From Streptomyces lavendulae subsp. lavendulae (lineage in GTDB: Bacteria > Actinomycetota > Actinomycetes > Streptomycetales > Streptomycetaceae), in assembly GCF_002803845.1 (NCBI RefSeq), contig NZ_CP024985.1, positions 248,001 to 312,000 on the forward strand: DNA of 64,000 nucleotides. The letters run 5' to 3'. The notes below the pieces were generated by a model. The model searched no databases and was not told the DNA's origin. It worked only from the letters and a program-made list of their open reading frames with translations. Positions 1 through 64,000 of the stretch are shown piece after piece. The stretch's first letter is position 1, and each line of letters opens with the position of its first letter. The position numbers and the translations under genes are program-made.

Positions 1-566
1 AGTTCAGCGGCTTCTCCCAGCCAGGTGACACGTTTTTCGCCTTCGTTGTCCCCGAGGCCGCCCACGAGGACAACGAGGTGGTCCGGCAGATGGTCCGCAA
101 GGGACTCATCTCCGCCAGGTTCGCCGCCTGCGCGCTGATGGTGGACTTTCCCAACCCGGTCTTCAGTCCAGCCCGCAGTCTCCTCATGCGGTACGTGCCG
201 ACCACTCCCACCAAGGCCGCGGAGTTGGGTGAAGAGGTCACCCGGGCCATCTTGGACGCCGCGCGCACACGGAACCTGCCCGCCGACAGTCCCGAAGCCC
301 GCTTCGCCGCGCACTGGCAAGTACCCGAAGACGCCTGGCCATCAGTGTTCGGACAACGGGTCGACGCCTATCTGCGCAAGGTCACCCAACGGGTCCAGAC
401 CGCATCCGGATTCGACGACTACGTCCGGTTGGCCGAGTCGCGGCGTCGGCAGTTTCGCCGCATGAAACTGCATGAGTTCGAGCTCACCATGCCGGTCACC
501 AACATTCCCCCCGGTGCGCCACCACTGGCGATGCGCGAGGACGGCACCGTCACGGAGCTGACCTGA
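1..566 (+). CDS. 3' part of a hypothetical protein
   Basis: The frame is open from the window edge to the TGA at 564-566, so the true start lies upstream; an internal GTG at 78 is unlikely to be the start because the coding signal continues before it (FSGFSQPGDTFFAFVV). I do not recognise the family. The visible 188 or so residues are soluble, with a mid-region rich in charged helices and a short C-terminal tail that includes PPGAPPLAMREDGTVTEL. It is followed on the same strand by another hypothetical gene 102 bases downstream, so the two may be co-transcribed. Confidence 0.6.
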   Translation, partial: FSGFSQPGDTFFAFVVPEAAHEDNEVVRQMVRKGLISARFAACALMVDFPNPVFSPARSLLMRYVPTTPTKAAELGEEVTRAILDAARTRNLPADSPEARFAAHWQVPEDAWPSVFGQRVDAYLRKVTQRVQTASGFDDYVRLAESRRRQFRRMKLHEFELTMPVTNIPPGAPPLAMREDGTVTELT

Positions 567-668
567 AGCCGCCCCGCCCCCATCAGCCGGAACGGCATCG
601 GCTTCAGCGGCGCCAGCGACCGCATTGTTCCGCCCTTTCCGCCTTCACCAGCAAGGAGAACGAGCGCC

Positions 669-1817
669 ATGGCCACACTCGATGCGTACGGGCCTCCCGG
701 CAACCTCGACGATCTGGATGACTTCGGCCGCAAGGCCTGGAACAAGTTCATCTCCGACACGGTCGACGAGGCCATTCAGGGCCCCGATCCCCGTCAGGTA
801 CTGAACGACAGCCCGAGACCGCAGTTCTACAACCTGACCGGCACGGACACGGCCTCGGACGTGCAGCGCGTCTCCATCACGTGGACCTCCTTCCCCCGCA
901 TCATCAAGATCACTTCTGTTGGCGATCTCCAGCGATGGCAGCGCGCCGACGCCAGCCGCGACGTCCAGGACGAATACTGCGAGTGGAGCGTCACCCGCGA
1001 CGGCTCGGGAAAGATCACCCGGGTGACGTTCACCTGTGAAGGCCCCGAGTATTGGGAAGTCCTGGCCCACACGAACCCGGACAAGGTGGTCGACCTCTAC
1101 CGCGCCTTCATCAGTCCGGACGTGCGGAAGGAGGATCTGTTCTCGCCCAGCGGCAGGTACCAGCCGCGCAACAAGTGGAACGACTCCACGAGCCACGGCG
1201 CCATGCACCTGATTCAGGCGAACAACACTCTGGGCGCGGAGATCGAGCTGGCTGCCGCAGCCACCATCCGACGCGTCGTCAACGGCCAGGAGTTGAGCAC
1301 GGAGCAGGAGCTCGTCAATTGCAGCAAGTACGGGGCCGCGGAGCGCAACAGTGATCCCCACATCGGCGCGGGAGTCAACGCCCTGGCCCGTCAGAGGGCC
1401 GACATCAGCCTCGCGGACCCGGTGGGACTGTACTTCGACGACCTGTCGACGGACGGCTGGGAGACCCCGGACGGCTCCGATCCCCGGAGCTACTGGACCT
1501 ATGTGAGGGGCGACTCGGAACACCGTGTCCGCGCCGTCTACGAAGTGCCCCAGGACAAGGGTTTCGCCGTCGGGGACATCACCATCGGCGGGAGGCCGAT
1601 CGAGTTCGGAGCCCAGATCGCGGACTTCATCACCATCAGGCTCACGGGCCTCGCCTGCCGGTTCGACGGTTCCACCGCCCAGCCGCAGACCGCCTGCAAG
1701 GAGTTCCCCGCCGTCGACGTGCGGCCGGAGGGGTTCGGCGCCTCCGCGTTCTCCACCTCCGGCCGCTTCTTGGATCCCCGGCCCACCCTCTCCTACCGCT
1801 CCTCCCGCGCCACCTGA
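669..1817 (+). CDS. Conserved hypothetical protein, 382 aa
   Basis: A 382-residue soluble protein with no signal peptide or membrane segment. The ATG at 669 is preceded by a good AAGGAGA ribosome site. Coding quality is high throughout (acidic, many Trp and Tyr). I see no catalytic motif I can name; a segment around residues 100-170 (CEGPEYWEVLAHTNPDKVV) has a regular helical pattern. It converges on the patatin-like gene on the other strand, with 55 bases between stops. A link to the neighbouring oxygenase/peroxidase group is possible from position only. Confidence 0.75.
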   Translation: MATLDAYGPPGNLDDLDDFGRKAWNKFISDTVDEAIQGPDPRQVLNDSPRPQFYNLTGTDTASDVQRVSITWTSFPRIIKITSVGDLQRWQRADASRDVQDEYCEWSVTRDGSGKITRVTFTCEGPEYWEVLAHTNPDKVVDLYRAFISPDVRKEDLFSPSGRYQPRNKWNDSTSHGAMHLIQANNTLGAEIELAAAATIRRVVNGQELSTEQELVNCSKYGAAERNSDPHIGAGVNALARQRADISLADPVGLYFDDLSTDGWETPDGSDPRSYWTYVRGDSEHRVRAVYEVPQDKGFAVGDITIGGRPIEFGAQIADFITIRLTGLACRFDGSTAQPQTACKEFPAVDVRPEGFGASAFSTSGRFLDPRPTLSYRSSRAT

Positions 1818-1872
1818 CCCGTTCCGCCGGGGAGCGGCCGGCGGGCCCGAACCCTGGACGGGATCTCGCCCG

Positions 1873-4800
1873 TCACCCGGCAGAAATCGCTTCCTTGGCC
1901 TGGGTGCCGATGTAGTGTCCAAGCTCCCGGTAGGCGTCGAACTGGGCATGGTCGAACCACTGGTCAAAGGTGGCCTGGCGGGGGAAGGCCTTCTCCCTGA
2001 GGGCGTAACTGAGCAGCTCGTACGGCATCTCGCGGGTCAGACTGGCCTTCACGAAGACGATCGTCCCCTTCGTGTCGGCGGGCGTGCCGGGCGAGAACTC
2101 GACCGGCTCGGGGTACTCGATCGTGCCGCGCACCACGCAGCTGGCGGAGAACCGGGCGTTCAGCGCGGCCATCGGCGTCTCGGGCGGAAGCGGTCTGGCG
2201 CTGCCGGGTACCAGGTCCAGCAGGTTCTGCCCCTCCTCCTCGAAAGTGATCTTCACTCCGAGGTCTTCGTAGGCGAGCGTGACCGCCTGCGCGAGGGTGG
2301 TGGCCAGCGGTGGCGTGTCCCCCGAGGAGTCGATGACGTAGATCGTCCGGCAGCGGAGCCGGAGCGTTTCGACCAGACCGAGATTGTCGAAGTGCCCGCC
2401 GTCCGTGCACAGGAGCAAGGGAGTGGTGTCCGAGTACCAGCCCACCAGTTCCTGGAGCTGGTAGCGCAGCCGGCGTACCCGTGGCAGTCGCGGCATGATC
2501 CGGCAGGGCCCGTACTTCGCCAGTTCCGCGAGGTAGAGCGGGTTGGGGACCCAGGTGCCCAGCCGCACGTTGGAAAGGGCGAGCAGCCGCTCCATGAACA
2601 TCGTCTGAGTGCCCATCGCGGAGGCGAAGGCCGCTCCTGACACGGCGATGGCCGACTGCACGGTCAGATCGCGTCCGATCAGCGCGGGGGCCGTGTTCTG
2701 CAGGGTGTCGGTGCGGACCCAGCCCGTGTCGGGGCCGCCGCAGTAGTCGGAGGCGAAGGTGAAGGGCACGGCGGGGCGCCCGGGGGCGGTGCGGTTGCGC
2801 AGCGAAATCGCGGCCGAGGCGGCGAAGACGACCTGGGGGAAGCCCGCCACTCGCTGCGCGTAGGGGTGCAGCGGGGTCGGCTCGTGGTTGTAGTCGTACG
2901 GCAGGGCGCCCACCGAGCCGTCCTTCAACACCGCGCGCCGGACGGCGAAGGCACCCGCGAGCCGCTGTCGGTAGAAGGGGTGCAGGCTGAAGGTGGTCTG
3001 GTCGATCACGAACGCCAGCACGATCAGGGCGATGGGGATTCCGGCCTTCCACCAGATGTCCCAGCTGTCGGCGTACACGGCGGCCCAGGACATGAGGGCG
3101 AGGTAGAAGAACGCGACCAGGAGCAGCACCAGCCAGCACACCACGACCTTCATCCAGCCGGTGCCGACCTGAACGACGAGGGACGGCCCGCTCTTGCCGA
3201 ACAAGCCGGCCTTTTCCCCGTCCGGCCTCACCTCCTTCACGGTCTTGTGGACGACGGTGAACCAGGTACCGACCGCAGTCGCCACCGCCGTGAGCGCGGC
3301 GAGCGCCGACAGTCCGCTGCCGTCGTTCTGCACCACCCCCTGTTCGAGCGCCAGCCAGGCGAAGAACCAGATCACCGCCGGAAGGACGACGGCGATGAGG
3401 GCGACCACCAGGGCCATGGCCACGATCGTGTTCACGATGCTGCGCAGCCAGGCGGGGCGGGACTTCATCGTCCCCGCCCCGACGAAGGCGGCCCCCACGG
3501 ACACCAGGCCCGCCAGGCCGAACAGGGCGAGAACCGGGTGCCAGGCGTTCGGATACCACTCAAGGGACGGCAGGAACATCTGGGTGGACCCGGGACACTT
3601 CGGGACGTCCGGAACCTCACACGTCGGCGCGAACGCCTTCGCCTGCGGCATGAAGCGGCGCAGGTCGGTCAGCGGAAGGTGAGAGTAGAACACGTTCAGG
3701 AACTGGCCCGCCACGGCGAAGAGCAGCGCCAGCATGCCGAAGGAAACGGCCATGCCCCGCAGCACCGCCCCCACGGCGTGCATCCTCTCCTTGGGCGTGT
3801 CGGCCAGGTACTTGGCGTGGCGGCGGATGTGGTCCTCCTCCTGGCTGCCCGGCAAGAACGCGTCGGCGGGCTCCGCAAGACCGGGCCGCACCGAAGGGTT
3901 CCCGTCCGCGTCCCTGAGTCGGGCACCGGTCAGGGCCAGCTGAAGGGCGCCGGCCGTGTACCCACCGCCGGACACCGCCACCAGATAGTCCGCCTGGAGT
4001 AGCTGCCCGCGCAGCGCCTGGAGCGCGCCCAGGGTGATCGAGGCCGACCGGATACCGCCGCCGGAAACGCAGAAGCCAACCTCGGCAGGCTGTCGACCGG
4101 GCGGCTGGTAGGCACGCGTGCGCCAGCGGGTGGCCGTCTTGTCGGCGGGGTCCTGCGCCTGGGCCTGGTGCGGTTTTGCCGGGTCCGGGGCGGTCCACTC
4201 GGGTCGGGGCTCCCAGTCGTGGGGCGCGGCGGGCGGAAGGATCACGTCGGGGTGGCTGCGCTGGCTCTCCGTCTCGCCGGCGGGCCGATTGGTGTGGGCC
4301 ACGACGGGGCGGGGATGGTCCTCCCGGCCGCTCTGCAGGAGGGAGGGGTCCTGCACACGGCGGCAGTAGAGGGTGACGACGACCACCGCGGCCGCCGCCA
4401 CCAGCGGGATGACGAGTGCCCACTTCACCTGGGCGAAGTAGGTCGCCCACTGCAGATTCCGCTCCAGATCACGCTCCGAGGCCGTCGGCAGGACGCCGGC
4501 CCAGGGCAGTACGGGACCGTCCGGGTCGGCCTTGATCCGGTCCAGCGCCTTCCAGAGGAAGATGTTCTCCACGCAGTCCGCCGCCACCACCACAGGGGTG
4601 AGAAAGAGCGCGCGCCGGGCCCACAGGCGCGTGGACTTCCGGTAGAGGAACAGGTACCCGAGTCCGAAAGCCCCGGCGAGAGCCGCTCCGTACCCGGGAA
4701 TGAACCAGCGCCAGTCCAGCACCAGGCCGTCCTGGAAGAGCTTGGACCCGCCTGCCTCCTTCACGATGGCGCGGGCCGTATCCGCGTTCGTCGGGAACTG

Positions 4801-4959
4801 CAGCAGCAGTTCGCCATCCTGCGAGGGTCTGGCGCGGAAGGGTGGATCCGCCGCATACCAGAGGATCATGAAGAGCCCGGCGGCAAGCCCGAACAGGCAC
4901 AACCACACTGCCCAGCCCGGCACGTCTCGCAGCTTCACCCTCGCCTGAGCATTCGCCAT
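1873..4959 (-). CDS. Membrane patatin-like phospholipase
   Basis: A 1028-residue protein. Patatin hallmarks are visible: an oxyanion-type glycine-rich motif GGGIRSAS near residue 299, a nucleophile-elbow region AVSGGGYTAG near 330 (the usual GxSxG reads VSGGG here), and the catalytic Asp in DGGHFDNLG near 853. Hydrophobic segments occur at the N-terminus (about 14-36 and 80-130) and several between about 395 and 690, so the lipase domain is split by a membrane block. Patatins hydrolyse acyl esters of phospholipids and release fatty acids. The gene lies 132 bases downstream of a fatty-acid-oxygenase-type heme enzyme on the same strand, which makes a substrate-supply role attractive but unproven. 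No strong ribosome site precedes the ATG at 4959. Confidence 0.85.
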   Translation of the reverse strand: MANAQARVKLRDVPGWAVWLCLFGLAAGLFMILWYAADPPFRARPSQDGELLLQFPTNADTARAIVKEAGGSKLFQDGLVLDWRWFIPGYGAALAGAFGLGYLFLYRKSTRLWARRALFLTPVVVAADCVENIFLWKALDRIKADPDGPVLPWAGVLPTASERDLERNLQWATYFAQVKWALVIPLVAAAAVVVVTLYCRRVQDPSLLQSGREDHPRPVVAHTNRPAGETESQRSHPDVILPPAAPHDWEPRPEWTAPDPAKPHQAQAQDPADKTATRWRTRAYQPPGRQPAEVGFCVSGGGIRSASITLGALQALRGQLLQADYLVAVSGGGYTAGALQLALTGARLRDADGNPSVRPGLAEPADAFLPGSQEEDHIRRHAKYLADTPKERMHAVGAVLRGMAVSFGMLALLFAVAGQFLNVFYSHLPLTDLRRFMPQAKAFAPTCEVPDVPKCPGSTQMFLPSLEWYPNAWHPVLALFGLAGLVSVGAAFVGAGTMKSRPAWLRSIVNTIVAMALVVALIAVVLPAVIWFFAWLALEQGVVQNDGSGLSALAALTAVATAVGTWFTVVHKTVKEVRPDGEKAGLFGKSGPSLVVQVGTGWMKVVVCWLVLLLVAFFYLALMSWAAVYADSWDIWWKAGIPIALIVLAFVIDQTTFSLHPFYRQRLAGAFAVRRAVLKDGSVGALPYDYNHEPTPLHPYAQRVAGFPQVVFAASAAISLRNRTAPGRPAVPFTFASDYCGGPDTGWVRTDTLQNTAPALIGRDLTVQSAIAVSGAAFASAMGTQTMFMERLLALSNVRLGTWVPNPLYLAELAKYGPCRIMPRLPRVRRLRYQLQELVGWYSDTTPLLLCTDGGHFDNLGLVETLRLRCRTIYVIDSSGDTPPLATTLAQAVTLAYEDLGVKITFEEEGQNLLDLVPGSARPLPPETPMAALNARFSASCVVRGTIEYPEPVEFSPGTPADTKGTIVFVKASLTREMPYELLSYALREKAFPRQATFDQWFDHAQFDAYRELGHYIGTQAKEAISAG

Positions 4960-5091
4960 GCAGGCAAAGTAGTCACCTGAACACGATTCGTAATGATGCG
5001 CGCCCTACACGAGGCTGCGCAGGACCCACTCAGCGCACCCGCCTTGGCCGCGGACCCACCGTTCCCAGCCTGAAGTGTGCCTATATGGCGA

Positions 5092-6954
5092 TCACGTCAC
5101 TGGATGCAGCGTGTTCCAGGGGGTGAAGGCGTTGTCCACGGCCCGCATGGGCGAGCGCAGTTCCGGAAAATGGCGCAGCATCACGCTGGTCATGCCGTTG
5201 TTCTCGATCCAGTCCAGGCCGGCCTGCGTGTACACCTGTGGTGTGTAGTCCCTCGTCAGGAACCGGTCGCTGTTGAGCCGGCGCGAGGCCATCAGGACGA
5301 AGATCCGGAAGGCCGTGTCGCTGAAGGCGAAGCCCTTGGGCCGGGGCTCTGCGTACATTCCCACCATCAGGTCGACACCTTCGATGTCGTCGTCGTAGAT
5401 CCGGCGCATCTCCTCGGCCCAGACCGGGTTGTCCGTCAGTGTGGCGAAGTCGGCAGCGGGCTCCAGGTGGAGCCGGCGCCGGAACTCGTTGTACCTGGGC
5501 ACGCCCATCTCGCGGATCCGCAGCACGTCGACGGCCGCCAGGTCCATGAGTTTCTCGTCCGGACGCTGGTACTCCTGGAGGAACTTCGGGTAGTTGTGCA
5601 AGGTCACCAGGCCGGGGTGCGAGGTACCGAAGGAGTAGAACAGGTCCGGCAGGCCGTGGTTGGCGAACACCTCGTACGCGCGCCGGCCGGTCAGCTCCCT
5701 GAAATTGGTCTCCTGAAGCAGCGAGTCGTCCGCGGCCGAGCGGAAGCTCCAGTCGTCGGGCACCAGCGGATGCATGCGGTAGACCGCCACGAACTCTTCG
5801 GTGAGGGAGTAAGGGACGCCGAAGTGCTCGGTGTTGCCGCCCACGATGCCGCTGAGCAGCTCGTTCCCGCTGATCCGGCCGAGTAGCCGTTGCACTCGTT
5901 CGCCGAGCAGGCCGTACCAGTTGGCGCGCAGTGCGGTGACGGTCGTCGGGTGGCTGATGACGGCGGGGGTCCACTCCACGGTGTGGATCTTGGCGATGAG
6001 CGCGGCGTTGATCAGGCGCGCCCGCTGAAAGAACTGTTCGTCCGACCAGGCGGGGAACTCACGGCTCAGCCGGTCGCAGATGGCGTTGTGCTCCAGGGCG
6101 AACACGTGGTGCATCATCAGCAGGCCCAGCCAGAAACCCGGAGTGTTCGCGGGATCCAGCTCCGGGGCGTCCGCGAACAGCATGCCGTCGCGGGGCGCTT
6201 TGAGTTTGCCCTTCTCGCCCGAGCGCATCCGCCGTTGGGTCGCGAGGTCGCTCCCGTAGAGCTGGGAGGCGTCCCACCAGTGCGAGTTCTCGTTGATGTA
6301 CGTCGGCGGCAGGCCGTCCCCGTCTTCGGTGCGGGTGGTGTCAGGCAGGGTCCGGGGTACGAGCATCGGCTGGGTCGGCCAGGGGTCGCCGTCCTCCAGT
6401 TCGATCCGCCAGGGGTCGTCGATGGCACCCTGTCCGTGGCTGACCCAGTCGCGGATCATGAACTGGAGCCATGCGGCGACCAGGGCGTTGACGGACGTGG
6501 CCGGGATGAACTCGTCCCGGGTGAGGAGCGTACGGCTGACCTCACGCGGGCTCGGAGTGAGAATCTGCGGCTCCGGCTCGGGAAAGGTCACGTCCGGCGG
6601 GACGTTGCGGCCGAAGCGGGAGTGCGCCATGCCCATGCGCGGGTTGTCGAGGTCGTTGTAGGAGCCGTCGGCGGTGCGCTCGGTGAGGTGCCGCGCGGCC
6701 GGCGGCTCGATGTCGGGCACTCCCTGTGCGGGGTACCCGTTGGTGTCGTGCAGGTTCTTGCGGCGCAGGTTGTCGCGCAGGCCCATGAGGGTCAGCAGGC
6801 CGAGCGGCGTCGGCAGATGCTGCCAGCCGAGTTTGCGGTCGACGGCCAGCGCCACGTTGTCGTGCAGGCGTACGAACGGCGAGCAGGCGCCCTTGCCCTC
6901 GGCATGAGCCGAGGGGTGCGTGCGGGTCCGGGCATGGAAGGGGGCTTTTCGCAT
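5092..6954 (-). CDS. Animal-type heme peroxidase, alpha-dioxygenase/cyclooxygenase-like
   Basis: A 620-residue member of the An_peroxidase superfamily. The segment AAWLQFMIRDWVSHG (residues 160-174) matches the distal region of plant alpha-dioxygenases. FALEHNAICDRL (285-296) and IHTVEWTPAVI (323-333) are typical of the bacterial fatty-acid oxygenase branch. EFVAVYRMHPLVPD (387-400) aligns with the cyclooxygenase segment that carries the radical Tyr three residues before the proximal heme His: here Tyr392 and His395. That Tyr argues for fatty-acid oxygenation rather than simple peroxidation. An oddity: the position usually His in FMxHDW is Arg168; the only nearby His is 173. AGGAA precedes the ATG. 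It lies 36 bases after a small membrane gene, probably in one transcript. Confidence 0.88.
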   Translation of the reverse strand: MRKAPFHARTRTHPSAHAEGKGACSPFVRLHDNVALAVDRKLGWQHLPTPLGLLTLMGLRDNLRRKNLHDTNGYPAQGVPDIEPPAARHLTERTADGSYNDLDNPRMGMAHSRFGRNVPPDVTFPEPEPQILTPSPREVSRTLLTRDEFIPATSVNALVAAWLQFMIRDWVSHGQGAIDDPWRIELEDGDPWPTQPMLVPRTLPDTTRTEDGDGLPPTYINENSHWWDASQLYGSDLATQRRMRSGEKGKLKAPRDGMLFADAPELDPANTPGFWLGLLMMHHVFALEHNAICDRLSREFPAWSDEQFFQRARLINAALIAKIHTVEWTPAVISHPTTVTALRANWYGLLGERVQRLLGRISGNELLSGIVGGNTEHFGVPYSLTEEFVAVYRMHPLVPDDWSFRSAADDSLLQETNFRELTGRRAYEVFANHGLPDLFYSFGTSHPGLVTLHNYPKFLQEYQRPDEKLMDLAAVDVLRIREMGVPRYNEFRRRLHLEPAADFATLTDNPVWAEEMRRIYDDDIEGVDLMVGMYAEPRPKGFAFSDTAFRIFVLMASRRLNSDRFLTRDYTPQVYTQAGLDWIENNGMTSVMLRHFPELRSPMRAVDNAFTPWNTLHPVT

Positions 6955-6990
6955 CGCGGAGTTCCTTTCGGCGCCACTCGGTCGAAGGGG

Positions 6991-7377
6991 TCAACCCGTG
7001 CCCCGCCGCGGCCAATCGGCCACCAGCGTGAGGGCGACGTTCACAGTGGAGATCGCCGTCGCGGTCGCCGCCGCCCGCGGCGCGAGCATGCCGCACCGGC
7101 CGGCTGCGGCGGCCGACAATGCGTCGCTGGTGTGGATGACCGTGCCGACGTGCAAGGCCCTGGCGATCCGGGCAGGGTCCTGGAGAAACAACAGTTCGGC
7201 GCCGATGAACGCGGTCCGCACACCGAACATCCGCAGGACGTGGGAGAGGGCCGGCTGCATACCGTCCGCCCCCAGCCGGCGGGCCACCACCTGCGGGGCC
7301 AGGAGCGCCGCCACACCGTTCACCAGCCGGATTCCGGCCAGGCTGTACCGCGCAAAGGAGCGCGCGTTCATGGCCAT
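6991..7377 (-). CDS. Small integral membrane protein (DUF4267-like)
   Basis: A 128-residue protein with about four hydrophobic stretches and the pattern YSLAGIRLVNGVAALLAPQ near the N-terminus, as in small DUF4267-type membrane proteins; the family assignment is tentative. I chose the ATG at 7377 because GGAAGGGG lies at the right distance; an upstream GTG at 7389 has no such site. It is the first gene of a likely two-gene unit with the heme oxygenase-like gene (36-base gap), and a symmetric operator-like sequence lies 56 bases upstream. Confidence 0.7.
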   Translation of the reverse strand: MAMNARSFARYSLAGIRLVNGVAALLAPQVVARRLGADGMQPALSHVLRMFGVRTAFIGAELLFLQDPARIARALHVGTVIHTSDALSAAAAGRCGMLAPRAAATATAISTVNVALTLVADWPRRGTG

Positions 7378-7432
7378 TACCCCTTCCAAGGAGATATAGG
7401 GGGAATAGACGGTGTGGGAGCTCGGGCGTCCT

Positions 7433-7456
7433 ATACGATCATAGTGGGGATCGTAT
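7433..7456. promoter_or_regulatory. Operator-like inverted repeat ATACGATC-N8-GATCGTAT
   Basis: A perfect 8-bp inverted repeat with an 8-base spacer sits in the 135-base gap between the DyP gene and the small membrane/heme-oxygenase genes. It is AT-richer than its surroundings. The length (24 bp) and symmetry fit a dimeric repressor such as a TetR or MarR protein; which one is unknown and no such regulator gene is adjacent. Confidence 0.5.
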
Positions 7457-7512
7457 GTCTTCGCGCGCCGTGCGGCAGTCGTGCCGGGATCCGTGTGCCC
7501 GGGGGGTCCACG

Positions 7513-8919
7513 TCAGCCCTCGCAGAGGTAGCGCAGCGCCTGGAGGCCCGGCAGGAAGAAGTAGGCGCCGCCCCGGATGGAGACGAACTGCGGCAGGCCG
7601 CGGTAGCGGGTGCGGACGGGCACCGCTTGGACGGTGAACGTCGCATCATGGTTCTGGCGGGGCGCGACGACCGGGTCCGGACCGTCGTACAGCCCGTTGA
7701 AGTGGGCATTGTTCAGCCAGGTGTGCTGGACGAACTCGAACTGGCGGGAGATGTTCGCTCCCAAACACAGGAAGTGCAAGCCCGTCTCCCCGTCGCCGTC
7801 GGCCTCGCCGTCGCCGCCGTAGGCACGGCCGCGGCGCAGGAGCCGGTGGCGTCGGCCGATCGCGACCGACTGCGGCGAGCCGGGCTCGGGGTCCAGCGAG
7901 TCGCGGGGGTTGGCCCGGCGCACGTGGGCGCCGAGGGGGCACCTCAGGCCGTCCGGATCGGTGGCGAAGTAGCCGAAGTCGTTGTCCGAGCCGAGGCTGG
8001 GGTCGTCCCGCAACGGTGCGTGTACCAGTGGCGCGCCGCTGGGCCAGCGGCCCACCATACGTGCCCCGAGCGCCTCGCCGGCTTCGGGATCGGCGGAGCC
8101 GTCGGGGCGCCGCGTCGCCTCTTCGAGGTACCGGTGGAAGCCCGCCACGTTCTGACGGAGCTGCCGGAACACCAGGTAGCTTCCGTTGCGGCCGAAATCG
8201 GCGGCGCTGCCTGCGTCCGGCGCGCGGGGCAGCAGACCGGTGGTGTCGTACCCAGCGGGCAGCAGCGGCCGGTCGGTGAGCAGACCGTACTCGTTGGCGT
8301 AGCCGAGAACGAACTCCCCCGCCTTGACCGCGTCGTCGCCGACGGCGACCTTGGAGAGCCCCTCGACCAGGGGCTGGGAGATGCCGTCGCGGAAGCCGAA
8401 GGGTTCACGGTCGGTCAGCGGGGACGTGCCCAGACGGGCGGCCACGGTGAGCCAGCCGCCCCCGAGGGCGTCCTGGCGAACCTGCGCCTCCAGCCGGCCC
8501 AGGAGCTCTTCGTCCCGGGCGTACAACAGTGCCAGGGCGTCCACGGGCGGGCAGTCCGGACCACCCCAGTGCCAGCCGTTCGGCGCGTTCTCCCCCACGT
8601 CACCCAGCAGACGGGAGCGACTGGGGTCGGTCATGCCGGAGACGAACTCCTGTGAGAATCCGTCGAGTTCGCGGGTGTCCAGTCCGAGGCGGCGCAGACC
8701 GTCCGAGGTGAAGGCCAGGTTCAGGGCCGACTCGGGCGACTGTGCGCCGCCGTTCGTCACCAGCCGGGCCAGCCGCCCCAGTGCGGGGCGCGCGGCCGTC
8801 GGGTCCTCCACCGTGATCAGCAGGAAACAGGCCGACTTCAGGTCGTTGTAGCCGCGTATGACGAGGCCCTGGATGTCGTCCAGCTCCAAGGGCGCAGCAG
8901 TCTCCGCCATCACCGTCAC
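7513..8919 (-). CDS. DyP-type heme peroxidase
   Basis: A 468-residue dye-decolourising peroxidase. GFRDGISQP (about residues 176-184) is the GxxDG signature with the catalytic Asp, and GAHVRRANPR (about 331-340) is the conserved heme-pocket region with the distal Arg. C-terminal text such as GLHFLCLGANISRQFEFVQ and FFLPGLQALRYL is standard for the larger DyP subclass. No Tat signal is visible at the N-terminus, so a cytoplasmic or encapsulated location is possible. The start is taken at the GTG at 8919 (an ATG lies nine bases later at 8910). The preceding gene stops only nine bases upstream, so translation is probably coupled. Confidence 0.93.
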   Translation of the reverse strand: MTVMAETAAPLELDDIQGLVIRGYNDLKSACFLLITVEDPTAARPALGRLARLVTNGGAQSPESALNLAFTSDGLRRLGLDTRELDGFSQEFVSGMTDPSRSRLLGDVGENAPNGWHWGGPDCPPVDALALLYARDEELLGRLEAQVRQDALGGGWLTVAARLGTSPLTDREPFGFRDGISQPLVEGLSKVAVGDDAVKAGEFVLGYANEYGLLTDRPLLPAGYDTTGLLPRAPDAGSAADFGRNGSYLVFRQLRQNVAGFHRYLEEATRRPDGSADPEAGEALGARMVGRWPSGAPLVHAPLRDDPSLGSDNDFGYFATDPDGLRCPLGAHVRRANPRDSLDPEPGSPQSVAIGRRHRLLRRGRAYGGDGEADGDGETGLHFLCLGANISRQFEFVQHTWLNNAHFNGLYDGPDPVVAPRQNHDATFTVQAVPVRTRYRGLPQFVSIRGGAYFFLPGLQALRYLCEG

Positions 8920-8928
8920 ACCCCTTCT

Positions 8929-10677
8929 CTAGAACAAGGCGAGCCAGGCCCTGGTCTCGGCCGGGCCGAGTTCCGCGAAGAGGCCCGCGCGGATGGAGGC
9001 GTTGGTTTCGAGGTTCCGGGTGGTCAGCGCGTCATACGCGGAGTACCACACCTGCGTCGGCAACTGGTGGCAGCGCAGGTAGTGCTTGAAGGCCAGTTCG
9101 TCCTCGGCGCCGTCCCACAGGAGCCACCTGGTGCGCGGATAGCCGTGGCCGTTGCTGAAGACGGCGTTGAGGCCCCAGGCGACCTTGTCGATGAAGTCGT
9201 CCATGTAGCTTTCGAGGCTGCCGTCGTAGTTGCTCGCGAAAATGACGCGCCGTTTGTCGTCCAGGAACAGCCAGCGGGCGAAGTGGATGGTCTTGACCCC
9301 GGCCAGGCTGCCCCGGTTGAAGAAGTGGCGCACGCCGTAGTCGACGGCGAACAGCACCCCGGTCAGCGTGGCCCGCCGGAACCGACCGGACTTGACGAGG
9401 CCCACCGCCGTGAACGGATTCTGCGTGGCGAAGTCCTCGCAGGCCGCCAGCCTGGCCACGTGGTCACGTGAGGGGTGCTCCTGGCTGGGGACGTCACCCC
9501 GCTCGCGCCAGCGCAGCACCACGGCCCAGACCGGCAGTGCGATCAGGATGACGGGCAGCAGCGCGAGCGCGATCAGCGGTACGCCCGCGAGGTGCACCGC
9601 CTCCCGGATCTGCCACCGCAGCGCGGGCGGGGTGGGGCCTGACCGCGCCCAGGCCAGGTCGGGGCGACCGGCGACGTACCGCTGGATGGCGGCCCGTACC
9701 TCCGCCGGATCCGCGGTGGCCTGCTCGGCGCCGCGCCGGTCCAGGAACTCCTGGATCGCCTCGCGCAGCCGGGCTTCCTGCTGGATCTGGTGCAGGCTCC
9801 GGCCGACCGTATTGACGTAGAAGGCGTCGCTGGACACGCAGTGGGCCCGCAGCCACGCAACCCGCGCGGCATCCGGTGCGCCGTCGGGTGGATAGTTGCG
9901 GCAGTGCCCGAACACCTTTCCCAGGCCGCTGCCTGCCTTGGCGACGAGGTCGGCGAGGTGCGCGTCCAGCGGTGCGTCGGCCTCGCTCATGTAGACGATG
10001 CTCGCCGGCATCGTCTGCCCGGTGTGGTCCGTCTCCTCGGGAACGAGGACCAGTCGCGCGAAGTGGACGCCCGCCATCTCGGCGAAGTGGATGAACTCGC
10101 CTCCGGCGTGGCGGCGGTTGGCCTCGGCCAATACCTCTTGCACTTCGGCCACCCGGTCCGGGGGCACGGTGGCCCGGACGGTGACGGCGATCTGCTGCGA
10201 CGCGCGTCGAGACGAAGCTGATGCGGGCGAACCAGGAGAGGACAGGGCGAAATTGAGGATCTTGCGCCGCCCCCAATAGACGATGCCGAGATGGACGCCG
10301 GGCGCGACCTCCCGGATCTCGTCGCGGATCCAATGCGCGAGGGCGGACGTCCGGGAGTAGTCCAGCACGGTGCACTCCCCGCCGTCGAGCCGGCTGGCGC
10401 CGCGATACACCTTTGCCCGTATCGCGCGCACTCCGAACGGCGTGACTTTGTTGCGCAGTTCGCCCCGGTCGGCGTCGAACACCTTGCCCTTCCACGCGAT
10501 GAGCCGCACCAGCCGGGCCACCACCGTCGACAGCGCCGCCCCACGCGCCACCAGCACGGTGCCGCGTTCATCCCCGACGGGTACCTCTCCTGGGGGGCTC
10601 GTACGGAACAACTCATCGAGAGCGGGGCGGGAAAGGGTTATCAGCCGAGCGACATCCGCCCCCTTGGCACGGCTCAT
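8929..10677 (-). CDS. Hypothetical membrane protein with two ferredoxin-like half domains
   Basis: A 582-residue protein I cannot name. It holds an internal duplication: one unit at about 194-262 (VHFARLVLVPEE ... GSGLGKVFGHCRNYP) and a second at about 464-525 (IHFARWLFLDDK ... WGLNAVFSNGHGYP). Both show the beta-strand IHFAR, a helix, and a G/N-x-VF-x-x-(G/C)xx-YP close, as in alpha+beta ferredoxin-like folds of the DyP/chlorite dismutase superfamily. Between them lies one membrane segment near 362-385 (VPLIALALLPVILIALPVW). The gene sits nine bases upstream of DyP and is likely co-translated with it, so a partner, electron donor or structural role for the peroxidase is a reasonable guess. 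Confidence 0.75.
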   Translation of the reverse strand: MSRAKGADVARLITLSRPALDELFRTSPPGEVPVGDERGTVLVARGAALSTVVARLVRLIAWKGKVFDADRGELRNKVTPFGVRAIRAKVYRGASRLDGGECTVLDYSRTSALAHWIRDEIREVAPGVHLGIVYWGRRKILNFALSSPGSPASASSRRASQQIAVTVRATVPPDRVAEVQEVLAEANRRHAGGEFIHFAEMAGVHFARLVLVPEETDHTGQTMPASIVYMSEADAPLDAHLADLVAKAGSGLGKVFGHCRNYPPDGAPDAARVAWLRAHCVSSDAFYVNTVGRSLHQIQQEARLREAIQEFLDRRGAEQATADPAEVRAAIQRYVAGRPDLAWARSGPTPPALRWQIREAVHLAGVPLIALALLPVILIALPVWAVVLRWRERGDVPSQEHPSRDHVARLAACEDFATQNPFTAVGLVKSGRFRRATLTGVLFAVDYGVRHFFNRGSLAGVKTIHFARWLFLDDKRRVIFASNYDGSLESYMDDFIDKVAWGLNAVFSNGHGYPRTRWLLWDGAEDELAFKHYLRCHQLPTQVWYSAYDALTTRNLETNASIRAGLFAELGPAETRAWLALF

Positions 10678-10721
10678 CGCACACCTCCGTGTGCCATACC
10701 ACCAGGGTGTTTCACCAGGCG

Positions 10722-11024
10722 TTACTGCTGCTCCAGGTATTCCTGCAGCCGTGCGAGCAACGCCGCGAACGCGGGGGTCATGGCGGCGTCCGACTGCTTG
10801 AGGACCGTCGATCGGCCGCCGTCCTCCACCGTTATGGTGTAGCTCATCGCGTCCCTGGCCCGGCTGGGCTGGTCCGCCACGGGCGATACGACGGCCGCCG
10901 CCACCAGCCGGGCCAGCTCCGAAGCGGCGTTCTCCGCCAGGGTGTCCGTATCCAGCACCTTGGGCGGGAGGCGGAGATTGACCGTCGCCGCCAGCCCGCC
11001 GTGTGTCGCCAGAGTCACCTTCAT
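10722..11024 (-). CDS. Emfourin-type inhibitor of M4 peptidases
   Basis: A 100-residue protein starting at the ATG at 11024 (MKVTLATHGGLAATVNLRLP). Length, the N-terminal beta-hairpin, the SYTITVEDGG segment (residues 61-70) and its place directly after a protealysin-like gene on the same strand match emfourin, the small slow-binding inhibitor encoded next to protealysin. The gap to the protease is 35 bases. It probably keeps the cytoplasmic protease inactive until needed. A longer reading to 11399 overlaps the protease gene and is rejected. Confidence 0.8.
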   Translation of the reverse strand: MKVTLATHGGLAATVNLRLPPKVLDTDTLAENAASELARLVAAAVVSPVADQPSRARDAMSYTITVEDGGRSTVLKQSDAAMTPAFAALLARLQEYLEQQ

Positions 11025-11059
11025 TGCGCGCACCCTCGTATCGGCGGCAATTCCTGGTG

Positions 11060-12277
11060 TCAGCCGGTCCCCTTCAACGCGGCCACGTCCTTGGCCAGTC
11101 TCGTCATCTGGGCGCTCAGTTCCCCGACCTGCCTGGTCAGGGCTGCGACGCCGTCCTGTCGGCTCAGGCCACCGTTCCCGTCGACGGTCCGGCTCCGCCC
11201 CCGGGCGACTCCGGCCGGGACGCCGCTGATGGGGATTTCCACCCCTTGCCACGCCGCCAGCACGGCCGACTGCTCGGCGCTGCCGACACCGAAGAGTTCC
11301 CCGGCCTTCTGGAACGTGGTGTCCGCGAAGTCCTGGAACTGGGTCTCGGAGCTGGACGCCTTCAGCGATTCGTACCAGATGGGCCCGGCACCCTCCCATG
11401 CGAATCCGCCGATGCCAACGGCCGCCAGGAAGAACGCCTTGTTCGGGATGCCCGAGTTGAAGTGCACCCCGCCGGAGTCCCCTTCCTCGGTGTCGGGAAG
11501 GTGAATGAACTTACTCATGCGGTCAGGCTGAGGGTCCTTTCCGAACAGTGCGTTGTCGTACGCGTGTCCCGGGGCCTTCATCGAACGCAGGGCGTCGGCA
11601 TCGATCCCCGGAGTCCACACGTCGGCCCCTATCAGCCAGTCCGCCTCGTCGACCGACTGCTTCAGCGACCACTGCTTCACCAGCGACCCGAAAACATCCG
11701 ACATCGACTCGTTCAGGGCCCCGGACTGGTTGTGGTACACGAGTCCGGCGGTGTGTTCGGTGACTCCGTGCGTCAACTCGTGCGCAATCACGTCGAGGGA
11801 TCTGGTGAGGTCACCCAGCATCTTTCCGTCGCCGTCGCCGAAGACCATCTGGCGGCCGTCCCAGAACGCATTGTTGAACTTCACACTGAAGTGAACGTAC
11901 CCGTCCAGGCGCATTCCGTGGCCGTCGATCGAGTCGCGCTGGAACACCTCCTTGTAGAAATCGCGTGTCAGGCCGAGTCCGCCGAACGCCCGGTTCGCGG
12001 ACTCGTCCGCGGACTCCGGTCCGTCCTCGGACCTGGCCATGACAGCGGATGCGAGGAAGCTCCCTTGGTCGCAGTCGAAGACGGTGCGCCGACCGTTGCC
12101 GGTGGCGGTTGCGGCCGGGCCGGCGAAGGACGCCCGGACCGCTCGTTCGCCCCGCAGGCGAGCGGTGGTCAGCATGGTGTCCAAGGCGGCCTGGCGCACG
12201 TCGCTGTCCTGGCTCTCCAGAAGCCTCTTCAGAAGGTGCGGGGGGATGATGCAGTTGAGTCGGGAGGTCTTGCTCAT
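11060..12277 (-). CDS. Protealysin-like M4 metallopeptidase precursor
   Basis: A 405-residue thermolysin-family zinc protease. The start at the ATG at 12277 has an AGGAGGT site and gives the short protealysin-type propeptide (SKTSRLNCIIPPHLLKRL), with the Cys-x-x-Pro-Pro feature of that group and no secretion signal. Zinc motif HELTHG (about residue 161), third ligand Glu in NESMSD (about 187) and substrate-binding His in GGVHFNSGIPNKAF (about 272) are all present, so it should be active after removal of the propeptide. It leads the co-directional set and is followed by its emfourin-like inhibitor. Confidence 0.93.
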   Translation of the reverse strand: MSKTSRLNCIIPPHLLKRLLESQDSDVRQAALDTMLTTARLRGERAVRASFAGPAATATGNGRRTVFDCDQGSFLASAVMARSEDGPESADESANRAFGGLGLTRDFYKEVFQRDSIDGHGMRLDGYVHFSVKFNNAFWDGRQMVFGDGDGKMLGDLTRSLDVIAHELTHGVTEHTAGLVYHNQSGALNESMSDVFGSLVKQWSLKQSVDEADWLIGADVWTPGIDADALRSMKAPGHAYDNALFGKDPQPDRMSKFIHLPDTEEGDSGGVHFNSGIPNKAFFLAAVGIGGFAWEGAGPIWYESLKASSSETQFQDFADTTFQKAGELFGVGSAEQSAVLAAWQGVEIPISGVPAGVARGRSRTVDGNGGLSRQDGVAALTRQVGELSAQMTRLAKDVAALKGTG

Positions 12278-12658
12278 GGGACACCTCCTGGGAAGGAAAA
12301 GCAACGGGCAAGCAGGCACCGGGGCGGGGAGGGTTTGCGGCGTTCGATGCGGCAGCACACAGCCTTGCCGCGCCTCTTGGAGAGGGTCTCGTGGACGAAC
12401 TGCAAGATGGAGTGCAGGAGCCCACTGGGCGCGGCAACAGTGGAAGAAGCATCGGCGCCGGCCAGCCCGGTTTCCAGAGGCGGGGCCATGCTCATATCAC
12501 CAGTCTCCGGCGCCCCCTGGCGACTGGCAAACGCAACCCGAGCGCACATGGGATGAACCCGGGCTCAGAGCCCCGGGGCGGGCCCCGGACGCGCGGGTGC
12601 CGCGGTTGCCTGCGGAAACGCGGCACCCGCCCGGCGGCACGGGCCGCCGGTCGTCAGC
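12278..12658. other. Intergenic, no supported gene
   Basis: Upstream region of the protease. A 91-codon frame on - (12274-12549) lacks a ribosome site and has poor coding composition. I see no clear promoter or hairpin. Confidence 0.4.
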
Positions 12659-13030
12659 TCAGGAGCCGTCGCCCGGGGGCGGGTCCGTGCACGCGTACTG
12701 CGCGTCGATCTCCTGCGCCGTCCTGGGTCCCTTCCGGGTCCAGTACGTACCCGCGGGCAGCTGCGCCGCGGCCACCTCGGCGGTGTCTAAGACCTCGCCC
12801 CGTCCTCCGCGTTCGGCGCCCGCCACGGAGACCGCGGGCAGCTTCGGCCGCACGGCGGGCTGCTGCCCCCCGGTGGCCCTCCCGAACTGCTCCGGCCTCC
12901 TGCGCGTGACGTCGCCACGCACGCCCTCGGGCGTGAGCGGGCCGGTCGCCTGCCACAGCAGCTCCTCGGTCTGCGAGTCGTGCACCCGCACCTCGTCGGC
13001 CTTCATGTACGGGCACAGCGGCCCCTTGAC
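12659..13030 (-). pseudogene. Hypothetical gene cut by an IS3 element
   Basis: A frame with good coding composition ends at 12659 and is open upstream of the internal ATG at 13006 up to about 13030 (VKGPLCPYMKADEVRVHD), where sequence typical of an IS3 left end begins. The 5' part of the gene is therefore missing. The remaining 120 or so residues show no known domain; a Cys near each end is the only notable feature. Confidence 0.5.
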
Positions 13031-13099
13031 TGTGAAGCTTCCCCTTGATCATGGGCACCTGGAGACTTGGACATTAGGCTCCAGAGGAAGTAGCACCCG

Positions 13100-13411
13100 G
13101 TGGTAAGCAAGTACACGAAGCGGTACTCGGTGGAGTACAAGCGGGACGCGATCGCGCTCGTCCACTCCTCCGGCAGGACTGTGACCGAGGTCGCCCGGGA
13201 GCTCGTGATCAGTTCGGAGTCCCTGCGGGGCTGGGTGAAGAAGGACCGTGCCGCCCAGGCGACGGCAGCTGGGTCGGTGCGGCCGGGGCAGCGGGGCGAC
13301 GATCGGGACGAAGAGCTGAAGCGGCTGCGCAAGCTGACGGCCGAGCAGGCCAAGGCGATCGAGATCCTGAAAAAAGCGACGGCCCTCTTCGCGAAGGAGA
13401 GCGACCGGTGA
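13100..13411 (+). CDS. IS3-family transposase OrfA
   Basis: 103 residues with an N-terminal helix-turn-helix (KRYSVEYKRDAIALVHSSGR ... VTEVARELVISSESLRGWV) and a C-terminal leucine-zipper-like helix (DEELKRLRKLTAEQAKAIEI). OrfA binds the IS ends and makes the OrfAB fusion by frameshift. The GTG at 13100 is the likely start. Its last codons overlap orfB by four bases (ATGA-type arrangement at 13408-13411). Confidence 0.85.
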   Translation: MVSKYTKRYSVEYKRDAIALVHSSGRTVTEVARELVISSESLRGWVKKDRAAQATAAGSVRPGQRGDDRDEELKRLRKLTAEQAKAIEILKKATALFAKESDR

Positions 13412-14012
13412 GCACGATATGCCGGTTCATTCACGTGGAGAAGGCAAACTGCCCCGTCACGCTGCTGTGCAAGGCCATGAAGACTGCCCGGTCCACGTAC
13501 TACGCCTGGGCGGCCGGCATCGAGGCCCGCGAGGCCAGGCGGCGGGCCGATAAGGCCCTGGCCCACGCGATCACGGTGATCCACCTCGCGTCCCGGCAGA
13601 ACTACGGCGTCCCCCGCATCACGGCTGAACTGCGACGGCAGGGCCGGAGGGGCAACCACGAGCGCGTCGCGCGGATCATGCGCGAGCACGGCATCGCCGG
13701 AAACAGCCGACGCACCGGGCGCCGCAGCCTCACCAAGGCCGACAGCAAGGCAGCCCCATCGCCGGACCTGATCGGCCGGGACTTCACCGCTGCCCGCCCC
13801 GGCGCGAAGATCGTCGGGAACATCACCTACATCCCCACCGCCGGGGGCCGGCTCTACCTCGCCTCATGGCTGGACCTGGCCACCCGCGAAGTGATCGGCT
13901 ACTCGATGGCCGACCACCACCGCGCTGACCTCGTCGTCGATGTCCTGGACATGGCCACCGCGCTGGGACGGCTGGAGCCCGGCTGCGTGATCCACAGCGA
14001 TCGCGGCTCGGA
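13408..14012 (+). pseudogene. IS3-family transposase OrfB, truncated in the catalytic core
   Basis: Shows the HTH_21 segment (NYGVPRITAELRRQG) and the first part of the DDE integrase core: the first Asp in VGNITYIPT (read as N/D variable here) and the second Asp in VIHSDRGSE at the break. After residue 201 the frame runs into unrelated sequence and stops at 14133; the last Glu of the DDE triad is missing, so it cannot be active. Confidence 0.85.
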
Positions 14013-14128
14013 AGGTGGATTCAACCGGCCGTCGCAACACCCTGACCTCGGAGGTGTGCGACGTGGCCACGGCGGACTGGAGTTTGAAGACCAGCGATGT
14101 TCCGGAGGGGCGGCGTCGGCAGTGGCGC
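14013..14128 (+). mobile_element. IS30-like 5' fragment
   Basis: Starts with GGTGGATTCAACCGGCCGTC, resembling the ends of streptomycete IS30 elements, and continues as an open frame (LTSEVCDVATADWSLKTSD, then EGRRRQWRAR) resembling a transposase N-terminus. It is cut at the GCTAGG site at 14129. Family placement is from memory of such ends and is moderate at best. Confidence 0.4.
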
Positions 14129-14134
14129 GCTAGG
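14129..14134. repeat. Target-site duplication GCTAGG, left copy
   Basis: Identical to 15192-15197 on the other side of the IS481 element. NCTAGN is the known preferred target of IS481, and six bases is the expected duplication. Confidence 0.85.
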
Positions 14135-15086
14135 TGTATTGACCCGCAGGGTTGTTTACGCGGCTGATGGGCGGGTGTCCGCCCAGGGCGGTGTGGCAGC
14201 GGTGGTGGTTGTAGGTGTGGAGGAAGTCTGCCAGGGCTGCTGTCCGCTCGTCGTTTGAGGTGTAGGGCCGCAGGTAGGCCCATTCGTCGAGCAGGGTGCG
14301 GTTGAAGCGTTCGACTTTGCCGTTGGTCTGGGGCCGGTAGGCGCGGGTGAGTTTGCCGCTCGCGCCGAGGTGGGCCAGGACGGTCTTCCAGGCCAGGCCC
14401 TTGCGGTAGGCCCAGGCGTTGTCGGTCAGGACCCGTTCGATGCGGGTGATGCCGTGGTGGTGGAAGAACGCGGCCGCGCGGGTGAGGAACCCCGCGCAGG
14501 TCGCGACCTTCTCGTCGGGGTGGATCTCGCTGTAGGCCAGGCGGGAGTGGTCGTCGACCGCGGAATGGACGTAGTCGAAGCCCATCCCGTTGCGGGTGGC
14601 ACGGCCGGCCTGCCGGCCCAGGGCCTTGTGGCCGCCGCCGTCGGGGATCCGGCCGAGCTTCTTCACATCGACATGGATCAGCTCGCCGGGCTTCTCGCGT
14701 TCGTAGCGGCGGATCAGGGTGCCGGTGGGACGGTCCATGAACGAGAGCCGGTTCAGACCGTGCCGGGTCAGGATTCGGTGGACGGTCGAGGCGGGCAGGC
14801 CAAGGACCGGGCCGATCCGGGCGGGGCCCAGCTTGCGGGCCCGCCGCAGGTCGCAGACCCTCGCTTCGACCTCGGCCGAGGTCCGGTGCGGGGTCGTGCG
14901 AGGTCGGCTGGAGCGGTCGTGCAACCCGGCCGGGCCGTTGTCCCGCCACCGGCGCACCCACTTGTGTGCGGTGGCCCGAGATATGCCCATCTCGGCGGCC
15001 ACGTGCGCGACCGGGCGGCCCGAAGCGACCCGCTCGACCAGCAGGCGCCTACCGAAGACGGTCAGCCGGGCATTACGGTGGGACAC
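14130..15086 (-). CDS. IS481-family transposase
   Basis: 318 residues from a GTG at 15086 (VSHRNARLTVFGRRLLVERV). Domains: N-terminal leucine-zipper/HTH (VAHVAAEMGISRATAHKWVR), a second HTH, then an rve integrase core. DDE residues are visible: Asp in ELIHVDVKKLG, Asp in ERVLTDNAWAY, and Glu in TNGKVERFNRTLL. It looks functional. The stop codon TAG lies in the flanking GCTAGG duplication, so the element borrows its stop from the target. A longer reading from 15161 has no support. Confidence 0.92.
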   Translation of the reverse strand: MSHRNARLTVFGRRLLVERVASGRPVAHVAAEMGISRATAHKWVRRWRDNGPAGLHDRSSRPRTTPHRTSAEVEARVCDLRRARKLGPARIGPVLGLPASTVHRILTRHGLNRLSFMDRPTGTLIRRYEREKPGELIHVDVKKLGRIPDGGGHKALGRQAGRATRNGMGFDYVHSAVDDHSRLAYSEIHPDEKVATCAGFLTRAAAFFHHHGITRIERVLTDNAWAYRKGLAWKTVLAHLGASGKLTRAYRPQTNGKVERFNRTLLDEWAYLRPYTSNDERTAALADFLHTYNHHRCHTALGGHPPISRVNNPAGQYT

Positions 15087-15191
15087 GAAGACCTCCGTTG
15101 TGCAATGGGTTCCTAGACAGCTCCCACCACACCGGAGGTCTTCGTCATGTTCAAGACCCACCGAGTGTCAACAACGCTCGTGATCAATACA
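14135..15191 (-). mobile_element. Intact IS481-family element, 1057 bp
   Basis: Both ends begin TGTATTGA when read inwards, and the inverted repeats stay similar for about 26 bases with mismatches in the middle. The element carries one transposase on - and is flanked by a perfect 6-bp GCTAGG duplication. Intact ends, an intact transposase and a perfect duplication point to a recent insertion. Confidence 0.9.
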
Positions 15192-15197
15192 GCTAGG
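15192..15197. repeat. Target-site duplication GCTAGG, right copy
   Basis: Right copy of the duplication made by the IS481-family element. Confidence 0.85.
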
Positions 15198-15645
15198 CAG
15201 TGTCTGATGGCTCCTGCCCGGGTGGTGGATCTACCGCTGTTCTGGGCAAGAAGTCGTCATGGCGCGCTCGGCATGAACTGACGAATGCTCAGTGGGATCG
15301 CATAGCCCCGTTGCTGCCGGAGACCGGTAGCCCGGGTGGTCGGTGGGCCGATCACCGGACGGTGGTCAACAGGGTGTTCTACCGGACTCGGACGGGGATT
15401 CCCTGGCGTGACCTGCCCGAACGTTACGGATCCTGGCAGACCGTTTACGAACGTCACCGCCGCTGGTCGGCCGACGGCACCTGGTCGAGGATCCTGCGGG
15501 CGTTGCAGGCCGACGCCGATGCCACCGCCCCGGACGCGGACGGCTCGTGGGCGGTGAACGTCGACTCCACCACCTGCCGGGCCCATCAGCACGCGGCCGG
15601 AGCCCGGCACGCACCCCCGGCCGACCACCCCGAAAAGGCGCCTCT
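15193..15645 (+). pseudogene. IS5-family element, left end and transposase N-terminal half
   Basis: GGCAGTGTCTGATGGCTCC following CTAG looks like an IS5 (IS427-group) end. The frame RHELTNAQWDRIAPLLP ... WRDLPERYGSWQTVYERH ... AHQHAAGAR is the DUF4096/N-terminal half of an IS5 transposase. Similarity ends near 15645 and the frame stops at 15667; the catalytic second half is absent. Confidence 0.75.
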
Positions 15646-15662
15646 ATGGCTTTCGTCAAGCT

Positions 15663-15872
15663 GTTAGAACGGGCCCTCCTCACGCCTGGCTGGAGGAGTA
15701 CAGCCGACGGGTCGGGGACGATCCCGCGCCCAGGACCCGCCTGCCCCTGCAAACCCTTGCTGTGGCCGCCCTCGCCGTCCAGGTGCACGGCTGGGAGCTC
15801 GGCGTGCGCTCCCGCTGTCTGCCCCCGCCGCTGCTGGGCGTTCCGGACGCGCGGCCGGACAGCGGCCCGGCC
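15663..15872 (+). pseudogene. C-terminal fragment of an unknown gene
   Basis: A frame with good codon bias (HAWLEEYSRRVGDDPAPRTR, then LPLQTLAVAALAVQVHGWEL) ends with TGA at 15870-15872. It has no start and begins right where the IS5 fragment ends, so it is probably the tail of a gene lost in the IS rearrangements. Function unknown. Confidence 0.35.
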
Positions 15873-15930
15873 CTCTGAGACACCCGGTGGGCGTCCGTGG
15901 CCGGGGGGCCTCGCCGTCGTCGGTGGAAGG

Positions 15931-18900
15931 TCAGCAGAGGGGGTGGCGGGGGACGTCCGGCAGGTAGGTTGACCACTCCAGGGCCGTCAGGTCGCGTCCG
16001 GCGCGTCGGCAGACGCGTTCGGCCAGGCGGGCCGGGGTCAGGTCCAGGGACCGGGCGCGGGTGCCGGCGGCGGCCCATAGGGTGTCACCGTCGAAGGCCA
16101 GGGCCTCGACGCCCCGGCCGGGCAGCAGGAGGGGGTCTCCCAGGGCATAGTGCCTGTCGGTGTCCCAGAGCTGGACGCTGTCGCCGTCGACCACCGCGGC
16201 CAGCAGCCGGCCGTCCGGGGAGAAGGTGAACTCGCCGAGGTCCTGGCCGCCCCTCCCGCCGCCGCGCGAGACGCTGCTGGACATCGTCGCGATCCGTTGC
16301 GTGACCTGCCCGTTCCACAGTTCGACCAGCCCGGTCTCCCGGAAGGCCGCCACCAGGCGTCCGTCCGAGGAGTAGGCCACGTTCCGAACACCGCCGCTGA
16401 AAGTGGCCTCCTTCCTCTCGGTGCCGGTCTTGAGGTCCAGCAGCGTGCCGTCGGTGGTCAGGAAGTAGCGGCCATCCGGGCTGAAGGCGCCACGGGCCTG
16501 CGTCCCTGAGACGGAGCGGACCTCCTTGCGCGTGCGGACGTCGAGGATCTTCAGAGTGTCCCCCTCTCCGGTGGGGACGCCCCCTTCCTGTTGAAGGGCA
16601 GCGATGTGGGCCCCGTCAGGAGCCAGGTCCACCCAGGCCGGTCCGCTGCCCTCCGCGGCCGCCCAGTGCAGTACGTCGCGGCCGGTGCCGACCTCCCGCA
16701 GGGTGATGCCGTACCGGTCGTCCGCCCCGCCCTGGGTGAACGCAATCAGCCGGCCGTCGTCGCTGATGTCACCGAGTGCGGTGCGGGGCAGGTCCTGGGC
16801 GACCCACAGGTTCTGGCGGAACGCCGGTACCACGTCCTTGCCGGTGCGCGTGTCGACCACCCTGCCCTGGAAGCGGTCCGAACGGCCGCTGAGGTCCGGG
16901 GAGAACCTCTCGGTGACCAGGGCCGTGCGTCCCCCGCCGGAGACCGCCCTGGTCGTCACGTAGGTCCGGACGGGGGGTCCCGGGGCCAGCGCCCCGGACA
17001 CGTCGAGACGGTGGACGGTGTCGCCGGTCCACTGCAGGAGGCTCTCGGTCTCTTCGTCCAGGGCCAGGTCCCAGACCGGGATGCGAGCGCTCGTGAGGTT
17101 GTTGAGACCGGCCGCGGGAACCCGTGCGACGGGCAGGCTTCCCCCGTCCGCGCTCCAGACCTCGGTCCCGTTGGTGGTGTTCGTGGACACGAGGTAGTTC
17201 CCCCGGGAGCTGAACCGCGGTTCGGGGCCCAGCCCGGCGGCCTCACCCACGACGCGCCGGGCCGCCAGGTCGTACACGACAACGTCGCAGGAGTTCCCGG
17301 AGGCGGACAAGCTGATCGCGCCGAGCCGGCCGCCGTCCGGACTGAACAGGAATTTCCTGTGGCAGGTGGGCTCCTGGGAGCCGGGAGGGCGGGGCACCAG
17401 GACGCCCGGCCCTCCGTCCACGGGCCGCACGGTGACCCCAGCCGTCGAGCAGGAGACGATGTGGCGACCGTCCGGCGCGACGGACGCGTCTTCGGGAACG
17501 CTCGTGATCGTGCTGCCCCCCGGTGAGACGAGTTCCGTGCCGCCCGTGGGCGAGCCGAGGACCAGTTCACCCCGGTTGGTCACGCCGGACACCTGGCGTC
17601 CGTTCAAGGGCAGCGGCGGGGCCAGCGCCTTGCCGTCGCGGGTCGAGACGACCTGCAGCGTCCCGCCGTCGGGAGCCGTGGCCACGACGAGGGAGCCGTC
17701 CTCGCTGAGGTGTGATGACCCCAGGAGACCCGTCTTGGTGCCGGGGGGCAGGAGCGTACGCGCGCGGCCCCTGTCCGCGCCGGTCAGGACGACCGCGCGC
17801 AAGCCCTCGGGAGACACTTGGAACGCCTCCCGTCCGGTGCCCGACAGCATGCGCTCACTGTTCTCGCCGTAGGTGAACGCGGGTGTGGTCGTCGCCTGGA
17901 TCTCGCGCTGGGAGGCGGCGGCGATGAGGGCTGCCCGGGATTCGGGCACCTCCGCCACCCGCCAGGACGCCAGTCCCAGCAGCATCGCCGCGACCGGGTC
18001 GGTGCCGCGCAGGGTCTCGGCGGACTGGGCGGTCGTCCGCGCCGTGGCCTCGGCCCGTCTGCGGTCGATCTCGCGGGACTGGAGCCATGCCGCCCCGCCG
18101 GCCAGCAGCGCCAGCACGGTGACGACGGACAGCCCCGCCCGGAACCGCCGATGGCGGCGCACGGTACGGCGGGCGAGGGCAGACGCCGCGTTCGCGCAGG
18201 CGGATTCCAAGGGGTTGGGACGCAGGTGGAGCGGCGCCGTGGGCAACCAGGCCGCGCACCTCTCCCATGCGCTGCCGTGCGGCAGGTCCTCGCTGCGGCG
18301 GCCGTTGCCCTCCCAGGCCAGTGCCGTGGTGGTGAGCCAGAGGCGGACGGTCGTTCCGGCGCGGTCCGTCTCGATCCAGCCGCGCAGGCGGGGCCAGGCG
18401 GGGATGAGTGCGGGCGCAGGGCGGATCCCGCCGTCGGGAAGCACGAGCAGCGCCCCGCCCGTGGTAAGGGCGGCGACGGCAGCGGTCATGGCGTGCCGTT
18501 CCGTGTCCGGCCGGCCGGCGAGGAGTTCGGCCGGGGACGCGGAGCGCACCGTGTCCTCGGAGCCGTCCGGCAACGAGCCGGGCACGACCAGGCGGAGCAT
18601 GAGTTCGTGGGCGAGGGGCCGTACCCGTTCGGGCAGTACAGCCCAGGTCTCCTCGGCCCGCTCGCCCAGAGTGGGGGCCTGGTCGCCGGCGTCGGATGCC
18701 GCGGGGCCGGCGCGGCGTGCGCCGACCTGCATCAGGGCGATCCGGGGGTCGACGGCAGGGCTTTCGGGAGGGCTTTCGGCGGGTCCCGCCCCGGTCCGGG
18801 TTCCGGACGCGGGCGCGTCGGCCGGGTCGCCCAGCAGGGACAGCAGGATCTCCGTGGCGGCCGGGCGGAGGTCGGGATCCTGCGACAGGGCGCGGTCCAC

Positions 18901-19626
18901 CAGGGCGCGCAAGGAGGGCGGCACGGTGGACAGGTCGGGGCGGTGGCGTACGGTCCGGTAGGCGGTCTCGACCATGGTTTCGCCACGGAACGGTTCCTCG
19001 CCCGAAGCCGCGTAGAGAACGGTGGCGCCCCAGGCGAAGACGTCGGCGGCCGGTCCGGCCCGCTTCCCCGAAAGCACCTCGGGCGCCATGTAGCCGAGCG
19101 TTCCCATGATCACGCCGCTGGCAGTCTGCGACATGTCGAGGGACCGGGCGATGCCGAAGTCGATGATGCGTGGACCGTCCGGGCCGAGCAACACGTTCCC
19201 CGGCTTGAGGTCCCGGTGCACGACCCCTGCCCGATGGATCGCCGCCAGGCCGGTGGCGATCCCGATCGCCAGCCGGACCACCTCGTCCGCCGCCAGCCGC
19301 CCGCCGTCGCGGACGCGGACGCCGAGCGAGGGGCCCGGCACGTATTCCCCTACGAGGTAAGGCTCGTCGGATCCGGATGACACCTCCAGCACCCGGGCGG
19401 TGCAGAAACCGGCCACGCGCTGTGCGGCCTGCGCCTCGCGGCGGAACAGCCGGCGGACGGCCTCGTCGGCGGAACGGCGCAGTAGTTTCACCGCCACCCG
19501 GTTCCCGGCCCGGTCGTACGCCTCGTACACGACCCCCTGGGCCCCCTCGCCGAGCCGTGAGGCCGGCCAGTACGCGCCGATCCGCTCCGGATCGTCCGGT
19601 AACAACGGACTCCCCACCGCTTCCAC
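15931..19626 (-). CDS. Serine/threonine protein kinase with C-terminal beta-propeller
   Basis: 1231 residues from a GTG at 19626; an upstream in-frame ATG at 19722 adds an unlikely Arg/Pro-rich tail. Kinase domain about 18-275: glycine loop LGEGAQGVVYE, Lys in VAVKLL (about 45), catalytic HRDLKPGN (about 136), DFG (about 157) and APE. A linker follows, then one membrane segment near 495-512 (GLSVVTVLALLAGGAAWL) and an extracytoplasmic WD40-like propeller with repeated FSPDGR(L/Y) units. Such fusions act as one-component sensors in actinobacteria: the propeller binds a ligand or partner and the inner kinase signals. Substrates are unknown. It overlaps the end of a GHKL ATPase frame on the same strand. 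Confidence 0.92.
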   Translation of the reverse strand: MEAVGSPLLPDDPERIGAYWPASRLGEGAQGVVYEAYDRAGNRVAVKLLRRSADEAVRRLFRREAQAAQRVAGFCTARVLEVSSGSDEPYLVGEYVPGPSLGVRVRDGGRLAADEVVRLAIGIATGLAAIHRAGVVHRDLKPGNVLLGPDGPRIIDFGIARSLDMSQTASGVIMGTLGYMAPEVLSGKRAGPAADVFAWGATVLYAASGEEPFRGETMVETAYRTVRHRPDLSTVPPSLRALVDRALSQDPDLRPAATEILLSLLGDPADAPASGTRTGAGPAESPPESPAVDPRIALMQVGARRAGPAASDAGDQAPTLGERAEETWAVLPERVRPLAHELMLRLVVPGSLPDGSEDTVRSASPAELLAGRPDTERHAMTAAVAALTTGGALLVLPDGGIRPAPALIPAWPRLRGWIETDRAGTTVRLWLTTTALAWEGNGRRSEDLPHGSAWERCAAWLPTAPLHLRPNPLESACANAASALARRTVRRHRRFRAGLSVVTVLALLAGGAAWLQSREIDRRRAEATARTTAQSAETLRGTDPVAAMLLGLASWRVAEVPESRAALIAAASQREIQATTTPAFTYGENSERMLSGTGREAFQVSPEGLRAVVLTGADRGRARTLLPPGTKTGLLGSSHLSEDGSLVVATAPDGGTLQVVSTRDGKALAPPLPLNGRQVSGVTNRGELVLGSPTGGTELVSPGGSTITSVPEDASVAPDGRHIVSCSTAGVTVRPVDGGPGVLVPRPPGSQEPTCHRKFLFSPDGGRLGAISLSASGNSCDVVVYDLAARRVVGEAAGLGPEPRFSSRGNYLVSTNTTNGTEVWSADGGSLPVARVPAAGLNNLTSARIPVWDLALDEETESLLQWTGDTVHRLDVSGALAPGPPVRTYVTTRAVSGGGRTALVTERFSPDLSGRSDRFQGRVVDTRTGKDVVPAFRQNLWVAQDLPRTALGDISDDGRLIAFTQGGADDRYGITLREVGTGRDVLHWAAAEGSGPAWVDLAPDGAHIAALQQEGGVPTGEGDTLKILDVRTRKEVRSVSGTQARGAFSPDGRYFLTTDGTLLDLKTGTERKEATFSGGVRNVAYSSDGRLVAAFRETGLVELWNGQVTQRIATMSSSVSRGGGRGGQDLGEFTFSPDGRLLAAVVDGDSVQLWDTDRHYALGDPLLLPGRGVEALAFDGDTLWAAAGTRARSLDLTPARLAERVCRRAGRDLTALEWSTYLPDVPRHPLC

Positions 19627-20192
19627 CCCCCTTGGTTCGCCCCATGGGGGGCGGTTTGTCGCGCCATGATCGGTGACCGGGGTCGGAAGGTCAACGGGGC
19701 GGCGTGCGGGCCGTCCCCGCACGGCCGGGGCCCGACGGCGGAGGGTTCTCGGGGGGGCTCGTTACCGGCGTGGGGGGTGCGGAGCAGTCGGACCGGCCGA
19801 CCATGGCGTGCTCTATGGATGCCGACCAGCGCCCACCGTGTCCTGACGGCTAGCCACGCGGGTGGGCGACGGATCAGCGGCCATCCCCACCCGCGCACGC
19901 TTCCGTTCGGGTCCGGAACGCGGGGGCGCGAGCAGTGGGGGTTGGCGTCGGTGACGTCGATCTCGATACCGCCCTGCGCCCAGCCCAGGTCCAGGGTGCA
20001 AGGCCCGCAGGTGTGGCGCAGTGCGTTGACCACCAGTTCGCTGACGACCACCAGCACCGCGTCCTGCACGGCCTGCGGCACCAGATGCCCGCAGGCCAGG
20101 ACGTCGTCAAGGTAGTGGCGCAGTTCCTCGCGGGCGCGGGCCGCCGCTCCGCTGCCTTCGAACGGGCAGTGCCGTTCGGCAGGGTCTGCCAT
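19488..20192 (-). CDS. GHKL ATPase, anti-sigma-factor-like (RsbW type)
   Basis: The first 130 residues fit the RsbW/HATPase_c_2 fold: N-box VVVSELVVNALRHTCGP with the key Glu and Asn, then IEIDVTDANPHCSRPR and the GWGWPLI G-box. These proteins bind sigma or anti-anti-sigma factors and often phosphorylate the latter. AGGAGGGG favours the second ATG at 20192. Past residue 150 the frame no longer resembles the family and runs 139 bases into the kinase gene, so either the true end is earlier, after a frameshift, or the tail is novel. It may form a signalling unit with the kinase downstream. Confidence 0.7.
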   Translation of the reverse strand: MADPAERHCPFEGSGAAARAREELRHYLDDVLACGHLVPQAVQDAVLVVVSELVVNALRHTCGPCTLDLGWAQGGIEIDVTDANPHCSRPRVPDPNGSVRGWGWPLIRRPPAWLAVRTRWALVGIHRARHGRPVRLLRTPHAGNEPPREPSAVGPRPCGDGPHAAPLTFRPRSPIMARQTAPHGANQGGWKRWGVRCYRTIRSGSARTGRPHGSARGPRGSCTRRTTGPGTGWR

Positions 20193-20439
20193 CATCCCCT
20201 CCTGGAGCCGGCCGCCGAGTCCACCGCAGCCGAGCAGACCTCAACCAGAGACTCCGCACCTTCCGCGAATCCGTACGGGAGGCAGCGGCAAGCCTCATGC
20301 CCACCTGGCGACGCGCTGCCCGGCGGGCCGCAGCACACCGCCGGCCTCAGCGTCAGGGAGCCGGGCCGGTGGGATGAGACCCCGGCCCCCATCGGGGAAA
20401 CCGGCCACGGCAGCCGCTGGGAGGACACCCCGCCCGCCC

Positions 20440-20906
20440 CGCTCGACGGCCTGGACCGCCCCCCTGGCCGCAGGCGGGACCGAGCTGTGGACCGGGGTGA
20501 CGGTGGAAGGCGGTGAGTCGTTCGAGGACCTGCAGCTGTGGCTGGCCACGTCCCTGGACGGCTTCTGCCGGTTGGACGGGTATCCGAACCGCCCGGGCCC
20601 GGTGCGGCTGCCGAAGAGGTCCGGCGCCGAAGCCATCATCGTCAACCGCTCACTGGGCTGCCTGATGGTGGAGAAGCGCGAGCACGACGAAGCCACCGGC
20701 ACCTCCGTATGGGAGTTCGGGGTCCAGGCCTTCGGGGAGGACGGCAAGGCCGCCGCGGACACCATGGCCACGGCCGTGCACACCTGGAACCGGGAACTGC
20801 GCGGCCGGGCCACACCCCGGCTGACGGTCCTGCCGGCGGGCACCCCGGACTCCCGCCTCCCCGCTGGGAACGTCGTCGAGAAGGGCGGCTGCCGCATGGT
20901 CGTCAG
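20440..20906 (+). pseudogene. C-terminal part of an FxLD-system methyltransferase
   Basis: The text TELWTGVTVEGGESFEDLQL, LWLATSLDGFCRL and VWEFGVQAFGEDG, closing with VLPAGTPDSRLPAG and VVEKGGCRMVVS, matches the C-terminal extension of methyltransferases from FxLD-type lanthipeptide clusters. The catalytic SAM-binding domain is absent upstream and no FxLD precursor, dehydratase or cyclase is nearby. The fragment runs straight into unrelated sequence near 20906. Confidence 0.65.
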
Positions 20907-21345
20907 CCGGCCTGGCCCTGCTGCGCCGTACCCTGCGCGGCCACGCCGCCTCCATGCGGGACTATCAGGACTATCCGGCCTGGCGGAGACTGACCGTCGC
21001 CTACGTCAGCGAGGTCGCCCGGCACGCGGGCGGCCACGTCCTCGTGCCCATGACGGTCCTGAATGCCGCCTACGCAGCAGAAATCTTCGATGCCCTGGAC
21101 ACAGGGCCCGGTCTCGTCCAGCTCGTGCTCCACGCCGATCCGCACACGCTCGGGCCCGGATCGCGGCAAGCGAGGAGTTCCCCGGCGACGAGACCCGCAG
21201 CGAGGCCGTACGTGCCCACCGGCGACGCCGCGCCTCGGACTACACCCAGACCGCCGAAGCCTGGATGCACGCCGCCGGCCACGTCATCGACACCAGCCCG
21301 CTCACCGCTGACGAGGTCCTCCACGCCGCCCTCGATCACCTACCC
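20907..21345 (+). pseudogene. TmrB-like P-loop NTPase fragment, frameshifted
   Basis: LALLRRTLRGHAASMRDYQD, GGHVLVPMTVLNAAYAAEIF and VQLVLHADPHTL, then in the next frame RARIAASEEFPGDETRSEA and HVIDTSPLTADEVLHAALDH, give one continuous TmrB/AAA-type kinase-like sequence. The frame changes at about 21150, where CTCGGGCCC would need one more C to keep frame. The N-terminal Walker A part is missing, replaced by the methyltransferase tail. Not functional. Confidence 0.55.
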
Positions 21346-21395
21346 GCCGCGGCGTCCGTACCGATCACCTCACGCGGCCACTCATACGTCTTCTC

Positions 21396-22009
21396 GCTGT
21401 CTGCGGGAAGCTCCAGCTCGGCGCGGTGGAGCCGGAGGCCGAGGACGGCGCGGGCGTCGAGGGCGCACGGGTCCTCCTGTTGCCGCCGTCCCCGGACGGA
21501 CGCGGCGCCTTCGCGCCGGCCGTCACGGACACGGCGACCACCGTCTGGCAGGTGGCCGGGGGTTCCGGGGGCGCCTCCGGGCTGCTGCTGATCCGCTCGG
21601 ACGCGCCCGGCGAACCGCGCCTCGGCTGGGGGGTGCTGGGCAGTTCCCTGCCAGTCCGCTTGCCGCAGTACCTGCGGCCGGCGGACGCGCACCCGTTCGC
21701 GGTCCAGCCGGGCCAGGCCCTGATGCCGGAGACCTGCGGGGTCGCGCTGCGCGTGGGCGGGGCGGGTTCGCCCTGTGACGCCCCGCCGACCGGCACGTCT
21801 TCCGGCTCGGCTCCCCGGCGGGCTGGCTCGGTGGCACGGGCCTCTGGAGCCGGGAGGGCCGTCTGCACCTCCCGTACGCGACCCCCGAAGTGCCGTGCGG
21901 GATGCTGGGGATGAACCTCCCGGTTTCCCCTCCCCCGCCGGTCCGGCTGACCCCTCCGACGCCTCCGGCCGCCCGGCCGGTCCCGCTCCAGCAGGCCCCG
22001 CTGCGCTGA
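21396..22009 (+). pseudogene. Decayed hypothetical gene
   Basis: Coding-like text in one frame (CGKLQLGAVEPEAEDGAG ... LLLIRSDAPGEPRLGWG) switches frame near 21785 (CCGCCGACC, one base short) into HVFRLGSPAGWLGGTGLW and a proline-rich end with stop at 22007-22009. No start is visible. Third piece of the same mosaic. Function unknown. Confidence 0.4.
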
Positions 22010-22027
22010 GCCCGGCCCGCGGCCGTC

Positions 22028-22921
22028 CTACCGTACGACCGCCACCCCCACCAGCGACTTGAACTGGCCTCCCGAAGCGACCACCTTCTGGGCGCCCGTC
22101 ACCGGGTCGACGCGGAACAGGAAGCGGTCGGTGCCCCCGGGGTCGCTGTCGGTGACCAACAGGCTGCCGTCCGCCTCGATCGCGATCGAGCCGGGGGCGA
22201 CGAAGCCGCCGCCGGAGGACACCGTGGTCTGGGCGCCCGTCGCCGGGTCCACCTTGATCACCCCGCCTCCGAAGCCGGGGAACGCGTTGGCGTCGGCGAT
22301 CAGGATGTGGCCTGCCGAATCCACCACCACGCCGCAGGGGCTGCGGAGTTCGCCGCCCGAGGTGACCGTCGTGCGGGCGCCACTGACGCGGTCGACGCGG
22401 ACCAGCCGGGACGAGAGGTCCTCGCCGCCGATCATGTTCTGCTCGACCACGAGGATGGAGCCGTCCGGAGCCACGCACAGCCCCGCCGCCCGCACCGCCG
22501 GATCGCCGGTCCCGTCGCCCTGCGACAGGACGGTCTGCTTGCCGGTCGTGCGGTTGACACGGATCACGGCGCCGAAACCGCCCGTGGCGACGTCCGCGAC
22601 GAGGATGTTCCCGTCCGCCTCGACGGCCACGTCGATCGGGGCGGTGAACTTCCCGCCGGACGTGACCTCGGACTGCGCCCCGGTCCGCCCGTCGAGGCGG
22701 AGCAGGATGCCGGTCCCGGGAAAGCTCCGGTCCTTGCTCACCACGATGTTGCCGTCCGACTCGATGGCGATGCCGGTCGCCCCCTGGAGTTCGCCGCCTA
22801 GGGCGAACTGCCCCACCTCGCCGGTCACCGGGTCGACGCGGAACACCATTCCGGCACAGCCCAGGGCCTGGGAGTCGGCGAGCAGGATCGTACCGGCGGG
22901 GAGGTGTTGATGAACGGTCAT
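22028..22921 (-). CDS. NHL/SMP-30-like beta-propeller protein
   Basis: 297 residues from the ATG at 22921, with GGAG ten bases before it. Six or so repeats of about 45 residues, each with the pattern (I/V)A(I/V)(E/D)xDG(N/S)(I/L)(L/V)V-x-D and a following VDPVTGAQxxVxSGG, make a complete propeller. No signal peptide is evident, so the location is uncertain. Similar proteins are often annotated as PEP or NHL-repeat proteins with unknown ligands. Confidence 0.8.
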   Translation of the reverse strand: MTVHQHLPAGTILLADSQALGCAGMVFRVDPVTGEVGQFALGGELQGATGIAIESDGNIVVSKDRSFPGTGILLRLDGRTGAQSEVTSGGKFTAPIDVAVEADGNILVADVATGGFGAVIRVNRTTGKQTVLSQGDGTGDPAVRAAGLCVAPDGSILVVEQNMIGGEDLSSRLVRVDRVSGARTTVTSGGELRSPCGVVVDSAGHILIADANAFPGFGGGVIKVDPATGAQTTVSSGGGFVAPGSIAIEADGSLLVTDSDPGGTDRFLFRVDPVTGAQKVVASGGQFKSLVGVAVVR

Positions 22922-23044
22922 GGCTGACTGCTCCTCTGAGGGGGGAGGGGACGGCCCCACCACTCAACCGCAGCCCCTCCGCCGCCTGTCGCCCCGCCAC
23001 CCGCCACGCCGACCCCGCCCGCGACGAACCGCCCGTTCGGCCTC

Positions 23045-23095
23045 CGGCCAGCCGTCGTAGCGGCGGACCTGGTAGTCGTCCGGGCCGCATTCCCG
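23045..23095 (-). pseudogene. Very short IS701-like transposase fragment
   Basis: On -, the frame reads KRECGPDDYQVRRYDGWPEA, close to the EVRRYDxW motif of IS701-family transposases. Only about 17 residues are left, with no start or stop. Included because it explains this stretch; confidence is low. Confidence 0.3.
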
Positions 23096-23099
23096 CTTC

Positions 23100-23920
23100 G
23101 CGCTACGTCTCGACCGCAGCGTCGGCATCCCTACCGCCAAGATTTTGGAACCGGGGGCGGTCCGGGAACTGCTGCGGACCCTACGCTATTCCAACATCAT
23201 CATTCCAACATCATCTCCGGTCTCTTCTACGACGGTGTCGTTCTCTGTGAGTCCGAGGGGGACTGCCAGTTCTACGCGGCAAGTTTCGACGACACCAAGG
23301 AGCCCTCGCAGCCCGAGAACATCCACTTCCTCCATACCAACGGCAAGCCGCGCCGGGCTCGCACGGCCAACAGCCTGTGACAGTGCGGAACCCCCACAGC
23401 CGTCATCGCCGACCTCAACCGCCTCAACAACAGCGCCGCCGTCCGCTCGGCCGTCAACGTCCTGAACGGCTCATGGGAGGACGTCGCCGCCGACGTCAAA
23501 ACGCTGAACGAACACGCCAACGGGATGCGTAGTGCCGTCACGGTCGCCGAGTTCCGCAAGGCGACGAACGAGGCTCTCGGACGGGCCCGTGACAGGTGAC
23601 CCAGTGCCAGCCGAAACTGCACGCAGGCTCGGCGAACTCGCAAAGGCGCAACCGAGTGGAAGCACCTCAAGAAGGCCGGTCTCACCGCCCTGAACGGCAC
23701 CCTCGCCTACCCTCCAGCCATGCGCCTGACGGCCGCCTTGGCGCGCCTGGGTGTCTTCGTCGTGCCTGTTGGTGAACTCGAATCCCGGGTCCCCTCCATC
23801 CCCTCGGGCGACAAAGCCAAATGGCTCACCCAAGTCTTCGAGGAGGGCCATCACCTACGCCCGAACGACCACCTCAAAACACTCTGTACCCAGATCCGCA
23901 CCTACCTTCAGAACTGCTGA
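23100..23920 (+). pseudogene. OLD-family (Toprim) nuclease, C-terminal half, multiply broken
   Basis: Pieced across frames the text reads KILEPGAVRELLRTLRYSNI, LFYDGVVLCESEGDCQFYAA, FLHTNGKPRR, VIADLNRLNNS, VRSAVNVLNGSWEDVAADVK, TEWKHLKKAGL, PAMRLTAALARLGVFVVPVG, GELESRVPSI and WLTQVFEEGHHLRP. The VLCESEGD motif is the Toprim Glu region of OLD/GajA-type ATP-dependent nucleases, and the order of blocks fits the C-terminal half. Breaks: a 14-bp tandem duplication at 23188-23215, a TGA at 23378-23380 after ARTANSL, and a further stop and frame change near 23597-23640. The ATPase half is absent. Confidence 0.65.
23188..23215 (+). repeat. 14-bp tandem duplication (ATTCCAACATCATC twice)
   Basis: Two perfect adjacent copies. 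Removing one restores the reading frame LRYSNIISGLFYDGVVLCES across the junction, so the duplication itself caused the first frameshift in the OLD-like gene, probably by replication slippage. Confidence 0.85.
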
Positions 23921-24013
23921 CGGCTTTCACCGAGCACGGGCCGCTGCAGGCCGCCCCGGGCGCTGCCCGGGGCGGCCCACCCAGATGCCGCTGGTCGGCA
24001 TCGCCCGCAGCGG

Positions 24014-24900
24014 TCATCCCCTCTTCGACGGGCGGATCGACGCCCGCCGTTTCGCCGCAGCCGACCACATCGGCATATCCCGGCTCGGCAAGCGCCTCGG
24101 GCCCCTCGTCAGAACCCCTCCGATACGTCGGTATGCCTCGTGGCTGAGGAAACCGTCCTTCCGCCTGCGCCACAGCTGGTCGAGCGTCAACTCCAGCAGA
24201 GGCAGCACGGTGACCGGAGCCCGGAGGGTCTCCTTCCCATCGGGGCTGCTCGCCAGGACATCGCTGACGATCTGCTCGGGCAGACCCGGCTGGAAGTGGA
24301 GTCCTACGACCCGGGCGGGCTCCACGATGATGTCGTGGAGGTCCGTGGTCAGCTCGCCGGTCACGTTGAGCAGACCGGGCGTCGCCGCTGCCGGCAGCTT
24401 CGGAACAAGAGCTGCCAGTCGGTGGTGGAAGTCGTCGCGCATGACCAGGATCACGCTGAGCGGGCCGTGCTCGCCGGCTGCCGTGGTGATGTCGTCGAGC
24501 AGGGCCGGGAAGTCCTGCGGCCGGCCGTCGCCGCCCTGCACCAGGAGCTCTTCGAACTGGTCGATGACCAGGAGGACCCGCTGGTGGTGGGGCTCGCTCG
24601 CCAGCTTGCGGGCGACCGCAGCAGCAATTCCTCCACTCGTCGCCCCCGGCAGTCCGGCACGCTCGAACTCGGTCGGCAGATCCTGCGTGTCCCTCCAGCC
24701 CGTCCACACCGGCCACATGAGGGAAGGTCGCCCACACCGGATCCGGCCGCCCGAACCACGTGCGCACACGTGACCGGAACGTCCTCGGCCACCAGGAAGC
24801 CCGCACCCGCCACCCGCCCGTCCGCGCCGAGGATCTGCGCCACCGCTGCGTGCAGGTCGGACGGCGAGCCGCCCTCCGCCCCTTTCCCGGTGCTAGCCAT
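24014..24900 (-). pseudogene. Trypsin-nSTAND conflict-system protein, internally deleted
   Basis: The ATG at 24900 begins a trypsin-like N-terminus (VAGAGFLVAEDVPVTCAHVV, including the catalytic His in the CAHVV position). After about 55 residues it breaks, and a different frame gives a STAND-type ATPase: Walker B VLLVIDQFEELL, then SVILVMRDDFHHRLAALVP, PGLLNVTGELTTDLHDIIVE, HFQPGLPEQIVSDVLASS and LPLLELTLDQLWRRR. The rest of the protease (Asp, Ser) and the Walker A loop are missing, and the C-terminus ends near 24050 without the usual repeat domain. It follows the Trypco1 gene with an 8-base overlap, the usual operon order of this class. Confidence 0.7.
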
Positions 24901-25207
24901 CGTCGTTCTGCCAGGACGCCGACACCTGCGGATGACAGTTCGCCCTGCTCTTGGTGATCACCGCGCCGGCTTCGACGGCGAGGTCCACGCCGAACTCGAT
25001 GGTGATCTGGTCGGGCCGGGCCTTGCGCAGCTGGTCGAGGGCCACCTGCGCGACCCGGGTGACCGGCTCCAGAGCTTCCTGCAAGGTCTGTGGTACCTCA
25101 CGCACGGCGTCCCCGATGCGGCCTGCTTTCACCGGCCCCTCGATGCCGGCTGTCGTCTCCACCAGTACAGAGCCCCCGCCATCCAGTGGAATCCGTGCCG
25201 GTGTCAC
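24893..25207 (-). CDS. Trypsin-co-occurring domain 1 (CU044_2847-like) protein
   Basis: 104 residues from a GTG at 25207 with GGAGG four bases upstream. IPLDGGGSVLVETTAGIEGP, the helix VREVPQTLQEALEPVTRVAQ, and PDQITIEFGVDLAVEAGAVI are the marks of the Trypco1 domain, which is found beside trypsin-like and STAND proteins in predicted actinobacterial conflict (defence) systems. Its stop overlaps the start of the broken trypsin-STAND gene. This gene appears intact, so it has outlived its partner. Confidence 0.75.
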   Translation of the reverse strand: MTPARIPLDGGGSVLVETTAGIEGPVKAGRIGDAVREVPQTLQEALEPVTRVAQVALDQLRKARPDQITIEFGVDLAVEAGAVITKSRANCHPQVSASWQNDDG

Positions 25208-25749
25208 CGTGCCTCCTCGGTCACTCGCGGGCAGATCAGGGGTCGCACCCAGCATCCGGTGTCCGGGCACGGTCCGCAGCGCGGTATGGGCCGTACGAGG
25301 AGCCAGGACCGCTGCGGGCGAACGGGTTCGGAGCGCCGGCTCTGCCATGAAGTCTCGCCCTGGGGGCCCGCCTGCCCGGCCTCCTTTCGAACGGGTGCCG
25401 GGCAGGTGGGCCGAGCCAGACGGCACTTTGACGGCCGCAATGGCGCCACACCGCGCCGTGGGGGCCGCGATGACAGCCGAGTCGGCATCACCCTGCCGGG
25501 ACTATTCGCCCGCCCGGGCCGCGACAGCCCGCGGCGGTGTGGCGGGCGGGGGCGGCAACCCGGTACGGGCTCGCCTGCGTGAGCGGACCGCTTTTCGTAA
25601 ACCGCCATTCGACTGGAATCTCCCCGCGTCCGGGCGTGTGCGCGCATCATCGGGCCGCCGCTCTGTGAAGCTCGACGAAACTGGCGGCCGTGGGGAGCCA
25701 GAGTGGTTCCAAGCCGCCGCTGTCCCGAAACGGAAGGTCAGCCGCGACC
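25208..25749. other. Intergenic, no supported gene
   Basis: Separates the divergent Trypco1 and metalloprotein-like genes. Several frames are open but none has a ribosome site plus consistent coding bias. No clear hairpin. Confidence 0.35.
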
Positions 25750-26640
25750 ATGCTCATCAACCAGCTCGCGCTCGTGTCCGAGACCAAGATCAACAAGATC
25801 AACCCCTCACAGATCACCCGGGTCGCCGCCGCGCTCCAGAAACAGGCGACTCGCGACTTCGCACCACTGTGGCAAGTGAACGCGACGGTGGACGCCTTCG
25901 ACAGGCTGGAGGACGTTCCCGTCGGGTACTGGCCGCTGATCGTGGTCGACGACGTACCCGACGCGGCGGGGTACCACACGGACGAGAACGGCCAGCCCTT
26001 CTCCCTGATCGAGTTCAGCGACAGCTGGTCGCTGACCGCGAGCCACGAGATGCTGGAAATGCTGGCCGACCCGTTCGGGAACCGCCTGGTGTCCGGCAAG
26101 TCTCCCCACCCCGATCAGGGACAGGCCCGGTTCCTCGTCGAGGTCGCCGACCCCTCGGAGGCCGATGAGTTCGGCTACACCGTCAACGGGCTGCTCGTCT
26201 CCGACTTCTTCACCCCGCACTTCTACGATCCCGTCACCGTCCCGGGCACGCGCTACAGCTTCGGCGGACACATCACGGCGCCCCGGACGATCCTGCGCGG
26301 CGGATACCTCAGCTGGGAGGACACGGCCACGGGCGAGTGGTGGCAGCAGACCTGGTTCGAGGGCAACAAGCCGACGTTCCGCAGACTCGGCAAACTGTCG
26401 GGCAGCGGCAGCATCCGCGAGGCCATCGACGCCCAGACCAAGACCGTCAGCCGCCTGGCCGCCAGCGGCCCTTCCTCCAAGTCCTTCCTGGCCGCGCGTA
26501 CCCTCACGGCCCACGTCAAGGAATCCACCGGCGCCCGGGCCGACGATTGGCGGGCCCAGATCGAGCGGCTGAAGGGGGCGAACCCGGCGGCGAAGGCCTT
26601 CAAGGCCAAGGACAAGGCCAAGGGGAAGAAGGCGAAGTGA
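25750..26640 (+). CDS. Hypothetical protein with a metalloprotease-like HExxE motif
   Basis: 296 residues from the ATG at 25750 (MLINQLALVSETKINKINPS), with GGAAGG upstream. Residues about 95-115 read WSLTASHEMLEMLADPFGNR, where SHEMLE followed by ADP recalls zinc-binding helices of small metallopeptidases; a third ligand is not obvious (FFTPHFYDP at about 155 is a candidate). The C-terminus is Lys/Ala-rich (AKAFKAKDKAKGKKAK). No signal peptide. Function unknown; the next small gene is 52 bases downstream. Confidence 0.75.
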   Translation: MLINQLALVSETKINKINPSQITRVAAALQKQATRDFAPLWQVNATVDAFDRLEDVPVGYWPLIVVDDVPDAAGYHTDENGQPFSLIEFSDSWSLTASHEMLEMLADPFGNRLVSGKSPHPDQGQARFLVEVADPSEADEFGYTVNGLLVSDFFTPHFYDPVTVPGTRYSFGGHITAPRTILRGGYLSWEDTATGEWWQQTWFEGNKPTFRRLGKLSGSGSIREAIDAQTKTVSRLAASGPSSKSFLAARTLTAHVKESTGARADDWRAQIERLKGANPAAKAFKAKDKAKGKKAK

Positions 26641-26692
26641 GGAGGACGATCGTTCCCCGACGGCCCTCGGCCAGCCTGCCAGGGAGGCCGTC

Positions 26693-26911
26693 GTGAGTGA
26701 GGACGCCCAGCAACGCAAGGAGCGCGCGGATCGCCTGCGCCAGATGATCCAGCGGCCCGGGGCCAAGCCCGAGCCTCCGGAGCAGGAGAGCCTGAAGGAA
26801 GGCGTCGAGCGTCGCATGCGAGAGCTCGACGAGGCCGATCGCGAGAATCGCCGGAATCACCAGGACGATCAAAGCAGCCCGGAAACCGGGGGCGAAGACG
26901 GCGAACCCTGA
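26693..26911 (+). CDS. Small highly charged hypothetical protein
   Basis: 72 residues from a GTG at 26693, almost entirely Glu, Arg, Gln and Asp with one long predicted helix (QRKERADRLRQMIQRPG ... RRMRELDEADRENRRNHQ). It follows the HExxE protein closely and may be its partner; no family recognised. Confidence 0.55.
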   Translation: MSEDAQQRKERADRLRQMIQRPGAKPEPPEQESLKEGVERRMRELDEADRENRRNHQDDQSSPETGGEDGEP

Positions 26912-27664
26912 GAGCACCGGGACGTTCAACGGCGAAGCGGGACCCTGTCCGAGGTCGGGATGCGCTGGTCCTGATGATGGCCGTCGTCGTCACCGCGGAC
27001 GCAGGTGGAGGTACGGCGGCCGCGAGGTCCCACCGGCCGGGACGCCACCGCGTCGAACGCCTCCGCGCGCACCGACCGGTCCCCCGCGGTGCGGGCCTGC
27101 GCCCCGGGGCGTACAGGCTGTAACCAGCGCCTCGTCGGCGTCCGCGACGACCCGCAGCGCCAGTTCGCTCCGCACCCGGCCCGACCGGTGCACGTCACGC
27201 CGCGCGACAGTCCGGCCCGCCTCGAAACCGCACACCGCATCCTCCGCCGCTCCCGGGGCCGCGCTGTCCGGCCCGGCTTGCCCACCATGTCAGCCCATCG
27301 CGGGCGGGGTGGGCAGGCCGCCGTGCGAGGGCCGCTTGCCCGGGCCCCCGCCTTCTCAGGAGTCGGGGCCGGCCACGGCCGGTACGGCACGCGTCTGCGA
27401 TCGTCACCGATTCCGGGAGCGGGACGGCGCTCGCCTCGACCCGGACGGTGTGGCCGTCCCCGTCCCGCTCGCAGTCGGACGCCTGTTCATCCCCCGCCAC
27501 CTCCAGGCGTTCTCCCTCGATCAGCTCCCAGCCGAGACGGCGCTCCGGGCCCGTCCAGCCGCACGATCGCTCCACGTGCAGCAGGGACGCCCGCGGGGTG
27601 CGCCGCCGGAAGCCGGCGACCGCCCGCATAGGCGGCAGCCCGGGGACCCGGCGCCGAACACTCC
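26912..27664. other. 753 bases without a supported gene
   Basis: On -, a frame between about 27380 and 27620 (SLLHVERSCGWTGPERRLGW, VAGDEQASDCERDGD) reads like old coding sequence but has no proper start or end, so a gene remnant is possible. Nothing else stands out. Confidence 0.3.
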
Positions 27665-28090
27665 CTAGCTGACCGCGCCGGCCCGGCCCGCGCGCGGCGT
27701 GACGAGCCGCCGGGCTCCGCGGGCCAGGGCGTACGTGCCCAGGGCCGCCGCCGGGACGGCGGTGACGGCGACGGTGGCCCACTCGCGCGCGTAGTGCGCG
27801 GCCTGGGTGGGGGTGCGCTCGAAGGTGATCATCGGACCCCACGTGTAGTAGCCCCAGACCATGATCAGCTGGGAGAGCACGGCGCGCAGGACGGCGTGCA
27901 CCGCCGTCGGTGCCGTGGCCGAGACCAGCAGTACGACGGCCGCGTACGGCACGTACCCGGAGGCGAAGCGACTGGCCTCGGTCACGTTCAGCCCGTCCCC
28001 GTCGCCCGCGACCGCGATCCAGGCGGACAGGGCCCCGGCCGCCAGGCCGACGGCCCCGGTGACGGCCGCGCGCCGCGCACCCTTGTTCAT
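27665..28090 (-). CDS. Small membrane protein, about four helices
   Basis: 141 residues from the ATG at 28090 with GAGGAG seven bases before. Hydrophobic segments fall near residues 9-28, 48-65, 70-90 and 112-130, with basic ends (MNKGARRAAV, RGARRLVTPRAGRAG). No family recognised. It is transcribed away from the weak small frame upstream. Confidence 0.65.
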   Translation of the reverse strand: MNKGARRAAVTGAVGLAAGALSAWIAVAGDGDGLNVTEASRFASGYVPYAAVVLLVSATAPTAVHAVLRAVLSQLIMVWGYYTWGPMITFERTPTQAAHYAREWATVAVTAVPAAALGTYALARGARRLVTPRAGRAGAVS

Positions 28091-28142
28091 CTCGTTCTCC
28101 TCACCTGCCGCGTGCGTACCGGTCTCCCCCACCCTCCGCGGC

Positions 28143-28370
28143 CTACGTGCGCGGAGAATGACGGGAATGCGACCGTTTCGTCACGGGGTGGGTGTGGAGA
28201 GCGGCTCCCTCCCAGAAGACCCGGTGCCCGGCGTAGCGCTCGTAGTCCCAGACTTCCTTGGCGAGGCGAGCCTGGCACATGGTGCCGTTGTCGAGCTCGA
28301 AGGGGCGGACCTCGCCGGCCCTGGCCTTCGGTCGGCGTGGCAGCTCACTACCGTCGGCCCGAGTCCGCAC
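28143..28370 (-). CDS. Possible small protein or gene fragment
   Basis: 75 codons. The middle (EVRPFELDNGTMCQARLAKE, VWDYERYAGHRVFWEG) looks truly coding, but the N-terminal 20 and the last 15 residues do not and no clear ribosome site is seen. It may be a short intact gene or a fragment; function unknown. Confidence 0.3.
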   Translation of the reverse strand: MRTRADGSELPRRPKARAGEVRPFELDNGTMCQARLAKEVWDYERYAGHRVFWEGAALHTHPVTKRSHSRHSPRT

Positions 28371-28455
28371 CGTCGTCGTCGGCGCACAGACATCGGTCCG
28401 GCGCTGCTCGCACGGAATCCCTGGCCGCGGCCGGCTCCATCAGCGCCCCGTACTC

Positions 28456-28484
28456 CGGCCCGTTCCGGAAACCGGAACGGGCCG
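28456..28484 (-). terminator. Hairpin terminator, 13-bp perfect stem
   Basis: CGGCCCGTTCCGG, loop AAA, then the exact complement. It lies 66 bases past the stop of the secreted beta-trefoil gene on -. No U tract, as is usual in Streptomyces. Confidence 0.7.
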
Positions 28485-28549
28485 AGCAGGCCGCGGCTCC
28501 CAGCCACTGCGCAGCGGGAACCCTCGCTGCGGTCGCCTCAGTGGTGTGA

Positions 28550-29029
28550 TCAGACGGCGGCGAGGCTGATCTCGTCGTTGAAGATCACCCAACGCTGGCC
28601 GCGGTCGGCGGTGTCGCAGGGCTTGGTCGACAGGTTCGGGGTGTTCCACGTGTTGGCGAAGCAGTAGGCCGGTGCGTAGGTGAGGGTGATCTGCTGGCCC
28701 GAGACGTTCCAGTACTGCCCCTGGTCCTTGGGGTCGCACGGCTTCGTGGAGACGTCGGCGGTGTTCCACGTGTTCGCGAGGCAGTAGGCCGGTGCGTTGC
28801 GGAGGGAAATCTGGTGGCCCGAGACGGTCCAGTGCTGGCCGCGGTCGGCGGTGTCGCACGGCTTCGTGGAGATCTTCGGGGTGTCCCACGTGTTGGCCAG
28901 GCAGTAGATGCCGGGTGCGCGCAGGGAAGGTGCCATGGCACTGGTGGCTTCCGCGCCGGACGTCGGCAGGAAGGAGGCGGTCAAGGCCAGGGTCGCGAGG
29001 GCGAGCGTCTTGCGGATGGCGATTGCCAT
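28550..29029 (-). CDS. Secreted ricin-type beta-trefoil protein
   Basis: 159 residues from the ATG at 29029. A Sec signal peptide (MAIAIRKTLALATLALTASF, cleavage near residues 26-30) precedes three repeats of about 41 residues, each YCxANTWxTxxxSTKPCDxxDxGQxWxVxxxxISL. The (Q)xW at the end of each and the three-fold repeat are those of a ricin B-lectin trefoil; each repeat also has two Cys that could pair. With nothing else in the chain it is a stand-alone carbohydrate-binding or lectin-like protein. It lies downstream of a secreted glycoside hydrolase. Confidence 0.8.
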   Translation of the reverse strand: MAIAIRKTLALATLALTASFLPTSGAEATSAMAPSLRAPGIYCLANTWDTPKISTKPCDTADRGQHWTVSGHQISLRNAPAYCLANTWNTADVSTKPCDPKDQGQYWNVSGQQITLTYAPAYCFANTWNTPNLSTKPCDTADRGQRWVIFNDEISLAAV

Positions 29030-29574
29030 GGGATGGATCCGTTCTTGCTGTGGGCGTGGGACTCGCCAATGGATGCGGAAGAATCCCCAACTCGGTTTCG
29101 AGCGCTGGACAATTGATAGCAGCGCCCCCGAACTGGCCAACGGTTTCTGCGTGCTCCGTTCATTCCTGCGCGCCGCAATATGTGATGATCCAACATCCAG
29201 CACTCCGTCGCGCTGGGCCGTTTCCTTCAGATCATCGGATCTTTGGTTGACGTGTGTCGTTGACTGACGGACCGGACACCGAAGCGGGGTGGCCGCTGGC
29301 GGGCCACCGCCGGGTGATGGGCGATGGGCCGCTCGGAGTACCGCCACGGGAACCATTGCGGGCCGAACGGGATCCAGCCATCCGATTCCATCCGCTCGTG
29401 TCCAAAAGAAGACGCCCTCACCCCACGCCGAGATCACCACGACGGGGGGCAAGGGCATCCGGCCACGTTCGAAGCACGGCCCAGGGCGGGACCCGCGCCC
29501 GACTGCGGAGTTGCTCGTACCCTGGCCCCGAGCCGACGGTCACCTGGAGGGTTCCCGTGGGCCGGGGGTCGGTG
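29030..29574. other. 545-base gap, no supported gene
   Basis: Should hold the promoter of the trefoil gene and the end of the hydrolase transcript. I see no confident hairpin or coding frame; the frame on - that extends the trefoil gene upstream to 29458 has no coding quality. Confidence 0.35.
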
Positions 29575-32214
29575 CTACCGCACCAGCTTGGCGCCGGCCC
29601 AGTCGGCGTGGTCGCTGTTGATGCCGTCACCCGCGTCCGTCATCTTCAGCACCAGCGACTTCACACCGGCAACGCTGACGTCGACGGACTGCGTAGCGCT
29701 CGACGGCGTCATCACCGACGGGCTCTCGTACAGTTTGACTCCATCACCCCACACCTCGAACTTGACCGTCGCGTTCGCCCCGACCTCGTCATCGACACCG
29801 ATGTCCGACCGGAACCGCGAGTAGCCACCGTTCAGGGAGTAGGTGATCGTGCTGTTCGCGTGCGTGCCAATGCCCTTCGCGTACGCGGTGCCGTTCAGCT
29901 TGATGGGGTGCGAGTCGACGCTCTTGTCCTTCTGAACGGTACCGAAGTCGCTTCGCGCGTCGCTCCAGGTGAGATCGCTCAGATCGGCCGTCTGTCCGTT
30001 TCCGCTCGTGGCGGTGGTGACGTCAACGGCGCTTCCGGCCCCGGAGGAGTTCCCGGCAGCGTCGACCGCCTTCACCGTGAAGGTGTAGGGCGTCGAGGCC
30101 GACAGCCCCGTCGCGGTGAAGCTCGTACCCGTCGACGAGCCGGCGAGCGTGGTGCCGCGGTAGATGTTGTAGCCGGTCACGCCGACGTTGTCGGTCGAGG
30201 CCGTCCACTTCAGGTCCACGCTGTTCGACGTCACGTTGCTCGATGCGAGGTCGGCCGGCGCCGTGGGGGCCTCGGTGTCGACTTCCGAGGTCCCGGCGGT
30301 CGCGGTCACCGTCGCACCCCCGGCCACCGGCACGGTCACGTAGGACACGGTCTTGCCGTACAGCGACTTGGTCTGCGGCGTGTACGCGGTGCCGTTCACG
30401 GTGATGCTGGCGGGGGTTCCGTAGAACTGGGCTTCCCAGTTGACGGTGCCACCGGAGTTGTTGGTCAGCGTGGAACCGGTCGTACCGGTGTGCTTGAGCT
30501 TCAGGTCGTTGTCACCGACCTTGATGTGGTCGATCTCCGCCCACGGCGTCTCGGACGTCAGCCGCGAGATGGTGGCCACCTTGTCCTTCGGGGCGTCCGG
30601 CTGCACTCCCATCATGCCGTCGATGACGCTGCTGACCGCCAGGAACGAGATCTCCGGGTAGGTGTTCTTGCCGGTCATGAGCTTCTTGAGCCACGCCCAG
30701 CCCTCCGCGGACCGGTTGTACTGGTAGTACATCTCCGGCAGGTAGGAGGTCGCCTCGACGTTGAGATCGTCATCGTTGGCGGCGATGAAGTCGAGGTAGC
30801 TCTCGGTCCTGGGGCCGTGGTCGCCCAGCCCGGTCAGCATCATCAGGAAGCTGGCCTCGTGCCCCCAACTGCTGTACCCCGTGCCGGCGGCGTCCTTGCC
30901 GCGTATGTAGCGGTTGTTCGAGGCGTCCCACCAATTCTTCTCGAACTGGTCACGCACCCGCTGCGCACGTTCGGCCCACTTCGTGCTGTTGGCGTCGTCA
31001 CCCTTCGTCTTCAGGATCTCCGAGTAGGCCAGCATCGACTGGTACTGGTACCCGAGTGAATCGCCCGCGGAGACGAGGTTCTCGTTCGGGAACTCGAAGT
31101 AGGTCGCCGTGTACTCCCCCGGCTGCTTCTTCGAAACCGGCTGCTCGCCGGCCGGGTTGGCGTCGTTCCACTTCACCTCGTGGCCGTCCAGGAAGGACCC
31201 CATCGTCGAATCGTAGTACGCCGAAAGCGTCGGATCGTTGATCCAGTCCGAGTTCCCGGTCCACTGGTACTGCTTGTAAGCCTTGGCCATCAGGTTGAAC
31301 GGCGACGGCAGTTCGCGGAATCCGGTGCCATCGATGTAGTACATGGCTCCGTAGGGGCTGTGCGCCCACAGCGGCCAGCCGTTCTGACCCGGAGCGGCGG
31401 CATCGGCGGCGAACGTCTTCACCATGTTGAACGTCTCGGCGTCCAGGCCGAGCGCGTGCGCGCCGTCCGACTGGTGGGAGATGTCGCGGTTGTAGTAGGA
31501 CTCCCGGTTGGTGTAAGCGCCCCAGTAGCCGGGCTGCACGGTCGTGTGCGTGGAATTCTTGAGGCGCCACCACTCGGGTTCGTGCCCCATCATCGGGTTT
31601 CCCGGGTAGAACGTCATGCCCAGGGCCCGGTCCTTGCCCCATGTGAAGCCGTCGTTCAGTGTCGCGTTCGGGGAATTCAGGGTCAGGGTGCTGGTGGGCG
31701 CCCCCACGTATCTCTGGACCGTGATCCTGTCGACGCGCGGCACCTCGCCGGTGGACGTGGCCGTCAGCTCGATGGTGTCACCGGCCTTGAGCGCCACTTT
31801 GCTCGACGTACGCGTGTCGATGCTCATCGGGTCGGTGTAGTCACGGCCGTACCGCTGGGACGTGGCCCAGGAATCCACGGGGTTGGCGTTCACGGAGAGC
31901 TTGTAGGTCACTCCGTTCGCCACATTGCCGTTGTAGCGTGTGATGAGGTCGTAGTCTCCGTCGGCGCCATTGAAGGTTGTTCTCGCGGTGCTCGTCTGCC
32001 CTGAGGCGCCCCGGGCGTAGGTGACGTTGTCGACCGACGTGCCGTTCCACGTGTGGTTGACGGTCTCTGTCGCGAAATTGGTCAGCGACATGTTCTCGAT
32101 CTCGAACACGTAGGGCCCTGCCGACGGCCCCGCCATCGCGGGAGTGCTGGGGATGGCGATCGCGGTGCCGGCTGTTGCGAGCACGGCGGACAGTACACAG
32201 GCGAGTCGACGCAT
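29575..32214 (-). CDS. Secreted (alpha/alpha)6-barrel glycoside hydrolase with FN3 and NPCBM
   Basis: 879 residues from the ATG at 32214, with GAGAGGA about ten bases before. Signal peptide MRRLACVLSAVLATAGTAIA. Residues about 30-170 form a beta-sandwich CBM35-like module (YVFEIENMSLTNFATETVNH); about 180-590 a six-hairpin MGH1/GH63-like catalytic barrel (MTFYPGNPMMGHEPEWW, WGHEASFLMMLTGLG, DLNVEATSYLPEMYYQYNRS); about 680-765 an FN3 domain (APTAPADLASSNVTSNSVDL); about 770-879 an NPCBM module (YAKGIGTHANSTITYSLNGG). It should trim an oligo- or polysaccharide outside the cell; the substrate cannot be told from sequence. Confidence 0.85.
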   Translation of the reverse strand: MRRLACVLSAVLATAGTAIAIPSTPAMAGPSAGPYVFEIENMSLTNFATETVNHTWNGTSVDNVTYARGASGQTSTARTTFNGADGDYDLITRYNGNVANGVTYKLSVNANPVDSWATSQRYGRDYTDPMSIDTRTSSKVALKAGDTIELTATSTGEVPRVDRITVQRYVGAPTSTLTLNSPNATLNDGFTWGKDRALGMTFYPGNPMMGHEPEWWRLKNSTHTTVQPGYWGAYTNRESYYNRDISHQSDGAHALGLDAETFNMVKTFAADAAAPGQNGWPLWAHSPYGAMYYIDGTGFRELPSPFNLMAKAYKQYQWTGNSDWINDPTLSAYYDSTMGSFLDGHEVKWNDANPAGEQPVSKKQPGEYTATYFEFPNENLVSAGDSLGYQYQSMLAYSEILKTKGDDANSTKWAERAQRVRDQFEKNWWDASNNRYIRGKDAAGTGYSSWGHEASFLMMLTGLGDHGPRTESYLDFIAANDDDLNVEATSYLPEMYYQYNRSAEGWAWLKKLMTGKNTYPEISFLAVSSVIDGMMGVQPDAPKDKVATISRLTSETPWAEIDHIKVGDNDLKLKHTGTTGSTLTNNSGGTVNWEAQFYGTPASITVNGTAYTPQTKSLYGKTVSYVTVPVAGGATVTATAGTSEVDTEAPTAPADLASSNVTSNSVDLKWTASTDNVGVTGYNIYRGTTLAGSSTGTSFTATGLSASTPYTFTVKAVDAAGNSSGAGSAVDVTTATSGNGQTADLSDLTWSDARSDFGTVQKDKSVDSHPIKLNGTAYAKGIGTHANSTITYSLNGGYSRFRSDIGVDDEVGANATVKFEVWGDGVKLYESPSVMTPSSATQSVDVSVAGVKSLVLKMTDAGDGINSDHADWAGAKLVR

Positions 32215-33169
32215 GTGTGATTGGTCCTCTCCAGTGGGGGGTGTTTCGTTCGGGGGCGGGCAGTGTCGACCGCCCGTCCGTGGCGGCGTGGAACGTGCCG
32301 GGACAGAGCGGTCCCGGCGGTTGTCGGCGGTCCGGACCACGCGCTTCCGCGCATGCTGCCGATCACGTCGTCCCGGAAGTCACCCGACCGGGCGGCGGGG
32401 CGCCTCCGGACCCCTGTCAGCGTGAGTGCGGTGCGACCGCCTCCGATCGCTTCCATGCCGAGGCGCGGCCGGGGTGCCTCTGGCCGGACGAGGTCACCTG
32501 AGCCGTGGACGCGGGCGCTCGCGTTCTGCCGCAGCTGCTTCGCGTCCGCCATCGCGGGGCCGGAAGGATCGAGACGACGAGCATCACCGGCATCGAGGGG
32601 GTTCCTCACGGCCCTCGGGTTGCCTGTGCGAAGGGGCGCGGGAGAGGGAACAGCGACCGCGACGGACTCCGCGGCGGAACGGAGGTGACTCCTTTCATCT
32701 TTCATCGAACGGCATGTTGGAAGAAGTTGAACTGTGTTGCCTCTTGGTGAGTGATGTCAATGGTTGTGTCGAGGCCGATCGCGTCGGCCTCGCCCGCGCG
32801 CCGGCCGGGCATCCCGGTCGGCGCGCGTCGCCTCGACGGCCCCGGACCCGATGGCGTCGGCCTCGGCGACCGCCGTACCTACAGGTCAGCGGCTGGAATC
32901 ACCCGGATGGCATCTGCTCCTCCGGGCCGGCCGGGGCGGAGCGACCGCACCTGCCGCAGTGCGAGCAGTCTCGAACCAACTGTCGGCTTGCAGCTGGTGA
33001 ATGACGTAGTTTCAGAAAATTTTCGCAGCCGTATTGCATGCTCTGACAAGCATGGGTAGCTTCTGGCCCGCAAGGCTCGTCGGCTCGTCTACGCACCCGT
33101 CAGGAGAAGCCCACGTCCGCTCCCTCCTCCCTCGCCCCGCCCGGGAAGCCGCCTCGGCCGGCGGAACCT
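32215..33169. other. 955 bases without a supported gene
   Basis: Upstream of the glycoside hydrolase. Frames are short, Arg/Pro-rich and overlapping. I see no recognisable fragment here. Confidence 0.4.
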
Positions 33170-33545
33170 GGTCGATGAGTGGCCGCCCTTCGCCACCGTC
33201 AGCCCGCTTGGAGTCGTGGGCCGGGCTGCTGCGGGACTGGCGAGACGGGGCATGCGGGCGCCCGTACCTGCGGTCGGCGGCGGCGCGCTGGGCTTCCTGG
33301 AGGCTCCGCGTGAGGTCTTCTCCGACACCCGTGAGCAGAGGTGCTGGCTTCATGAGACGGCCGATGTCCTGGACGCGATGCCGAAGTCGGCCCGGCCCGC
33401 GGCGAAGAAGGTGGTTCAGGACATCTACGACGCTGAGGACGCGAACACGCCGGTCAGGCCATCAAGGCCTTCGCCGGGCCCGACGGCGCCAAGCTCCCCA
33501 AAGCCGTCACGAAGATCACCGACGACCAGGACGTCAGCATGTGCT
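33170..33545 (+). pseudogene. IS256-family transposase fragment, frameshifted
   Basis: The text TREQRCWLHETADVLDAMPK and SARPAAKKVVQDIYDAED, then after a one-base loss HAGQAIKAFAGPDGAKLPKA and VTKITDDQDV, is the middle of a mutator-type (IS256) transposase. An earlier frame change near 33235 separates it from LESWAGLLRD. Both ends are missing. Confidence 0.65.
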
Positions 33546-33589
33546 CCGAGCCGGACCGGGTGCCCGGAGCAGGGCCGGGGCCGCGGTTG

Positions 33590-33820
33590 TCAGTGGGCGC
33601 CGGCCGTGGCGGCGAAGGGCCCGTGCAGGGCCGTCCGTTGCAGGAGCATGATGGTCTTGCCGTCGGCGATGCGTCCGTCGCGGATCATGGCGAGGGCGTC
33701 GGTGAAGGGCCGTTCGAGTATGTCGATGTCCTCGCCGTCCTCCTCAAGCCCGCCGCCGCTACCGGTTCGGCCGGCTGGGGTGTATCGGGCGGCGTAGAAG
33801 TGCAGGCGCTCTGTGACGGG
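33590..33820 (-). pseudogene. C-terminal fragment of a NUDIX hydrolase
   Basis: Read on -, ERLHFYAARYTP, then GGLEEDGEDIDILERPFTDA and LAMIRDGRIADGKTIMLLQ, is the usual end of GDP-mannose/ADP-ribose pyrophosphatase-type NUDIX proteins. The Nudix box (GxxxxxExxxxxREUxEExGU) is upstream of this part and missing; IS5 sequence begins instead near 33825. Confidence 0.65.
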
Positions 33821-33824
33821 CTTC

Positions 33825-34184
33825 GTCCCCCCTTGAGGCGGGGGCCGGCGGCGGGGCGGTGCGGGCGCCGGCCGCATGCTGATGCGCGCGGACCGAGATG
33901 TCCCAGTCGATCTCACCTGCGGCGTCGGCCGCGGCCTGGACCTGCTGGAGTCGACGCTCCCATTTGCCGTCCGCTGACCACAGCCGGTGCCGTTCGTAGA
34001 CCGCCATCCACGGACCGAACCGCTCTGGCAGCAGGTCACGCCACTGCACACCGGTTCGGACCCGGTGCAGAATCCCGTCGATCACCTGCCGGTGATCACG
34101 CCACCGGCCACAACGCCGGTTGCTGACCGACAGGAACGGCCTCGGCCGTTCCCACTCGGCATCACTCGGATCACCCCGCCCCAT
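33825..34184 (-). pseudogene. IS5-family transposase N-terminal fragment
   Basis: GDPSDAEWERPRPFLSVSN, GILHRVRTGVQWRDLLPERF, VYERHRLWSADGKWERRL and RAHQHAAGAR are the N-terminal half of an IS5-type transposase. It is joined directly to the NUDIX fragment, and the catalytic core is missing. Distinct from the IS5 copies near 15.3 and 56.2 kb. Confidence 0.7.
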
Positions 34185-34378
34185 GCCTACATCAACGGCC
34201 CGGACACGGAGCAGTCACACGATCAAGCGGGGCGCTCACCGGTGGCCGCCCTTGGCGCAGCGCTTCATCAGCATCTGCATGTCGGTGACGACGGTGCTGC
34301 GGAGGGGGCCTGTGGCGGGTGTCGCGGCGGTGGGCGTGGTCCTGGCACTTGGCGCACCTCAGCTGAGAGTCGAGCGGC

Positions 34379-34897
34379 ATGAGGGGGAAGAGGTCCAGCG
34401 CTTCGCGGCGGGCGCTGCAGGCACGGGCCAGGCCGAGGCGGTCCGCGGACGACCTGCTGAAGGAGTTCCGGCCCAAGTGGGAGAAGGAAGCGGCGCAGCA
34501 GCAACTGACCGGCGAGGCCCTGGCCGCGTTCAGGCAGCAGATCCTGGACTCGGACATCCCGCAGGTCTACTGCGACACGGACGGCCTCTTCAACCTCCGC
34601 TACCACATCCACCTCAACAAAGCCGCTGTCGAGGCGATCTCCTGGAACACCGACGTTGTCCTTGAGGCGCTGGAGTGGGCTGCGGTCGGCGTCCTGATGA
34701 CCGATGAGCTGCTGTCCCCGCTGGAAGCGTTCATCATGGCCGAGGTCTCGGTGATCCAGGCGACCGGCCGCGCCAACAGCAACGGCCAGGCCCGGCTCGT
34801 AGGGGTGTTTCCCATCCCGATCCCGATCGTGGAGTCTGACGACGACTGGGACACCGCGGGCAAGATCGGAGACATCATCCACCACATGGGCGGATAG
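34379..34897 (+). CDS. Hypothetical protein, 172 aa
   Basis: Coding quality is good from about residue 24 to the end (LLKEFRPKWEKEAAQQQLTG, GLFNLRYHIHLNKAAVEAIS, FPIPIPIVESDDDWDTAGKI). The first 22 residues are Arg-rich and the ATG at 34379 has a weak ribosome site, so the true start may be missing. No domain recognised. The region just upstream (34185-34378) has no gene. Confidence 0.5.
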   Translation: MRGKRSSASRRALQARARPRRSADDLLKEFRPKWEKEAAQQQLTGEALAAFRQQILDSDIPQVYCDTDGLFNLRYHIHLNKAAVEAISWNTDVVLEALEWAAVGVLMTDELLSPLEAFIMAEVSVIQATGRANSNGQARLVGVFPIPIPIVESDDDWDTAGKIGDIIHHMGG

Positions 34898-35354
34898 GCC
34901 GGATGAACTCCCGGGCGTCGCCAGCCGTCTACGCTCGCGCAGCACCCGGCGACGGCCTCGGGCAGTCCGCCCGGAGCCCTCCTGCCGGGCCGGCGCCGAC
35001 CCGGGAGGCTGGACGGTAAGGCGCCCGCCTCACGCGCGGCATGACGCCGCACTTCCTCGCCTCGCACGGGAAGGCGGCGGCGCCCCCGGCAGGTTCCACG
35101 TCGAGCACCTCCCGGACGGGACCGCCCCCCTCGACCGTGCACAGGCAAGTCCGCAGCGTCGATGTGCGCAGTCGCGAGCTGATCAGCGCGCTCGAAGTGA
35201 GACACCCGGTGTGCTCGGCGGGCGGCAGGTGCCGCACGCCCGCGTGGTGCCGCCGACCGCCCCATCACGGCCGGTAGCCGCGGCCGGACCCCAGCCTGCA
35301 CCCCGGATGCGACGAACCCCGCTGTCATTCAGGCCACGAGCCTCCAACCGCAGC
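34898..35354. other. 457 bases without a supported gene
   Basis: Short overlapping frames only. No hairpin or motif I can support. Confidence 0.35.
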
Positions 35355-35461
35355 GGGGTTGACGACTGGAACCGCGAGTACGTCTGGGCCTCCACCACAC
35401 CTACCAGCACAACCGCAACCCGTTCATCGACCACGTGGAGTGGGTCGACTCCATCTCATAG
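35355..35461 (+). pseudogene. Tail of an endonuclease I family gene
   Basis: One frame gives GVDDWNREYVW and, one frame over, YQHNRNPFIDHVEWVDSIS with a TAG at 35459-35461. NRNPFIDH near the C-terminus is the signature of secreted bacterial endonuclease I proteins. Only about 35 residues remain and a frameshift lies between the two parts. Confidence 0.4.
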
Positions 35462-35478
35462 GCGGCGGCGGCAGCGGG

Positions 35479-36084
35479 CTACTTCACGTAGATCTCGTCG
35501 AGGGTGTCGATGACCCCTTCCGCGTTCAGGTGGTAGCGAAAGGGGAGGCCCTTGTCCGGGTGGGTGTCCAGCCAGGAGGTCAGCTCGCTGGTGGAGATGG
35601 GCTTGCCCATAACCTCCGAGGGGAGGATCGGCGCCGTCGCGGTGATCTTGGCCTTCTCCGAGATCGGGATGTACGTCCACGCGCCCGACGCTTCGAAGCG
35701 CCCGGGGCAGCGGTACGTGCCGTGCTGGACGATGAGGCTGGTCATGCCGCCCTCGGGCGTGTAGCGGTGCACAGCGATCGTGTCGGGCGAGACCGGCATC
35801 CTGTGGTCGGCGCCGCAGGCTGGCGCGGAGGGCGGGGCGGAGGGCGGGGCCGGGGCGGGGACATTCTTCCCCGCCGGGGTGGTGGTCGCCGAGGGCTTGG
35901 GCGCCGTGCCGGTCTTCGAGGGGGCCGGCACGGCGGTGGTGGCGGTGGGCGCCGCCGGTGCGGCCGCATTGGGCTTCGCGTCCGGTGCGGCGGCCTGGTC
36001 GTCGCCATTCTGACAGGCGCTCAGCACCAGCATCCCGCACACCGCGAGGACGGCCATGGCCGCCTGCTCCCGTACCGCTCTCAT
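35479..36084 (-). CDS. Lipoprotein with an Ala/Pro/Thr-rich linker
   Basis: 201 residues from the ATG at 36084. A lipobox LSAC places the lipidated Cys at residue 24. An Ala/Pro/Thr-rich linker spans about 30-85, followed by a compact domain (CGADHRMPVSPDTIAVHRYT, GMTSLIVQHGTYRCPGRFEA) with two Cys that may form a disulfide. Exported and anchored to the outer face of the membrane. The domain is not one I recognise. Confidence 0.75.
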   Translation of the reverse strand: MRAVREQAAMAVLAVCGMLVLSACQNGDDQAAAPDAKPNAAAPAAPTATTAVPAPSKTGTAPKPSATTTPAGKNVPAPAPPSAPPSAPACGADHRMPVSPDTIAVHRYTPEGGMTSLIVQHGTYRCPGRFEASGAWTYIPISEKAKITATAPILPSEVMGKPISTSELTSWLDTHPDKGLPFRYHLNAEGVIDTLDEIYVK

Positions 36085-36179
36085 GGTTTTCTCCCTCTGC
36101 GGGTTCCGCCGTCGCGCAGACCGTAGCGCCCGGGATCCGGCCGGGGCGATGGCCGGATGTGATTCGTCACCGGGCCGGG

Positions 36180-36830
36180 ATCGGCTTGTTGCGGAGTACT
36201 GACCTCCGGCCCGTACGGCGGGCGTCCGTGCCAGCCACCGGGGCGGGGAAGTCGTCGTTTCGGCGGTACCAGTTCACGACCGCGGCCCGGCCCACCCTGG
36301 CCATCCGCGCCACCTCCGTCAGGAACACCCGGTCACCGCCCGGGGCGACCGGTTCGAGGGCGGTGAGCTGGGAGCAGCGACCCGCGCGTCGGGCGACGGC
36401 CACCTGGTCCGGGTGGGCGCCAAGGAACTCGGCGTCGCCGCCGAGGCAGAGCAGCAGGCCGGCGCCGACCAGGTGGCCAGCCGCCACAGCGGTCGCCCTC
36501 GGCCGGAGGATCGGCAGCGGCACCCCAGGGGCCTCCGAGCCGGTCCTCCGCCACCCCGGCACCGATCACACCTGGCAGCGCCGCACGCACCCGCTCGGGG
36601 ACACAGGTCTCCATCACCGCCCGCAACCACGGGCCCGGACCCAGGTCGGTACCGGGGTCGGACCCGAGCCACCGCCCGCTGCCAAGCCTCCACCGGCACC
36701 CGCAACCGGCCCGCCGCCGCGTACTCGTCGTACTCCAATCGCACACGGCGGCCCGAGTACCGGACCGCGCTCGCCCTGGACGAGCGGGGCCGGCGCATCT
36801 TCGATGCGACCGGCTCGTTCGAGCCTGCAT
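36180..36830 (-). pseudogene. Decayed gene with a winged/HTH segment
   Basis: On -, VRLEYDEYAAAGRLRVPVEA and AWQRAVARVRP in one frame, GPGPWLRAVMETCVPERVRA in another, and VFLTEVARMARVGRAAVVNW followed by YRRNDDFPAPVAGTD in a third can be ordered into one product. The last block is the HTH plus DFPAPV(G/A)GT motif seen at the ends or starts of actinobacterial N-6 DNA methylases and similar regulators. Several frame changes make it nonfunctional. Confidence 0.4.
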
Positions 36831-37343
36831 TCACTGGGTCGCACCCGCGACGGCCGGCGCAACCGCTGCGTCATCGACCCCGGAGCCCGCTTCCGACGAC
36901 CCGGCGGAAGCCGACCACGAGATCGCCGGGCTGCTCACCTGCCTCGCCGTCCCGCTGGCCGCCCCCCTGCCACCCGTGGACGGACCGGCGGCAGGCGCGT
37001 CCGCCGCTCGCAAACCGCCGGGAACCGGCGTGTGTCGATCCGCCGATCCGGGGCAAGCGAGCCGCATGGTGACCCACCCCCCGGGCGCAAGCCGCCCACG
37101 CTACCCGTCCGGATCCGGCACAATCCCGCGGCAACTGCGCCGACTCCTGTCCGCGTTGCCCCGGCCGTCCGATCCGGCCGTCAGCGGGCCCGCCGCCGTC
37201 GCCCCGCACGCGGCGCGGCCGAAACCCGGCCCCTGCACCCGCACGGCCGGCCTCCCCCGCCCCGCCCTGCCGGCCGTCGCGGCCGGCCTGCTCGGCCTGG
37301 GCGTCCGCATACTGACCCACCACCGAGAAGGGAACCCGCGCCC
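36831..37343. other. 513 bases without a supported gene
   Basis: Very GC-rich with long but compositionally poor frames on both strands. A GAGAAGGGAAC ribosome site for the PRC-barrel gene lies at its end. Confidence 0.35.
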
Positions 37344-37706
37344 GTGAACGACAACATCTGGGCCTACCACCTGACCGTCGCCCACTTCGAGGACAGGGAC
37401 CTCACCGACTACAAGGTGGAGGCCCTCGACGGCACCATCGGCAAGGTCGACAAGCACTCGTACGAGACCGACGCCTCCTGGATCGTCGTCGACACCGGCC
37501 CCTGGATCTTCGGCAGGGAAGTGCTCCTGCCCGCCGGCACGATCACCCGTGTCGACACCACCGGGGAAAAGGTCTACGTCGACCGGACCAAGGAACAGAT
37601 CAAGGACGCCCCGGACTTCGTCAGGGACGAGCACCTCGATGACGCCGCCTACCACCGGGAGGTCGGCGGCTACTGGGGCGACACAGTGCGCCGCCAGCAG
37701 CAGTGA
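37344..37706 (+). CDS. PRC-barrel domain protein
   Basis: 120 residues from a GTG at 37344 with a GAGAAGGGA site. NDNIWAYHLTVAHFEDRDLT leads into a PRC-barrel (YKVEALDGTIGKVDKHSYET, WIVVDTGPWIFGREVLLPAG, GEKVYVDRTKEQIKDAPDF). PRC barrels bind proteins or RNA; this stand-alone form is common in actinobacterial stress regions. A clear paralogue lies on the other strand at 60983-61348. Confidence 0.85.
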   Translation: MNDNIWAYHLTVAHFEDRDLTDYKVEALDGTIGKVDKHSYETDASWIVVDTGPWIFGREVLLPAGTITRVDTTGEKVYVDRTKEQIKDAPDFVRDEHLDDAAYHREVGGYWGDTVRRQQQ

Positions 37707-37936
37707 CGGCACCACGCGGCGGCGGGGCGCGATGCCGTCAGGCACCCTCGCCGAGCACGCCGCGGATCAGTTCCGACCACCAGGCCATCGACGGTGATGC
37801 GGTAGTGGTAGCCGTCCGCCGTGGACGCGACGGCCCGGTGCGCCAGCCCCTCCCACCGCGGGGCGTCCCGTCGGCCCGTGGTGCCGACTGCTCACTCCGC
37901 CGAGGAGCCCGGGGCGGTCAGGATTCCGCTCACCAG

Positions 37937-38160
37937 TCATGCCGGCAGGGTGCCCGACACCGACACGGCCGCGCCGCCCGAACGGGCCTTCCCGGTCAGT
38001 GCCGCGCAGCGCAGGCCGCCGCCGGGGTGCCACTCCACCACCGGACCGGCTGCGTCGCCGTGCTCGGCGCACCACCCGACCCGCACGAGACCGCCGTACG
38101 CCTGACACCGGCAGACTCGGGCCTCACCCGGCACCGAGTACGGCACTGCGTGGCGGATGA
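37937..38160 (-). pseudogene. Possible remnant of a small Cys-rich protein
   Basis: On -, RVCRCQAYGGLVRVGWCAEH and GPVVEWHPGGGLRCAALTGK look coding and hold four Cys and two His that could bind zinc. No ribosome site and no clear start are present, so this may be a fragment. Confidence 0.3.
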
Positions 38161-38273
38161 CGCCGCCTGTCGGCTGCGGTGAGGCCGCACCCCGCAGACC
38201 GGCAAGCCACGCCAGGGTCACGTGCAGGCCACCCGCCCCGTGCGCACCCACACCCCGCCGGACCCGGCGCCCG

Positions 38274-38420
38274 TCAGGGCGACGACCACGCCAGGACAGC
38301 AGCCCGGTCGAACTCCGGGTGCACGTCACTCCCACCTACGGGGGCGGGGAAGTCGCCGTAGCGGCGGCGCCACTGCACCACCGCGTCCCGCCCCACCTGG
38401 GCGAACGGCAAGAACCAGTA
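38274..38420 (-). pseudogene. HTH fragment similar to that at 36.2 kb
   Basis: PFAQVGRDAVVQWRRRYGDF and PAPVGGSDVHPEFDRAAVLA repeat the HTH-DFPAPVGG arrangement of the decayed gene at 36180-36830. Sequence before and after is not coherent. Confidence 0.4.
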
Positions 38421-38863
38421 CCACGACGACCTCGCGGCCAGGCGCGCCGCCCACTTCAAGCGAAAGAACAGGTCAACCACCAGCTGGCCCGTGCCGGCCC
38501 ACCCCTCCACGGTCCGGGACGAAGGCCGCCCACCGTGTCGTTCGACCGGGGCAGGGTGCCGCAGGCGCGGGCGGCCGCACGGCACCGCGACGCCTGGAAC
38601 CAGAACGGGAGCTCCTTGAGGTCGGAGACGACCGGACCACCGTCGAAGACCAGGCCCTACCGCAACTGCCGCTCGGCGGCCGCTGCCAGGTCAGCCGGCG
38701 AACCGGCACACACCCGAGGCGACAAGACCGGCTGACAGTGCACTGCCGGGCCGTGGCCGCCGCGGATTGCGGGGTCCGGCAGGCTGTGTCAGCGTGGTTA
38801 GCCGGAAGCTCGGGGATGTCAGGGGCGGGGACGACCCGAGGAATCCCGGACGAGGGGAAACCC

Positions 38864-39301
38864 ATGAGGCCCATTCCGAGTACTGCCGTGAGCGCGGCCG
38901 CAGCGCTGGTCCTGTCCGTCGGCGGAGCTTCCGCTGCCTTCGCGGCCGATCCGAGCCCCAACCCGAGTGCGGCGGCTGCGCAGTTGTGCACCGACCTGAA
39001 CAAACTCCGTTCGGACGCGACGGCACTGTCCGGACTGAGCCCGTCGTCGACGAAGGACCAGGCCAAGAACGCGTACAACAGCGTCAAGGACGGCTGGGAC
39101 ACAGTCTCGAAGTCCACGGCGACATGGAGTGCGGCGCAGAAGGAGGCCGTGAAGTCCGCGGCAGACGGGCTGAAGAAGACCTGGGACGACCTGCCGGGCG
39201 ACGCTACCGGCACCGAAGCCGCCGCCAAGCTGAAGCCGCAGGCCCAGATGCTGGACAGCGCGGTGAAGTCCGCCCGGACCGGCCTGAAGTGCCCGGGCTG
39301 A
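38864..39301 (+). CDS. Secreted helical protein of unknown function
   Basis: 145 residues from the ATG at 38864 with GAGGGGAAA before it. Signal peptide to about residue 27 (ALVLSVGGASAAFAA). The mature part is Ala/Lys/Ser-rich and helical, with one Cys near each end (AAQLCTDLNKLRSDATALSG ... SARTGLKCPG), which could close a disulfide. A strong terminator follows 22 bases after the stop. Confidence 0.8.
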   Translation: MRPIPSTAVSAAAALVLSVGGASAAFAADPSPNPSAAAAQLCTDLNKLRSDATALSGLSPSSTKDQAKNAYNSVKDGWDTVSKSTATWSAAQKEAVKSAADGLKKTWDDLPGDATGTEAAAKLKPQAQMLDSAVKSARTGLKCPG

Positions 39302-39322
39302 TGACCGCACTCGGACCGTGAC

Positions 39323-39362
39323 GGTGATCCCCGCGGCGTGTGACCACGCCGCGGGGATCACC
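39323..39362 (+). terminator. Strong hairpin terminator, 16-bp perfect stem
   Basis: GGTGATCCCCGCGGCG pairs perfectly with its complement around an 8-base loop (TGTGACCA), just after the secreted helical protein. Confidence 0.85.
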
Positions 39363-39961
39363 CGGCCGTCCGGGCCTGAGGAGCCGTACAGCCCCCGCTG
39401 ATGTGTCCCACGCGGACGGCGTCCTCGTGCCGCTCCGCGACGCCGTCGACCGGGCCGCCGCTGCACGTCCGAGGCAGTACTCATTGCCTTCCGCGCAGTG
39501 CACGCCTTTCGCCGATGCTCAGAATCGGCCTGGTGGGCGGCCCCGCGCGCAAGCCGGCCCACACGCTCGTGCCGAGCAGTGCAACCCGTGCCTCGACCGT
39601 GGGTCCCCTCGGCGCGAAGGGATCAGCGCAGTATCAGAGCTCCGGGCACTTGTCGGTGGAGGATCTCCACCAGCCAGTCGAAGACCGTCTGGCCCGCGCC
39701 GGCACGCACCGCGGAAAGGACCGTGTGCGCCCAGGACCACGGCGTCGGGCTCGAATCGAGGGCTCTGTACCAGGACCATGTACGGGAGCGATCGCCTAGT
39801 GGCGACGGGTAGGTTGCATCCCTTCGTGCCGGCGAGGGCCGCGGGGCACGCAACGGTCTGCTCATCTGGGATGGGTGCATATATGCCCCCTCGCAACGTC
39901 GACGGCATGCCGTCCCGCCTCGTTCGTACGCAGCTGGTGTCCGTGCGGCTGTCGGCAGGGC
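39363..39961. other. 599 bases without a supported gene
   Basis: On -, FEPDAVVLGAHG (about 39735-39770) and, one frame over, FDWLVEILHRQVPGALILR with a stop near 39625 could be the frameshifted tail of a small nucleotide-binding or universal-stress-type protein. This is weak. A palindrome GCATATATGC lies at about 39879. Confidence 0.25.
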
Positions 39962-40558
39962 TCAGTGGGTTCGGTACCAGTGGTGGATGCTCATCACGTA
40001 AGGAGCCAGGGTGCGAGCCCGGCGCAGCACTCCGTAGAGCTGCTGGGCGGGGCGCTGCTGCTCTGCGTGGAGGGCATTGAGGACGATCAGCCCGCATGTC
40101 AGAGCGGGTACGGCCCACTGTACGTAGGACAGGTGGCGCTCGGCCTGCCTGATGTCGGCGGGGAGCCGTTCGGCCTTCTCCGCGTCCTGCGGGGTCCCGG
40201 ACGACGCGAGCTCGATCTTCTTGCCGAGGACGCGGCCGTACACGGTGGCGGCCAGCGCGGCCCCGGTGAGCGCGGTCTTGGCCAGGGTGGAGGCGGCGAC
40301 GCCCTGCTGGGTGAGGACGCGCGCGGCGTTCGCGCCGAGCAGGCCGCCGGAGCCGACGAGGTGCGCACCGATCGCGACCGCACCCACAGGGGCCCACAGG
40401 GACCAGCCCGCGCTCGCGATCCTGGCACCCTGCTGCCAGTCAGCCCCCTCTCTCTTCGCGGCGCCGTTGAGGCCGACCGCGCCCATCAAGGATCCGCCGA
40501 ACCATGCGGCAAGGCCGACGTCGTGAAGGCTCCGCAGGACGGTATGGCGCTCGGACAT
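39962..40558 (-). CDS. Hypothetical membrane protein
   Basis: 198 residues from the ATG at 40558 with AGGAG before it. Hydrophobic stretches at about 15-32, 55-75, 95-115 and 145-165. The pattern SLHDVGLAAWFGGSLMGAVG at the N-terminus and ERHLSYVQWAVPALTCGLIV later are seen in a family of unnamed actinobacterial membrane proteins often near stress genes. Function unknown. Confidence 0.75.
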   Translation of the reverse strand: MSERHTVLRSLHDVGLAAWFGGSLMGAVGLNGAAKREGADWQQGARIASAGWSLWAPVGAVAIGAHLVGSGGLLGANAARVLTQQGVAASTLAKTALTGAALAATVYGRVLGKKIELASSGTPQDAEKAERLPADIRQAERHLSYVQWAVPALTCGLIVLNALHAEQQRPAQQLYGVLRRARTLAPYVMSIHHWYRTH

Positions 40559-40583
40559 GGCATGGCTCCTCGGGCGGGGGTAC

Positions 40584-40618
40584 GGCGGGAGCGCCGGCAA
40601 GCCGCCGGCGCTCCCGCC
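40584..40618 (-). terminator. Hairpin, 15-bp perfect stem
   Basis: GGCGGGAGCGCCGGC and its exact complement around AAGCC. It lies between rheA and the membrane protein gene, both on -, and could end the rheA transcript (about 250 bases past its stop) or act in the leader of the next gene. Confidence 0.6.
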
Positions 40619-40871
40619 ACCGTCACCCCGACAACCGGTGCCCGCCATTGCGACTGGTCCGAACGGACTGCGGGACGAGGTGCCGGAGCGTGCCGTCCGG
40701 CAAGGTGCGCGCTCCGGCCCCCTGACGCTTATACGACTGAGCCAGGTCACGTCTCGTTCCGTGCACCCGCAGAAGACGATGCCTCCGAGGACCACCCTGA
40801 CCTGCGATGCCCGCCCCCGGAGGCACTGTGCCCCGGGCACCGGCTGCGCTGACCTTGTCGTCCGGAAAGTG
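40619..40871. other. Intergenic downstream of rheA
   Basis: No gene recognised; with the hairpin it makes a 313-base gap between two genes on -. Confidence 0.35.
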
Positions 40872-41531
40872 TCAGCCGCTGCGCTGGTCGTGGCTGTCCT
40901 GGCGGAGCCGGTCGGCATGGCACGCCAGGGCGTCGAGGTGATCGGCGAGGGCCGAGTCCTCGGGGCGCAGGTAGGGCCGGGTGTCGGCCAGGGGCCGGAG
41001 GAGGCGGGCTGCGTCGTTGTCGGCGAGGGCCTGGTTCAGGTCGCTGACGGCGTCTTGGGCGCTGGTGGGGAGGTTGGTGAGGGAGGTGATCTGGCCGGCG
41101 AGGCGGCGGAGGTCGGCGGCGTTGTCGCGGGCCCAGGCGGTGACGGTGCGGTCGGCGGCGCGGGTGTCGCGGGTGGCCTGGACACGTTCTTCGCCGGTGG
41201 AGCCGGGGGTGCCGGGGCGCAGGCGGAGGTAGCGGCGTTCGGCGGCCTGGCGGCTGGCGACTCCGAGGGGGCCGGCGAGCTCGGCCCAACTGGCACCTTC
41301 GCTCCGGGCGGTTTCGATCAGGCCGCTCTCCCAGCCCGCGAGCTGCTCACGGACTTCGCGCAGCGTCAGCAGTGCGGCCAGGGCCGGGTGCGGGCCGGAG
41401 TCCGCCGCTTCGGCCGTCGGGGTTCCCGCGGAGGGTCGCTGCGCGTCCTTGACGGCCTGGTTGATGGCCTCCAGTGCCGCGGCGGCAGCGAGGAAGGGGA
41501 CTGGTGTGGTGGGCTCGGCGGCCTCGTCCAT
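40872..41531 (-). CDS. rheA: RheA-type repressor of hsp18
   Basis: 219 residues from the ATG at 41531. Central region LAGWESGLIETARSEGASWAEL and GPLGVASRQAAERRYLRLRP is an HTH-like DNA-binding segment; the flanks are helical. It is divergent from hsp18, and the 129-base gap holds two copies of the RheA operator TGTCATC-N5-GATGACA. In Streptomyces albus RheA is the thermosensing autorepressor of hsp18 with just this layout, so the assignment rests on operator and context more than on a domain I can prove. Confidence 0.75.
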   Translation of the reverse strand: MDEAAEPTTPVPFLAAAAALEAINQAVKDAQRPSAGTPTAEAADSGPHPALAALLTLREVREQLAGWESGLIETARSEGASWAELAGPLGVASRQAAERRYLRLRPGTPGSTGEERVQATRDTRAADRTVTAWARDNAADLRRLAGQITSLTNLPTSAQDAVSDLNQALADNDAARLLRPLADTRPYLRPEDSALADHLDALACHADRLRQDSHDQRSG

Positions 41532-41548
41532 TGCACTCTCCGTGACTC

Positions 41549-41567
41549 TGTCATCCTCCAGATGACT
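41549..41567. promoter_or_regulatory. RheA operator, site 1 (TGTCATC-CTCCA-GATGACT)
   Basis: Matches the known TGTCATC-N5-GATGACA operator with one mismatch in the last base. Centre-to-centre distance to site 2 is 26 bases, so the two lie about two and a half helical turns apart. Confidence 0.75.
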
Positions 41568-41574
41568 CCATGCT

Positions 41575-41593
41575 TGTCATCGTTTCGATGACA
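41575..41593. promoter_or_regulatory. RheA operator, site 2 (TGTCATC-GTTTC-GATGACA)
   Basis: Perfect match to the RheA operator, 68 bases before the hsp18 start. Having two operators between the divergent genes allows repression of both directions. Confidence 0.85.
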
Positions 41594-41660
41594 TGTTACA
41601 ACAGGAGCACGTTGAAGCGCATTGGCAGTTTCTGCCTGAACCAACTGGAGGTGTTTCGCA

Positions 41661-42095
41661 ATGTTGATGCGCACTGACCCGTTCCGCGAGATGGACCGGA
41701 TCGTTCAGCAGCTCTCGGGTGCGTCGGGCACGTGGTCGAAGCCGTCCGTGATGCCGATGGACGCCTACCGCCAGGGCGACGTATACGTGATCGCCTTCGA
41801 CCTCCCCGGCGTGAGCACCGAGGCGATCGACATCGACGTCGAGCGGAACATGCTGACGGTGAAGGCCGAGCGCAGGCCCGCGGAGAAGTCCGACGGCGTG
41901 CAGATGGAACTCTCCGAGCGGCCCCTCGGTGTCTTCTCCCGCCAGATCATGCTGGCCGACACCCTCGACACCGAGCGCATCGAAGCCGACTACGACGCGG
42001 GTGTCCTGACCCTGCGGATCCCGATCGCCGAGCGCGCCAAGCCGCGGAAGATCAGCATCGGCGGCGAGTCGGGCCGCAAGCAGATCTCCGGCTGA
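41661..42095 (+). CDS. hsp18: Small heat-shock protein Hsp18 (Hsp20 family)
   Basis: 144 residues, GGAGGTG before the ATG at 41661. N-terminal DPFREMDRIVQQL, then the alpha-crystallin domain at about 38-135 (VYVIAFDLPGVSTEAIDIDV, DTERIEADYDAGVLTLRIPI) with the A-x-x-x-n-GVLTLRIP signature and a short C-terminus. It holds unfolding proteins during heat stress. Regulated by the RheA-type repressor encoded divergently. Confidence 0.95.
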   Translation: MLMRTDPFREMDRIVQQLSGASGTWSKPSVMPMDAYRQGDVYVIAFDLPGVSTEAIDIDVERNMLTVKAERRPAEKSDGVQMELSERPLGVFSRQIMLADTLDTERIEADYDAGVLTLRIPIAERAKPRKISIGGESGRKQISG

Positions 42096-42207
42096 ACCCC
42101 CGCATCAGCCGGCCGCGGAGGGCGGGAAGAGCCGATTCCCCCACCGGCAGGCACCCCGCCCTCCGCACCCCTCTCGGACCCCTTCACCCCTTTCTGGAGG
42201 TGATGTG

Positions 42208-42603
42208 ATGTCGATGCGCAGGGAGTCGTTCCTGGCTCACGTCCAGGAACGCGGCGAGTACGAGACCGCGGAAGACGCCGACCGCGTGGCCCGCGTCGTC
42301 CTGGCCCTGCTGGGCGCACACCTGGTGGGCAGCGTGCGGGCCGAGCTCGCCGCCCGCCTCCCCGAGACGTACGCTCTGATCCTCCTCAATCCGCTCCAGG
42401 CCGCGGAGCCGCTCTCGCCGGAGCGGTTCGTGCGTGCGACCGCGGCCTGGATCGAGGGCGCCACCGAGAAGACGGCCCTGTGGGACATCGGCGCGGTCCT
42501 GTCCACCACGGCCGCCGCCGCGGGTGACGTCCTCACCCGTGAGGTTCTGCTTCAGCTCCCGCACGGCTACGACCTCCTCTTCGGCCACCCCCAGCCCACC
42601 TGA
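42208..42603 (+). CDS. DUF2267 protein
   Basis: 131 residues from the ATG at 42208, with TGGAGG seven bases before (a GTG three bases earlier is less likely). ERGEYETAEDADRVARVVLA, LGAHLVGSVRAELAARLPET and WIEGATEKTALWDIGAVLST follow the DUF2267 layout of two helical repeats. Such proteins are common in actinobacterial stress clusters; role unknown. It follows hsp18 by 112 bases. Confidence 0.85.
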   Translation: MSMRRESFLAHVQERGEYETAEDADRVARVVLALLGAHLVGSVRAELAARLPETYALILLNPLQAAEPLSPERFVRATAAWIEGATEKTALWDIGAVLSTTAAAAGDVLTREVLLQLPHGYDLLFGHPQPT

Positions 42604-42671
42604 CAACCCCAGACCCCTGACCTCCGCCGGCCGAAGGCCGGATCCTTCGCAGAGAAAGGGAAACCGCACCC

Positions 42672-43118
42672 ATGTACGACCAGCCTCGACCGAACCGGGC
42701 CACCCCCGCCATGACGTTCGACCAGATGCTGGAACGCGTGCGCTACGAAGGCGCCTACCCCACCCGCGAACGCGCCGAGGCAGCCGTCCGTACCGTCCTG
42801 GCCGCCCTCGGCCGTCAGCTCACCGGCGACGAACGCGTCGACCTCGCCCAGTGCCTGCCCGTCGAGGCCGCCCTCACCCTGACCGCCCAGATCCCCGACA
42901 CCCAGCACCTCACCGGCTGGGGCTTCGTCAAAGACCTCGCCGCACGCACCGGCGTGAGCCCGGCTGTCGCCCGCTGGGACACCGGCGCCGTCCTCGCCGT
43001 CGTCACCCGCCTCGCCGGCCCCGACCTCCTCGCCCGGATCCTGCGTCGGCTTCCCGGCGGCTACGCCCTCCTGTTCGGCCAGGCGGAACTGCGCCGGCCA
43101 GAGCCCGCCGCCGCCTGA
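42672..43118 (+). CDS. DUF2267 protein
   Basis: 148 residues from the ATG at 42672, with AGAGAAAGGG upstream. FDQMLERVRYEGAYPTRERA, LGRQLTGDERVDLAQCLPVE and SPAVARWDTGAVLAVVTRLA parallel the previous protein, so the two are paralogues made by duplication. Both end in a LPxGYxLLFGxxx motif. A very strong terminator follows. Confidence 0.88.
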   Translation: MYDQPRPNRATPAMTFDQMLERVRYEGAYPTRERAEAAVRTVLAALGRQLTGDERVDLAQCLPVEAALTLTAQIPDTQHLTGWGFVKDLAARTGVSPAVARWDTGAVLAVVTRLAGPDLLARILRRLPGGYALLFGQAELRRPEPAAA

Positions 43119-43142
43119 CCCGCACCGATAGTGCGCGGCCAC

Positions 43143-43184
43143 ACGTCGGGGCCGGGACCACTCCTGTGGTCCCGGCCCCGACGT
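43143..43184. terminator. Bidirectional terminator, 19-bp perfect stem
   Basis: The stem runs 43143-43161 and 43166-43184 around TCCT. It sits between convergent DUF2267 and CsbD genes and can serve both. Confidence 0.9.
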
Positions 43185-43191
43185 ATGACGA

Positions 43192-43365
43192 TCAGCGCTT
43201 GAAGACGTCCTTGACCTTCTCCTTGGCCTCACGGGCGTCGCCCGCGGCCTGCTCCGCACGGCCCTCGGCAGTCAGCCGCTCGTTGTCTGTCAGGCGGCCA
43301 GCGGTCTCCTTGATCTTGCCCTTGACCTGCTCGCCCTTCGCCTCGGCCTTCTGCTCCCCAGACAC
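43192..43365 (-). CDS. CsbD-family general stress protein
   Basis: 57 residues from a GTG at 43365 with GGGAG upstream. SGEQKAEAKGEQVKGKIKET, AGRLTDNERLTAEGRAEQAA and GDAREAKEKVKDVFKR are the classic CsbD four-helix sequence with its G-K-I-K-E-x-A-G core. CsbD proteins belong to sigma-B-type stress regulons. It is followed upstream on the same strand by a GHKL ATPase only a few bases away. Confidence 0.9.
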   Translation of the reverse strand: MSGEQKAEAKGEQVKGKIKETAGRLTDNERLTAEGRAEQAAGDAREAKEKVKDVFKR

Positions 43366-43371
43366 AGCTGA

Positions 43372-43866
43372 TCACTCCCTCTCCGGTGGAAACGCCATAC
43401 GAAACCCCGTATGGCCGCTGGGAGCTGTCGTAAACGGGCCGGCGGCGACAGGGCCGCGCCACGGCGGCGCACTACCGGGGGAGGAAAGCGCGGTCCGTCT
43501 CTTGCCGCCGTTGGACCCGGGCGTGACGACGGGGGCGAGGGCCAGGTCGTTGATCATGTGCCAGCCGGATCCACCCGTCCCGTCGACGAGGTCGGGGGTC
43601 CGCATCCGCGGCATCCGCGGGCTGGGTTCCTCGACGGCGACCTCGATGCAGCTGGGGTGTGCGGTCAGGCGGAGGGTGTAGGCGCCACCACCGTGGCGCA
43701 GGGCGTTCGTCACCACCTCGGAGACGACCGGAACGACCGTGTCGGCCTGCGCCCGACAGATGGCCGGTCGGCCGAGGGCTTCGAGGAACGCCCGGGTGGC
43801 CCGGCGCGCCCCGTCGACGGCGGACAGACAGTGAAGGGCTGTGCGCCCGGCGCTCATCGTGGTCAT
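43372..43866 (-). CDS. GHKL ATPase, anti-sigma-factor-like
   Basis: 164 residues from the ATG at 43866 (or 43857). N-box VVSEVVTNALRHGGGAYTLR with Glu and Asn, then IEVAVEEPSPRMPRMRTPDL and the G-box GTGGSGWHMINDLA. Same class as the ATPase at 19.5-20.2 kb. The last 40 residues past NGGKRRTAL are not typical. It stops six bases before the CsbD start, so a stress operon in which it controls a sigma factor elsewhere is plausible. Confidence 0.75.
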   Translation of the reverse strand: MTTMSAGRTALHCLSAVDGARRATRAFLEALGRPAICRAQADTVVPVVSEVVTNALRHGGGAYTLRLTAHPSCIEVAVEEPSPRMPRMRTPDLVDGTGGSGWHMINDLALAPVVTPGSNGGKRRTALSSPGSAPPWRGPVAAGPFTTAPSGHTGFRMAFPPERE

Positions 43867-44068
43867 CGCGCGCTCCGGGTCTGTGATCGGTGTCCCGCCC
43901 TGCCTGCACGGTCGCCGTGCCCCCGACCACCGTCGCCCAACCCGACAGCACCCGATTACCTCAGGGATACACACAGGAAAATCTATGTCGGCCAGAGTAG
44001 ACATTGGCTCGTGGCGTCGTTATGGTTTCTCTCGTAGCCCAGTCAAGAAGGGTCTGGCAGAGACGAAC
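43867..44068. other. Gap between GHKL ATPase and MerR leader
   Basis: Together with the repeat-rich leader this makes 860 bases with no gene. AT-richer patches around 43970-44010 could hold divergent promoters, but I cannot assign boxes with confidence. Confidence 0.35.
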
Positions 44069-44460
44069 TGCCAGACAGCAGTACCCGCAGTTGCTGGACG
44101 GTGCGGTGGTGGAGTTTCGAAGCCAGAGCGGTTGCAGGACGGCGACGGGACTGACGGCCGGACCGGGTGGCCCGCGGTCATCAGGGGCCGCCAAGGCAGT
44201 ACCGCATGTACGCAGTGATAGCAGTACCCAGCAGTGAAGTCAGTGAGCAGCACCTCGGTGAAGGCGTCGGCTGCGGACGCGCGCACCGGGAGGTTCGGCA
44301 GTGGGGTTCCAAGCCAGAGCAGATGCAGGACGGGCGACGGGGCTGGCTGCCGGAGCGTGGCGCTCGGACAGGCCACGAGCGGTACCAGTAGTACAGAGTG
44401 ATGCAGTACACGCAGTTCGCAGTACCCAGCAGTTCGCAGTTCCCCGCTTGGTAAGCAGTT
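44069..44460 (+). repeat. CAGTAC/CGCAGT-rich repeat region upstream of MerR gene
   Basis: Units such as GCAGTACCCGCAGTTGC (44077), GGCAGTACCGCATGTACGCA (44197), AGCAGTACCCAGCAGT (44221) and CAGTACACGCAGTTCGCAGT (44404) recur here. Two longer imperfect direct repeats of about 55 bases lie at about 44108-44165 and 44301-44356 (GTGG-GTTTC-AAGCCAGAGC-type start, GCAGGAC-GGCGACGGG inside). No coding frame explains them. The region probably is a structured 5' leader or a regulator-binding array for the MerR-type gene downstream. Confidence 0.6.
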
Positions 44461-44668
44461 GATCATCCGAGGGATGAACGGAGGGATTGGGCGCCATCAG
44501 GATCGCCCGGGCGGAAGTCTGAGCCCGGGTACCGCAGGACATCGATGGTGAGGTGGTCTCCGGTCAAGCAACCGCGATCCCCGCACTCCCGGCAGCATGT
44601 CGGCCGGGTCGGCGGAAACACAGGGTCGGCGCAGTATCAGGGCCGACAGATGGTGTAGCAGTTCCTTC

Positions 44669-44700
44669 GGGGCCCTGGTGCCGTACGGCACCAGGGCCCC
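44669..44700 (+). terminator. Perfect 32-bp palindrome before MerR gene (attenuator-like)
   Basis: GGGGCCCTGGTGCCGT followed by its exact complement. It ends 26 bases before the ATG of the MerR-type gene and just before its GAGAGG ribosome site, so it would end any leader transcript unless antiterminated, or it could be a protein-binding site. Confidence 0.65.
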
Positions 44701-44726
44701 TCCACGCGTTCCACGAGAGAGGTTCA

Positions 44727-45065
44727 ATGACAGCAGACGACTCGTTCGGCCGCCTCGACGACGACGACTACCCCGCCTACACCATGGGCCGGGCCGCCGA
44801 GATACTCGGCACCACCCAGGCCTTCCTCCGCGCCATCGGAGAGGCCCGCCTCATCACCCCGCTCCGATCCGCCGGCGGACACCGCCGCTACTCCCGCTAC
44901 CAGCTGCGCATCGCCGCCCGCGCCCGGGAACTCGTCGACCAGGGCACCCCCATCGATGCCGCCTGCCGCATCATCATCCTTGAGGACCAGCTCGAAGAAG
45001 CCCAGCGCATCAACGCCGAATACCGCCGCGCCGCCGAATCGACCGGCCCGACAACCGCAGCCTGA
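44727..45065 (+). CDS. MerR-family transcriptional regulator
   Basis: 112 residues from the ATG at 44727 with GAGAGG before it. YTMGRAAEILGTTQAFLRAI and GGHRRYSRYQLRIAARAREL form the MerR winged HTH, followed by a short helix LEDQLEEAQRINAEYRRAAE for dimerisation. No effector domain, so it likely responds through partners or expression level. Its own long repeat-rich leader and hairpin suggest control of its transcription. Convergent with the aldo/keto reductase. Confidence 0.9.
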   Translation: MTADDSFGRLDDDDYPAYTMGRAAEILGTTQAFLRAIGEARLITPLRSAGGHRRYSRYQLRIAARARELVDQGTPIDAACRIIILEDQLEEAQRINAEYRRAAESTGPTTAA

Positions 45066-45182
45066 GCGGCAAGGACCGGACACCCTCCCGGGGTCTCGCG
45101 GGCGAGGTCCGGAAGAGTTGCCCACCGGAGGCTGATCCACAAACCCCAGCGGGGACGTACTCCGTGGCGGTGTTCGGCGGGG

Positions 45183-46169
<987 letters not shown>

Positions 46170-46488
46170 CAGTACTCCCTACTTCCTGGTGGTGCGGTGT
46201 GCGGTGCAGCACAGCAGGCCCGCTATCCAGCCAACCACCCGCCGACCCGCCGCGGAGGCCCGTACAGGGGCCCGTTCGTCCAGGGGTCCAGCAGTACCCC
46301 TTTCGCTGCTCGGCAGGTCCACGGGCGCGCCGTACGCGCCGCCTGACGCCGCACCCTCCCCGTCCGCTCCCTCGTCCGTCTCGTCCTCGCTGCTGGCGAC
46401 CAGGTCCTCCGGGCGCGAGCGTTTCGCGTGTGGAATCCGCTTAACCTTGCTACGGCAACAGGACCTTCACCGATGATCGTTCCGGCGC
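46170..46488. other. 319 bases without a supported gene
   Basis: Upstream of the reductase. No operator-like symmetry or gene seen. Confidence 0.35.
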
Positions 46489-47060
46489 TCACTGAGCCGT
46501 CGTCGTCCCGGGAGTCGTGCCGCCATCGGGGGAATACCGCACACTTCGAATACCGCTCTCCGCCAGCTGAACGGGCACCTGGTCCGCGGCGCGGCGTGAG
46601 GCGTACGCGAACGACCAGAACAGCCCGGACACGCTGATCGCTGTCTCTGCGAGGGTGATGGCCACTGCGGTCGTCCACGCGGCGGCTGCCTCCCACAGCG
46701 GTGGGCGGCCGTGGGGGAACAGGCCCGGCATGTGTGCGGGTTTCTCCAGGGCCAGGAGCAGGTCGTGAGCCATTGCGGTATCGCTCGCCGTACCCGGGCC
46801 CGGGTGGAGGGTGATCCGGCCGGCCGGGGGGTGTTGGGCGGCCAGCGCGCTGTGCGTGAAGGCGGCGTCCCCGGAGTCGAAGACAAGCGCCAGAACCGGC
46901 TGGACGGTGGTGGGCGGGGTCGTGCGAGGCGGCGCGGCTTCCTCGCCGGGCTGCTGATGGCCGAGTGTGATGACCGGGCCCGCCGCAGGTCAGAGAGGAG
47001 GATCAAGGCAGCCGGCTTTCCCAGGGAGAAGTCGCTGCGGAGCCTCCGCTTCCTGACAGG
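46489..47060 (-). pseudogene. Frameshifted hypothetical gene
   Basis: On -, SDFSLGKPAALILLSDLRR changes frame near 46980 into GPVITLGHQQPGEEAAPP, then VQPVLALVFDSGDAAFTHSA, RITLHPGPGTASDTAMAHDL and AVAITLAETAISVSGLFWSF to the stop at 46489. The second frame has a stop just upstream and no start until an internal ATG at 46773, so the natural gene seems to span both frames. Family unknown; one possible membrane segment near the end. Confidence 0.45.
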
Positions 47061-47344
47061 GGCCGACCGGTCCCGATTCCTGTCCCGGTCGGCCGCTTCG
47101 GCTCACCACTGCCGGTGCAGGTCGATCAGCCGAACAGTTCGCGGATCCGGATGGTGATCACAGGCCTCCCCCGTGGTGGGGCGCTGCGCCGTGTCGGCGG
47201 CAGACCGGCGGACTGTTCACGTGTGGGCAGCGGACCGCTCGGCCCGCTGCCGTCGGCGGGTTCCTGCCGGCGCTTGCGGCCCGACCTGTGCACGGCCGCG
47301 CGGGCGCTCCTCCTGGTCATCTCGCCCTCATTCCGTGGTGCCGC

Positions 47345-47896
47345 TCAGGGGACGGGGGTCACCCGGTCATCCCGGCGGGGCCCGAGTCCCGGGGTCAGCG
47401 GGGACGGTCCGATGGATCTCCCCTGCGCGGTCCGGGGCCCGGGAGCCGGGGGGCGCGCGAGGGCGGCGACGATGTCGGAGGCTGTCAGCAGGCCGACAAG
47501 CCTTCCGTCGCCGCCGAGTACCGCAAGGGCGTCGCAGCCGTTGTCCGTCATGGCGACAGCTGCCTTCCGTACGCTTTCCGCCGCCCGGACGGCCACCCGC
47601 CTGTGCCCGCTCAGCAGGGTGTCGACGTCCAGTGCCGACAGCACTACGGCCGGCGCGGAACACGCGACCGCGACATCGGCGCGGTCGAGCAGTCCGGAGC
47701 ACCGGCCGTCCGGGAGCAGGACGGGAAGGTGGTGAGCACCGGTCCTCTCCAGCAGTTCCCACGCCATGAGCACGGTCTCGCCGGCTGCAACGGCCACCAC
47801 GTCCGTCCGCATGACCTCAGCGACGGTCCAGGTCATCACCGACGTGTCCGGCCCGGCAGGTGGGGGCCACGCCTGCGCGTGTCTCTCCGATCCCAT
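47345..47896 (-). CDS. CBS-domain protein
   Basis: 183 residues from the ATG at 47896 with GAGGAG upstream. Two CBS motifs: VAEVMRTDVVAVAAGETVLM with HHLPVLLPDGRCSGLLDRAD, and SVRKAAVAMTDNGCDALAVL with GRLVGLLTASDIVAAL. CBS pairs bind adenine nucleotides and sense energy state. Such single proteins are part of hypoxia/dormancy regulons in actinobacteria. The Pro/Arg-rich tail is probably disordered. Confidence 0.88.
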   Translation of the reverse strand: MGSERHAQAWPPPAGPDTSVMTWTVAEVMRTDVVAVAAGETVLMAWELLERTGAHHLPVLLPDGRCSGLLDRADVAVACSAPAVVLSALDVDTLLSGHRRVAVRAAESVRKAAVAMTDNGCDALAVLGGDGRLVGLLTASDIVAALARPPAPGPRTAQGRSIGPSPLTPGLGPRRDDRVTPVP

Positions 47897-48300
47897 GCCG
47901 GACTCCTCTCGCCGCGTGTGAGGGCTTGTCCCGAACACCTCCAGCGTGACCCTGACCGGCGCCTCGCGCACGTGCCGGTCGGGCCCCTCGACGGGGGCCG
48001 GGGGCCCATGGCCGTCCGGCTGCCGACGCGCGCTCGGTACAGATCCCTCCAGATCTCGCCCGGACCCTGTCCGGATGCGGACTTCGTGCACCGGTACGAC
48101 CCTGGAGTCAGGGGGTTCTGTCGCGTGCCTGCCGGCAGCTCATGCGGAGGTGGCCGGGCATTCCGGGGCCGAAGGCCGCACCAATGCGGCCTGCCGCCGA
48201 GCCGACGGCATCCGCCGTTCCGTCCTTGCGGCCGCCTCCCCTGCGAACGCCTCCCCTGTGGACGCCTGCCGCCGGATCGGGCCGTGAAAGGAGGCACCCC
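47897..48300. other. 404-base divergent intergenic region
   Basis: Lies between the CBS gene on - and the phosphoribosyltransferase fusion on + and should hold both promoters. I cannot assign -10/-35 boxes or a clear palindrome. Confidence 0.4.
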
Positions 48301-49668
48301 ATGTTCTTCTCCGATCGGACCTCCGCCGGGAGACGGCTGGCCTGTGAGGTGTCCCGGCTCGGCCTGGCCGAACCGGTGGTGGTCGCGCTCCCCCGCGGCG
48401 GCGTACCCGTGGCCGCGGAGGTGGCACGCGCCCTGGACGCACCGCTGGACGTGATCATGGTCCGCAAACTCGGGGTGCCCTTCCAGCCCGAGGTGGCGTT
48501 CGGCGCCATCGGCGAGGGCGGCGTACGACTGATCAACGGAGCGACGGTCCGTGCCGCCGGCCTCGGAGAACGGGACTGCGCCAGGGTCGAGGAAACCGAA
48601 CGGGCCGAACTTCAGCGGCGTCTGACGAGCTACCGGCACGGTCGGGAGCGCATTGCGCTCGCCGGACGCACGGTGGTCATCGTGGATGACGGAATCGCCA
48701 CCGGATCGACCGCGTCCGTGGCCTGCCAGGCAGCGCGCGAGCACGGAGCGGCGCAGGTGATCCTGGCCGTCCCCGTGGCGGCTCCCCAGGCACTGGCACA
48801 GCTCCGGCGTGAGGCCGACGATGTCGTGTGCCTGTCCACGCCCCGTCATTTCTCCGCGGTCGGCCAGTGGTACGAGGACTTCTCCCAGGTGGGAGATGAA
48901 GAGGTCGCCGCGCTGTTGGCCGAGGGGGCGCGGGCACGCCCGGCAGCGCCTGCACAGGCCTCGGGTCAGGGACCGACACCGGCGGGTGAAGTCGTGGTGG
49001 GCGCGGGAGGCACGGCGTTGCCCGGGCTGTTGAACGTACCCGAGGGCGCTGCGGGCGTCGTCGTCTTCGCGCACGGCAGCGGCAGCAGCCGCCTCAGCCC
49101 CCGCAACCGCCACGTGGCCGAGGTCCTCAACCGTGCGGGGCTGGCGACGCTGCTCTTCGACCTCCTCACCCCGTCCGAGGCGCGGGACCGGGCGAAGGTC
49201 TTCGACATACCTCTGCTCGCTCTGCGCCTGACACAGGCCACAGGATGGCTCCGGGCACAGCTCGACGTGCGCATCTGCTACTTCGGCGCCAGCACGGGCG
49301 CCGCGGCCGCACTCGTGGCCGCCGCCGAGCCACGGTCCGACATCGCCGCGATCGTCTCCCGGGGCGGCCGCCCCGACCTCGCGGTCTCCCGGCTCGCAGC
49401 CGTACGTGCTCCGACCTTGTTGATCGTCGGCGGAGCCGATGACCAGGTACTGGACCTCAACCGCCAGGCCGCGGCGCGCATGCGCTGCGAGCACCGGATC
49501 GGCGTGGTTCCCGGTGCCACCCACCTCTTCGAGGAGCCCGGCGCGCTGGACGCCGTGGCCGACGCCGCGCTGGACTGGTTCACCCGTCACCTTTCCCATC
49601 TCGGCGCAGTTCCCGCGAGCCCGACGAAAGGCGACGGCGGTGAAGGCCACGCGCCCGGCCGTGCCTGA
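48301..49668 (+). CDS. Phosphoribosyltransferase - alpha/beta-hydrolase fusion
   Basis: 455 residues, GGAGG before the ATG at 48301. Residues about 1-210 are a type I phosphoribosyltransferase (PRPP motif VVIVDDGIATGSTA at about 124-137; VVVALPRGGVPVAAEVA near the start). Residues about 230-440 are a dienelactone-hydrolase-like alpha/beta hydrolase: oxyanion HGSGSS, nucleophile Ser in FGASTGAAAAL (about 328-336), Asp in VGGADDQVLDL and His in GATHLFEEP. Both active sites seem complete. Such fusions recur in actinobacterial stress islands; the substrates of both halves are unknown. Confidence 0.92.
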   Translation: MFFSDRTSAGRRLACEVSRLGLAEPVVVALPRGGVPVAAEVARALDAPLDVIMVRKLGVPFQPEVAFGAIGEGGVRLINGATVRAAGLGERDCARVEETERAELQRRLTSYRHGRERIALAGRTVVIVDDGIATGSTASVACQAAREHGAAQVILAVPVAAPQALAQLRREADDVVCLSTPRHFSAVGQWYEDFSQVGDEEVAALLAEGARARPAAPAQASGQGPTPAGEVVVGAGGTALPGLLNVPEGAAGVVVFAHGSGSSRLSPRNRHVAEVLNRAGLATLLFDLLTPSEARDRAKVFDIPLLALRLTQATGWLRAQLDVRICYFGASTGAAAALVAAAEPRSDIAAIVSRGGRPDLAVSRLAAVRAPTLLIVGGADDQVLDLNRQAAARMRCEHRIGVVPGATHLFEEPGALDAVADAALDWFTRHLSHLGAVPASPTKGDGGEGHAPGRA

Positions 49669-49752
49669 TGTCCCGGCCGGGGGCGTCGGTCCCCGAACGC
49701 AGCGTCCGTGCCGTCCTCAGGACGAGCGCGTTCCGCTCGCCACTCCCAAAGG

Positions 49753-50301
49753 TCAGGGGGCTCCGGGCACGGCGCTGCCGTCGCCTTCCGCGGCTGTCCG
49801 GTCCCGCTTGTGTCTGGTTTCCTGGACGGCGTGCACCATGAGCCGGGCGGCCACACCGATCAGCAGGAGATTGACCGTCATCTGCACCGTGGCGAGCAGC
49901 CGGGCAGGCTGGCTGCGCGCGGTGATGTCTCCGAACCCGACCGTGCTGAAGACGGTCATCGAGAAATACATCCCGTCAGTCCGCGACAGCCCTTCGCTGA
50001 AGTTGTCCGGTGCACTGTTGTCCATCAGACAATAGGCGGTTGCGAACATCAGCACGGCGAGCGGGACGGTCACCGCAAGTGCCTCGATGGCCCGCAGTCC
50101 GGGGAACGGTGACCGTGTGATCTGGCGGATCTGCCAGGCCAGGAACAGTGCCACCACCGCGATGCCACCGACGAGCCCGACAACGGTGGTTGCGGTGAAT
50201 GCCGAATCCAGCGGCAGCAGAAAGTAGCCGGCCACGAGAAGCGCCGCCGACACCAGCGCACGTACGGAGGCGACCAGCGCTTGTCGGCGCCCAGTGCCCA
50301 T
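49753..50301 (-). CDS. Potassium channel protein
   Basis: 182 residues from the ATG at 50301. About four hydrophobic helices; the last two flank a pore loop with selectivity filter STVGFGDI (about residues 117-124), the signature of potassium channels. The tail TRHKRDRTAAEGDGSAVPG is short, with no RCK regulatory domain. It ends 84 bases after the fusion gene on the other strand. The ribosome site before the ATG is weak. Confidence 0.88.
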   Translation of the reverse strand: MGTGRRQALVASVRALVSAALLVAGYFLLPLDSAFTATTVVGLVGGIAVVALFLAWQIRQITRSPFPGLRAIEALAVTVPLAVLMFATAYCLMDNSAPDNFSEGLSRTDGMYFSMTVFSTVGFGDITARSQPARLLATVQMTVNLLLIGVAARLMVHAVQETRHKRDRTAAEGDGSAVPGAP

Positions 50302-50636
50302 CCTGTTCAAGGTTCCCCCGATCGCCCCCGGTGGGCGCCCTGGCCGACCTCTGTCACTTCCGTTGCGACACCAGCCTGCCGGGCGATCCGGGTGCAGCAC
50401 GGAAGGCGCACCACCAGGTCACCGACTTGGCAGCGCCGCGGCGGATCGCGGTCCGGCAGCGCACCGCCGAGCCCGGGGTCCGCCGGACCTTACGCCTTCC
50501 AGTGACGAGAAGTACTGGCCTCGGGCGCTCGCACCTCTGCTCAACGGCGTCGTGATCTCGGCACATCGGGTGCCCGCCCCGCCTTTCGAGCGGTCCGCCC
50601 CGCTACATCGTCCGCCGTGCCGCTCTCGCATCCGGA
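50302..50636. other. 335 bases without a supported gene
   Basis: Between the CBM48-type gene and the channel, both on -. No gene or clear signal seen. Confidence 0.4.
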
Positions 50637-50915
50637 TCAGGTGTGCAGGCGGCTGTTCGGGCCGTCCTGATAGCCGACGTTTTCGTCGTTGAACCAGTAG
50701 TCCCCGGCGGCCAGGTACCGGAAGGAATGGGTGCTCTCGATGGGCAGCTCGACCGTGACGGACCGCTTGCCGTCCTTGCGCGGACGCAGGGCGTGGATGC
50801 CGGGCTGCCAGTCGTTGAAGTCGCCCACCACGCTGACCGGTCCGGGCGGGATGTCCGCGGGAAGGACGAAGGTGACGGCCTCGGTGTGGTGGTTGCGCAG
50901 CGTGCGTTCCAGCAT
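50637..50915 (-). CDS. Stand-alone glycogen-binding (CBM48/AMPK-type) domain protein
   Basis: 92 residues from the ATG at 50915 with GGAG nine bases upstream. AVTFVLPADIPPGPVSVVGD, FNDWQPGIHALRPRKDGKRS and SFRYLAAGDYWFNDENVGYQ are the isoamylase-N/AMPK-beta glycogen-binding fold, with the Trp of FNDW and W of DYWFND at the sugar-binding face. Such single domains occur in Streptomyces dormancy-type gene sets and may link to glycogen. Confidence 0.88.
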   Translation of the reverse strand: MLERTLRNHHTEAVTFVLPADIPPGPVSVVGDFNDWQPGIHALRPRKDGKRSVTVELPIESTHSFRYLAAGDYWFNDENVGYQDGPNSRLHT

Positions 50916-51490
50916 GGGCTCTGCTCCTGACGGCGCGGGCGGGTCGGATCGCGCCCATCCTCGGTTCTGGAGCGACGGACCGCACTCCGGCGTTTCCGCA
51001 CAGCCGCCTGCGTCACCCGCCCGCCGCTCTCGACCACGCATATCGCGCGGACAGCGACTCCACGTGTCAGCGTGGGTCGGAGGAATTCGTCACCCCGTGC
51101 AGCAAGGAGCCGCCACCGTGGGCGGTACGCAGGACGAGCAGCAGCCGGGCAGGGGCCGCGAGGAGCAGCGGCTCCCCCAGCGGCCGGGCCCGGGCCCGGC
51201 CCCGAGCCCGGCACCACCGCCCGCAGGGCCGAGGACCGCGGACTCCTTCGCCACGGGGCGTGCGCCCCGGGAGCCGACGTTCTCCAGGACGCAGGCGCAG
51301 CGGGACCCGTGCGGCGGGGCGTGCACGTTGCCCGTACGGAACCTCGACGGCGACGCCGGCACGGGGACCGGCACCTCGGGTTCGTCCGCCTCCGCGCCGA
51401 TGGATGGACCGCGCTCCGGCCGATCTGCCCCGTACTCAGGGGTCCGAACGGCGTACGCCGCTGGAACGGGGCCGGGCCTACTGTGGAGGA
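50916..51490. other. 575 bases without a supported gene
   Basis: Pro/Arg/Gly-rich frames on both strands, none with convincing coding bias. A TGGAGGA lies directly before the CapA-like GTG start. Confidence 0.35.
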
Positions 51491-52648
51491 GTGGGAGCGA
51501 GCGGCAGCCCTGCGACGGACCGCGAGATCACTGTCTGCCTCGCCGGCGACGTGATGCTCGGCCGGGGCATCGACCAAGTGCTGCCGCACCCGGGCGACCC
51601 ACGGCTCGCCGAGCCATGGGTGACGGACGCACGAGCGTACGTCGAGATGGCCGAGGCCGCGAACGGCCCCATACCCCGGCCCGTTGCCTACGATCGGCCG
51701 TGGGGCGACCTGCTGGAGGAACTTCGGGCCATCGAGCCGGACGCCTGGGTGCTGAACCTGGAGACCAGCGTGACGCGGGCGGCCGGCTTCGCCCCAGGGA
51801 AGAGCGTCCACTACCGCATGAATCCGGCGAACCTGCCGTGCCTGGCCGCTGCCCGGCCCGACGTGTGCGTACTGGCCAACAACCACGTCCTCGACTTCGG
51901 CCGCGCCGGGCTGGCCGAGACCCTCGACAGCCTCCGCGCAGCCGGGCTGCGTACCGCCGGTGCAGGCGGCGATGCCGCCGAGGCATGGCGGCCGGCACGG
52001 GTGACACAGCGGCCTCCTCCGTCCCGCCGGGGGTCCGCGTCCCGTCACGGGCCGCGCCTCCTCGTGTTCTCGGTCGGACTCCCCTCGCGCGGCATCCCGC
52101 TCGACTGGGCGGCCACCGCGGACCGCAGTGGGATCGCCCTCGCCTCCGCCTCGTCGCCGGCCACCGCGGCCGGGCTGGTCGCCCGTGTACGGGGTGCCCG
52201 CCGGGCCGGCGACCTGGTAGCAGTATCGATCCACTGGGGTTCCAACTGGGGCTACCGGGTCCCGCCCGAGCACGTTCGATTCGCCCACGCCCTGGTCGAC
52301 GGCGGCGCCGACCTCGTCCACGGCCACTCCTCGCACCACCCCCGCCCACCGCCCTCGGTGGCTCCGCATTGGTACTCCCGGCCTTCGGGCCCGGCACGAC
52401 ATCCCCCTTGTCGACCACGTCGAGAAGCGCCATTCCGGCCCGGGACCTGCGTACCCGCACAGGCGTTCGCGTTCCTCTTCGCCCCTGCCCTCGGCCCCGG
52501 CACGGCGGACCTGTTCTCCACCCACCCCCAGCCTGGAACACCGCCCGGCCGCACTCGAAGAGGTCACCACCGAGCTGACGGCCGGGCGGATAAGCGGTCG
52601 AGGCGGCCTGTTCAGCTGAAGTGTGACGGGTGGGTGGCGACCGGTTGA
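51491..52648 (+). CDS. CapA-family protein, C-terminus probably frameshifted
   Basis: The N-terminal 290 residues are a CapA/PGA_cap metallophosphatase-like domain: VCLAGDVMLGRGIDQVLPHP, WVLNLETSVTRAAG, VCVLANNHVLDFGRAGLAET, LVAVSIHWGSNWGYRVPPEH and GADLVHGHSSHHPRP. Metal ligands D, N and H of the calcineurin-like fold are present. After 52350 the expected (L)VLYGCGDxxDDY stretch is gone: the frame reads Pro/Arg-rich text while other frames carry coding-like pieces, so one or more frameshifts are likely, and the stop at 52646-52648 is inside the converging MFS gene. Probably damaged. Confidence 0.6.
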   Translation: MGASGSPATDREITVCLAGDVMLGRGIDQVLPHPGDPRLAEPWVTDARAYVEMAEAANGPIPRPVAYDRPWGDLLEELRAIEPDAWVLNLETSVTRAAGFAPGKSVHYRMNPANLPCLAAARPDVCVLANNHVLDFGRAGLAETLDSLRAAGLRTAGAGGDAAEAWRPARVTQRPPPSRRGSASRHGPRLLVFSVGLPSRGIPLDWAATADRSGIALASASSPATAAGLVARVRGARRAGDLVAVSIHWGSNWGYRVPPEHVRFAHALVDGGADLVHGHSSHHPRPPPSVAPHWYSRPSGPARHPPCRPRREAPFRPGTCVPAQAFAFLFAPALGPGTADLFSTHPQPGTPPGRTRRGHHRADGRADKRSRRPVQLKCDGWVATG

Positions 52649-53880
52649 GGTCTGGCCTCGGGGCGTGCGGGCAGGCGTGGGTAGAGCAGTCCGATGGTGA
52701 TCGCAGCGGCGGCGGACACGGTGCCGCCCAGGGCGAGGGCGGTGCGGGGGCCGGCGCTCTGGGCGATCCATCCGATGGCGGGGGCGATCAGGGGTGTGGT
52801 GCCCAGGGTGGCGAGCAGGTAGAGGCTCATGATCCGTCCGCGTATCCCGTCGCCGACGCCGAGCTGGAGGCGGGCCTTGGCGGCGGTGAGGAAGACCAGC
52901 AGGGCGGTTCCCGTCGGAACGAGCAGTACGAGGAAGGTGAGAGGGCCGGGCATCAGGGCGCACGCGGCCTCCAGCGTTCCGAAGGCGAGGGCGGCGGCCG
53001 CCAGTCGGCGGCCGGTCATTCGCGGGTGGCGGGCGGCCAGGAGTGAGCCGATCACGGAGCCGACGGCCAGGGCGGTGTTGCCGAGCCCGAACGCGGCGGG
53101 CGGGGCCTGGTAGACGCGGGTGATCATCAGCGCGGTGGTGATCTGGAAGTTCATGCCGAACGCGGCGACGACGGCGACGAGGAGCAGGGTGAGTGCGAGG
53201 TCGCGGTGGTCGCGGACATAGCGCAGTCCCGCTCGTACTTGCTGTTTCGCGCGGGGAACCGGCGTGGCCGGGCAGCCCGCCAGGGGGTCCATGCGCAGCA
53301 GGCAAGCGATCACGGCCAGGTAGGAGAGGGTGTTGGCGAGGAAGGCGGGACCCGGGCCGAAGAGGACGATGAGGGGGCCGGCGAGCGCGGGACCGACCAT
53401 GCGGGCGAGGTTGAGGACGGCGCTGTTGAAGGCAAGGGCGCTGACGAGCTCCCCGGGGGCGACGGACTCCCCGATGAAGGCCTGCAGGGCGGGCTTCTCG
53501 ACGACCATGGTGAGCCCGAGGGCGAGGGCCAGGACGTAGAGCGCGTCCAGACGCGCCGTTCCAGTCGCGACGAGCAGGGCGGGAATCAGGGCGAGGACGG
53601 CCATGACCGTCTGGGAGGCGAGCAGGATCCGCCGCGTGAAGTGCCGGTCGACGAGGACGCCGCCGTAGGGGCCCAGTAGCAGGAGGGGAAGGAACTGCAG
53701 GGCTGTAGTGATGCCCAGGACCGTGCCGTTACCGTGCGACAGCTCCAGGGCCAGCCAGTCCTGGGCCACCTTCTGTATCCACGTCCCCGTGTTGGAAAAC
53801 GTCTGCCCGAGGGCGAAGAGCCGGAAATCCGGGCTCTTCAGCAACGGCCAGCGGTTCAACAGGGGCGGGGACACGTGCAC
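52612..53880 (-). CDS. MFS exporter (EntS/MFS_3 type)
   Basis: 422 residues from a GTG at 53880, with AGGAG seven bases upstream. Twelve helices can be traced. The N-terminus LLKSPDFRLFALGQTFSNTG and WIQKVAQDWLALELSHGNGT, then LLLLGPYGGVLVDRHFTRRI, is typical of the EntS-like MFS_3 family that exports siderophores and small natural products. The adjacent ATP-grasp ligase suggests the cargo may be a ligated amino-acid or peptide product. Confidence 0.9.
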   Translation of the reverse strand: MHVSPPLLNRWPLLKSPDFRLFALGQTFSNTGTWIQKVAQDWLALELSHGNGTVLGITTALQFLPLLLLGPYGGVLVDRHFTRRILLASQTVMAVLALIPALLVATGTARLDALYVLALALGLTMVVEKPALQAFIGESVAPGELVSALAFNSAVLNLARMVGPALAGPLIVLFGPGPAFLANTLSYLAVIACLLRMDPLAGCPATPVPRAKQQVRAGLRYVRDHRDLALTLLLVAVVAAFGMNFQITTALMITRVYQAPPAAFGLGNTALAVGSVIGSLLAARHPRMTGRRLAAAALAFGTLEAACALMPGPLTFLVLLVPTGTALLVFLTAAKARLQLGVGDGIRGRIMSLYLLATLGTTPLIAPAIGWIAQSAGPRTALALGGTVSAAAAITIGLLYPRLPARPEARPQPVATHPSHFS

Positions 53881-54832
53881 GGATGGACTCCTCGGCTTGT
53901 CTTGCGGACGGTGCGGGCCGGCCCGCACCGTCCGCGAGACGGGTCCGGCAGGCGGCCGCAAGAGCGGGGGCGATGTCCTTCATCCCGGGCTGCCAGCCGG
54001 CATTGGCGTTGACCTCGCAGACCGTGAACCCGCCGTCCGCGGCGAACAGAAGGTCCACACCCGCGACACCGAGCCCCATGACGGCAGCGGCCCGGACCGC
54101 GAGATCCTCCCCCCGCGGGTAACGGCCCGTGCACGGCGTAAGGGTCGCGCCCAGAGCCAGATTGGAACGGAACTCCCCTCCAGCGGCGGTACGCACCACC
54201 GCCCCGGCAGCACGCCCGTCGACGACCACCACCCGCAGGTCACGGCCATGGGAGTGCTCGACGTACTCCTGGAACAAACAGGCGGTGTCCCGGCCGAGGC
54301 CTCCGTGGACGACCCGGAGGACCGTGGCATCGGGCGCTAAGAACACCTGCTCGCCACGGTGCCCCCGCGCCGCCTTCACCACACACGGCTGCGGCACCCC
54401 GGCACCGATCACCTCATCCAGTGACGCACCCGCGGCCATGCCCGTCTCGGGCACCGAAATCCCCGCCAGCGCGAGCCGCTGCATCTGCCAGAACTTGTCG
54501 AGACAGGCCAGCATTGCATCCGCCGGGTTCAACAGGACCGTGCCCATCCCCTCCAAATGCCGCAGCAGCGTAATCTCCCGGTCCACACTCGCCCCAGGAG
54601 TCCACACCCGCCCGTACGCCACCCTGGGCGCCGCCACCTCATCCCCGTCCAAAGCGCGCAGCGTCAGACCGCCACGCCCCGCACCCATCAACACCTCCCC
54701 GCTGCCCACAACAGCGAACCTGTCGCCGAACTCCAGGGTCAGAGCATCCGCGATCAGGCCCGTCACCGGCCGTTCCGACAGACCGGCACCCAGCACCAGC
54801 CACACATCGGCGCCGCGATCCACCAGATCCAT
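53729..54832 (-). CDS. RimK-like ATP-grasp ligase
   Basis: 367 residues from the ATG at 54832 (GGGGAG before it). ATP-grasp features: LACLDKFWQMQRLALAGISV, the Lys in PCVVKAARGHRGEQVFL, the hinge CLFQEYVEHSHGRDLRVVVV and metal-binding FTVCEVNANAGWQPGMKDIA with Glu and Asn. RimK-type enzymes join amino acids or peptides to carboxylates. The family should end near residue 305 (PALAAACRTRL); the remaining 60 residues come from the palindrome and the first 150 bases of the MFS gene, so the natural stop may have been lost. No obvious precursor peptide is next to it. Confidence 0.85.
   Translation of the reverse strand: MDLVDRGADVWLVLGAGLSERPVTGLIADALTLEFGDRFAVVGSGEVLMGAGRGGLTLRALDGDEVAAPRVAYGRVWTPGASVDREITLLRHLEGMGTVLLNPADAMLACLDKFWQMQRLALAGISVPETGMAAGASLDEVIGAGVPQPCVVKAARGHRGEQVFLAPDATVLRVVHGGLGRDTACLFQEYVEHSHGRDLRVVVVDGRAAGAVVRTAAGGEFRSNLALGATLTPCTGRYPRGEDLAVRAAAVMGLGVAGVDLLFAADGGFTVCEVNANAGWQPGMKDIAPALAAACRTRLADGAGRPAPSARQAEESIRARVPAPVEPLAVAEEPGFPALRPRADVFQHGDVDTEGGPGLAGPGAVAR
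53904..53935 (-). terminator. Perfect 32-bp palindrome between ligase core and MFS start
   Basis: GCGGACGGTGCGGGCC followed by its exact complement. It lies inside the extended ligase frame and 12 bases before the MFS ribosome site on -. It could end ligase transcription or attenuate the exporter. Confidence 0.6.
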
Positions 54833-55380
54833 ACGGCTCCCCCCGCCGCCAGCCACGAACACCAGGACTCCTCCCGATCACCAGGCCGCAGGACAGTCCG
54901 CCACCCTTACGAAGCCCTGCCCATATCAGGCGATGACAGGCAGAACGCCTCTGGTCTCACCCAGATGGCGCAGGCCGGGATCCGGGTTGAGTTCTCCACG
55001 AGGGGCGTCGCTCTTTGTGGTGAGGTGCAGGGGGACGCGACTTCACCCGGGCGCACCGTGTCCGGCGCGAGCCGTCATTCGCTCGGCCTTAGGCCGCGTA
55101 TGTGGTTGTGATCAAGGGCAGGTCCATGTGAGGTCTTTGATCCAGCACGAATCACGGCGCGGCCCTGGTTGATCCGGACCCGGTCGCGCCAGAGACCGCC
55201 AGCACGTAGCCAACGCTGCGGGACTCAACCGGTCCGCAGACCGGGGTCTTGATCGTAGACTTCGTCGCCGATCGTCGTGACACAGGGTGATGGTCTCGGT
55301 GGCGGGCGGAGGCGGGGCGGGTGAGCATGGCTGCGGAGGGGGTGATTGGCGCCTGAGAACCGCTCTGCTGGGAGGCCGTC
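54833..55380. other. 548-base gap holding an IS end
   Basis: No gene recognised. A solitary inverted repeat of the IS5 element at 56.2 kb lies at 55092-55114. Confidence 0.4.
55092..55114 (+). repeat. Solitary IS5-type inverted repeat
   Basis: GGCCGCGTATGTGGTTGTGA and the next TCA match the right inverted repeat of the IS5-family copy at 56206-57299 apart from one extra C and one or two changes. The rest of the element is absent, so this is a deletion scar or a minimal remnant. Confidence 0.6.
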
Positions 55381-56205
55381 GTGAATGCCAATTCTTCTGA
55401 TGGGGAACCGCGGACGGGGGTGGAATCGGGCAACGGGAAGAAGCGTTTCTGGAAGCGGCCTTTGACGTGGGTGGTGACGGTCCTACTGGGGGCCTTGGCG
55501 GCGGTTCTCGGCGGTGCTCTGCAGGACTTGTTCAAGACGGCGGGCAGTAAGGTTGTGAACGAGTTCGGGAAGGAGCGGGCCCCTTTTACTGTGGCATTCC
55601 AAGACGACTCATGTCCGGCCGTCTGGACGCATTTCCCCGACGAGCTGCAGAAGGCCGTGATCGGCAAGCCGGAGAACGAGGGGCGCACCATCCTGGTGAA
55701 GAACAGGGAGGCCGACGGCGGGGTGACCGATCTCACGGTCACGCTCCAGGGGAGGACGCAGAGTGCGGTGGTCATCACCGGGGCCCGGGCGGTGATGTCC
55801 GGTCCGTCCCAGTCTCCGCCGGCTTCGGTATTCGGTACAGGAGGGTGCGGTGCCGCAGTGCCGACACGGTCCTTCGCCATCGATCTCGACAGTAAATCGC
55901 CTACCGCTACAGCACTGAATCCGGACGAGTTCTCCGGGCCCTCGCCGGCGATCGTAAATTTCCCCTACAAGATCTCCGCGACCGACCCAGAGGTGTTCCA
56001 TTTCTCAGTGCGGACTGCCGGGTGCGACTGCACCTGGTACCTGGAAATCGAGTGGAACAGCAACGGCAAAGTTGGCGCTTACCAGCTGGACAATGGGGGG
56101 AAGCCGTTTCGCACGCTAGCGCTGAAAAGCGATACCTGGCAGCCGGTCGGACTCTACGTGGGCAAGGACGGGAGGGTCACCGGCCTCTCTCGGACCTCCT
56201 ACTAG
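55381..56205 (+). CDS. Membrane-anchored hypothetical protein
   Basis: 274 residues from a GTG at 55381. A short cytoplasmic head (about 1-25, basic near KKRFWKRP), one membrane helix at about 28-47 (PLTWVVTVLLGALAAVLGGA) and an outer domain of about 220 residues with five Cys, including PGCDCTW-like TAGCDCTWYLEIEWNS. Likely exposed on the outside. GC and codon bias are lower than for neighbours, suggesting recent transfer. Its TAG stop is the target site of the following IS5 insertion. Confidence 0.75.
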   Translation: MNANSSDGEPRTGVESGNGKKRFWKRPLTWVVTVLLGALAAVLGGALQDLFKTAGSKVVNEFGKERAPFTVAFQDDSCPAVWTHFPDELQKAVIGKPENEGRTILVKNREADGGVTDLTVTLQGRTQSAVVITGARAVMSGPSQSPPASVFGTGGCGAAVPTRSFAIDLDSKSPTATALNPDEFSGPSPAIVNFPYKISATDPEVFHFSVRTAGCDCTWYLEIEWNSNGKVGAYQLDNGGKPFRTLALKSDTWQPVGLYVGKDGRVTGLSRTSY

Positions 56206-57299
56206 GGCCTATGTGATGTTGTGATCAGGCGGTGACCTCCAGGAGGTCGTCGATCCAGATCATTGCGGCGCGGAGGTGGAGACCGGCGAGGTAGCTTTCG
56301 GGCGCCTTATCGTAGCGGGTGGCGATCCCACGCGAGGCCTTCAGCTTGTTGATCAGGCGCTCGACGGTGTTGCGTTCCTTAGAGGTCGGCGTCATGGCTG
56401 ACGGGTCGGCCGCCCCTGGCGCCCCTCTTCTTCCGGTTGGCGGCCTGATCCTTCTTCTCCGGGATGACTGCCTTGATGCCGTGTCTGCGCAGGTAGGCGC
56501 GGTTGCCGCGGGACGAGTAGGCCTTGTCCCCGGCGACCGCACCGGGCGGGGTGCGGGGGCGGCCGACGGGCCCGCGAACCCGTACCTTCTTGAGTACAGG
56601 GATGAACTGCGGGCTGTCCCCGGCCTGCCCCGTGGTCAGCACCATCGCGAGTGGGCGGCACTTGCCGTCGGCGGCGAGGTGGACCTTGGCGGTCTGCCCG
56701 CCCCTCGAACGTCCGAGCAGGGCGGCCTTCAACCGCAGTCTGTGCCGACGCCGGATACGTCGTCGCTCTTCCCGCTCCGGGTCATTTCCGGCGTCCCGCC
56801 CGTCTTGTCCTTCCGAGGTGCCCCCTTTCGCCGGGCCTTCTCCTCCTCGGCAGCGGCCTTCTCCAGGGCGGTGATGACGTCCTGGCCGAGGTGCATCCCG
56901 GCAGCGTCCTGGTGGGCCCGCACGCTAGTGGAGTCCACGCTGACCAGGGACAAGTCCACCTCACCGCGCTTCGCGGCTTCCGCGATCAGGCCCTCCAGGA
57001 GGGCTTCGAAGACCCCGGCGTCCCGCCACTGCCGGAAGCGGTTGTGGACGGTCTACCAGGCGCCGAACTCCTGCGGCATCTCCCGCCACTGCCCGCCCGT
57101 CCGGAACCGCCAGATCACGCCCTCGAACTGCTGCCGCAGCCGCTCGGGGTACGGCCCGTACTCGCCGACCGGCAGGTACGGGCCGATGAACTCCCACTCC
57201 ACATCAGTCAGTTGCATCCGCGTCACGCAAGACGATCTACCGGATCAGGCCCAGCCGCGTGAGCCAATCCCCCAAATTGATCACAACCAAATACGCGCC
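56206..57299 (-). mobile_element. IS5-family element with CTAG target duplication
   Basis: CTAG lies on both sides (56202-56205 and 57300-57303). The ends, read inwards, start GGCCTATG and GGCGCGTA and both finish GGTTGTGATCA-like (left TGTTGTGATCA), an imperfect 22-bp inverted repeat. It encodes one decayed transposase. The left CTAG contains the stop codon of the upstream gene, so insertion left that protein intact. Confidence 0.85.
56225..57217 (-). pseudogene. IS5-family transposase with a nonsense codon and two frameshifts
   Basis: MQLTDVEWEFIGPYLPVGEY ... WREMPQEFGAW, then a TAG at about 57052 where Gln or Ser is expected, then TVHNRFRQWRDAGVFEALLE and MDLSLVSVDSTSVRAHQDAA. A frame change near 56735 leads to KAALLGRSRGGQTAKVHLAA and AVAGDKAYSSRGNRAYLRRH; a second near 56380 (CTCTAAGG, two bases short) leads to KERNTVERLINKLKASRGIA. 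DDE residues can still be traced, but the gene cannot give a full protein. Confidence 0.85.
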
Positions 57300-57436
57300 C
57301 TAGGTCTGCGGAACGCGGGGTGCCCTGTCGTGCGCCCCCGCCGAACGGGTGAGGGTCGCCGGATTTCGACCCGGTCCGTGGTGTTTGAACTCGATGCTTG
57401 GCAGGTCGGGATGGGTTGACGCACGTGGAGAGTGTC

Positions 57437-59770
57437 ATGGCGAACGGTAGTGTCCTGCTGGCTTTGCGCGAGGACCCCCTGGGCCGGGGTGTCGGTGGTG
57501 ACCAACTACGCAGGATCGGCAAGGAGTTGGAGAATCGCGGCCTGGAGGTGCGGTGGGCGCGGACCGTCGAGGCGGCCTGTGCCGCCCTGCGTACGGAGGC
57601 GGGCCTGTCGGCCGCGGTCGTCGCCTGGGACCTGCCGTCCGAGACCGGCGAGGACAGCGACGGCCGGGGAGCGGCCGTCTTGCGCCAGATCACCCGCCGG
57701 TTCACGGCCTTGCCCGTCTTCGTCGTCATGAGCGAGGAATCGGACCACGGCCTGGACCGCCTCCCCCTGTGGGTGGCGGAGACCGCCGTCGGATACATCT
57801 GGCCTCTGGAAGACACGCCGTCCTTCATCGCGGGCCGGGTCTTCAACGCCGCCCGGGAGTACGGCGACTCCGTCCTGTCGCCGTTCTTCAAAGCGCTGCG
57901 ACGGTTCGACGACGCCCACGAGTACTCCTGGCACACCCCGGCGCACTCGGGCGGCGTGGCCTTCTTGAAGTCGCCCGTCGGCCGGGCCTTCTTCGACTAC
58001 TACGGTGAGCGGCTCTTCCGCACCGACCTGTCGATCTCGGTGGAGGAACTGGGTTCCCTCTTCGAGCACAGCGGCCCCATCGGGGAAGCCGAGCGCAACG
58101 CCGCCCGCATCTTCGGCGCCGACCGTACGTACTTCGTGCTCCACGGCGACTCCACCGCGGACCGTATGGTCGGCCACTACTGCGTCACGGCCGACGAGAT
58201 CGCCCTGGTTGACCGCAACTGCCACAAGTCGGTGCTGCACGGGCTGGTGATCTCGGGTGCGCGCCCGGTCTACCTCATCCCGACCCGCAACGGATACGGG
58301 CTGGCCGGACCGCTCCCGGCGCGTGAGACGGCGCCTGCCGCGGTGGCCGCCAGGATCGCCGCCCATCCGCTGACGCCTGGCGCGGTATCGCCCCAGGCGC
58401 AGTACGCGGTGATCACGAACTCGACGTACGACGGCCTGTGTTACGACACCGTGGAGACGGCGCGCACACTGGCACCCAGTACTCCCCGGCTGCACTTCGA
58501 CGAGGCCTGGTTCGCCTACGCGCGCTTCCATCCCCTGTACACCGGCCGGTACGGCATGGCCGTCGGGCCGGAAACCTTCGAGGGTGACGAGCGTCCCACC
58601 GTCTTCGCCACGCAGTCGACGCACAAGCTGCTGGCCGCCCTGTCGCAGAGCGCGATGGTGCACGTGAAGTCCTCACCCCGGGCACCGGTCGAGCACCACC
58701 GGTTCAACGAGGCGTTCATGATGCACGGCACCACCTCGGCGCTGTACCCGGTGATCGCCTCGCTGGACGTGGCCGCGGCGATGATGGACGGCCCGCAGGG
58801 CGAGTGGCTGGTGAACGAGGCGGTGACCGAGGCCGTGCGGTTCCGGCAGGCCCTCGTCCGTACCGGGCGCCGGATCGCGGAGGCCGGGGACCGGCTGCCC
58901 TGGTTCTTCGGCGTCTGGCAGCCCGACACAGTCACCGACCCGGCCGACGGGACCACGGTGGCCTTCGCAGACGCCTCCCCGGCACTCCTGGCCTCCGATC
59001 CCCGCTGCTGGGAGCTCGTCCCGGAGGCGGACTGGCACGGCTTCAAGGGACTCAGTGAGGGCCAGTGCCTGCTGGACCCCATCAAGGTGACGCTGACCTG
59101 CCCCGGCGTGAATGCGCGCGGCGAGGCGGACTCCTGGGGCATCCCCGCCCGCATCCTCACCGCGTACCTGGCCGGCCGCGGCATCGTCGTGGAGAAGACC
59201 GACACCTACACCACCCTCATCCTGTTCTCCATGGGCATCACCAAGGGGAAGTGGGGCACCCTGATGGACGCACTCATGGACTTCAAGGCCCTCCATGACG
59301 CCGACACCCCGCTGCGCCAGGTACTGCCGGATCTCGTCGAGCGCTACCCGCAGCGCTACAGCGGCACGACCCTGCGCGGTCTTTGCCAGGACATGCACGA
59401 ACACCTCACCCGGGCGGAGCTGATCGACGCCCTGGACACCGCCTTCCAGCAGCTGCCGGAACCCGTCGTCCCGCCCCAGGCGTGCTACCGGCAGCTCATC
59501 CGCGGCGGCACGGAACGGCTCCCCCTCGCCCAGGCCGCCGGCAGGGTGGCCGCGGCCATGGTGACCGTGACTCCCCCGGGGATCCCGGTCCTGATGCCCG
59601 GAGAAGCGCTCGGCGCGCCCAACGGTCCCGTCCTGCGCTACCTGTGTGCGCTGGAGGCGTTCGACCGGGCCTTCCCCGGATTCCACAGCGAGGCCCACGG
59701 TGTCACCATCGATGCCGACACCGGGGACTACCTCATCGAATGCGTGCGCCTGGGAATCCAGATGACGTGA
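57437..59770 (+). CDS. Orn/Lys/Arg decarboxylase, PLP-dependent, with N-terminal receiver-like domain
   Basis: 777 residues from the ATG at 57437 (GGAGAG before it; an ATG at 57398 is less likely). Residues about 5-125 form the CheY-like wing domain of biodegradative decarboxylases. The PLP fold follows: HTPAHSGG (about 165), substrate and cofactor-binding HGDSTADRMVG, Asp and Ala in FDEAWFAYARFHPLY, and the Schiff-base Lys in STHKLLAALSQS (about 396). The C-terminal domain ends DTGDYLIECVRLGIQM. Substrate (Lys, Orn or Arg) is not clear. Makes polyamines or consumes protons under stress. A strong terminator follows. Confidence 0.93.
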   Translation: MANGSVLLALREDPLGRGVGGDQLRRIGKELENRGLEVRWARTVEAACAALRTEAGLSAAVVAWDLPSETGEDSDGRGAAVLRQITRRFTALPVFVVMSEESDHGLDRLPLWVAETAVGYIWPLEDTPSFIAGRVFNAAREYGDSVLSPFFKALRRFDDAHEYSWHTPAHSGGVAFLKSPVGRAFFDYYGERLFRTDLSISVEELGSLFEHSGPIGEAERNAARIFGADRTYFVLHGDSTADRMVGHYCVTADEIALVDRNCHKSVLHGLVISGARPVYLIPTRNGYGLAGPLPARETAPAAVAARIAAHPLTPGAVSPQAQYAVITNSTYDGLCYDTVETARTLAPSTPRLHFDEAWFAYARFHPLYTGRYGMAVGPETFEGDERPTVFATQSTHKLLAALSQSAMVHVKSSPRAPVEHHRFNEAFMMHGTTSALYPVIASLDVAAAMMDGPQGEWLVNEAVTEAVRFRQALVRTGRRIAEAGDRLPWFFGVWQPDTVTDPADGTTVAFADASPALLASDPRCWELVPEADWHGFKGLSEGQCLLDPIKVTLTCPGVNARGEADSWGIPARILTAYLAGRGIVVEKTDTYTTLILFSMGITKGKWGTLMDALMDFKALHDADTPLRQVLPDLVERYPQRYSGTTLRGLCQDMHEHLTRAELIDALDTAFQQLPEPVVPPQACYRQLIRGGTERLPLAQAAGRVAAAMVTVTPPGIPVLMPGEALGAPNGPVLRYLCALEAFDRAFPGFHSEAHGVTIDADTGDYLIECVRLGIQMT

Positions 59771-60982
59771 GCCCCACGTCGCGTCGTCTTCTGGCCCGGG
59801 CAGTTCGAGTAGCGCTCTCCGCCGGCCGGCGGAGTCACCGGCCACTGTCGAAGCCATCAACGAGATCCGGGCCTGACCACACACCCGGCCCTGGTCCCCC
59901 CTTCCGGGCGTTCCCGGTGCCCCGGCGGCGCTCGCCGCCGGGGCACCGGGAACGCGGGCCCGCCCTACCACCTGGACGTGGCGATGCCGGGACTGCGCGG
60001 CCCCGGGCTTCTCAGTCGCCGGGGTCTTGCCACCGGACAGACGGGTACCGAACCGCAGGTGCGTGGCGTGGCGAGCTTCAGGGCCCAGTACACCCGGGCC
60101 CGATCGATCCAAGCCCCGGGCCACGGCCTGGGCGGAGGGGCCTTCCACGCCAAGACGGTCAGCTCGCCTTCCACACTCTCTCCAGTTCCTCCCGGCCCTG
60201 ACGCCTTCCTGCGCGGGGGTGGTGATCTGGGTGCGGAGGTGTTCCAGGGTGTGGGGGGGCGTGGGTGAGGTGGGGTTCGACGGCGGCCCAGCCCGGTGTT
60301 CCCTCGGGGCCCGGCAGGGCGATGATGTGGTGGTCGGTGCGGCCGGCGAGCAGGCTCGGGTACTCGCGTTGCAGGGTCGGGGTGAACGCCTCGCCTTCCG
60401 TGCCGGCCAGGACCGCGGGATGCCCGTCGGCCAGGAGGGCGCAGGTGGCGTCGACCGCGCGGATGAGCGGCAGACGACGGCCCCGACGTGACTCTTCGCG
60501 GCACCAGCCACTCAACCAGGACTCCCCCGACGCGCACGGGTGGAGTCAGAACTCGGGTCTGGCACAGATCTTGGGGGCGATCGCGGAGGGTGATGGCCTT
60601 GTTCGAGTAGGGCGTCGTGCGCCGGGGTGGACCGTCACGGTGACGCGCCTGCCCGCGAGTGAATGACGCTCCATCAGCTAAGGGTGCGGGTCGTGACGGA
60701 CGGGGCCATGCGCGCGGACGGTCGGGCATGGACCTCGAAGACTCCTGCTCGGCCTCGCTCGTGTTCGCCGGCCTCGACGGCGAACTCGTTGTCAGAGCGG
60801 TCCGGTCGCCCCTGGGGTTGGTGTGCATCACGGGACGGGGCAGGGGCGCCGAATGGGTAGTGCCCGGACTGTGGGCGGTGCGGGCGAGCGTGTCCACGAC
60901 CGTTATCACCGGCGGGTGCTCTCGCGTCTGACCCCGATCGCGCCCCGCAAACGTGAGCCGCGCAGGCAGGTCGGGAATCCGG
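59771..60982. other. 1.2 kb without a confident gene
   Basis: On -, RAVDATCALLADGHPAVLAG, GEAFTPTLQREYPSLLAGRT and DHHIIALPGPEGTPGWAAVE (60220-60480) read like coding sequence, with possible frame changes into EHLRTQITTPAQEGVRAG and WKAPPPRPWPGAWIDRARVY, ending near 59965. I take it as a decayed gene of unknown type. On +, a 90-codon frame at 60659-60931 is possible but weak. Confidence 0.3.
59908..59955 (+). terminator. Very strong hairpin terminator, 22-bp perfect stem
   Basis: The stem runs 59908-59929 and 59934-59955 around GCTC, 138 bases after the decarboxylase stop. Confidence 0.88.
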
Positions 60983-61348
60983 TCAGGCGGGCGGGACACC
61001 GAACGGCATACCAGAGAGGTAGTGCGTGCCCAAGGCCTCGCGACGGTCCGCCTTCCCGAGGTGCTCGTCCCGACGGAACTCCGGAGCGGCCTTGATCTGA
61101 TCCTTCGTACGGTCCACGTAGACCTTCTCCGCAGCGTGGTCGATGCGGGTCACCAGACCCGCCGGCAGCAGGACCTCCCTGCCGAGGATCCATACGCCGG
61201 TGTCGACGACCAGGTAGGCGTCGGTGACCTCGTCGGAGTGCGTGTCGATCTTGCCGATGCTTCCGTCGAGCGCCTCGACCCCGTAGCCGGTGAGGTCGGC
61301 CGCGAGGTAGTCAACGCCGATGCGGTAGGCCCAGACGTTCTCCGTCAT
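60983..61348 (-). CDS. PRC-barrel domain protein
   Basis: 121 residues from the ATG at 61348, with AGGAG ten bases before. TENVWAYRIGVDYLAADLTG, YGVEALDGSIGKIDTHSDEV, VVDTGVWILGREVLLPAGLV and AEKVYVDRTKDQIKAAPEF follow the PRC-barrel protein at 37344-37706 along its whole length, with roughly half the residues identical by eye; the C-terminal 20 residues differ. Likely stress-related; partner unknown. Confidence 0.85.
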   Translation of the reverse strand: MTENVWAYRIGVDYLAADLTGYGVEALDGSIGKIDTHSDEVTDAYLVVDTGVWILGREVLLPAGLVTRIDHAAEKVYVDRTKDQIKAAPEFRRDEHLGKADRREALGTHYLSGMPFGVPPA

Positions 61349-61545
61349 GCGAAACAACTCCTTCGATCGGAACTGTGGCCCCTCCATCCCGGTGTCCCCG
61401 GGTATGGAGGGATCTCCGTCGACGGCGCGCCTGCCCAAAGGCCCGCGCTTCCACTCCCCTCCCCTGTGTGCGGGACCACCCGCTCACTCCGAGAAAAAAC
61501 TGTGCTCCGACGGTTTGGGCCGACGGAGACCGGTCATAAGCCTGG

Positions 61546-62253
61546 TCACGGGAGTCCGCGACGGTGAGCGGCGCGGGTTTCCCCAGCGGACCCGGGCCGC
61601 GTGGTGGCATCCCCCCGCCACCACGCGGCCCGGGCTCCTGCGTACCCCGGGCTCCTTACCAGGACGATCCCCACGTCGGCGTCGTGGATCGCGAAACACA
61701 TCCCGCCGAAACGCTGCAGCTCCTGGGAGCCGACCCGGTTGTCCTCGGCGTAGTGCTTGCACTGCACTATGACGCGCAGCCCTTCCGGGGTCGTGGCGAT
61801 CACGTCGGCGCCCAGGTCGCCCGCGCCGCCCACCACTTCCACCGGGGTGCAGCGGTCCCGTACGCAAAGCGCGGCGATGGAGTGCTCGAAGCCGTCGGCA
61901 TCGACCGTGGCATGGTCCAGCGCGTCGGCTCCCATATCCGGTGGATCCGTCGAGGGGCGCACACCTGCTGACGGCCGCACGCCCTTCGCGGTGCGCACGC
62001 CCGGGCCGGGCTGTGCCGTGGGGCGACGCCTGACGGGGGAAATGCTCCATCCGGCGAACGCCACGCCGATCAGCAGTACCACCGCCGCGGCCACGGGCAG
62101 GACCGGCATCCGCGTCCCGGCCGCCGCGGTGACCTTGGCGAAGACGGCCAGCCCGCCCACTGCGCTCCCGGCGAGCCCCACGGCGAGCAGCAGATCGCGC
62201 CGGAGCGGTGCGCCGCGTTGCCGGACCCCGCTCCTGCCCTTCCGCGATGCCAC
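61546..62253 (-). CDS. Membrane-anchored Mrr-type restriction endonuclease, truncated end
   Basis: 235 residues from a GTG at 62253. Two hydrophobic helices at about 18-40 and 50-68, a linker, then a PD-(D/E)xK domain: VVGGAGDLGADVIATTPEGL with the catalytic Asp and VIVQCKHYAEDNRVGSQELQ with the Q-x-K motif. After GIVLV (about residue 200) the usual VTTxxFTxxAxxYA strand-helix is replaced by unrelated sequence, so the C-terminus seems lost to a frameshift or fusion. It could cut modified or foreign DNA if still folded. Confidence 0.75.
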   Translation of the reverse strand: MASRKGRSGVRQRGAPLRRDLLLAVGLAGSAVGGLAVFAKVTAAAGTRMPVLPVAAAVVLLIGVAFAGWSISPVRRRPTAQPGPGVRTAKGVRPSAGVRPSTDPPDMGADALDHATVDADGFEHSIAALCVRDRCTPVEVVGGAGDLGADVIATTPEGLRVIVQCKHYAEDNRVGSQELQRFGGMCFAIHDADVGIVLVRSPGYAGARAAWWRGDATTRPGSAGETRAAHRRGLP

Positions 62254-62317
62254 GGGTCAGCGCCTACGGCCCCGGCCGCGTCCGCGGGCCGCCCACCCGT
62301 GGCCGATGCCGGTACAC

Positions 62318-62590
62318 GGTCGTCGTCGCGGGTGAGTGGGGGGTGGTCGAGGACATCACCCTCACCTTCCTGCGCGACAAGGCCGAGGAGATCCTGCACA
62401 ACAGCAAGGAGTGGGACGGCCGCGGCTGGGACCTCGCCGTCACCGAGACGACGCCGTCCACCATCGTGGTGCGGGTCATCGTCACGGCCAAGGGCCCCGA
62501 CGACCTGTGGACGGTGTGCTGCGCCGTACGGGAGCAACTGGGCGCCTGGCTCGCGGAGAAGCACCCCGGATGCCCTGCCCCGCATCCTGC
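62318..62590 (+). pseudogene. MscS-channel fragment with internal deletion
   Basis: VAGEWGVVEDITLTF is the start of the MscS beta domain, but it jumps directly to LRDKAEEILHNSKEWDGRGW, DLAVTETTPSTIVVRVIVTA and LWTVCCAVREQLGAWLAEKH, the C-terminal domain. The stretch normally holding (R)RLVLPxxYF and the whole membrane part are missing. Confidence 0.6.
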
Positions 62591-62757
62591 TGGATCCGGC
62601 AGCGGGAGCGGCACCCGCTCCGGACGCCCCTGGAGCCTCCGCAGCCGCCCGCGGCCGGCAGGAGGCGCCGGCGGCGCGGGCCACAGCAGCTGTGCGCGGG
62701 CTCGACGCCGGCGCTCCAGGAATGCTTGGCGGGCGGCCTTCGGGACACAAGCGGGGC

Positions 62758-64000
62758 GTGCTGAAGACACTCACCCTGATCCTGCCCGGCGCCGCGGCGG
62801 CGCTCGCCGCGGTCGCCGCCGTCCTCGTCTCGCCCTGGTGGTGGGCCCTCGCCGGCCCGTTGCTGCTGCTCGTCCTGGTGGCCTCGTACGACGTCCTGCA
62901 ACGCCGGCATTCCGTCCTGCGCAACTACCCCCTGCTCGGGCACCTCCGGTTCGCCCTGGAGGCGCTGCGGCCGGAGATCCAGCAGTACTTCATCGAGCGG
63001 AACGTCGACGGCCGCCCCTTCGACCGCGACACCCGCAGTATCGTCTACGAGCGGGCCAAGGGCACCGACGCCGAGGAGCCGTTCGGCACCGAGCTCGACC
63101 TCCACCGGCCCGGCAGCGAATATCTCATCCCCTCCATGGCCCCACATCCGGTACGGGCCGACCCGCCCCGGATACGGGTCGGCGGGCCCGACTGCACAGA
63201 GCCGTACGACATGGCCCTGCTCAACGTCTCGGCGATGAGCTTCGGCTCCCTCTCCGCCAACGCCGTCCTCGCCCTCAACACCGGGGCACGGCTGGGCGGT
63301 TTCGCCCACGACACCGGCGAGGGCGGCCTGTCCGACTACCACCTGCGCCCGGGCGGGGACCTCGTGTGGGAGATCGGCACCGGATACTTCGGGTGCCGCA
63401 CCGACAACGGGGACTTCGACGAGCGGCAGTTCGCCGAGAAGGCCGCACACCCGCAGGTCAAGTGCGTATCGCTGAAGATCAGTCAGGGTGCCAAACCGGG
63501 CATCGGCGGCGTCCTGCCCGGCGCCAAGGTGAACGCGGAGATCGCGCAGGTACGCGGTGTGCCGCAGGGGGAGACCGTCGTCTCGCCCCCGTTCCACCGC
63601 GTGTACTCCACCCCGCGCGAGCTGGTTCGCTTCCTGGCCCGCATGCGCGACCTCGCCGGCGGCAAGCCCGTCGGGTTCAAGCTGTGCGTCGGCTCGCGCC
63701 GCGAGTTCCTCGCCGTGTGCAAAGCCATGCGCGAGGAGGACGCCACACCCGACTTCATCCTCGTCGACGGGGCGGAGGGCGGCACGGGGGCGGCGCCCCT
63801 GGAGTTCGCAGACAACGTCGGCCTGCCACTCGGCGACGGCCTGATGACCGTCCACAACGCCCTCGTCGGCTCCGGGCTGCGCGATCGCATCCGGATCGGA
63901 GCCTCCGGCAAGGTCGCCACCGGCAGCGACCTCGTCAAACGCCTCATCCAGGGCGCCGACTACACCAACTCGGCCCGCGCCATGATGTTCGCGATCGGCT
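62758..64000 (+). CDS. FMN-binding glutamate synthase family protein (5' part)
   Basis: 414 residues are visible before the window edge. The GTG at 62758 is the likely start (an in-frame ATG lies at 62722). Two N-terminal hydrophobic helices (TLILPGAAAALAAVAAVLVS, WWWALAGPLLLLVLVASYDV) precede the GltB-like barrel: MALLNVSAMSFGSLSANAVL, HDTGEGGLSDYHLRPGGDLV, CVSLKISQGAKPGIGGVLPG, LVDGAEGGTGAAPLEFADNV and RIRIGASGKVATGSDLVKRL match the FMN-binding and central domain. Unlike glutamate synthase it lacks the amidotransferase domain, so the reaction is unknown in this membrane-bound branch. Confidence 0.88.
   Translation, partial: MLKTLTLILPGAAAALAAVAAVLVSPWWWALAGPLLLLVLVASYDVLQRRHSVLRNYPLLGHLRFALEALRPEIQQYFIERNVDGRPFDRDTRSIVYERAKGTDAEEPFGTELDLHRPGSEYLIPSMAPHPVRADPPRIRVGGPDCTEPYDMALLNVSAMSFGSLSANAVLALNTGARLGGFAHDTGEGGLSDYHLRPGGDLVWEIGTGYFGCRTDNGDFDERQFAEKAAHPQVKCVSLKISQGAKPGIGGVLPGAKVNAEIAQVRGVPQGETVVSPPFHRVYSTPRELVRFLARMRDLAGGKPVGFKLCVGSRREFLAVCKAMREEDATPDFILVDGAEGGTGAAPLEFADNVGLPLGDGLMTVHNALVGSGLRDRIRIGASGKVATGSDLVKRLIQGADYTNSARAMMFAIG

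Follow-up and report, generated by a model that had tools for sequence, protein, structure and literature searches.

Candidate fatty-acid alpha-oxygenation genes around an alpha-dioxygenase homologue in Streptomyces lavendulae and its relatives

Results

Sequence comparison points to a conserved gene unit of DUP, a DyP-type peroxidase (DyP), a catalase-related gene (CAT), a small protein (SMP), an alpha-dioxygenase homologue (alpha-DOX) and often a patatin-like lipase, and we consider it moderately probable that these genes encode a fatty-acid alpha-oxygenation set. We studied the unit in a 64,000-nucleotide stretch of the Streptomyces lavendulae subsp. lavendulae genome (here called the window), where seven open frames run on the minus strand in the order M4 protease, emfourin, DUP, DyP, SMP, alpha-DOX and patatin. 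The M4-emfourin pair adjoins the set but is not part of the conserved unit. The features are as follows.

1873..4959, minus strand: patatin-like lipase, 1028 aa, with several hydrophobic stretches
5092..6954, minus strand: alpha-dioxygenase homologue (alpha-DOX, PF03098), 620 aa
6991..7377, minus strand: SMP, a small protein recurring at alpha-DOX loci
7434..7446, minus strand: recurring sequence element upstream of SMP
7471..7497, minus strand: remnant of CAT, the deleted catalase-related gene
7513..8919, minus strand: DyP-type peroxidase, 468 aa
8929..10677, minus strand: DUP, a fusion of DUP-N (about residues 1-152) and DUP-C (about 157-582)
10722..11024, minus strand: emfourin-like inhibitor, paired with the protease
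11060..12277, minus strand: protealysin-like M4 protease

The original prediction described seven codirectional genes with gaps of 9 to 135 bases, and a rereading of the open frames, their order and their spacing bore this out (35, 44, 9, 135, 36 and 132 bases from M4 to patatin). No terminator-like sites were found on the minus strand in the six gaps, and a promoter and terminator scan of the run returned no more than the chance level. The window genes may be cotranscribed. The element upstream of SMP is found again in near relatives; it might serve SMP and alpha-DOX as a promoter or operator of their own, and may point to separate transcripts.

A comparison of gene order across actinobacterial genomes, which the original prediction had proposed as a check, came out partly in its favor. 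Contigs were scanned for alpha-DOX with two patterns, one requiring an Arg or Lys as the distal heme residue, and 80 of the 152 matches were kept. DUP-C and DyP (>45% identical) adjoin alpha-DOX in 16 of these 80 named loci, always on the alpha-DOX strand, in Streptomyces, Kitasatospora, Amycolatopsis and one MAG. SMP lies near alpha-DOX in 46 of the 80 and in every one of the 16 tier A named loci, and a patatin gene adjoins alpha-DOX in 8 of those 16, as it does in the window and in L066. Two gene orders occur, DUP-DyP-CAT-SMP-alpha-DOX and alpha-DOX-DUP-DyP-CAT (L137 and L162); genes between set members were read with a crude custom gene caller. None of DUP, DyP, CAT, SMP and patatin was found near alpha-DOX in 12 tier C loci (∼20 kb each; tblastn E of 1e-4), including the second alpha-DOX of the window genome. 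Chance does not explain the clustering, in view of the 16 of 80 named loci where alpha-DOX has DUP-C and DyP next to it, against none of the 12 tier C loci. Many alpha-DOX genes nevertheless go without DUP-C and DyP, neither of which was found in the DNA surrounding the other 64 named loci, some of which lie on short contigs. Conversely, L195 to L198 hold triads of DUP-C-like, DyP and CAT genes but no alpha-DOX, and the substrate of the triad therefore need not be an alpha-DOX product.

The central enzyme had been described as an alpha-dioxygenase/COX-type heme enzyme, and the first half of that description stands. The window protein matches Pfam An_peroxidase (E = 3e-105), and its best solved relatives are plant alpha-DOX structures (4kvj, E = 2.6e-112; 4hhr, E = 8.9e-110). 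The best COX match reaches only 7.4e-18, and we rejected a COX-type identity. Residue roles were taken from rice alpha-DOX as given in passages of PMC8720084. The catalytic tyrosine (Y392) and proximal histidine (H395) of the YRxH motif are both kept, as they are in all 13 tier A sequences compared; the carboxylate-binding residues are also present (H324, T329 and R559, corresponding to rice H311, T316 and R559). The distal heme histidine (H157 of rice) is absent, with Arg168 at that position. Arg or Lys occupies the distal position in all 26 tier A and B sequences, while the 18 tier C and D sequences have His (17) or Pro (1); these two groups give the count that is free of pattern bias. Among the 80 named loci the residues are R in 74, K in 5 and H in 1, a distribution biased by the scan pattern that demands Arg or Lys. 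Every Arg/Lys-type row compared keeps the catalytic tyrosine, the proximal histidine and the three carboxylate-binding residues.

The window-type enzymes thus share full-length homology, the catalytic tyrosine, the proximal histidine and equivalents of H311, T316 and R559 with the plant and cyanobacterial enzymes OsaDOX, AtDOX1, CalDOX and LepDOX, from which they differ in the distal Arg or Lys and in their placement among DyP, DUP and SMP. We know of no activity for any alpha-DOX that carries a distal Arg or Lys, and enzymes of this type might not oxygenate. An arginine there does not exclude membership in the family, however, because a passage of PMC8720084 reports the distal histidine as only partially conserved across it. 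The window alpha-DOX probably adds oxygen to fatty acids.

DyP-type peroxidases are marked by a GxxDG motif and a proximal-histidine motif, and the window DyP has both (GFRDG at 175 and HVRRANPR at 332). It matches the NCBIfam DyP superfamily (E = 2.2e-32), scores above the cutoff for TIGR01413, and has 8re3 (E = 1.7e-63) and 8re2 (E = 1.7e-62) as its best solved relatives. Patatin-like phospholipases are recognized by an oxyanion GGGxR motif and catalytic serine and aspartate residues. The window protein has all three motifs (GGGIR at 300, AVSGG at 328 and DGG at 853), with Ala in the serine motif where GxSxG has Gly, together with a Pfam Patatin match above the cutoff (E = 3.8e-7).

DUP had been called a duplicated ferredoxin-like protein. 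The duplication holds for its second part: DUP-C consists of two related repeats (194-331 versus 451-566; E = 6.8e-6) and one hydrophobic stretch (359-391). A single simple protein it is not, and we replaced that description with a fusion of two proteins, which a stop codon separates into DUP-N and DUP-C in L063, L070 and L071. The ferredoxin-like fold is weakly indicated by a poor structure prediction (pLDDT, 63; pTM, 0.41), in which a clear fold match (4mve, a structural-genomics protein; E = 4.4e-5) is confined to the N part. Neither DUP nor SMP matched Pfam or NCBIfam at an E value of 0.01, and L122, which holds a distant homologue of SMP, gives a weak DUF4267-like signal that falls below the cutoff (E = 0.03).

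The window strain has lost CAT by deletion, with 27 bases of its 3′ end remaining: 26 of the 27 bases at 7471..7497 are identical to the final 27 bases of the CAT coding sequence in Streptomyces sp. A1136 (L106, 9456-9482), and CAT has no match anywhere in the window genome. Neither this loss nor the altered distal heme residue of alpha-DOX figured in the original prediction. Of the 16 named loci with DyP, 13 have CAT, one of them (L116) as a broken copy; CAT is only damaged or partial in L111 and L127, both of which lack DyP. In the tree, which leaves out L063 and L064 (the same loci as L110 and L120) and the degenerate L100 and L105, CAT is absent from 5 of the 18 rows having DyP and is therefore dispensable. 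By sequence alone, CAT gave no Pfam, NCBIfam or single-sequence PDB match at an E value of 0.1. A CAT profile matches PDB entries 3e4w (E = 4.6e-4) and 1u5u (E = 0.013), and a model of the relatives' CAT (pLDDT, 72.5) has coral allene oxide synthase 1u5u as its best Foldseek match (E = 2.6e-12). CAT is accordingly a catalase-related heme protein with a fold nearest to this synthase.

The distal histidine position of CAT holds Asn in all 20 close rows (≥50% identity; several are the same genome twice). In comparison with the coral enzyme, RAGNTK of CAT lies opposite RATHTV in a stretch of alignment that is not significant by itself. CAT and alpha-DOX also exist as a fusion: across the 295 genomes of the genus, 38 CAT matches directly precede an alpha-DOX match whose open frame has the same length (compared by eye), and five of these were translated as single frames. 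The histidine is kept in four such fusions and in the CAT of the triads that lack alpha-DOX. More distant CAT-like genes that stand alone next to a tier B alpha-DOX keep it as well (L152, L169 and L170, and as RVFHAS in L125). We rejected a strict pairing of the two distal-histidine losses: the changes in alpha-DOX and CAT are not strictly coupled, because these four tier B loci pair an Arg-type alpha-DOX with a His-bearing CAT-like gene.

At the other end of the run, the protease has a Peptidase_M4_C match (E = 2.5e-49) with HELTH and NESMSD motifs and is followed by the PF20242 gene (Pfam Emfourin; E = 1.6e-21). The Serratia protealysin-emfourin operon has the same order of M4 protease and inhibitor genes; the window pair differs from it in being joined to an unrelated gene set, as seen in two genomes. 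The original prediction cast the pair as a control or effector arm, and this part was not supported. The pair adjoins the set only in the window and in L066, a 98%-identical relative; it lies ∼6.3 kb from the set in Streptomyces sp. A1136 and on a different contig in S. cirratus, and the other 15 of the 17 genomes searched have no M4 match above 52% identity. We therefore rejected both a conserved control arm and a seven-gene unit conserved elsewhere among the loci read. Most simply, the pair was joined to the set by a deletion of ∼6.25 kb. Two looser cases serve as hints: in L183 a similar M4-emfourin pair sits beside a tier B alpha-DOX on the opposite strand, and in L187 one follows a tier D alpha-DOX at a distance of about 11 kb.

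Discussion

The original proposal that the set makes and processes oxygenated fatty acids, its protease/inhibitor arm left aside, finds partial support: heme enzymes are conserved around an alpha-DOX homologue with kept residues, patatin lies behind alpha-DOX in half of the tier A named loci (8/16), and the relatives' CAT has an allene-oxide-synthase fold. We infer the chemical steps and membrane roles as follows. A membrane patatin would free fatty acids, and alpha-DOX, with a Tyr392 radical and a carboxylate anchor of H324, T329 and R559, would yield a 2-hydroperoxy acid by adding O2 at carbon 2. DyP may reduce this product to the 2-hydroxy acid or take it as an oxidant, and in relatives CAT may rearrange or cleave it. 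The helper present would then set the balance between the 2-hydroxy acid and a one-carbon-shorter aldehyde. DUP and SMP would be accessory proteins that probably tether enzymes or lipid to the membrane. The window holds a reduced version, with CAT deleted and M4-emfourin joined at the front, where the pair may now share a transcript without sharing a function.

In a rival reading, DUP-DyP-CAT is a unit for handling peroxide or envelope stress in general, and an alpha-DOX of the Arg/Lys type is a heme peroxidase-like protein without fatty-acid oxygenase activity. Such a reading would account for the alpha-DOX-free units, for CAT domains that are also fused to LodA-type amine oxidases (L190 and L191) and for the replaced distal histidine; the full retention of catalytic and carboxylate-binding residues would be odd for a nonoxygenase, however, and the patatin behind alpha-DOX also argues against it, and we consider it rather unlikely. 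Alternatively, the set might yield one-carbon-shorter aldehydes and acids by alpha-oxidation, with the helpers merely removing peroxide. A TPP-dependent benzoylformate-decarboxylase-like gene lies near alpha-DOX in 9 of 12 tier C loci, and 5 of the 12 have a GlcD-like FAD oxidase (neighbors were grouped into clusters, and one representative of each of the two was identified); these neighbors fit a route from 2-hydroxy through 2-keto acid to aldehyde, but none of the seven window genes is such a gene, which leaves chain shortening quite improbable here.

That M4-emfourin forms a functional arm of the oxygenation set, as an effector with immunity, would agree with its adjacency in two genomes, with the pairs in L183 and L187 and with a role in bacterial competition proposed for protealysin-emfourin in a passage of PMC9505478. 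Set against this are the distances in A1136 and S. cirratus, the lack of any M4 match in the DNA around all 16 tier A named loci and the presence of the emfourin family in 271 of 295 genus genomes, and we regard such an integrated attack or control system as very unlikely. The junction makes chance neighborhood plausible for M4-emfourin relative to the rest; as an account of all seven genes without common function it is also very unlikely, given that four genes co-occur repeatedly in separate tree clades and in two orders.

One elaboration of the alpha-oxygenation reading, which we regard as improbable, is a three-heme relay: an Arg/Lys-type alpha-DOX for which the usual route of radical loading is closed, an Asn-type CAT isomerizing or splitting 2-hydroperoxides rather than reducing them, DyP supplying or consuming oxidizing equivalents, and DUP and SMP holding all of them at the membrane. 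On this view the distal changes could reflect a novel division of labor in the triad-linked sets, since the triads without alpha-DOX and four of the fusions keep the histidines; the loose coupling of the two changes lowers its odds.

Catalase-related proteins of this fold handle fatty-acid hydroperoxides elsewhere. The coral allene oxide synthase-lipoxygenase fusion (PDB entries 1u5u and 3dy5) likewise pairs such a domain with a fatty-acid dioxygenase, although there the partner is a lipoxygenase and the distal motif keeps its histidine. Brash et al. in 2014 reportedly described a cyanobacterial linoleate 10S-dioxygenase with a catalase-related hydroperoxide lyase. A related passage appears in PMC11719350. 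Because a dioxygenase with such a partner is already known from cyanobacteria, the present set varies a known theme: in both systems a catalase-related protein partners a dioxygenase of the COX superfamily, but here the dioxygenase is of the alpha-DOX type, CAT carries a distal Asn and is joined by DyP and DUP, and the window lacks CAT. In open-licence PubMed Central, searched by title and abstract start, we found no description of a DUP-DyP-CAT-SMP-alpha-DOX gene set; that literature also held little on oxylipin making in actinobacteria and nothing usable on 2-hydroxy acids in Streptomyces.

A tidy seven-gene run can arise from two rearrangements, and spacing alone would mislead about the protease pair. 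The set also raises the biochemical question of how alpha-DOX works with a distal Arg or Lys and whether it needs partner enzymes. The comparison supplies a testable actinobacterial oxygenation set together with its natural variants, in which CAT is present, deleted or fused, or a GMC oxidoreductase lies nearby instead (some GMC matches being short pieces).

Gene set of the window and identity of its heme oxygenase

The window occupies 248 to 312 kb of an 8.69-Mb contig. The order and spacing of the seven genes at positions 12277 to 1873 were borne out, and all seven lie on the minus strand. Sequence searches of Pfam, NCBIfam, and PDB named five of them: the M4 protease, emfourin, the DyP-type peroxidase (DyP), the alpha-dioxygenase homologue (alpha-DOX), and the patatin. 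The fusion protein between emfourin and DyP (DUP, comprising DUP-N and DUP-C) and the small protein near alpha-DOX (SMP) had no match in these searches. Transposase genes of several families lie directly upstream of the protease gene (13100 to 15667). An element of about ACTATCGTCGTA upstream of SMP (7434 to 7446) recurs in near relatives and is a possible promoter or operator. Two further genes are convergent with the patatin gene:

3-566, plus strand, unnamed gene 1
669-1817, plus strand, unnamed gene 2, no Pfam match; also in genome G325 (locus L201)

The original prediction described the oxygenase as alpha-dioxygenase/COX type, and only the first half of this name stands. In the PDB sequence search, residues 35 to 614 of 620 aligned both with the alpha-DOX of rice and with that of Arabidopsis (entries that we take to belong to these two plants). 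These matches were far ahead of COX, and a COX identity was rejected. The protein retains the radical tyrosine (Y392), the proximal histidine (H395), and the carboxylate-binding H324, T329, and R559, and Arg168 occupies the distal His position. An arginine may serve compound I formation, as in DyP enzymes. The roles given here to the retained residues and to the distal His are those in a passage of PMC8720084, which also places rice H162 within 4 Å of the heme and already states that the distal His is only partially conserved across the alpha-DOX family. The equivalent of rice H162 is H173, the second conserved histidine of the window alpha-DOX, and, judging from sequence, this residue could stand in for the distal His.

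Association of DUP and DyP with alpha-DOX

An alpha-DOX match was found in 73 of 295 genomes of the genus (weak and partial only in 8 of the 73). Strong matches were sorted into tiers by identity; one further copy, at L100, is degenerate.

Tier A, 74% or more, 11 genomes, the window's own included
Tier B, 58 to 64%, 13 genomes
Tier C, about 45 to 51%
Tier D, about 42 to 46%, open frames of about 970 to 1,300 residues

Up to 20 kb of sequence was retrieved at each of 43 loci. DUP and DyP lie beside alpha-DOX in 10 of the 13 tier A loci compared (the 11 plus G142 and G189); the exceptions have parts of DUP only (L069 and L075) or neither gene (L074). A gene for a catalase-related heme protein of ∼380 residues (CAT), located between DyP and SMP in relatives and absent from the window, is present in 8 of the 13. 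As a control, 12 tier C loci had none of DUP, DyP, CAT, SMP, or patatin nearby. The second alpha-DOX of the window's genome belongs to this tier (L065, C1:1507776-1509572). A benzoylformate-decarboxylase-like TPP enzyme is encoded near the tier C alpha-DOX in 9 of the 12 loci (L065 and L092 to L099) and a GlcD-like FAD oxidase in 5; this neighborhood looks like a fatty-acid alpha-oxidation route.

Gene order in named relatives upheld the original grouping for DUP-C and DyP with alpha-DOX and not for M4. A genome-contig collection covering 84,980 species was scanned; of the 152 relatives found, the best 80 were kept with names. Among these best 80 of 152, 16 have DUP-C and DyP (>45% identity) no farther than about 7 kb from alpha-DOX, on its strand in all 16, and 13 of the 16 have CAT (broken in two in L116). 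Across the same best 80, SMP is present in 46, a GMC oxidoreductase in 24 (some mere pieces), patatin in 8, and M4 in 1. At L079, L080, and L082 to L084, as at the 24 named loci, a GMC oxidoreductase gene, in some cases just a piece, lies upstream of a tier B alpha-DOX, often with SMP ahead of it. Hosts of the triad (DUP or DUP-C, DyP, and CAT) include Streptomyces, Kitasatospora aureofaciens, two Amycolatopsis, and one actinobacterial MAG, the last with CAT on the opposite strand. In Amycolatopsis and S. fulvoviolaceus, the triad comes after alpha-DOX rather than ahead of it.

In a rapidly built tree comprising 98 alpha-DOX rows, the window belongs to a tier A clade of 18 rows (SH-aLRT, 100), the triad occurs at three separate places, and a single change from His to Arg or Lys suffices for the distal position. 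Presence or absence changes at least 9 times for DyP and at least 8 times for CAT, with short contigs scored as absence; the set has thus often been lost or gained.

Identity, loss, and distal residue of CAT

CAT had no Pfam match. A profile of 16 CAT sequences reached PDB entry 3e4w (E = 4.6e-4) and scored E = 0.013 against coral allene oxide synthase (AOS) (1u5u), the best fold match of the predicted CAT model (pLDDT 72.5; E = 2.6e-12). Whole-genome searches at an E value of 0.001 gave no CAT match for the window strain, G325, or the strains of L107, L109, and L117. In the 98-row tree, the clade of these five rows also holds the CAT-bearing L106 (S. sp. A1136, here A1136) and L118, and CAT was therefore lost more than once or regained. 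The 27 bases directly behind the window DyP match the 3′ end of the A1136 CAT coding sequence (its last 27 bases) at 26 of 27 positions, and this stretch is the mark left by the loss. At L074, CAT is reduced to a 3′ piece upstream of SMP.

All 20 close CAT copies (identity of 50% or more; several rows from the same genome) have Asn at the distal position, in the motif RAGNTK (RGGNTK in L124). Distant stand-alone CAT-like genes by Arg-type tier B alpha-DOX genes retain His (RAFHAK in L152, L169, and L170; RVFHAS in L125), which contradicts a strict pairing of the distal-His changes in CAT and alpha-DOX. Across the 295 genomes, 38 CAT-profile matches directly precede an alpha-DOX match with an equal open-frame length (compared by eye), and five fusions were translated as single frames of about 990 to 1,300 residues (L101 to L105, e.g., 7943-10918 of L103); tier D thus consists of CAT-alpha-DOX fusions. 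Of these five, L105 is degenerate, and the other four carry His at the distal position of both domains. Triads with a DUP-C-like protein also occur without alpha-DOX (L195 to L198), with His in CAT (RDAHAK), and L199 has DyP and CAT only. The catalase-related domain also fronts a LodA-type (lysine epsilon-oxidase) protein, with Phe at the distal site (L190, 5315-8296; L191, 5227-8232); similar frames are found at L192 to L194.

Junction between the protease-inhibitor pair and DUP

Emfourin is found in 271 of the 295 genus genomes. M4 at 83% or more occurs in 2 of 17 named-relative genomes searched: in A1136 (91%) it shares the contig of alpha-DOX, and in S. cirratus (83%) it lies on a different one. 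The best M4 in the others reaches 52%. In A1136, the M4-emfourin pair lies 6.3 kb before DUP, and a crude gene caller placed three frames on the opposite strand and a doubtful one on the same strand between them; in the window, the gap between emfourin and DUP is 44 bases. One side of this gap matches the A1136 sequence after emfourin (a short match, E = 0.046), and the other matches A1136 sequence starting 37 bases before DUP (E = 9.6e-25). On these alignments, the junction would most simply be a deletion of ∼6.25 kb in the window lineage, a reading that we prefer to an insertion in A1136. Through such a deletion, DUP may have come to lie downstream of the promoter of M4-emfourin. Elsewhere, an M4-emfourin pair adjoins a tier B alpha-DOX on the opposite strand (L183, 5695-7168), and another is located some 11 kb beyond a tier D alpha-DOX (L187, 17133-18699), with M4 identities of 76 to 86%; these may be hints of a link to alpha-DOX or chance placements.

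Proposed function and relation to known systems

The products of alpha-DOX are 2-hydroperoxides, according to passages in PMC13049297 and PMC9305512. From known chemistry, the likely flow would run from patatin to alpha-DOX and on to DyP or CAT, with DyP presumably reducing the hydroperoxide. The hydrophobic stretches, one in DUP (359-391) and several in patatin, suggest a membrane site for the set. Brash et al. are said to have described, in 2014, a cyanobacterial 10S-dioxygenase with a catalase-related hydroperoxide lyase, and corals have an AOS-lipoxygenase fusion. A passage in PMC11719350 deals with a fusion related to the cyanobacterial dioxygenase/catalase-related pair. Judging by titles and the beginnings of abstracts, we found no description of the actinobacterial set in the open-licence literature. 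Unlike the cyanobacterial 10S-dioxygenase pair and the coral AOS-lipoxygenase, the actinobacterial set has alpha-DOX, DyP, and DUP; it is a variant of the cyanobacterial and coral pairing of a dioxygenase with a catalase-related protein.
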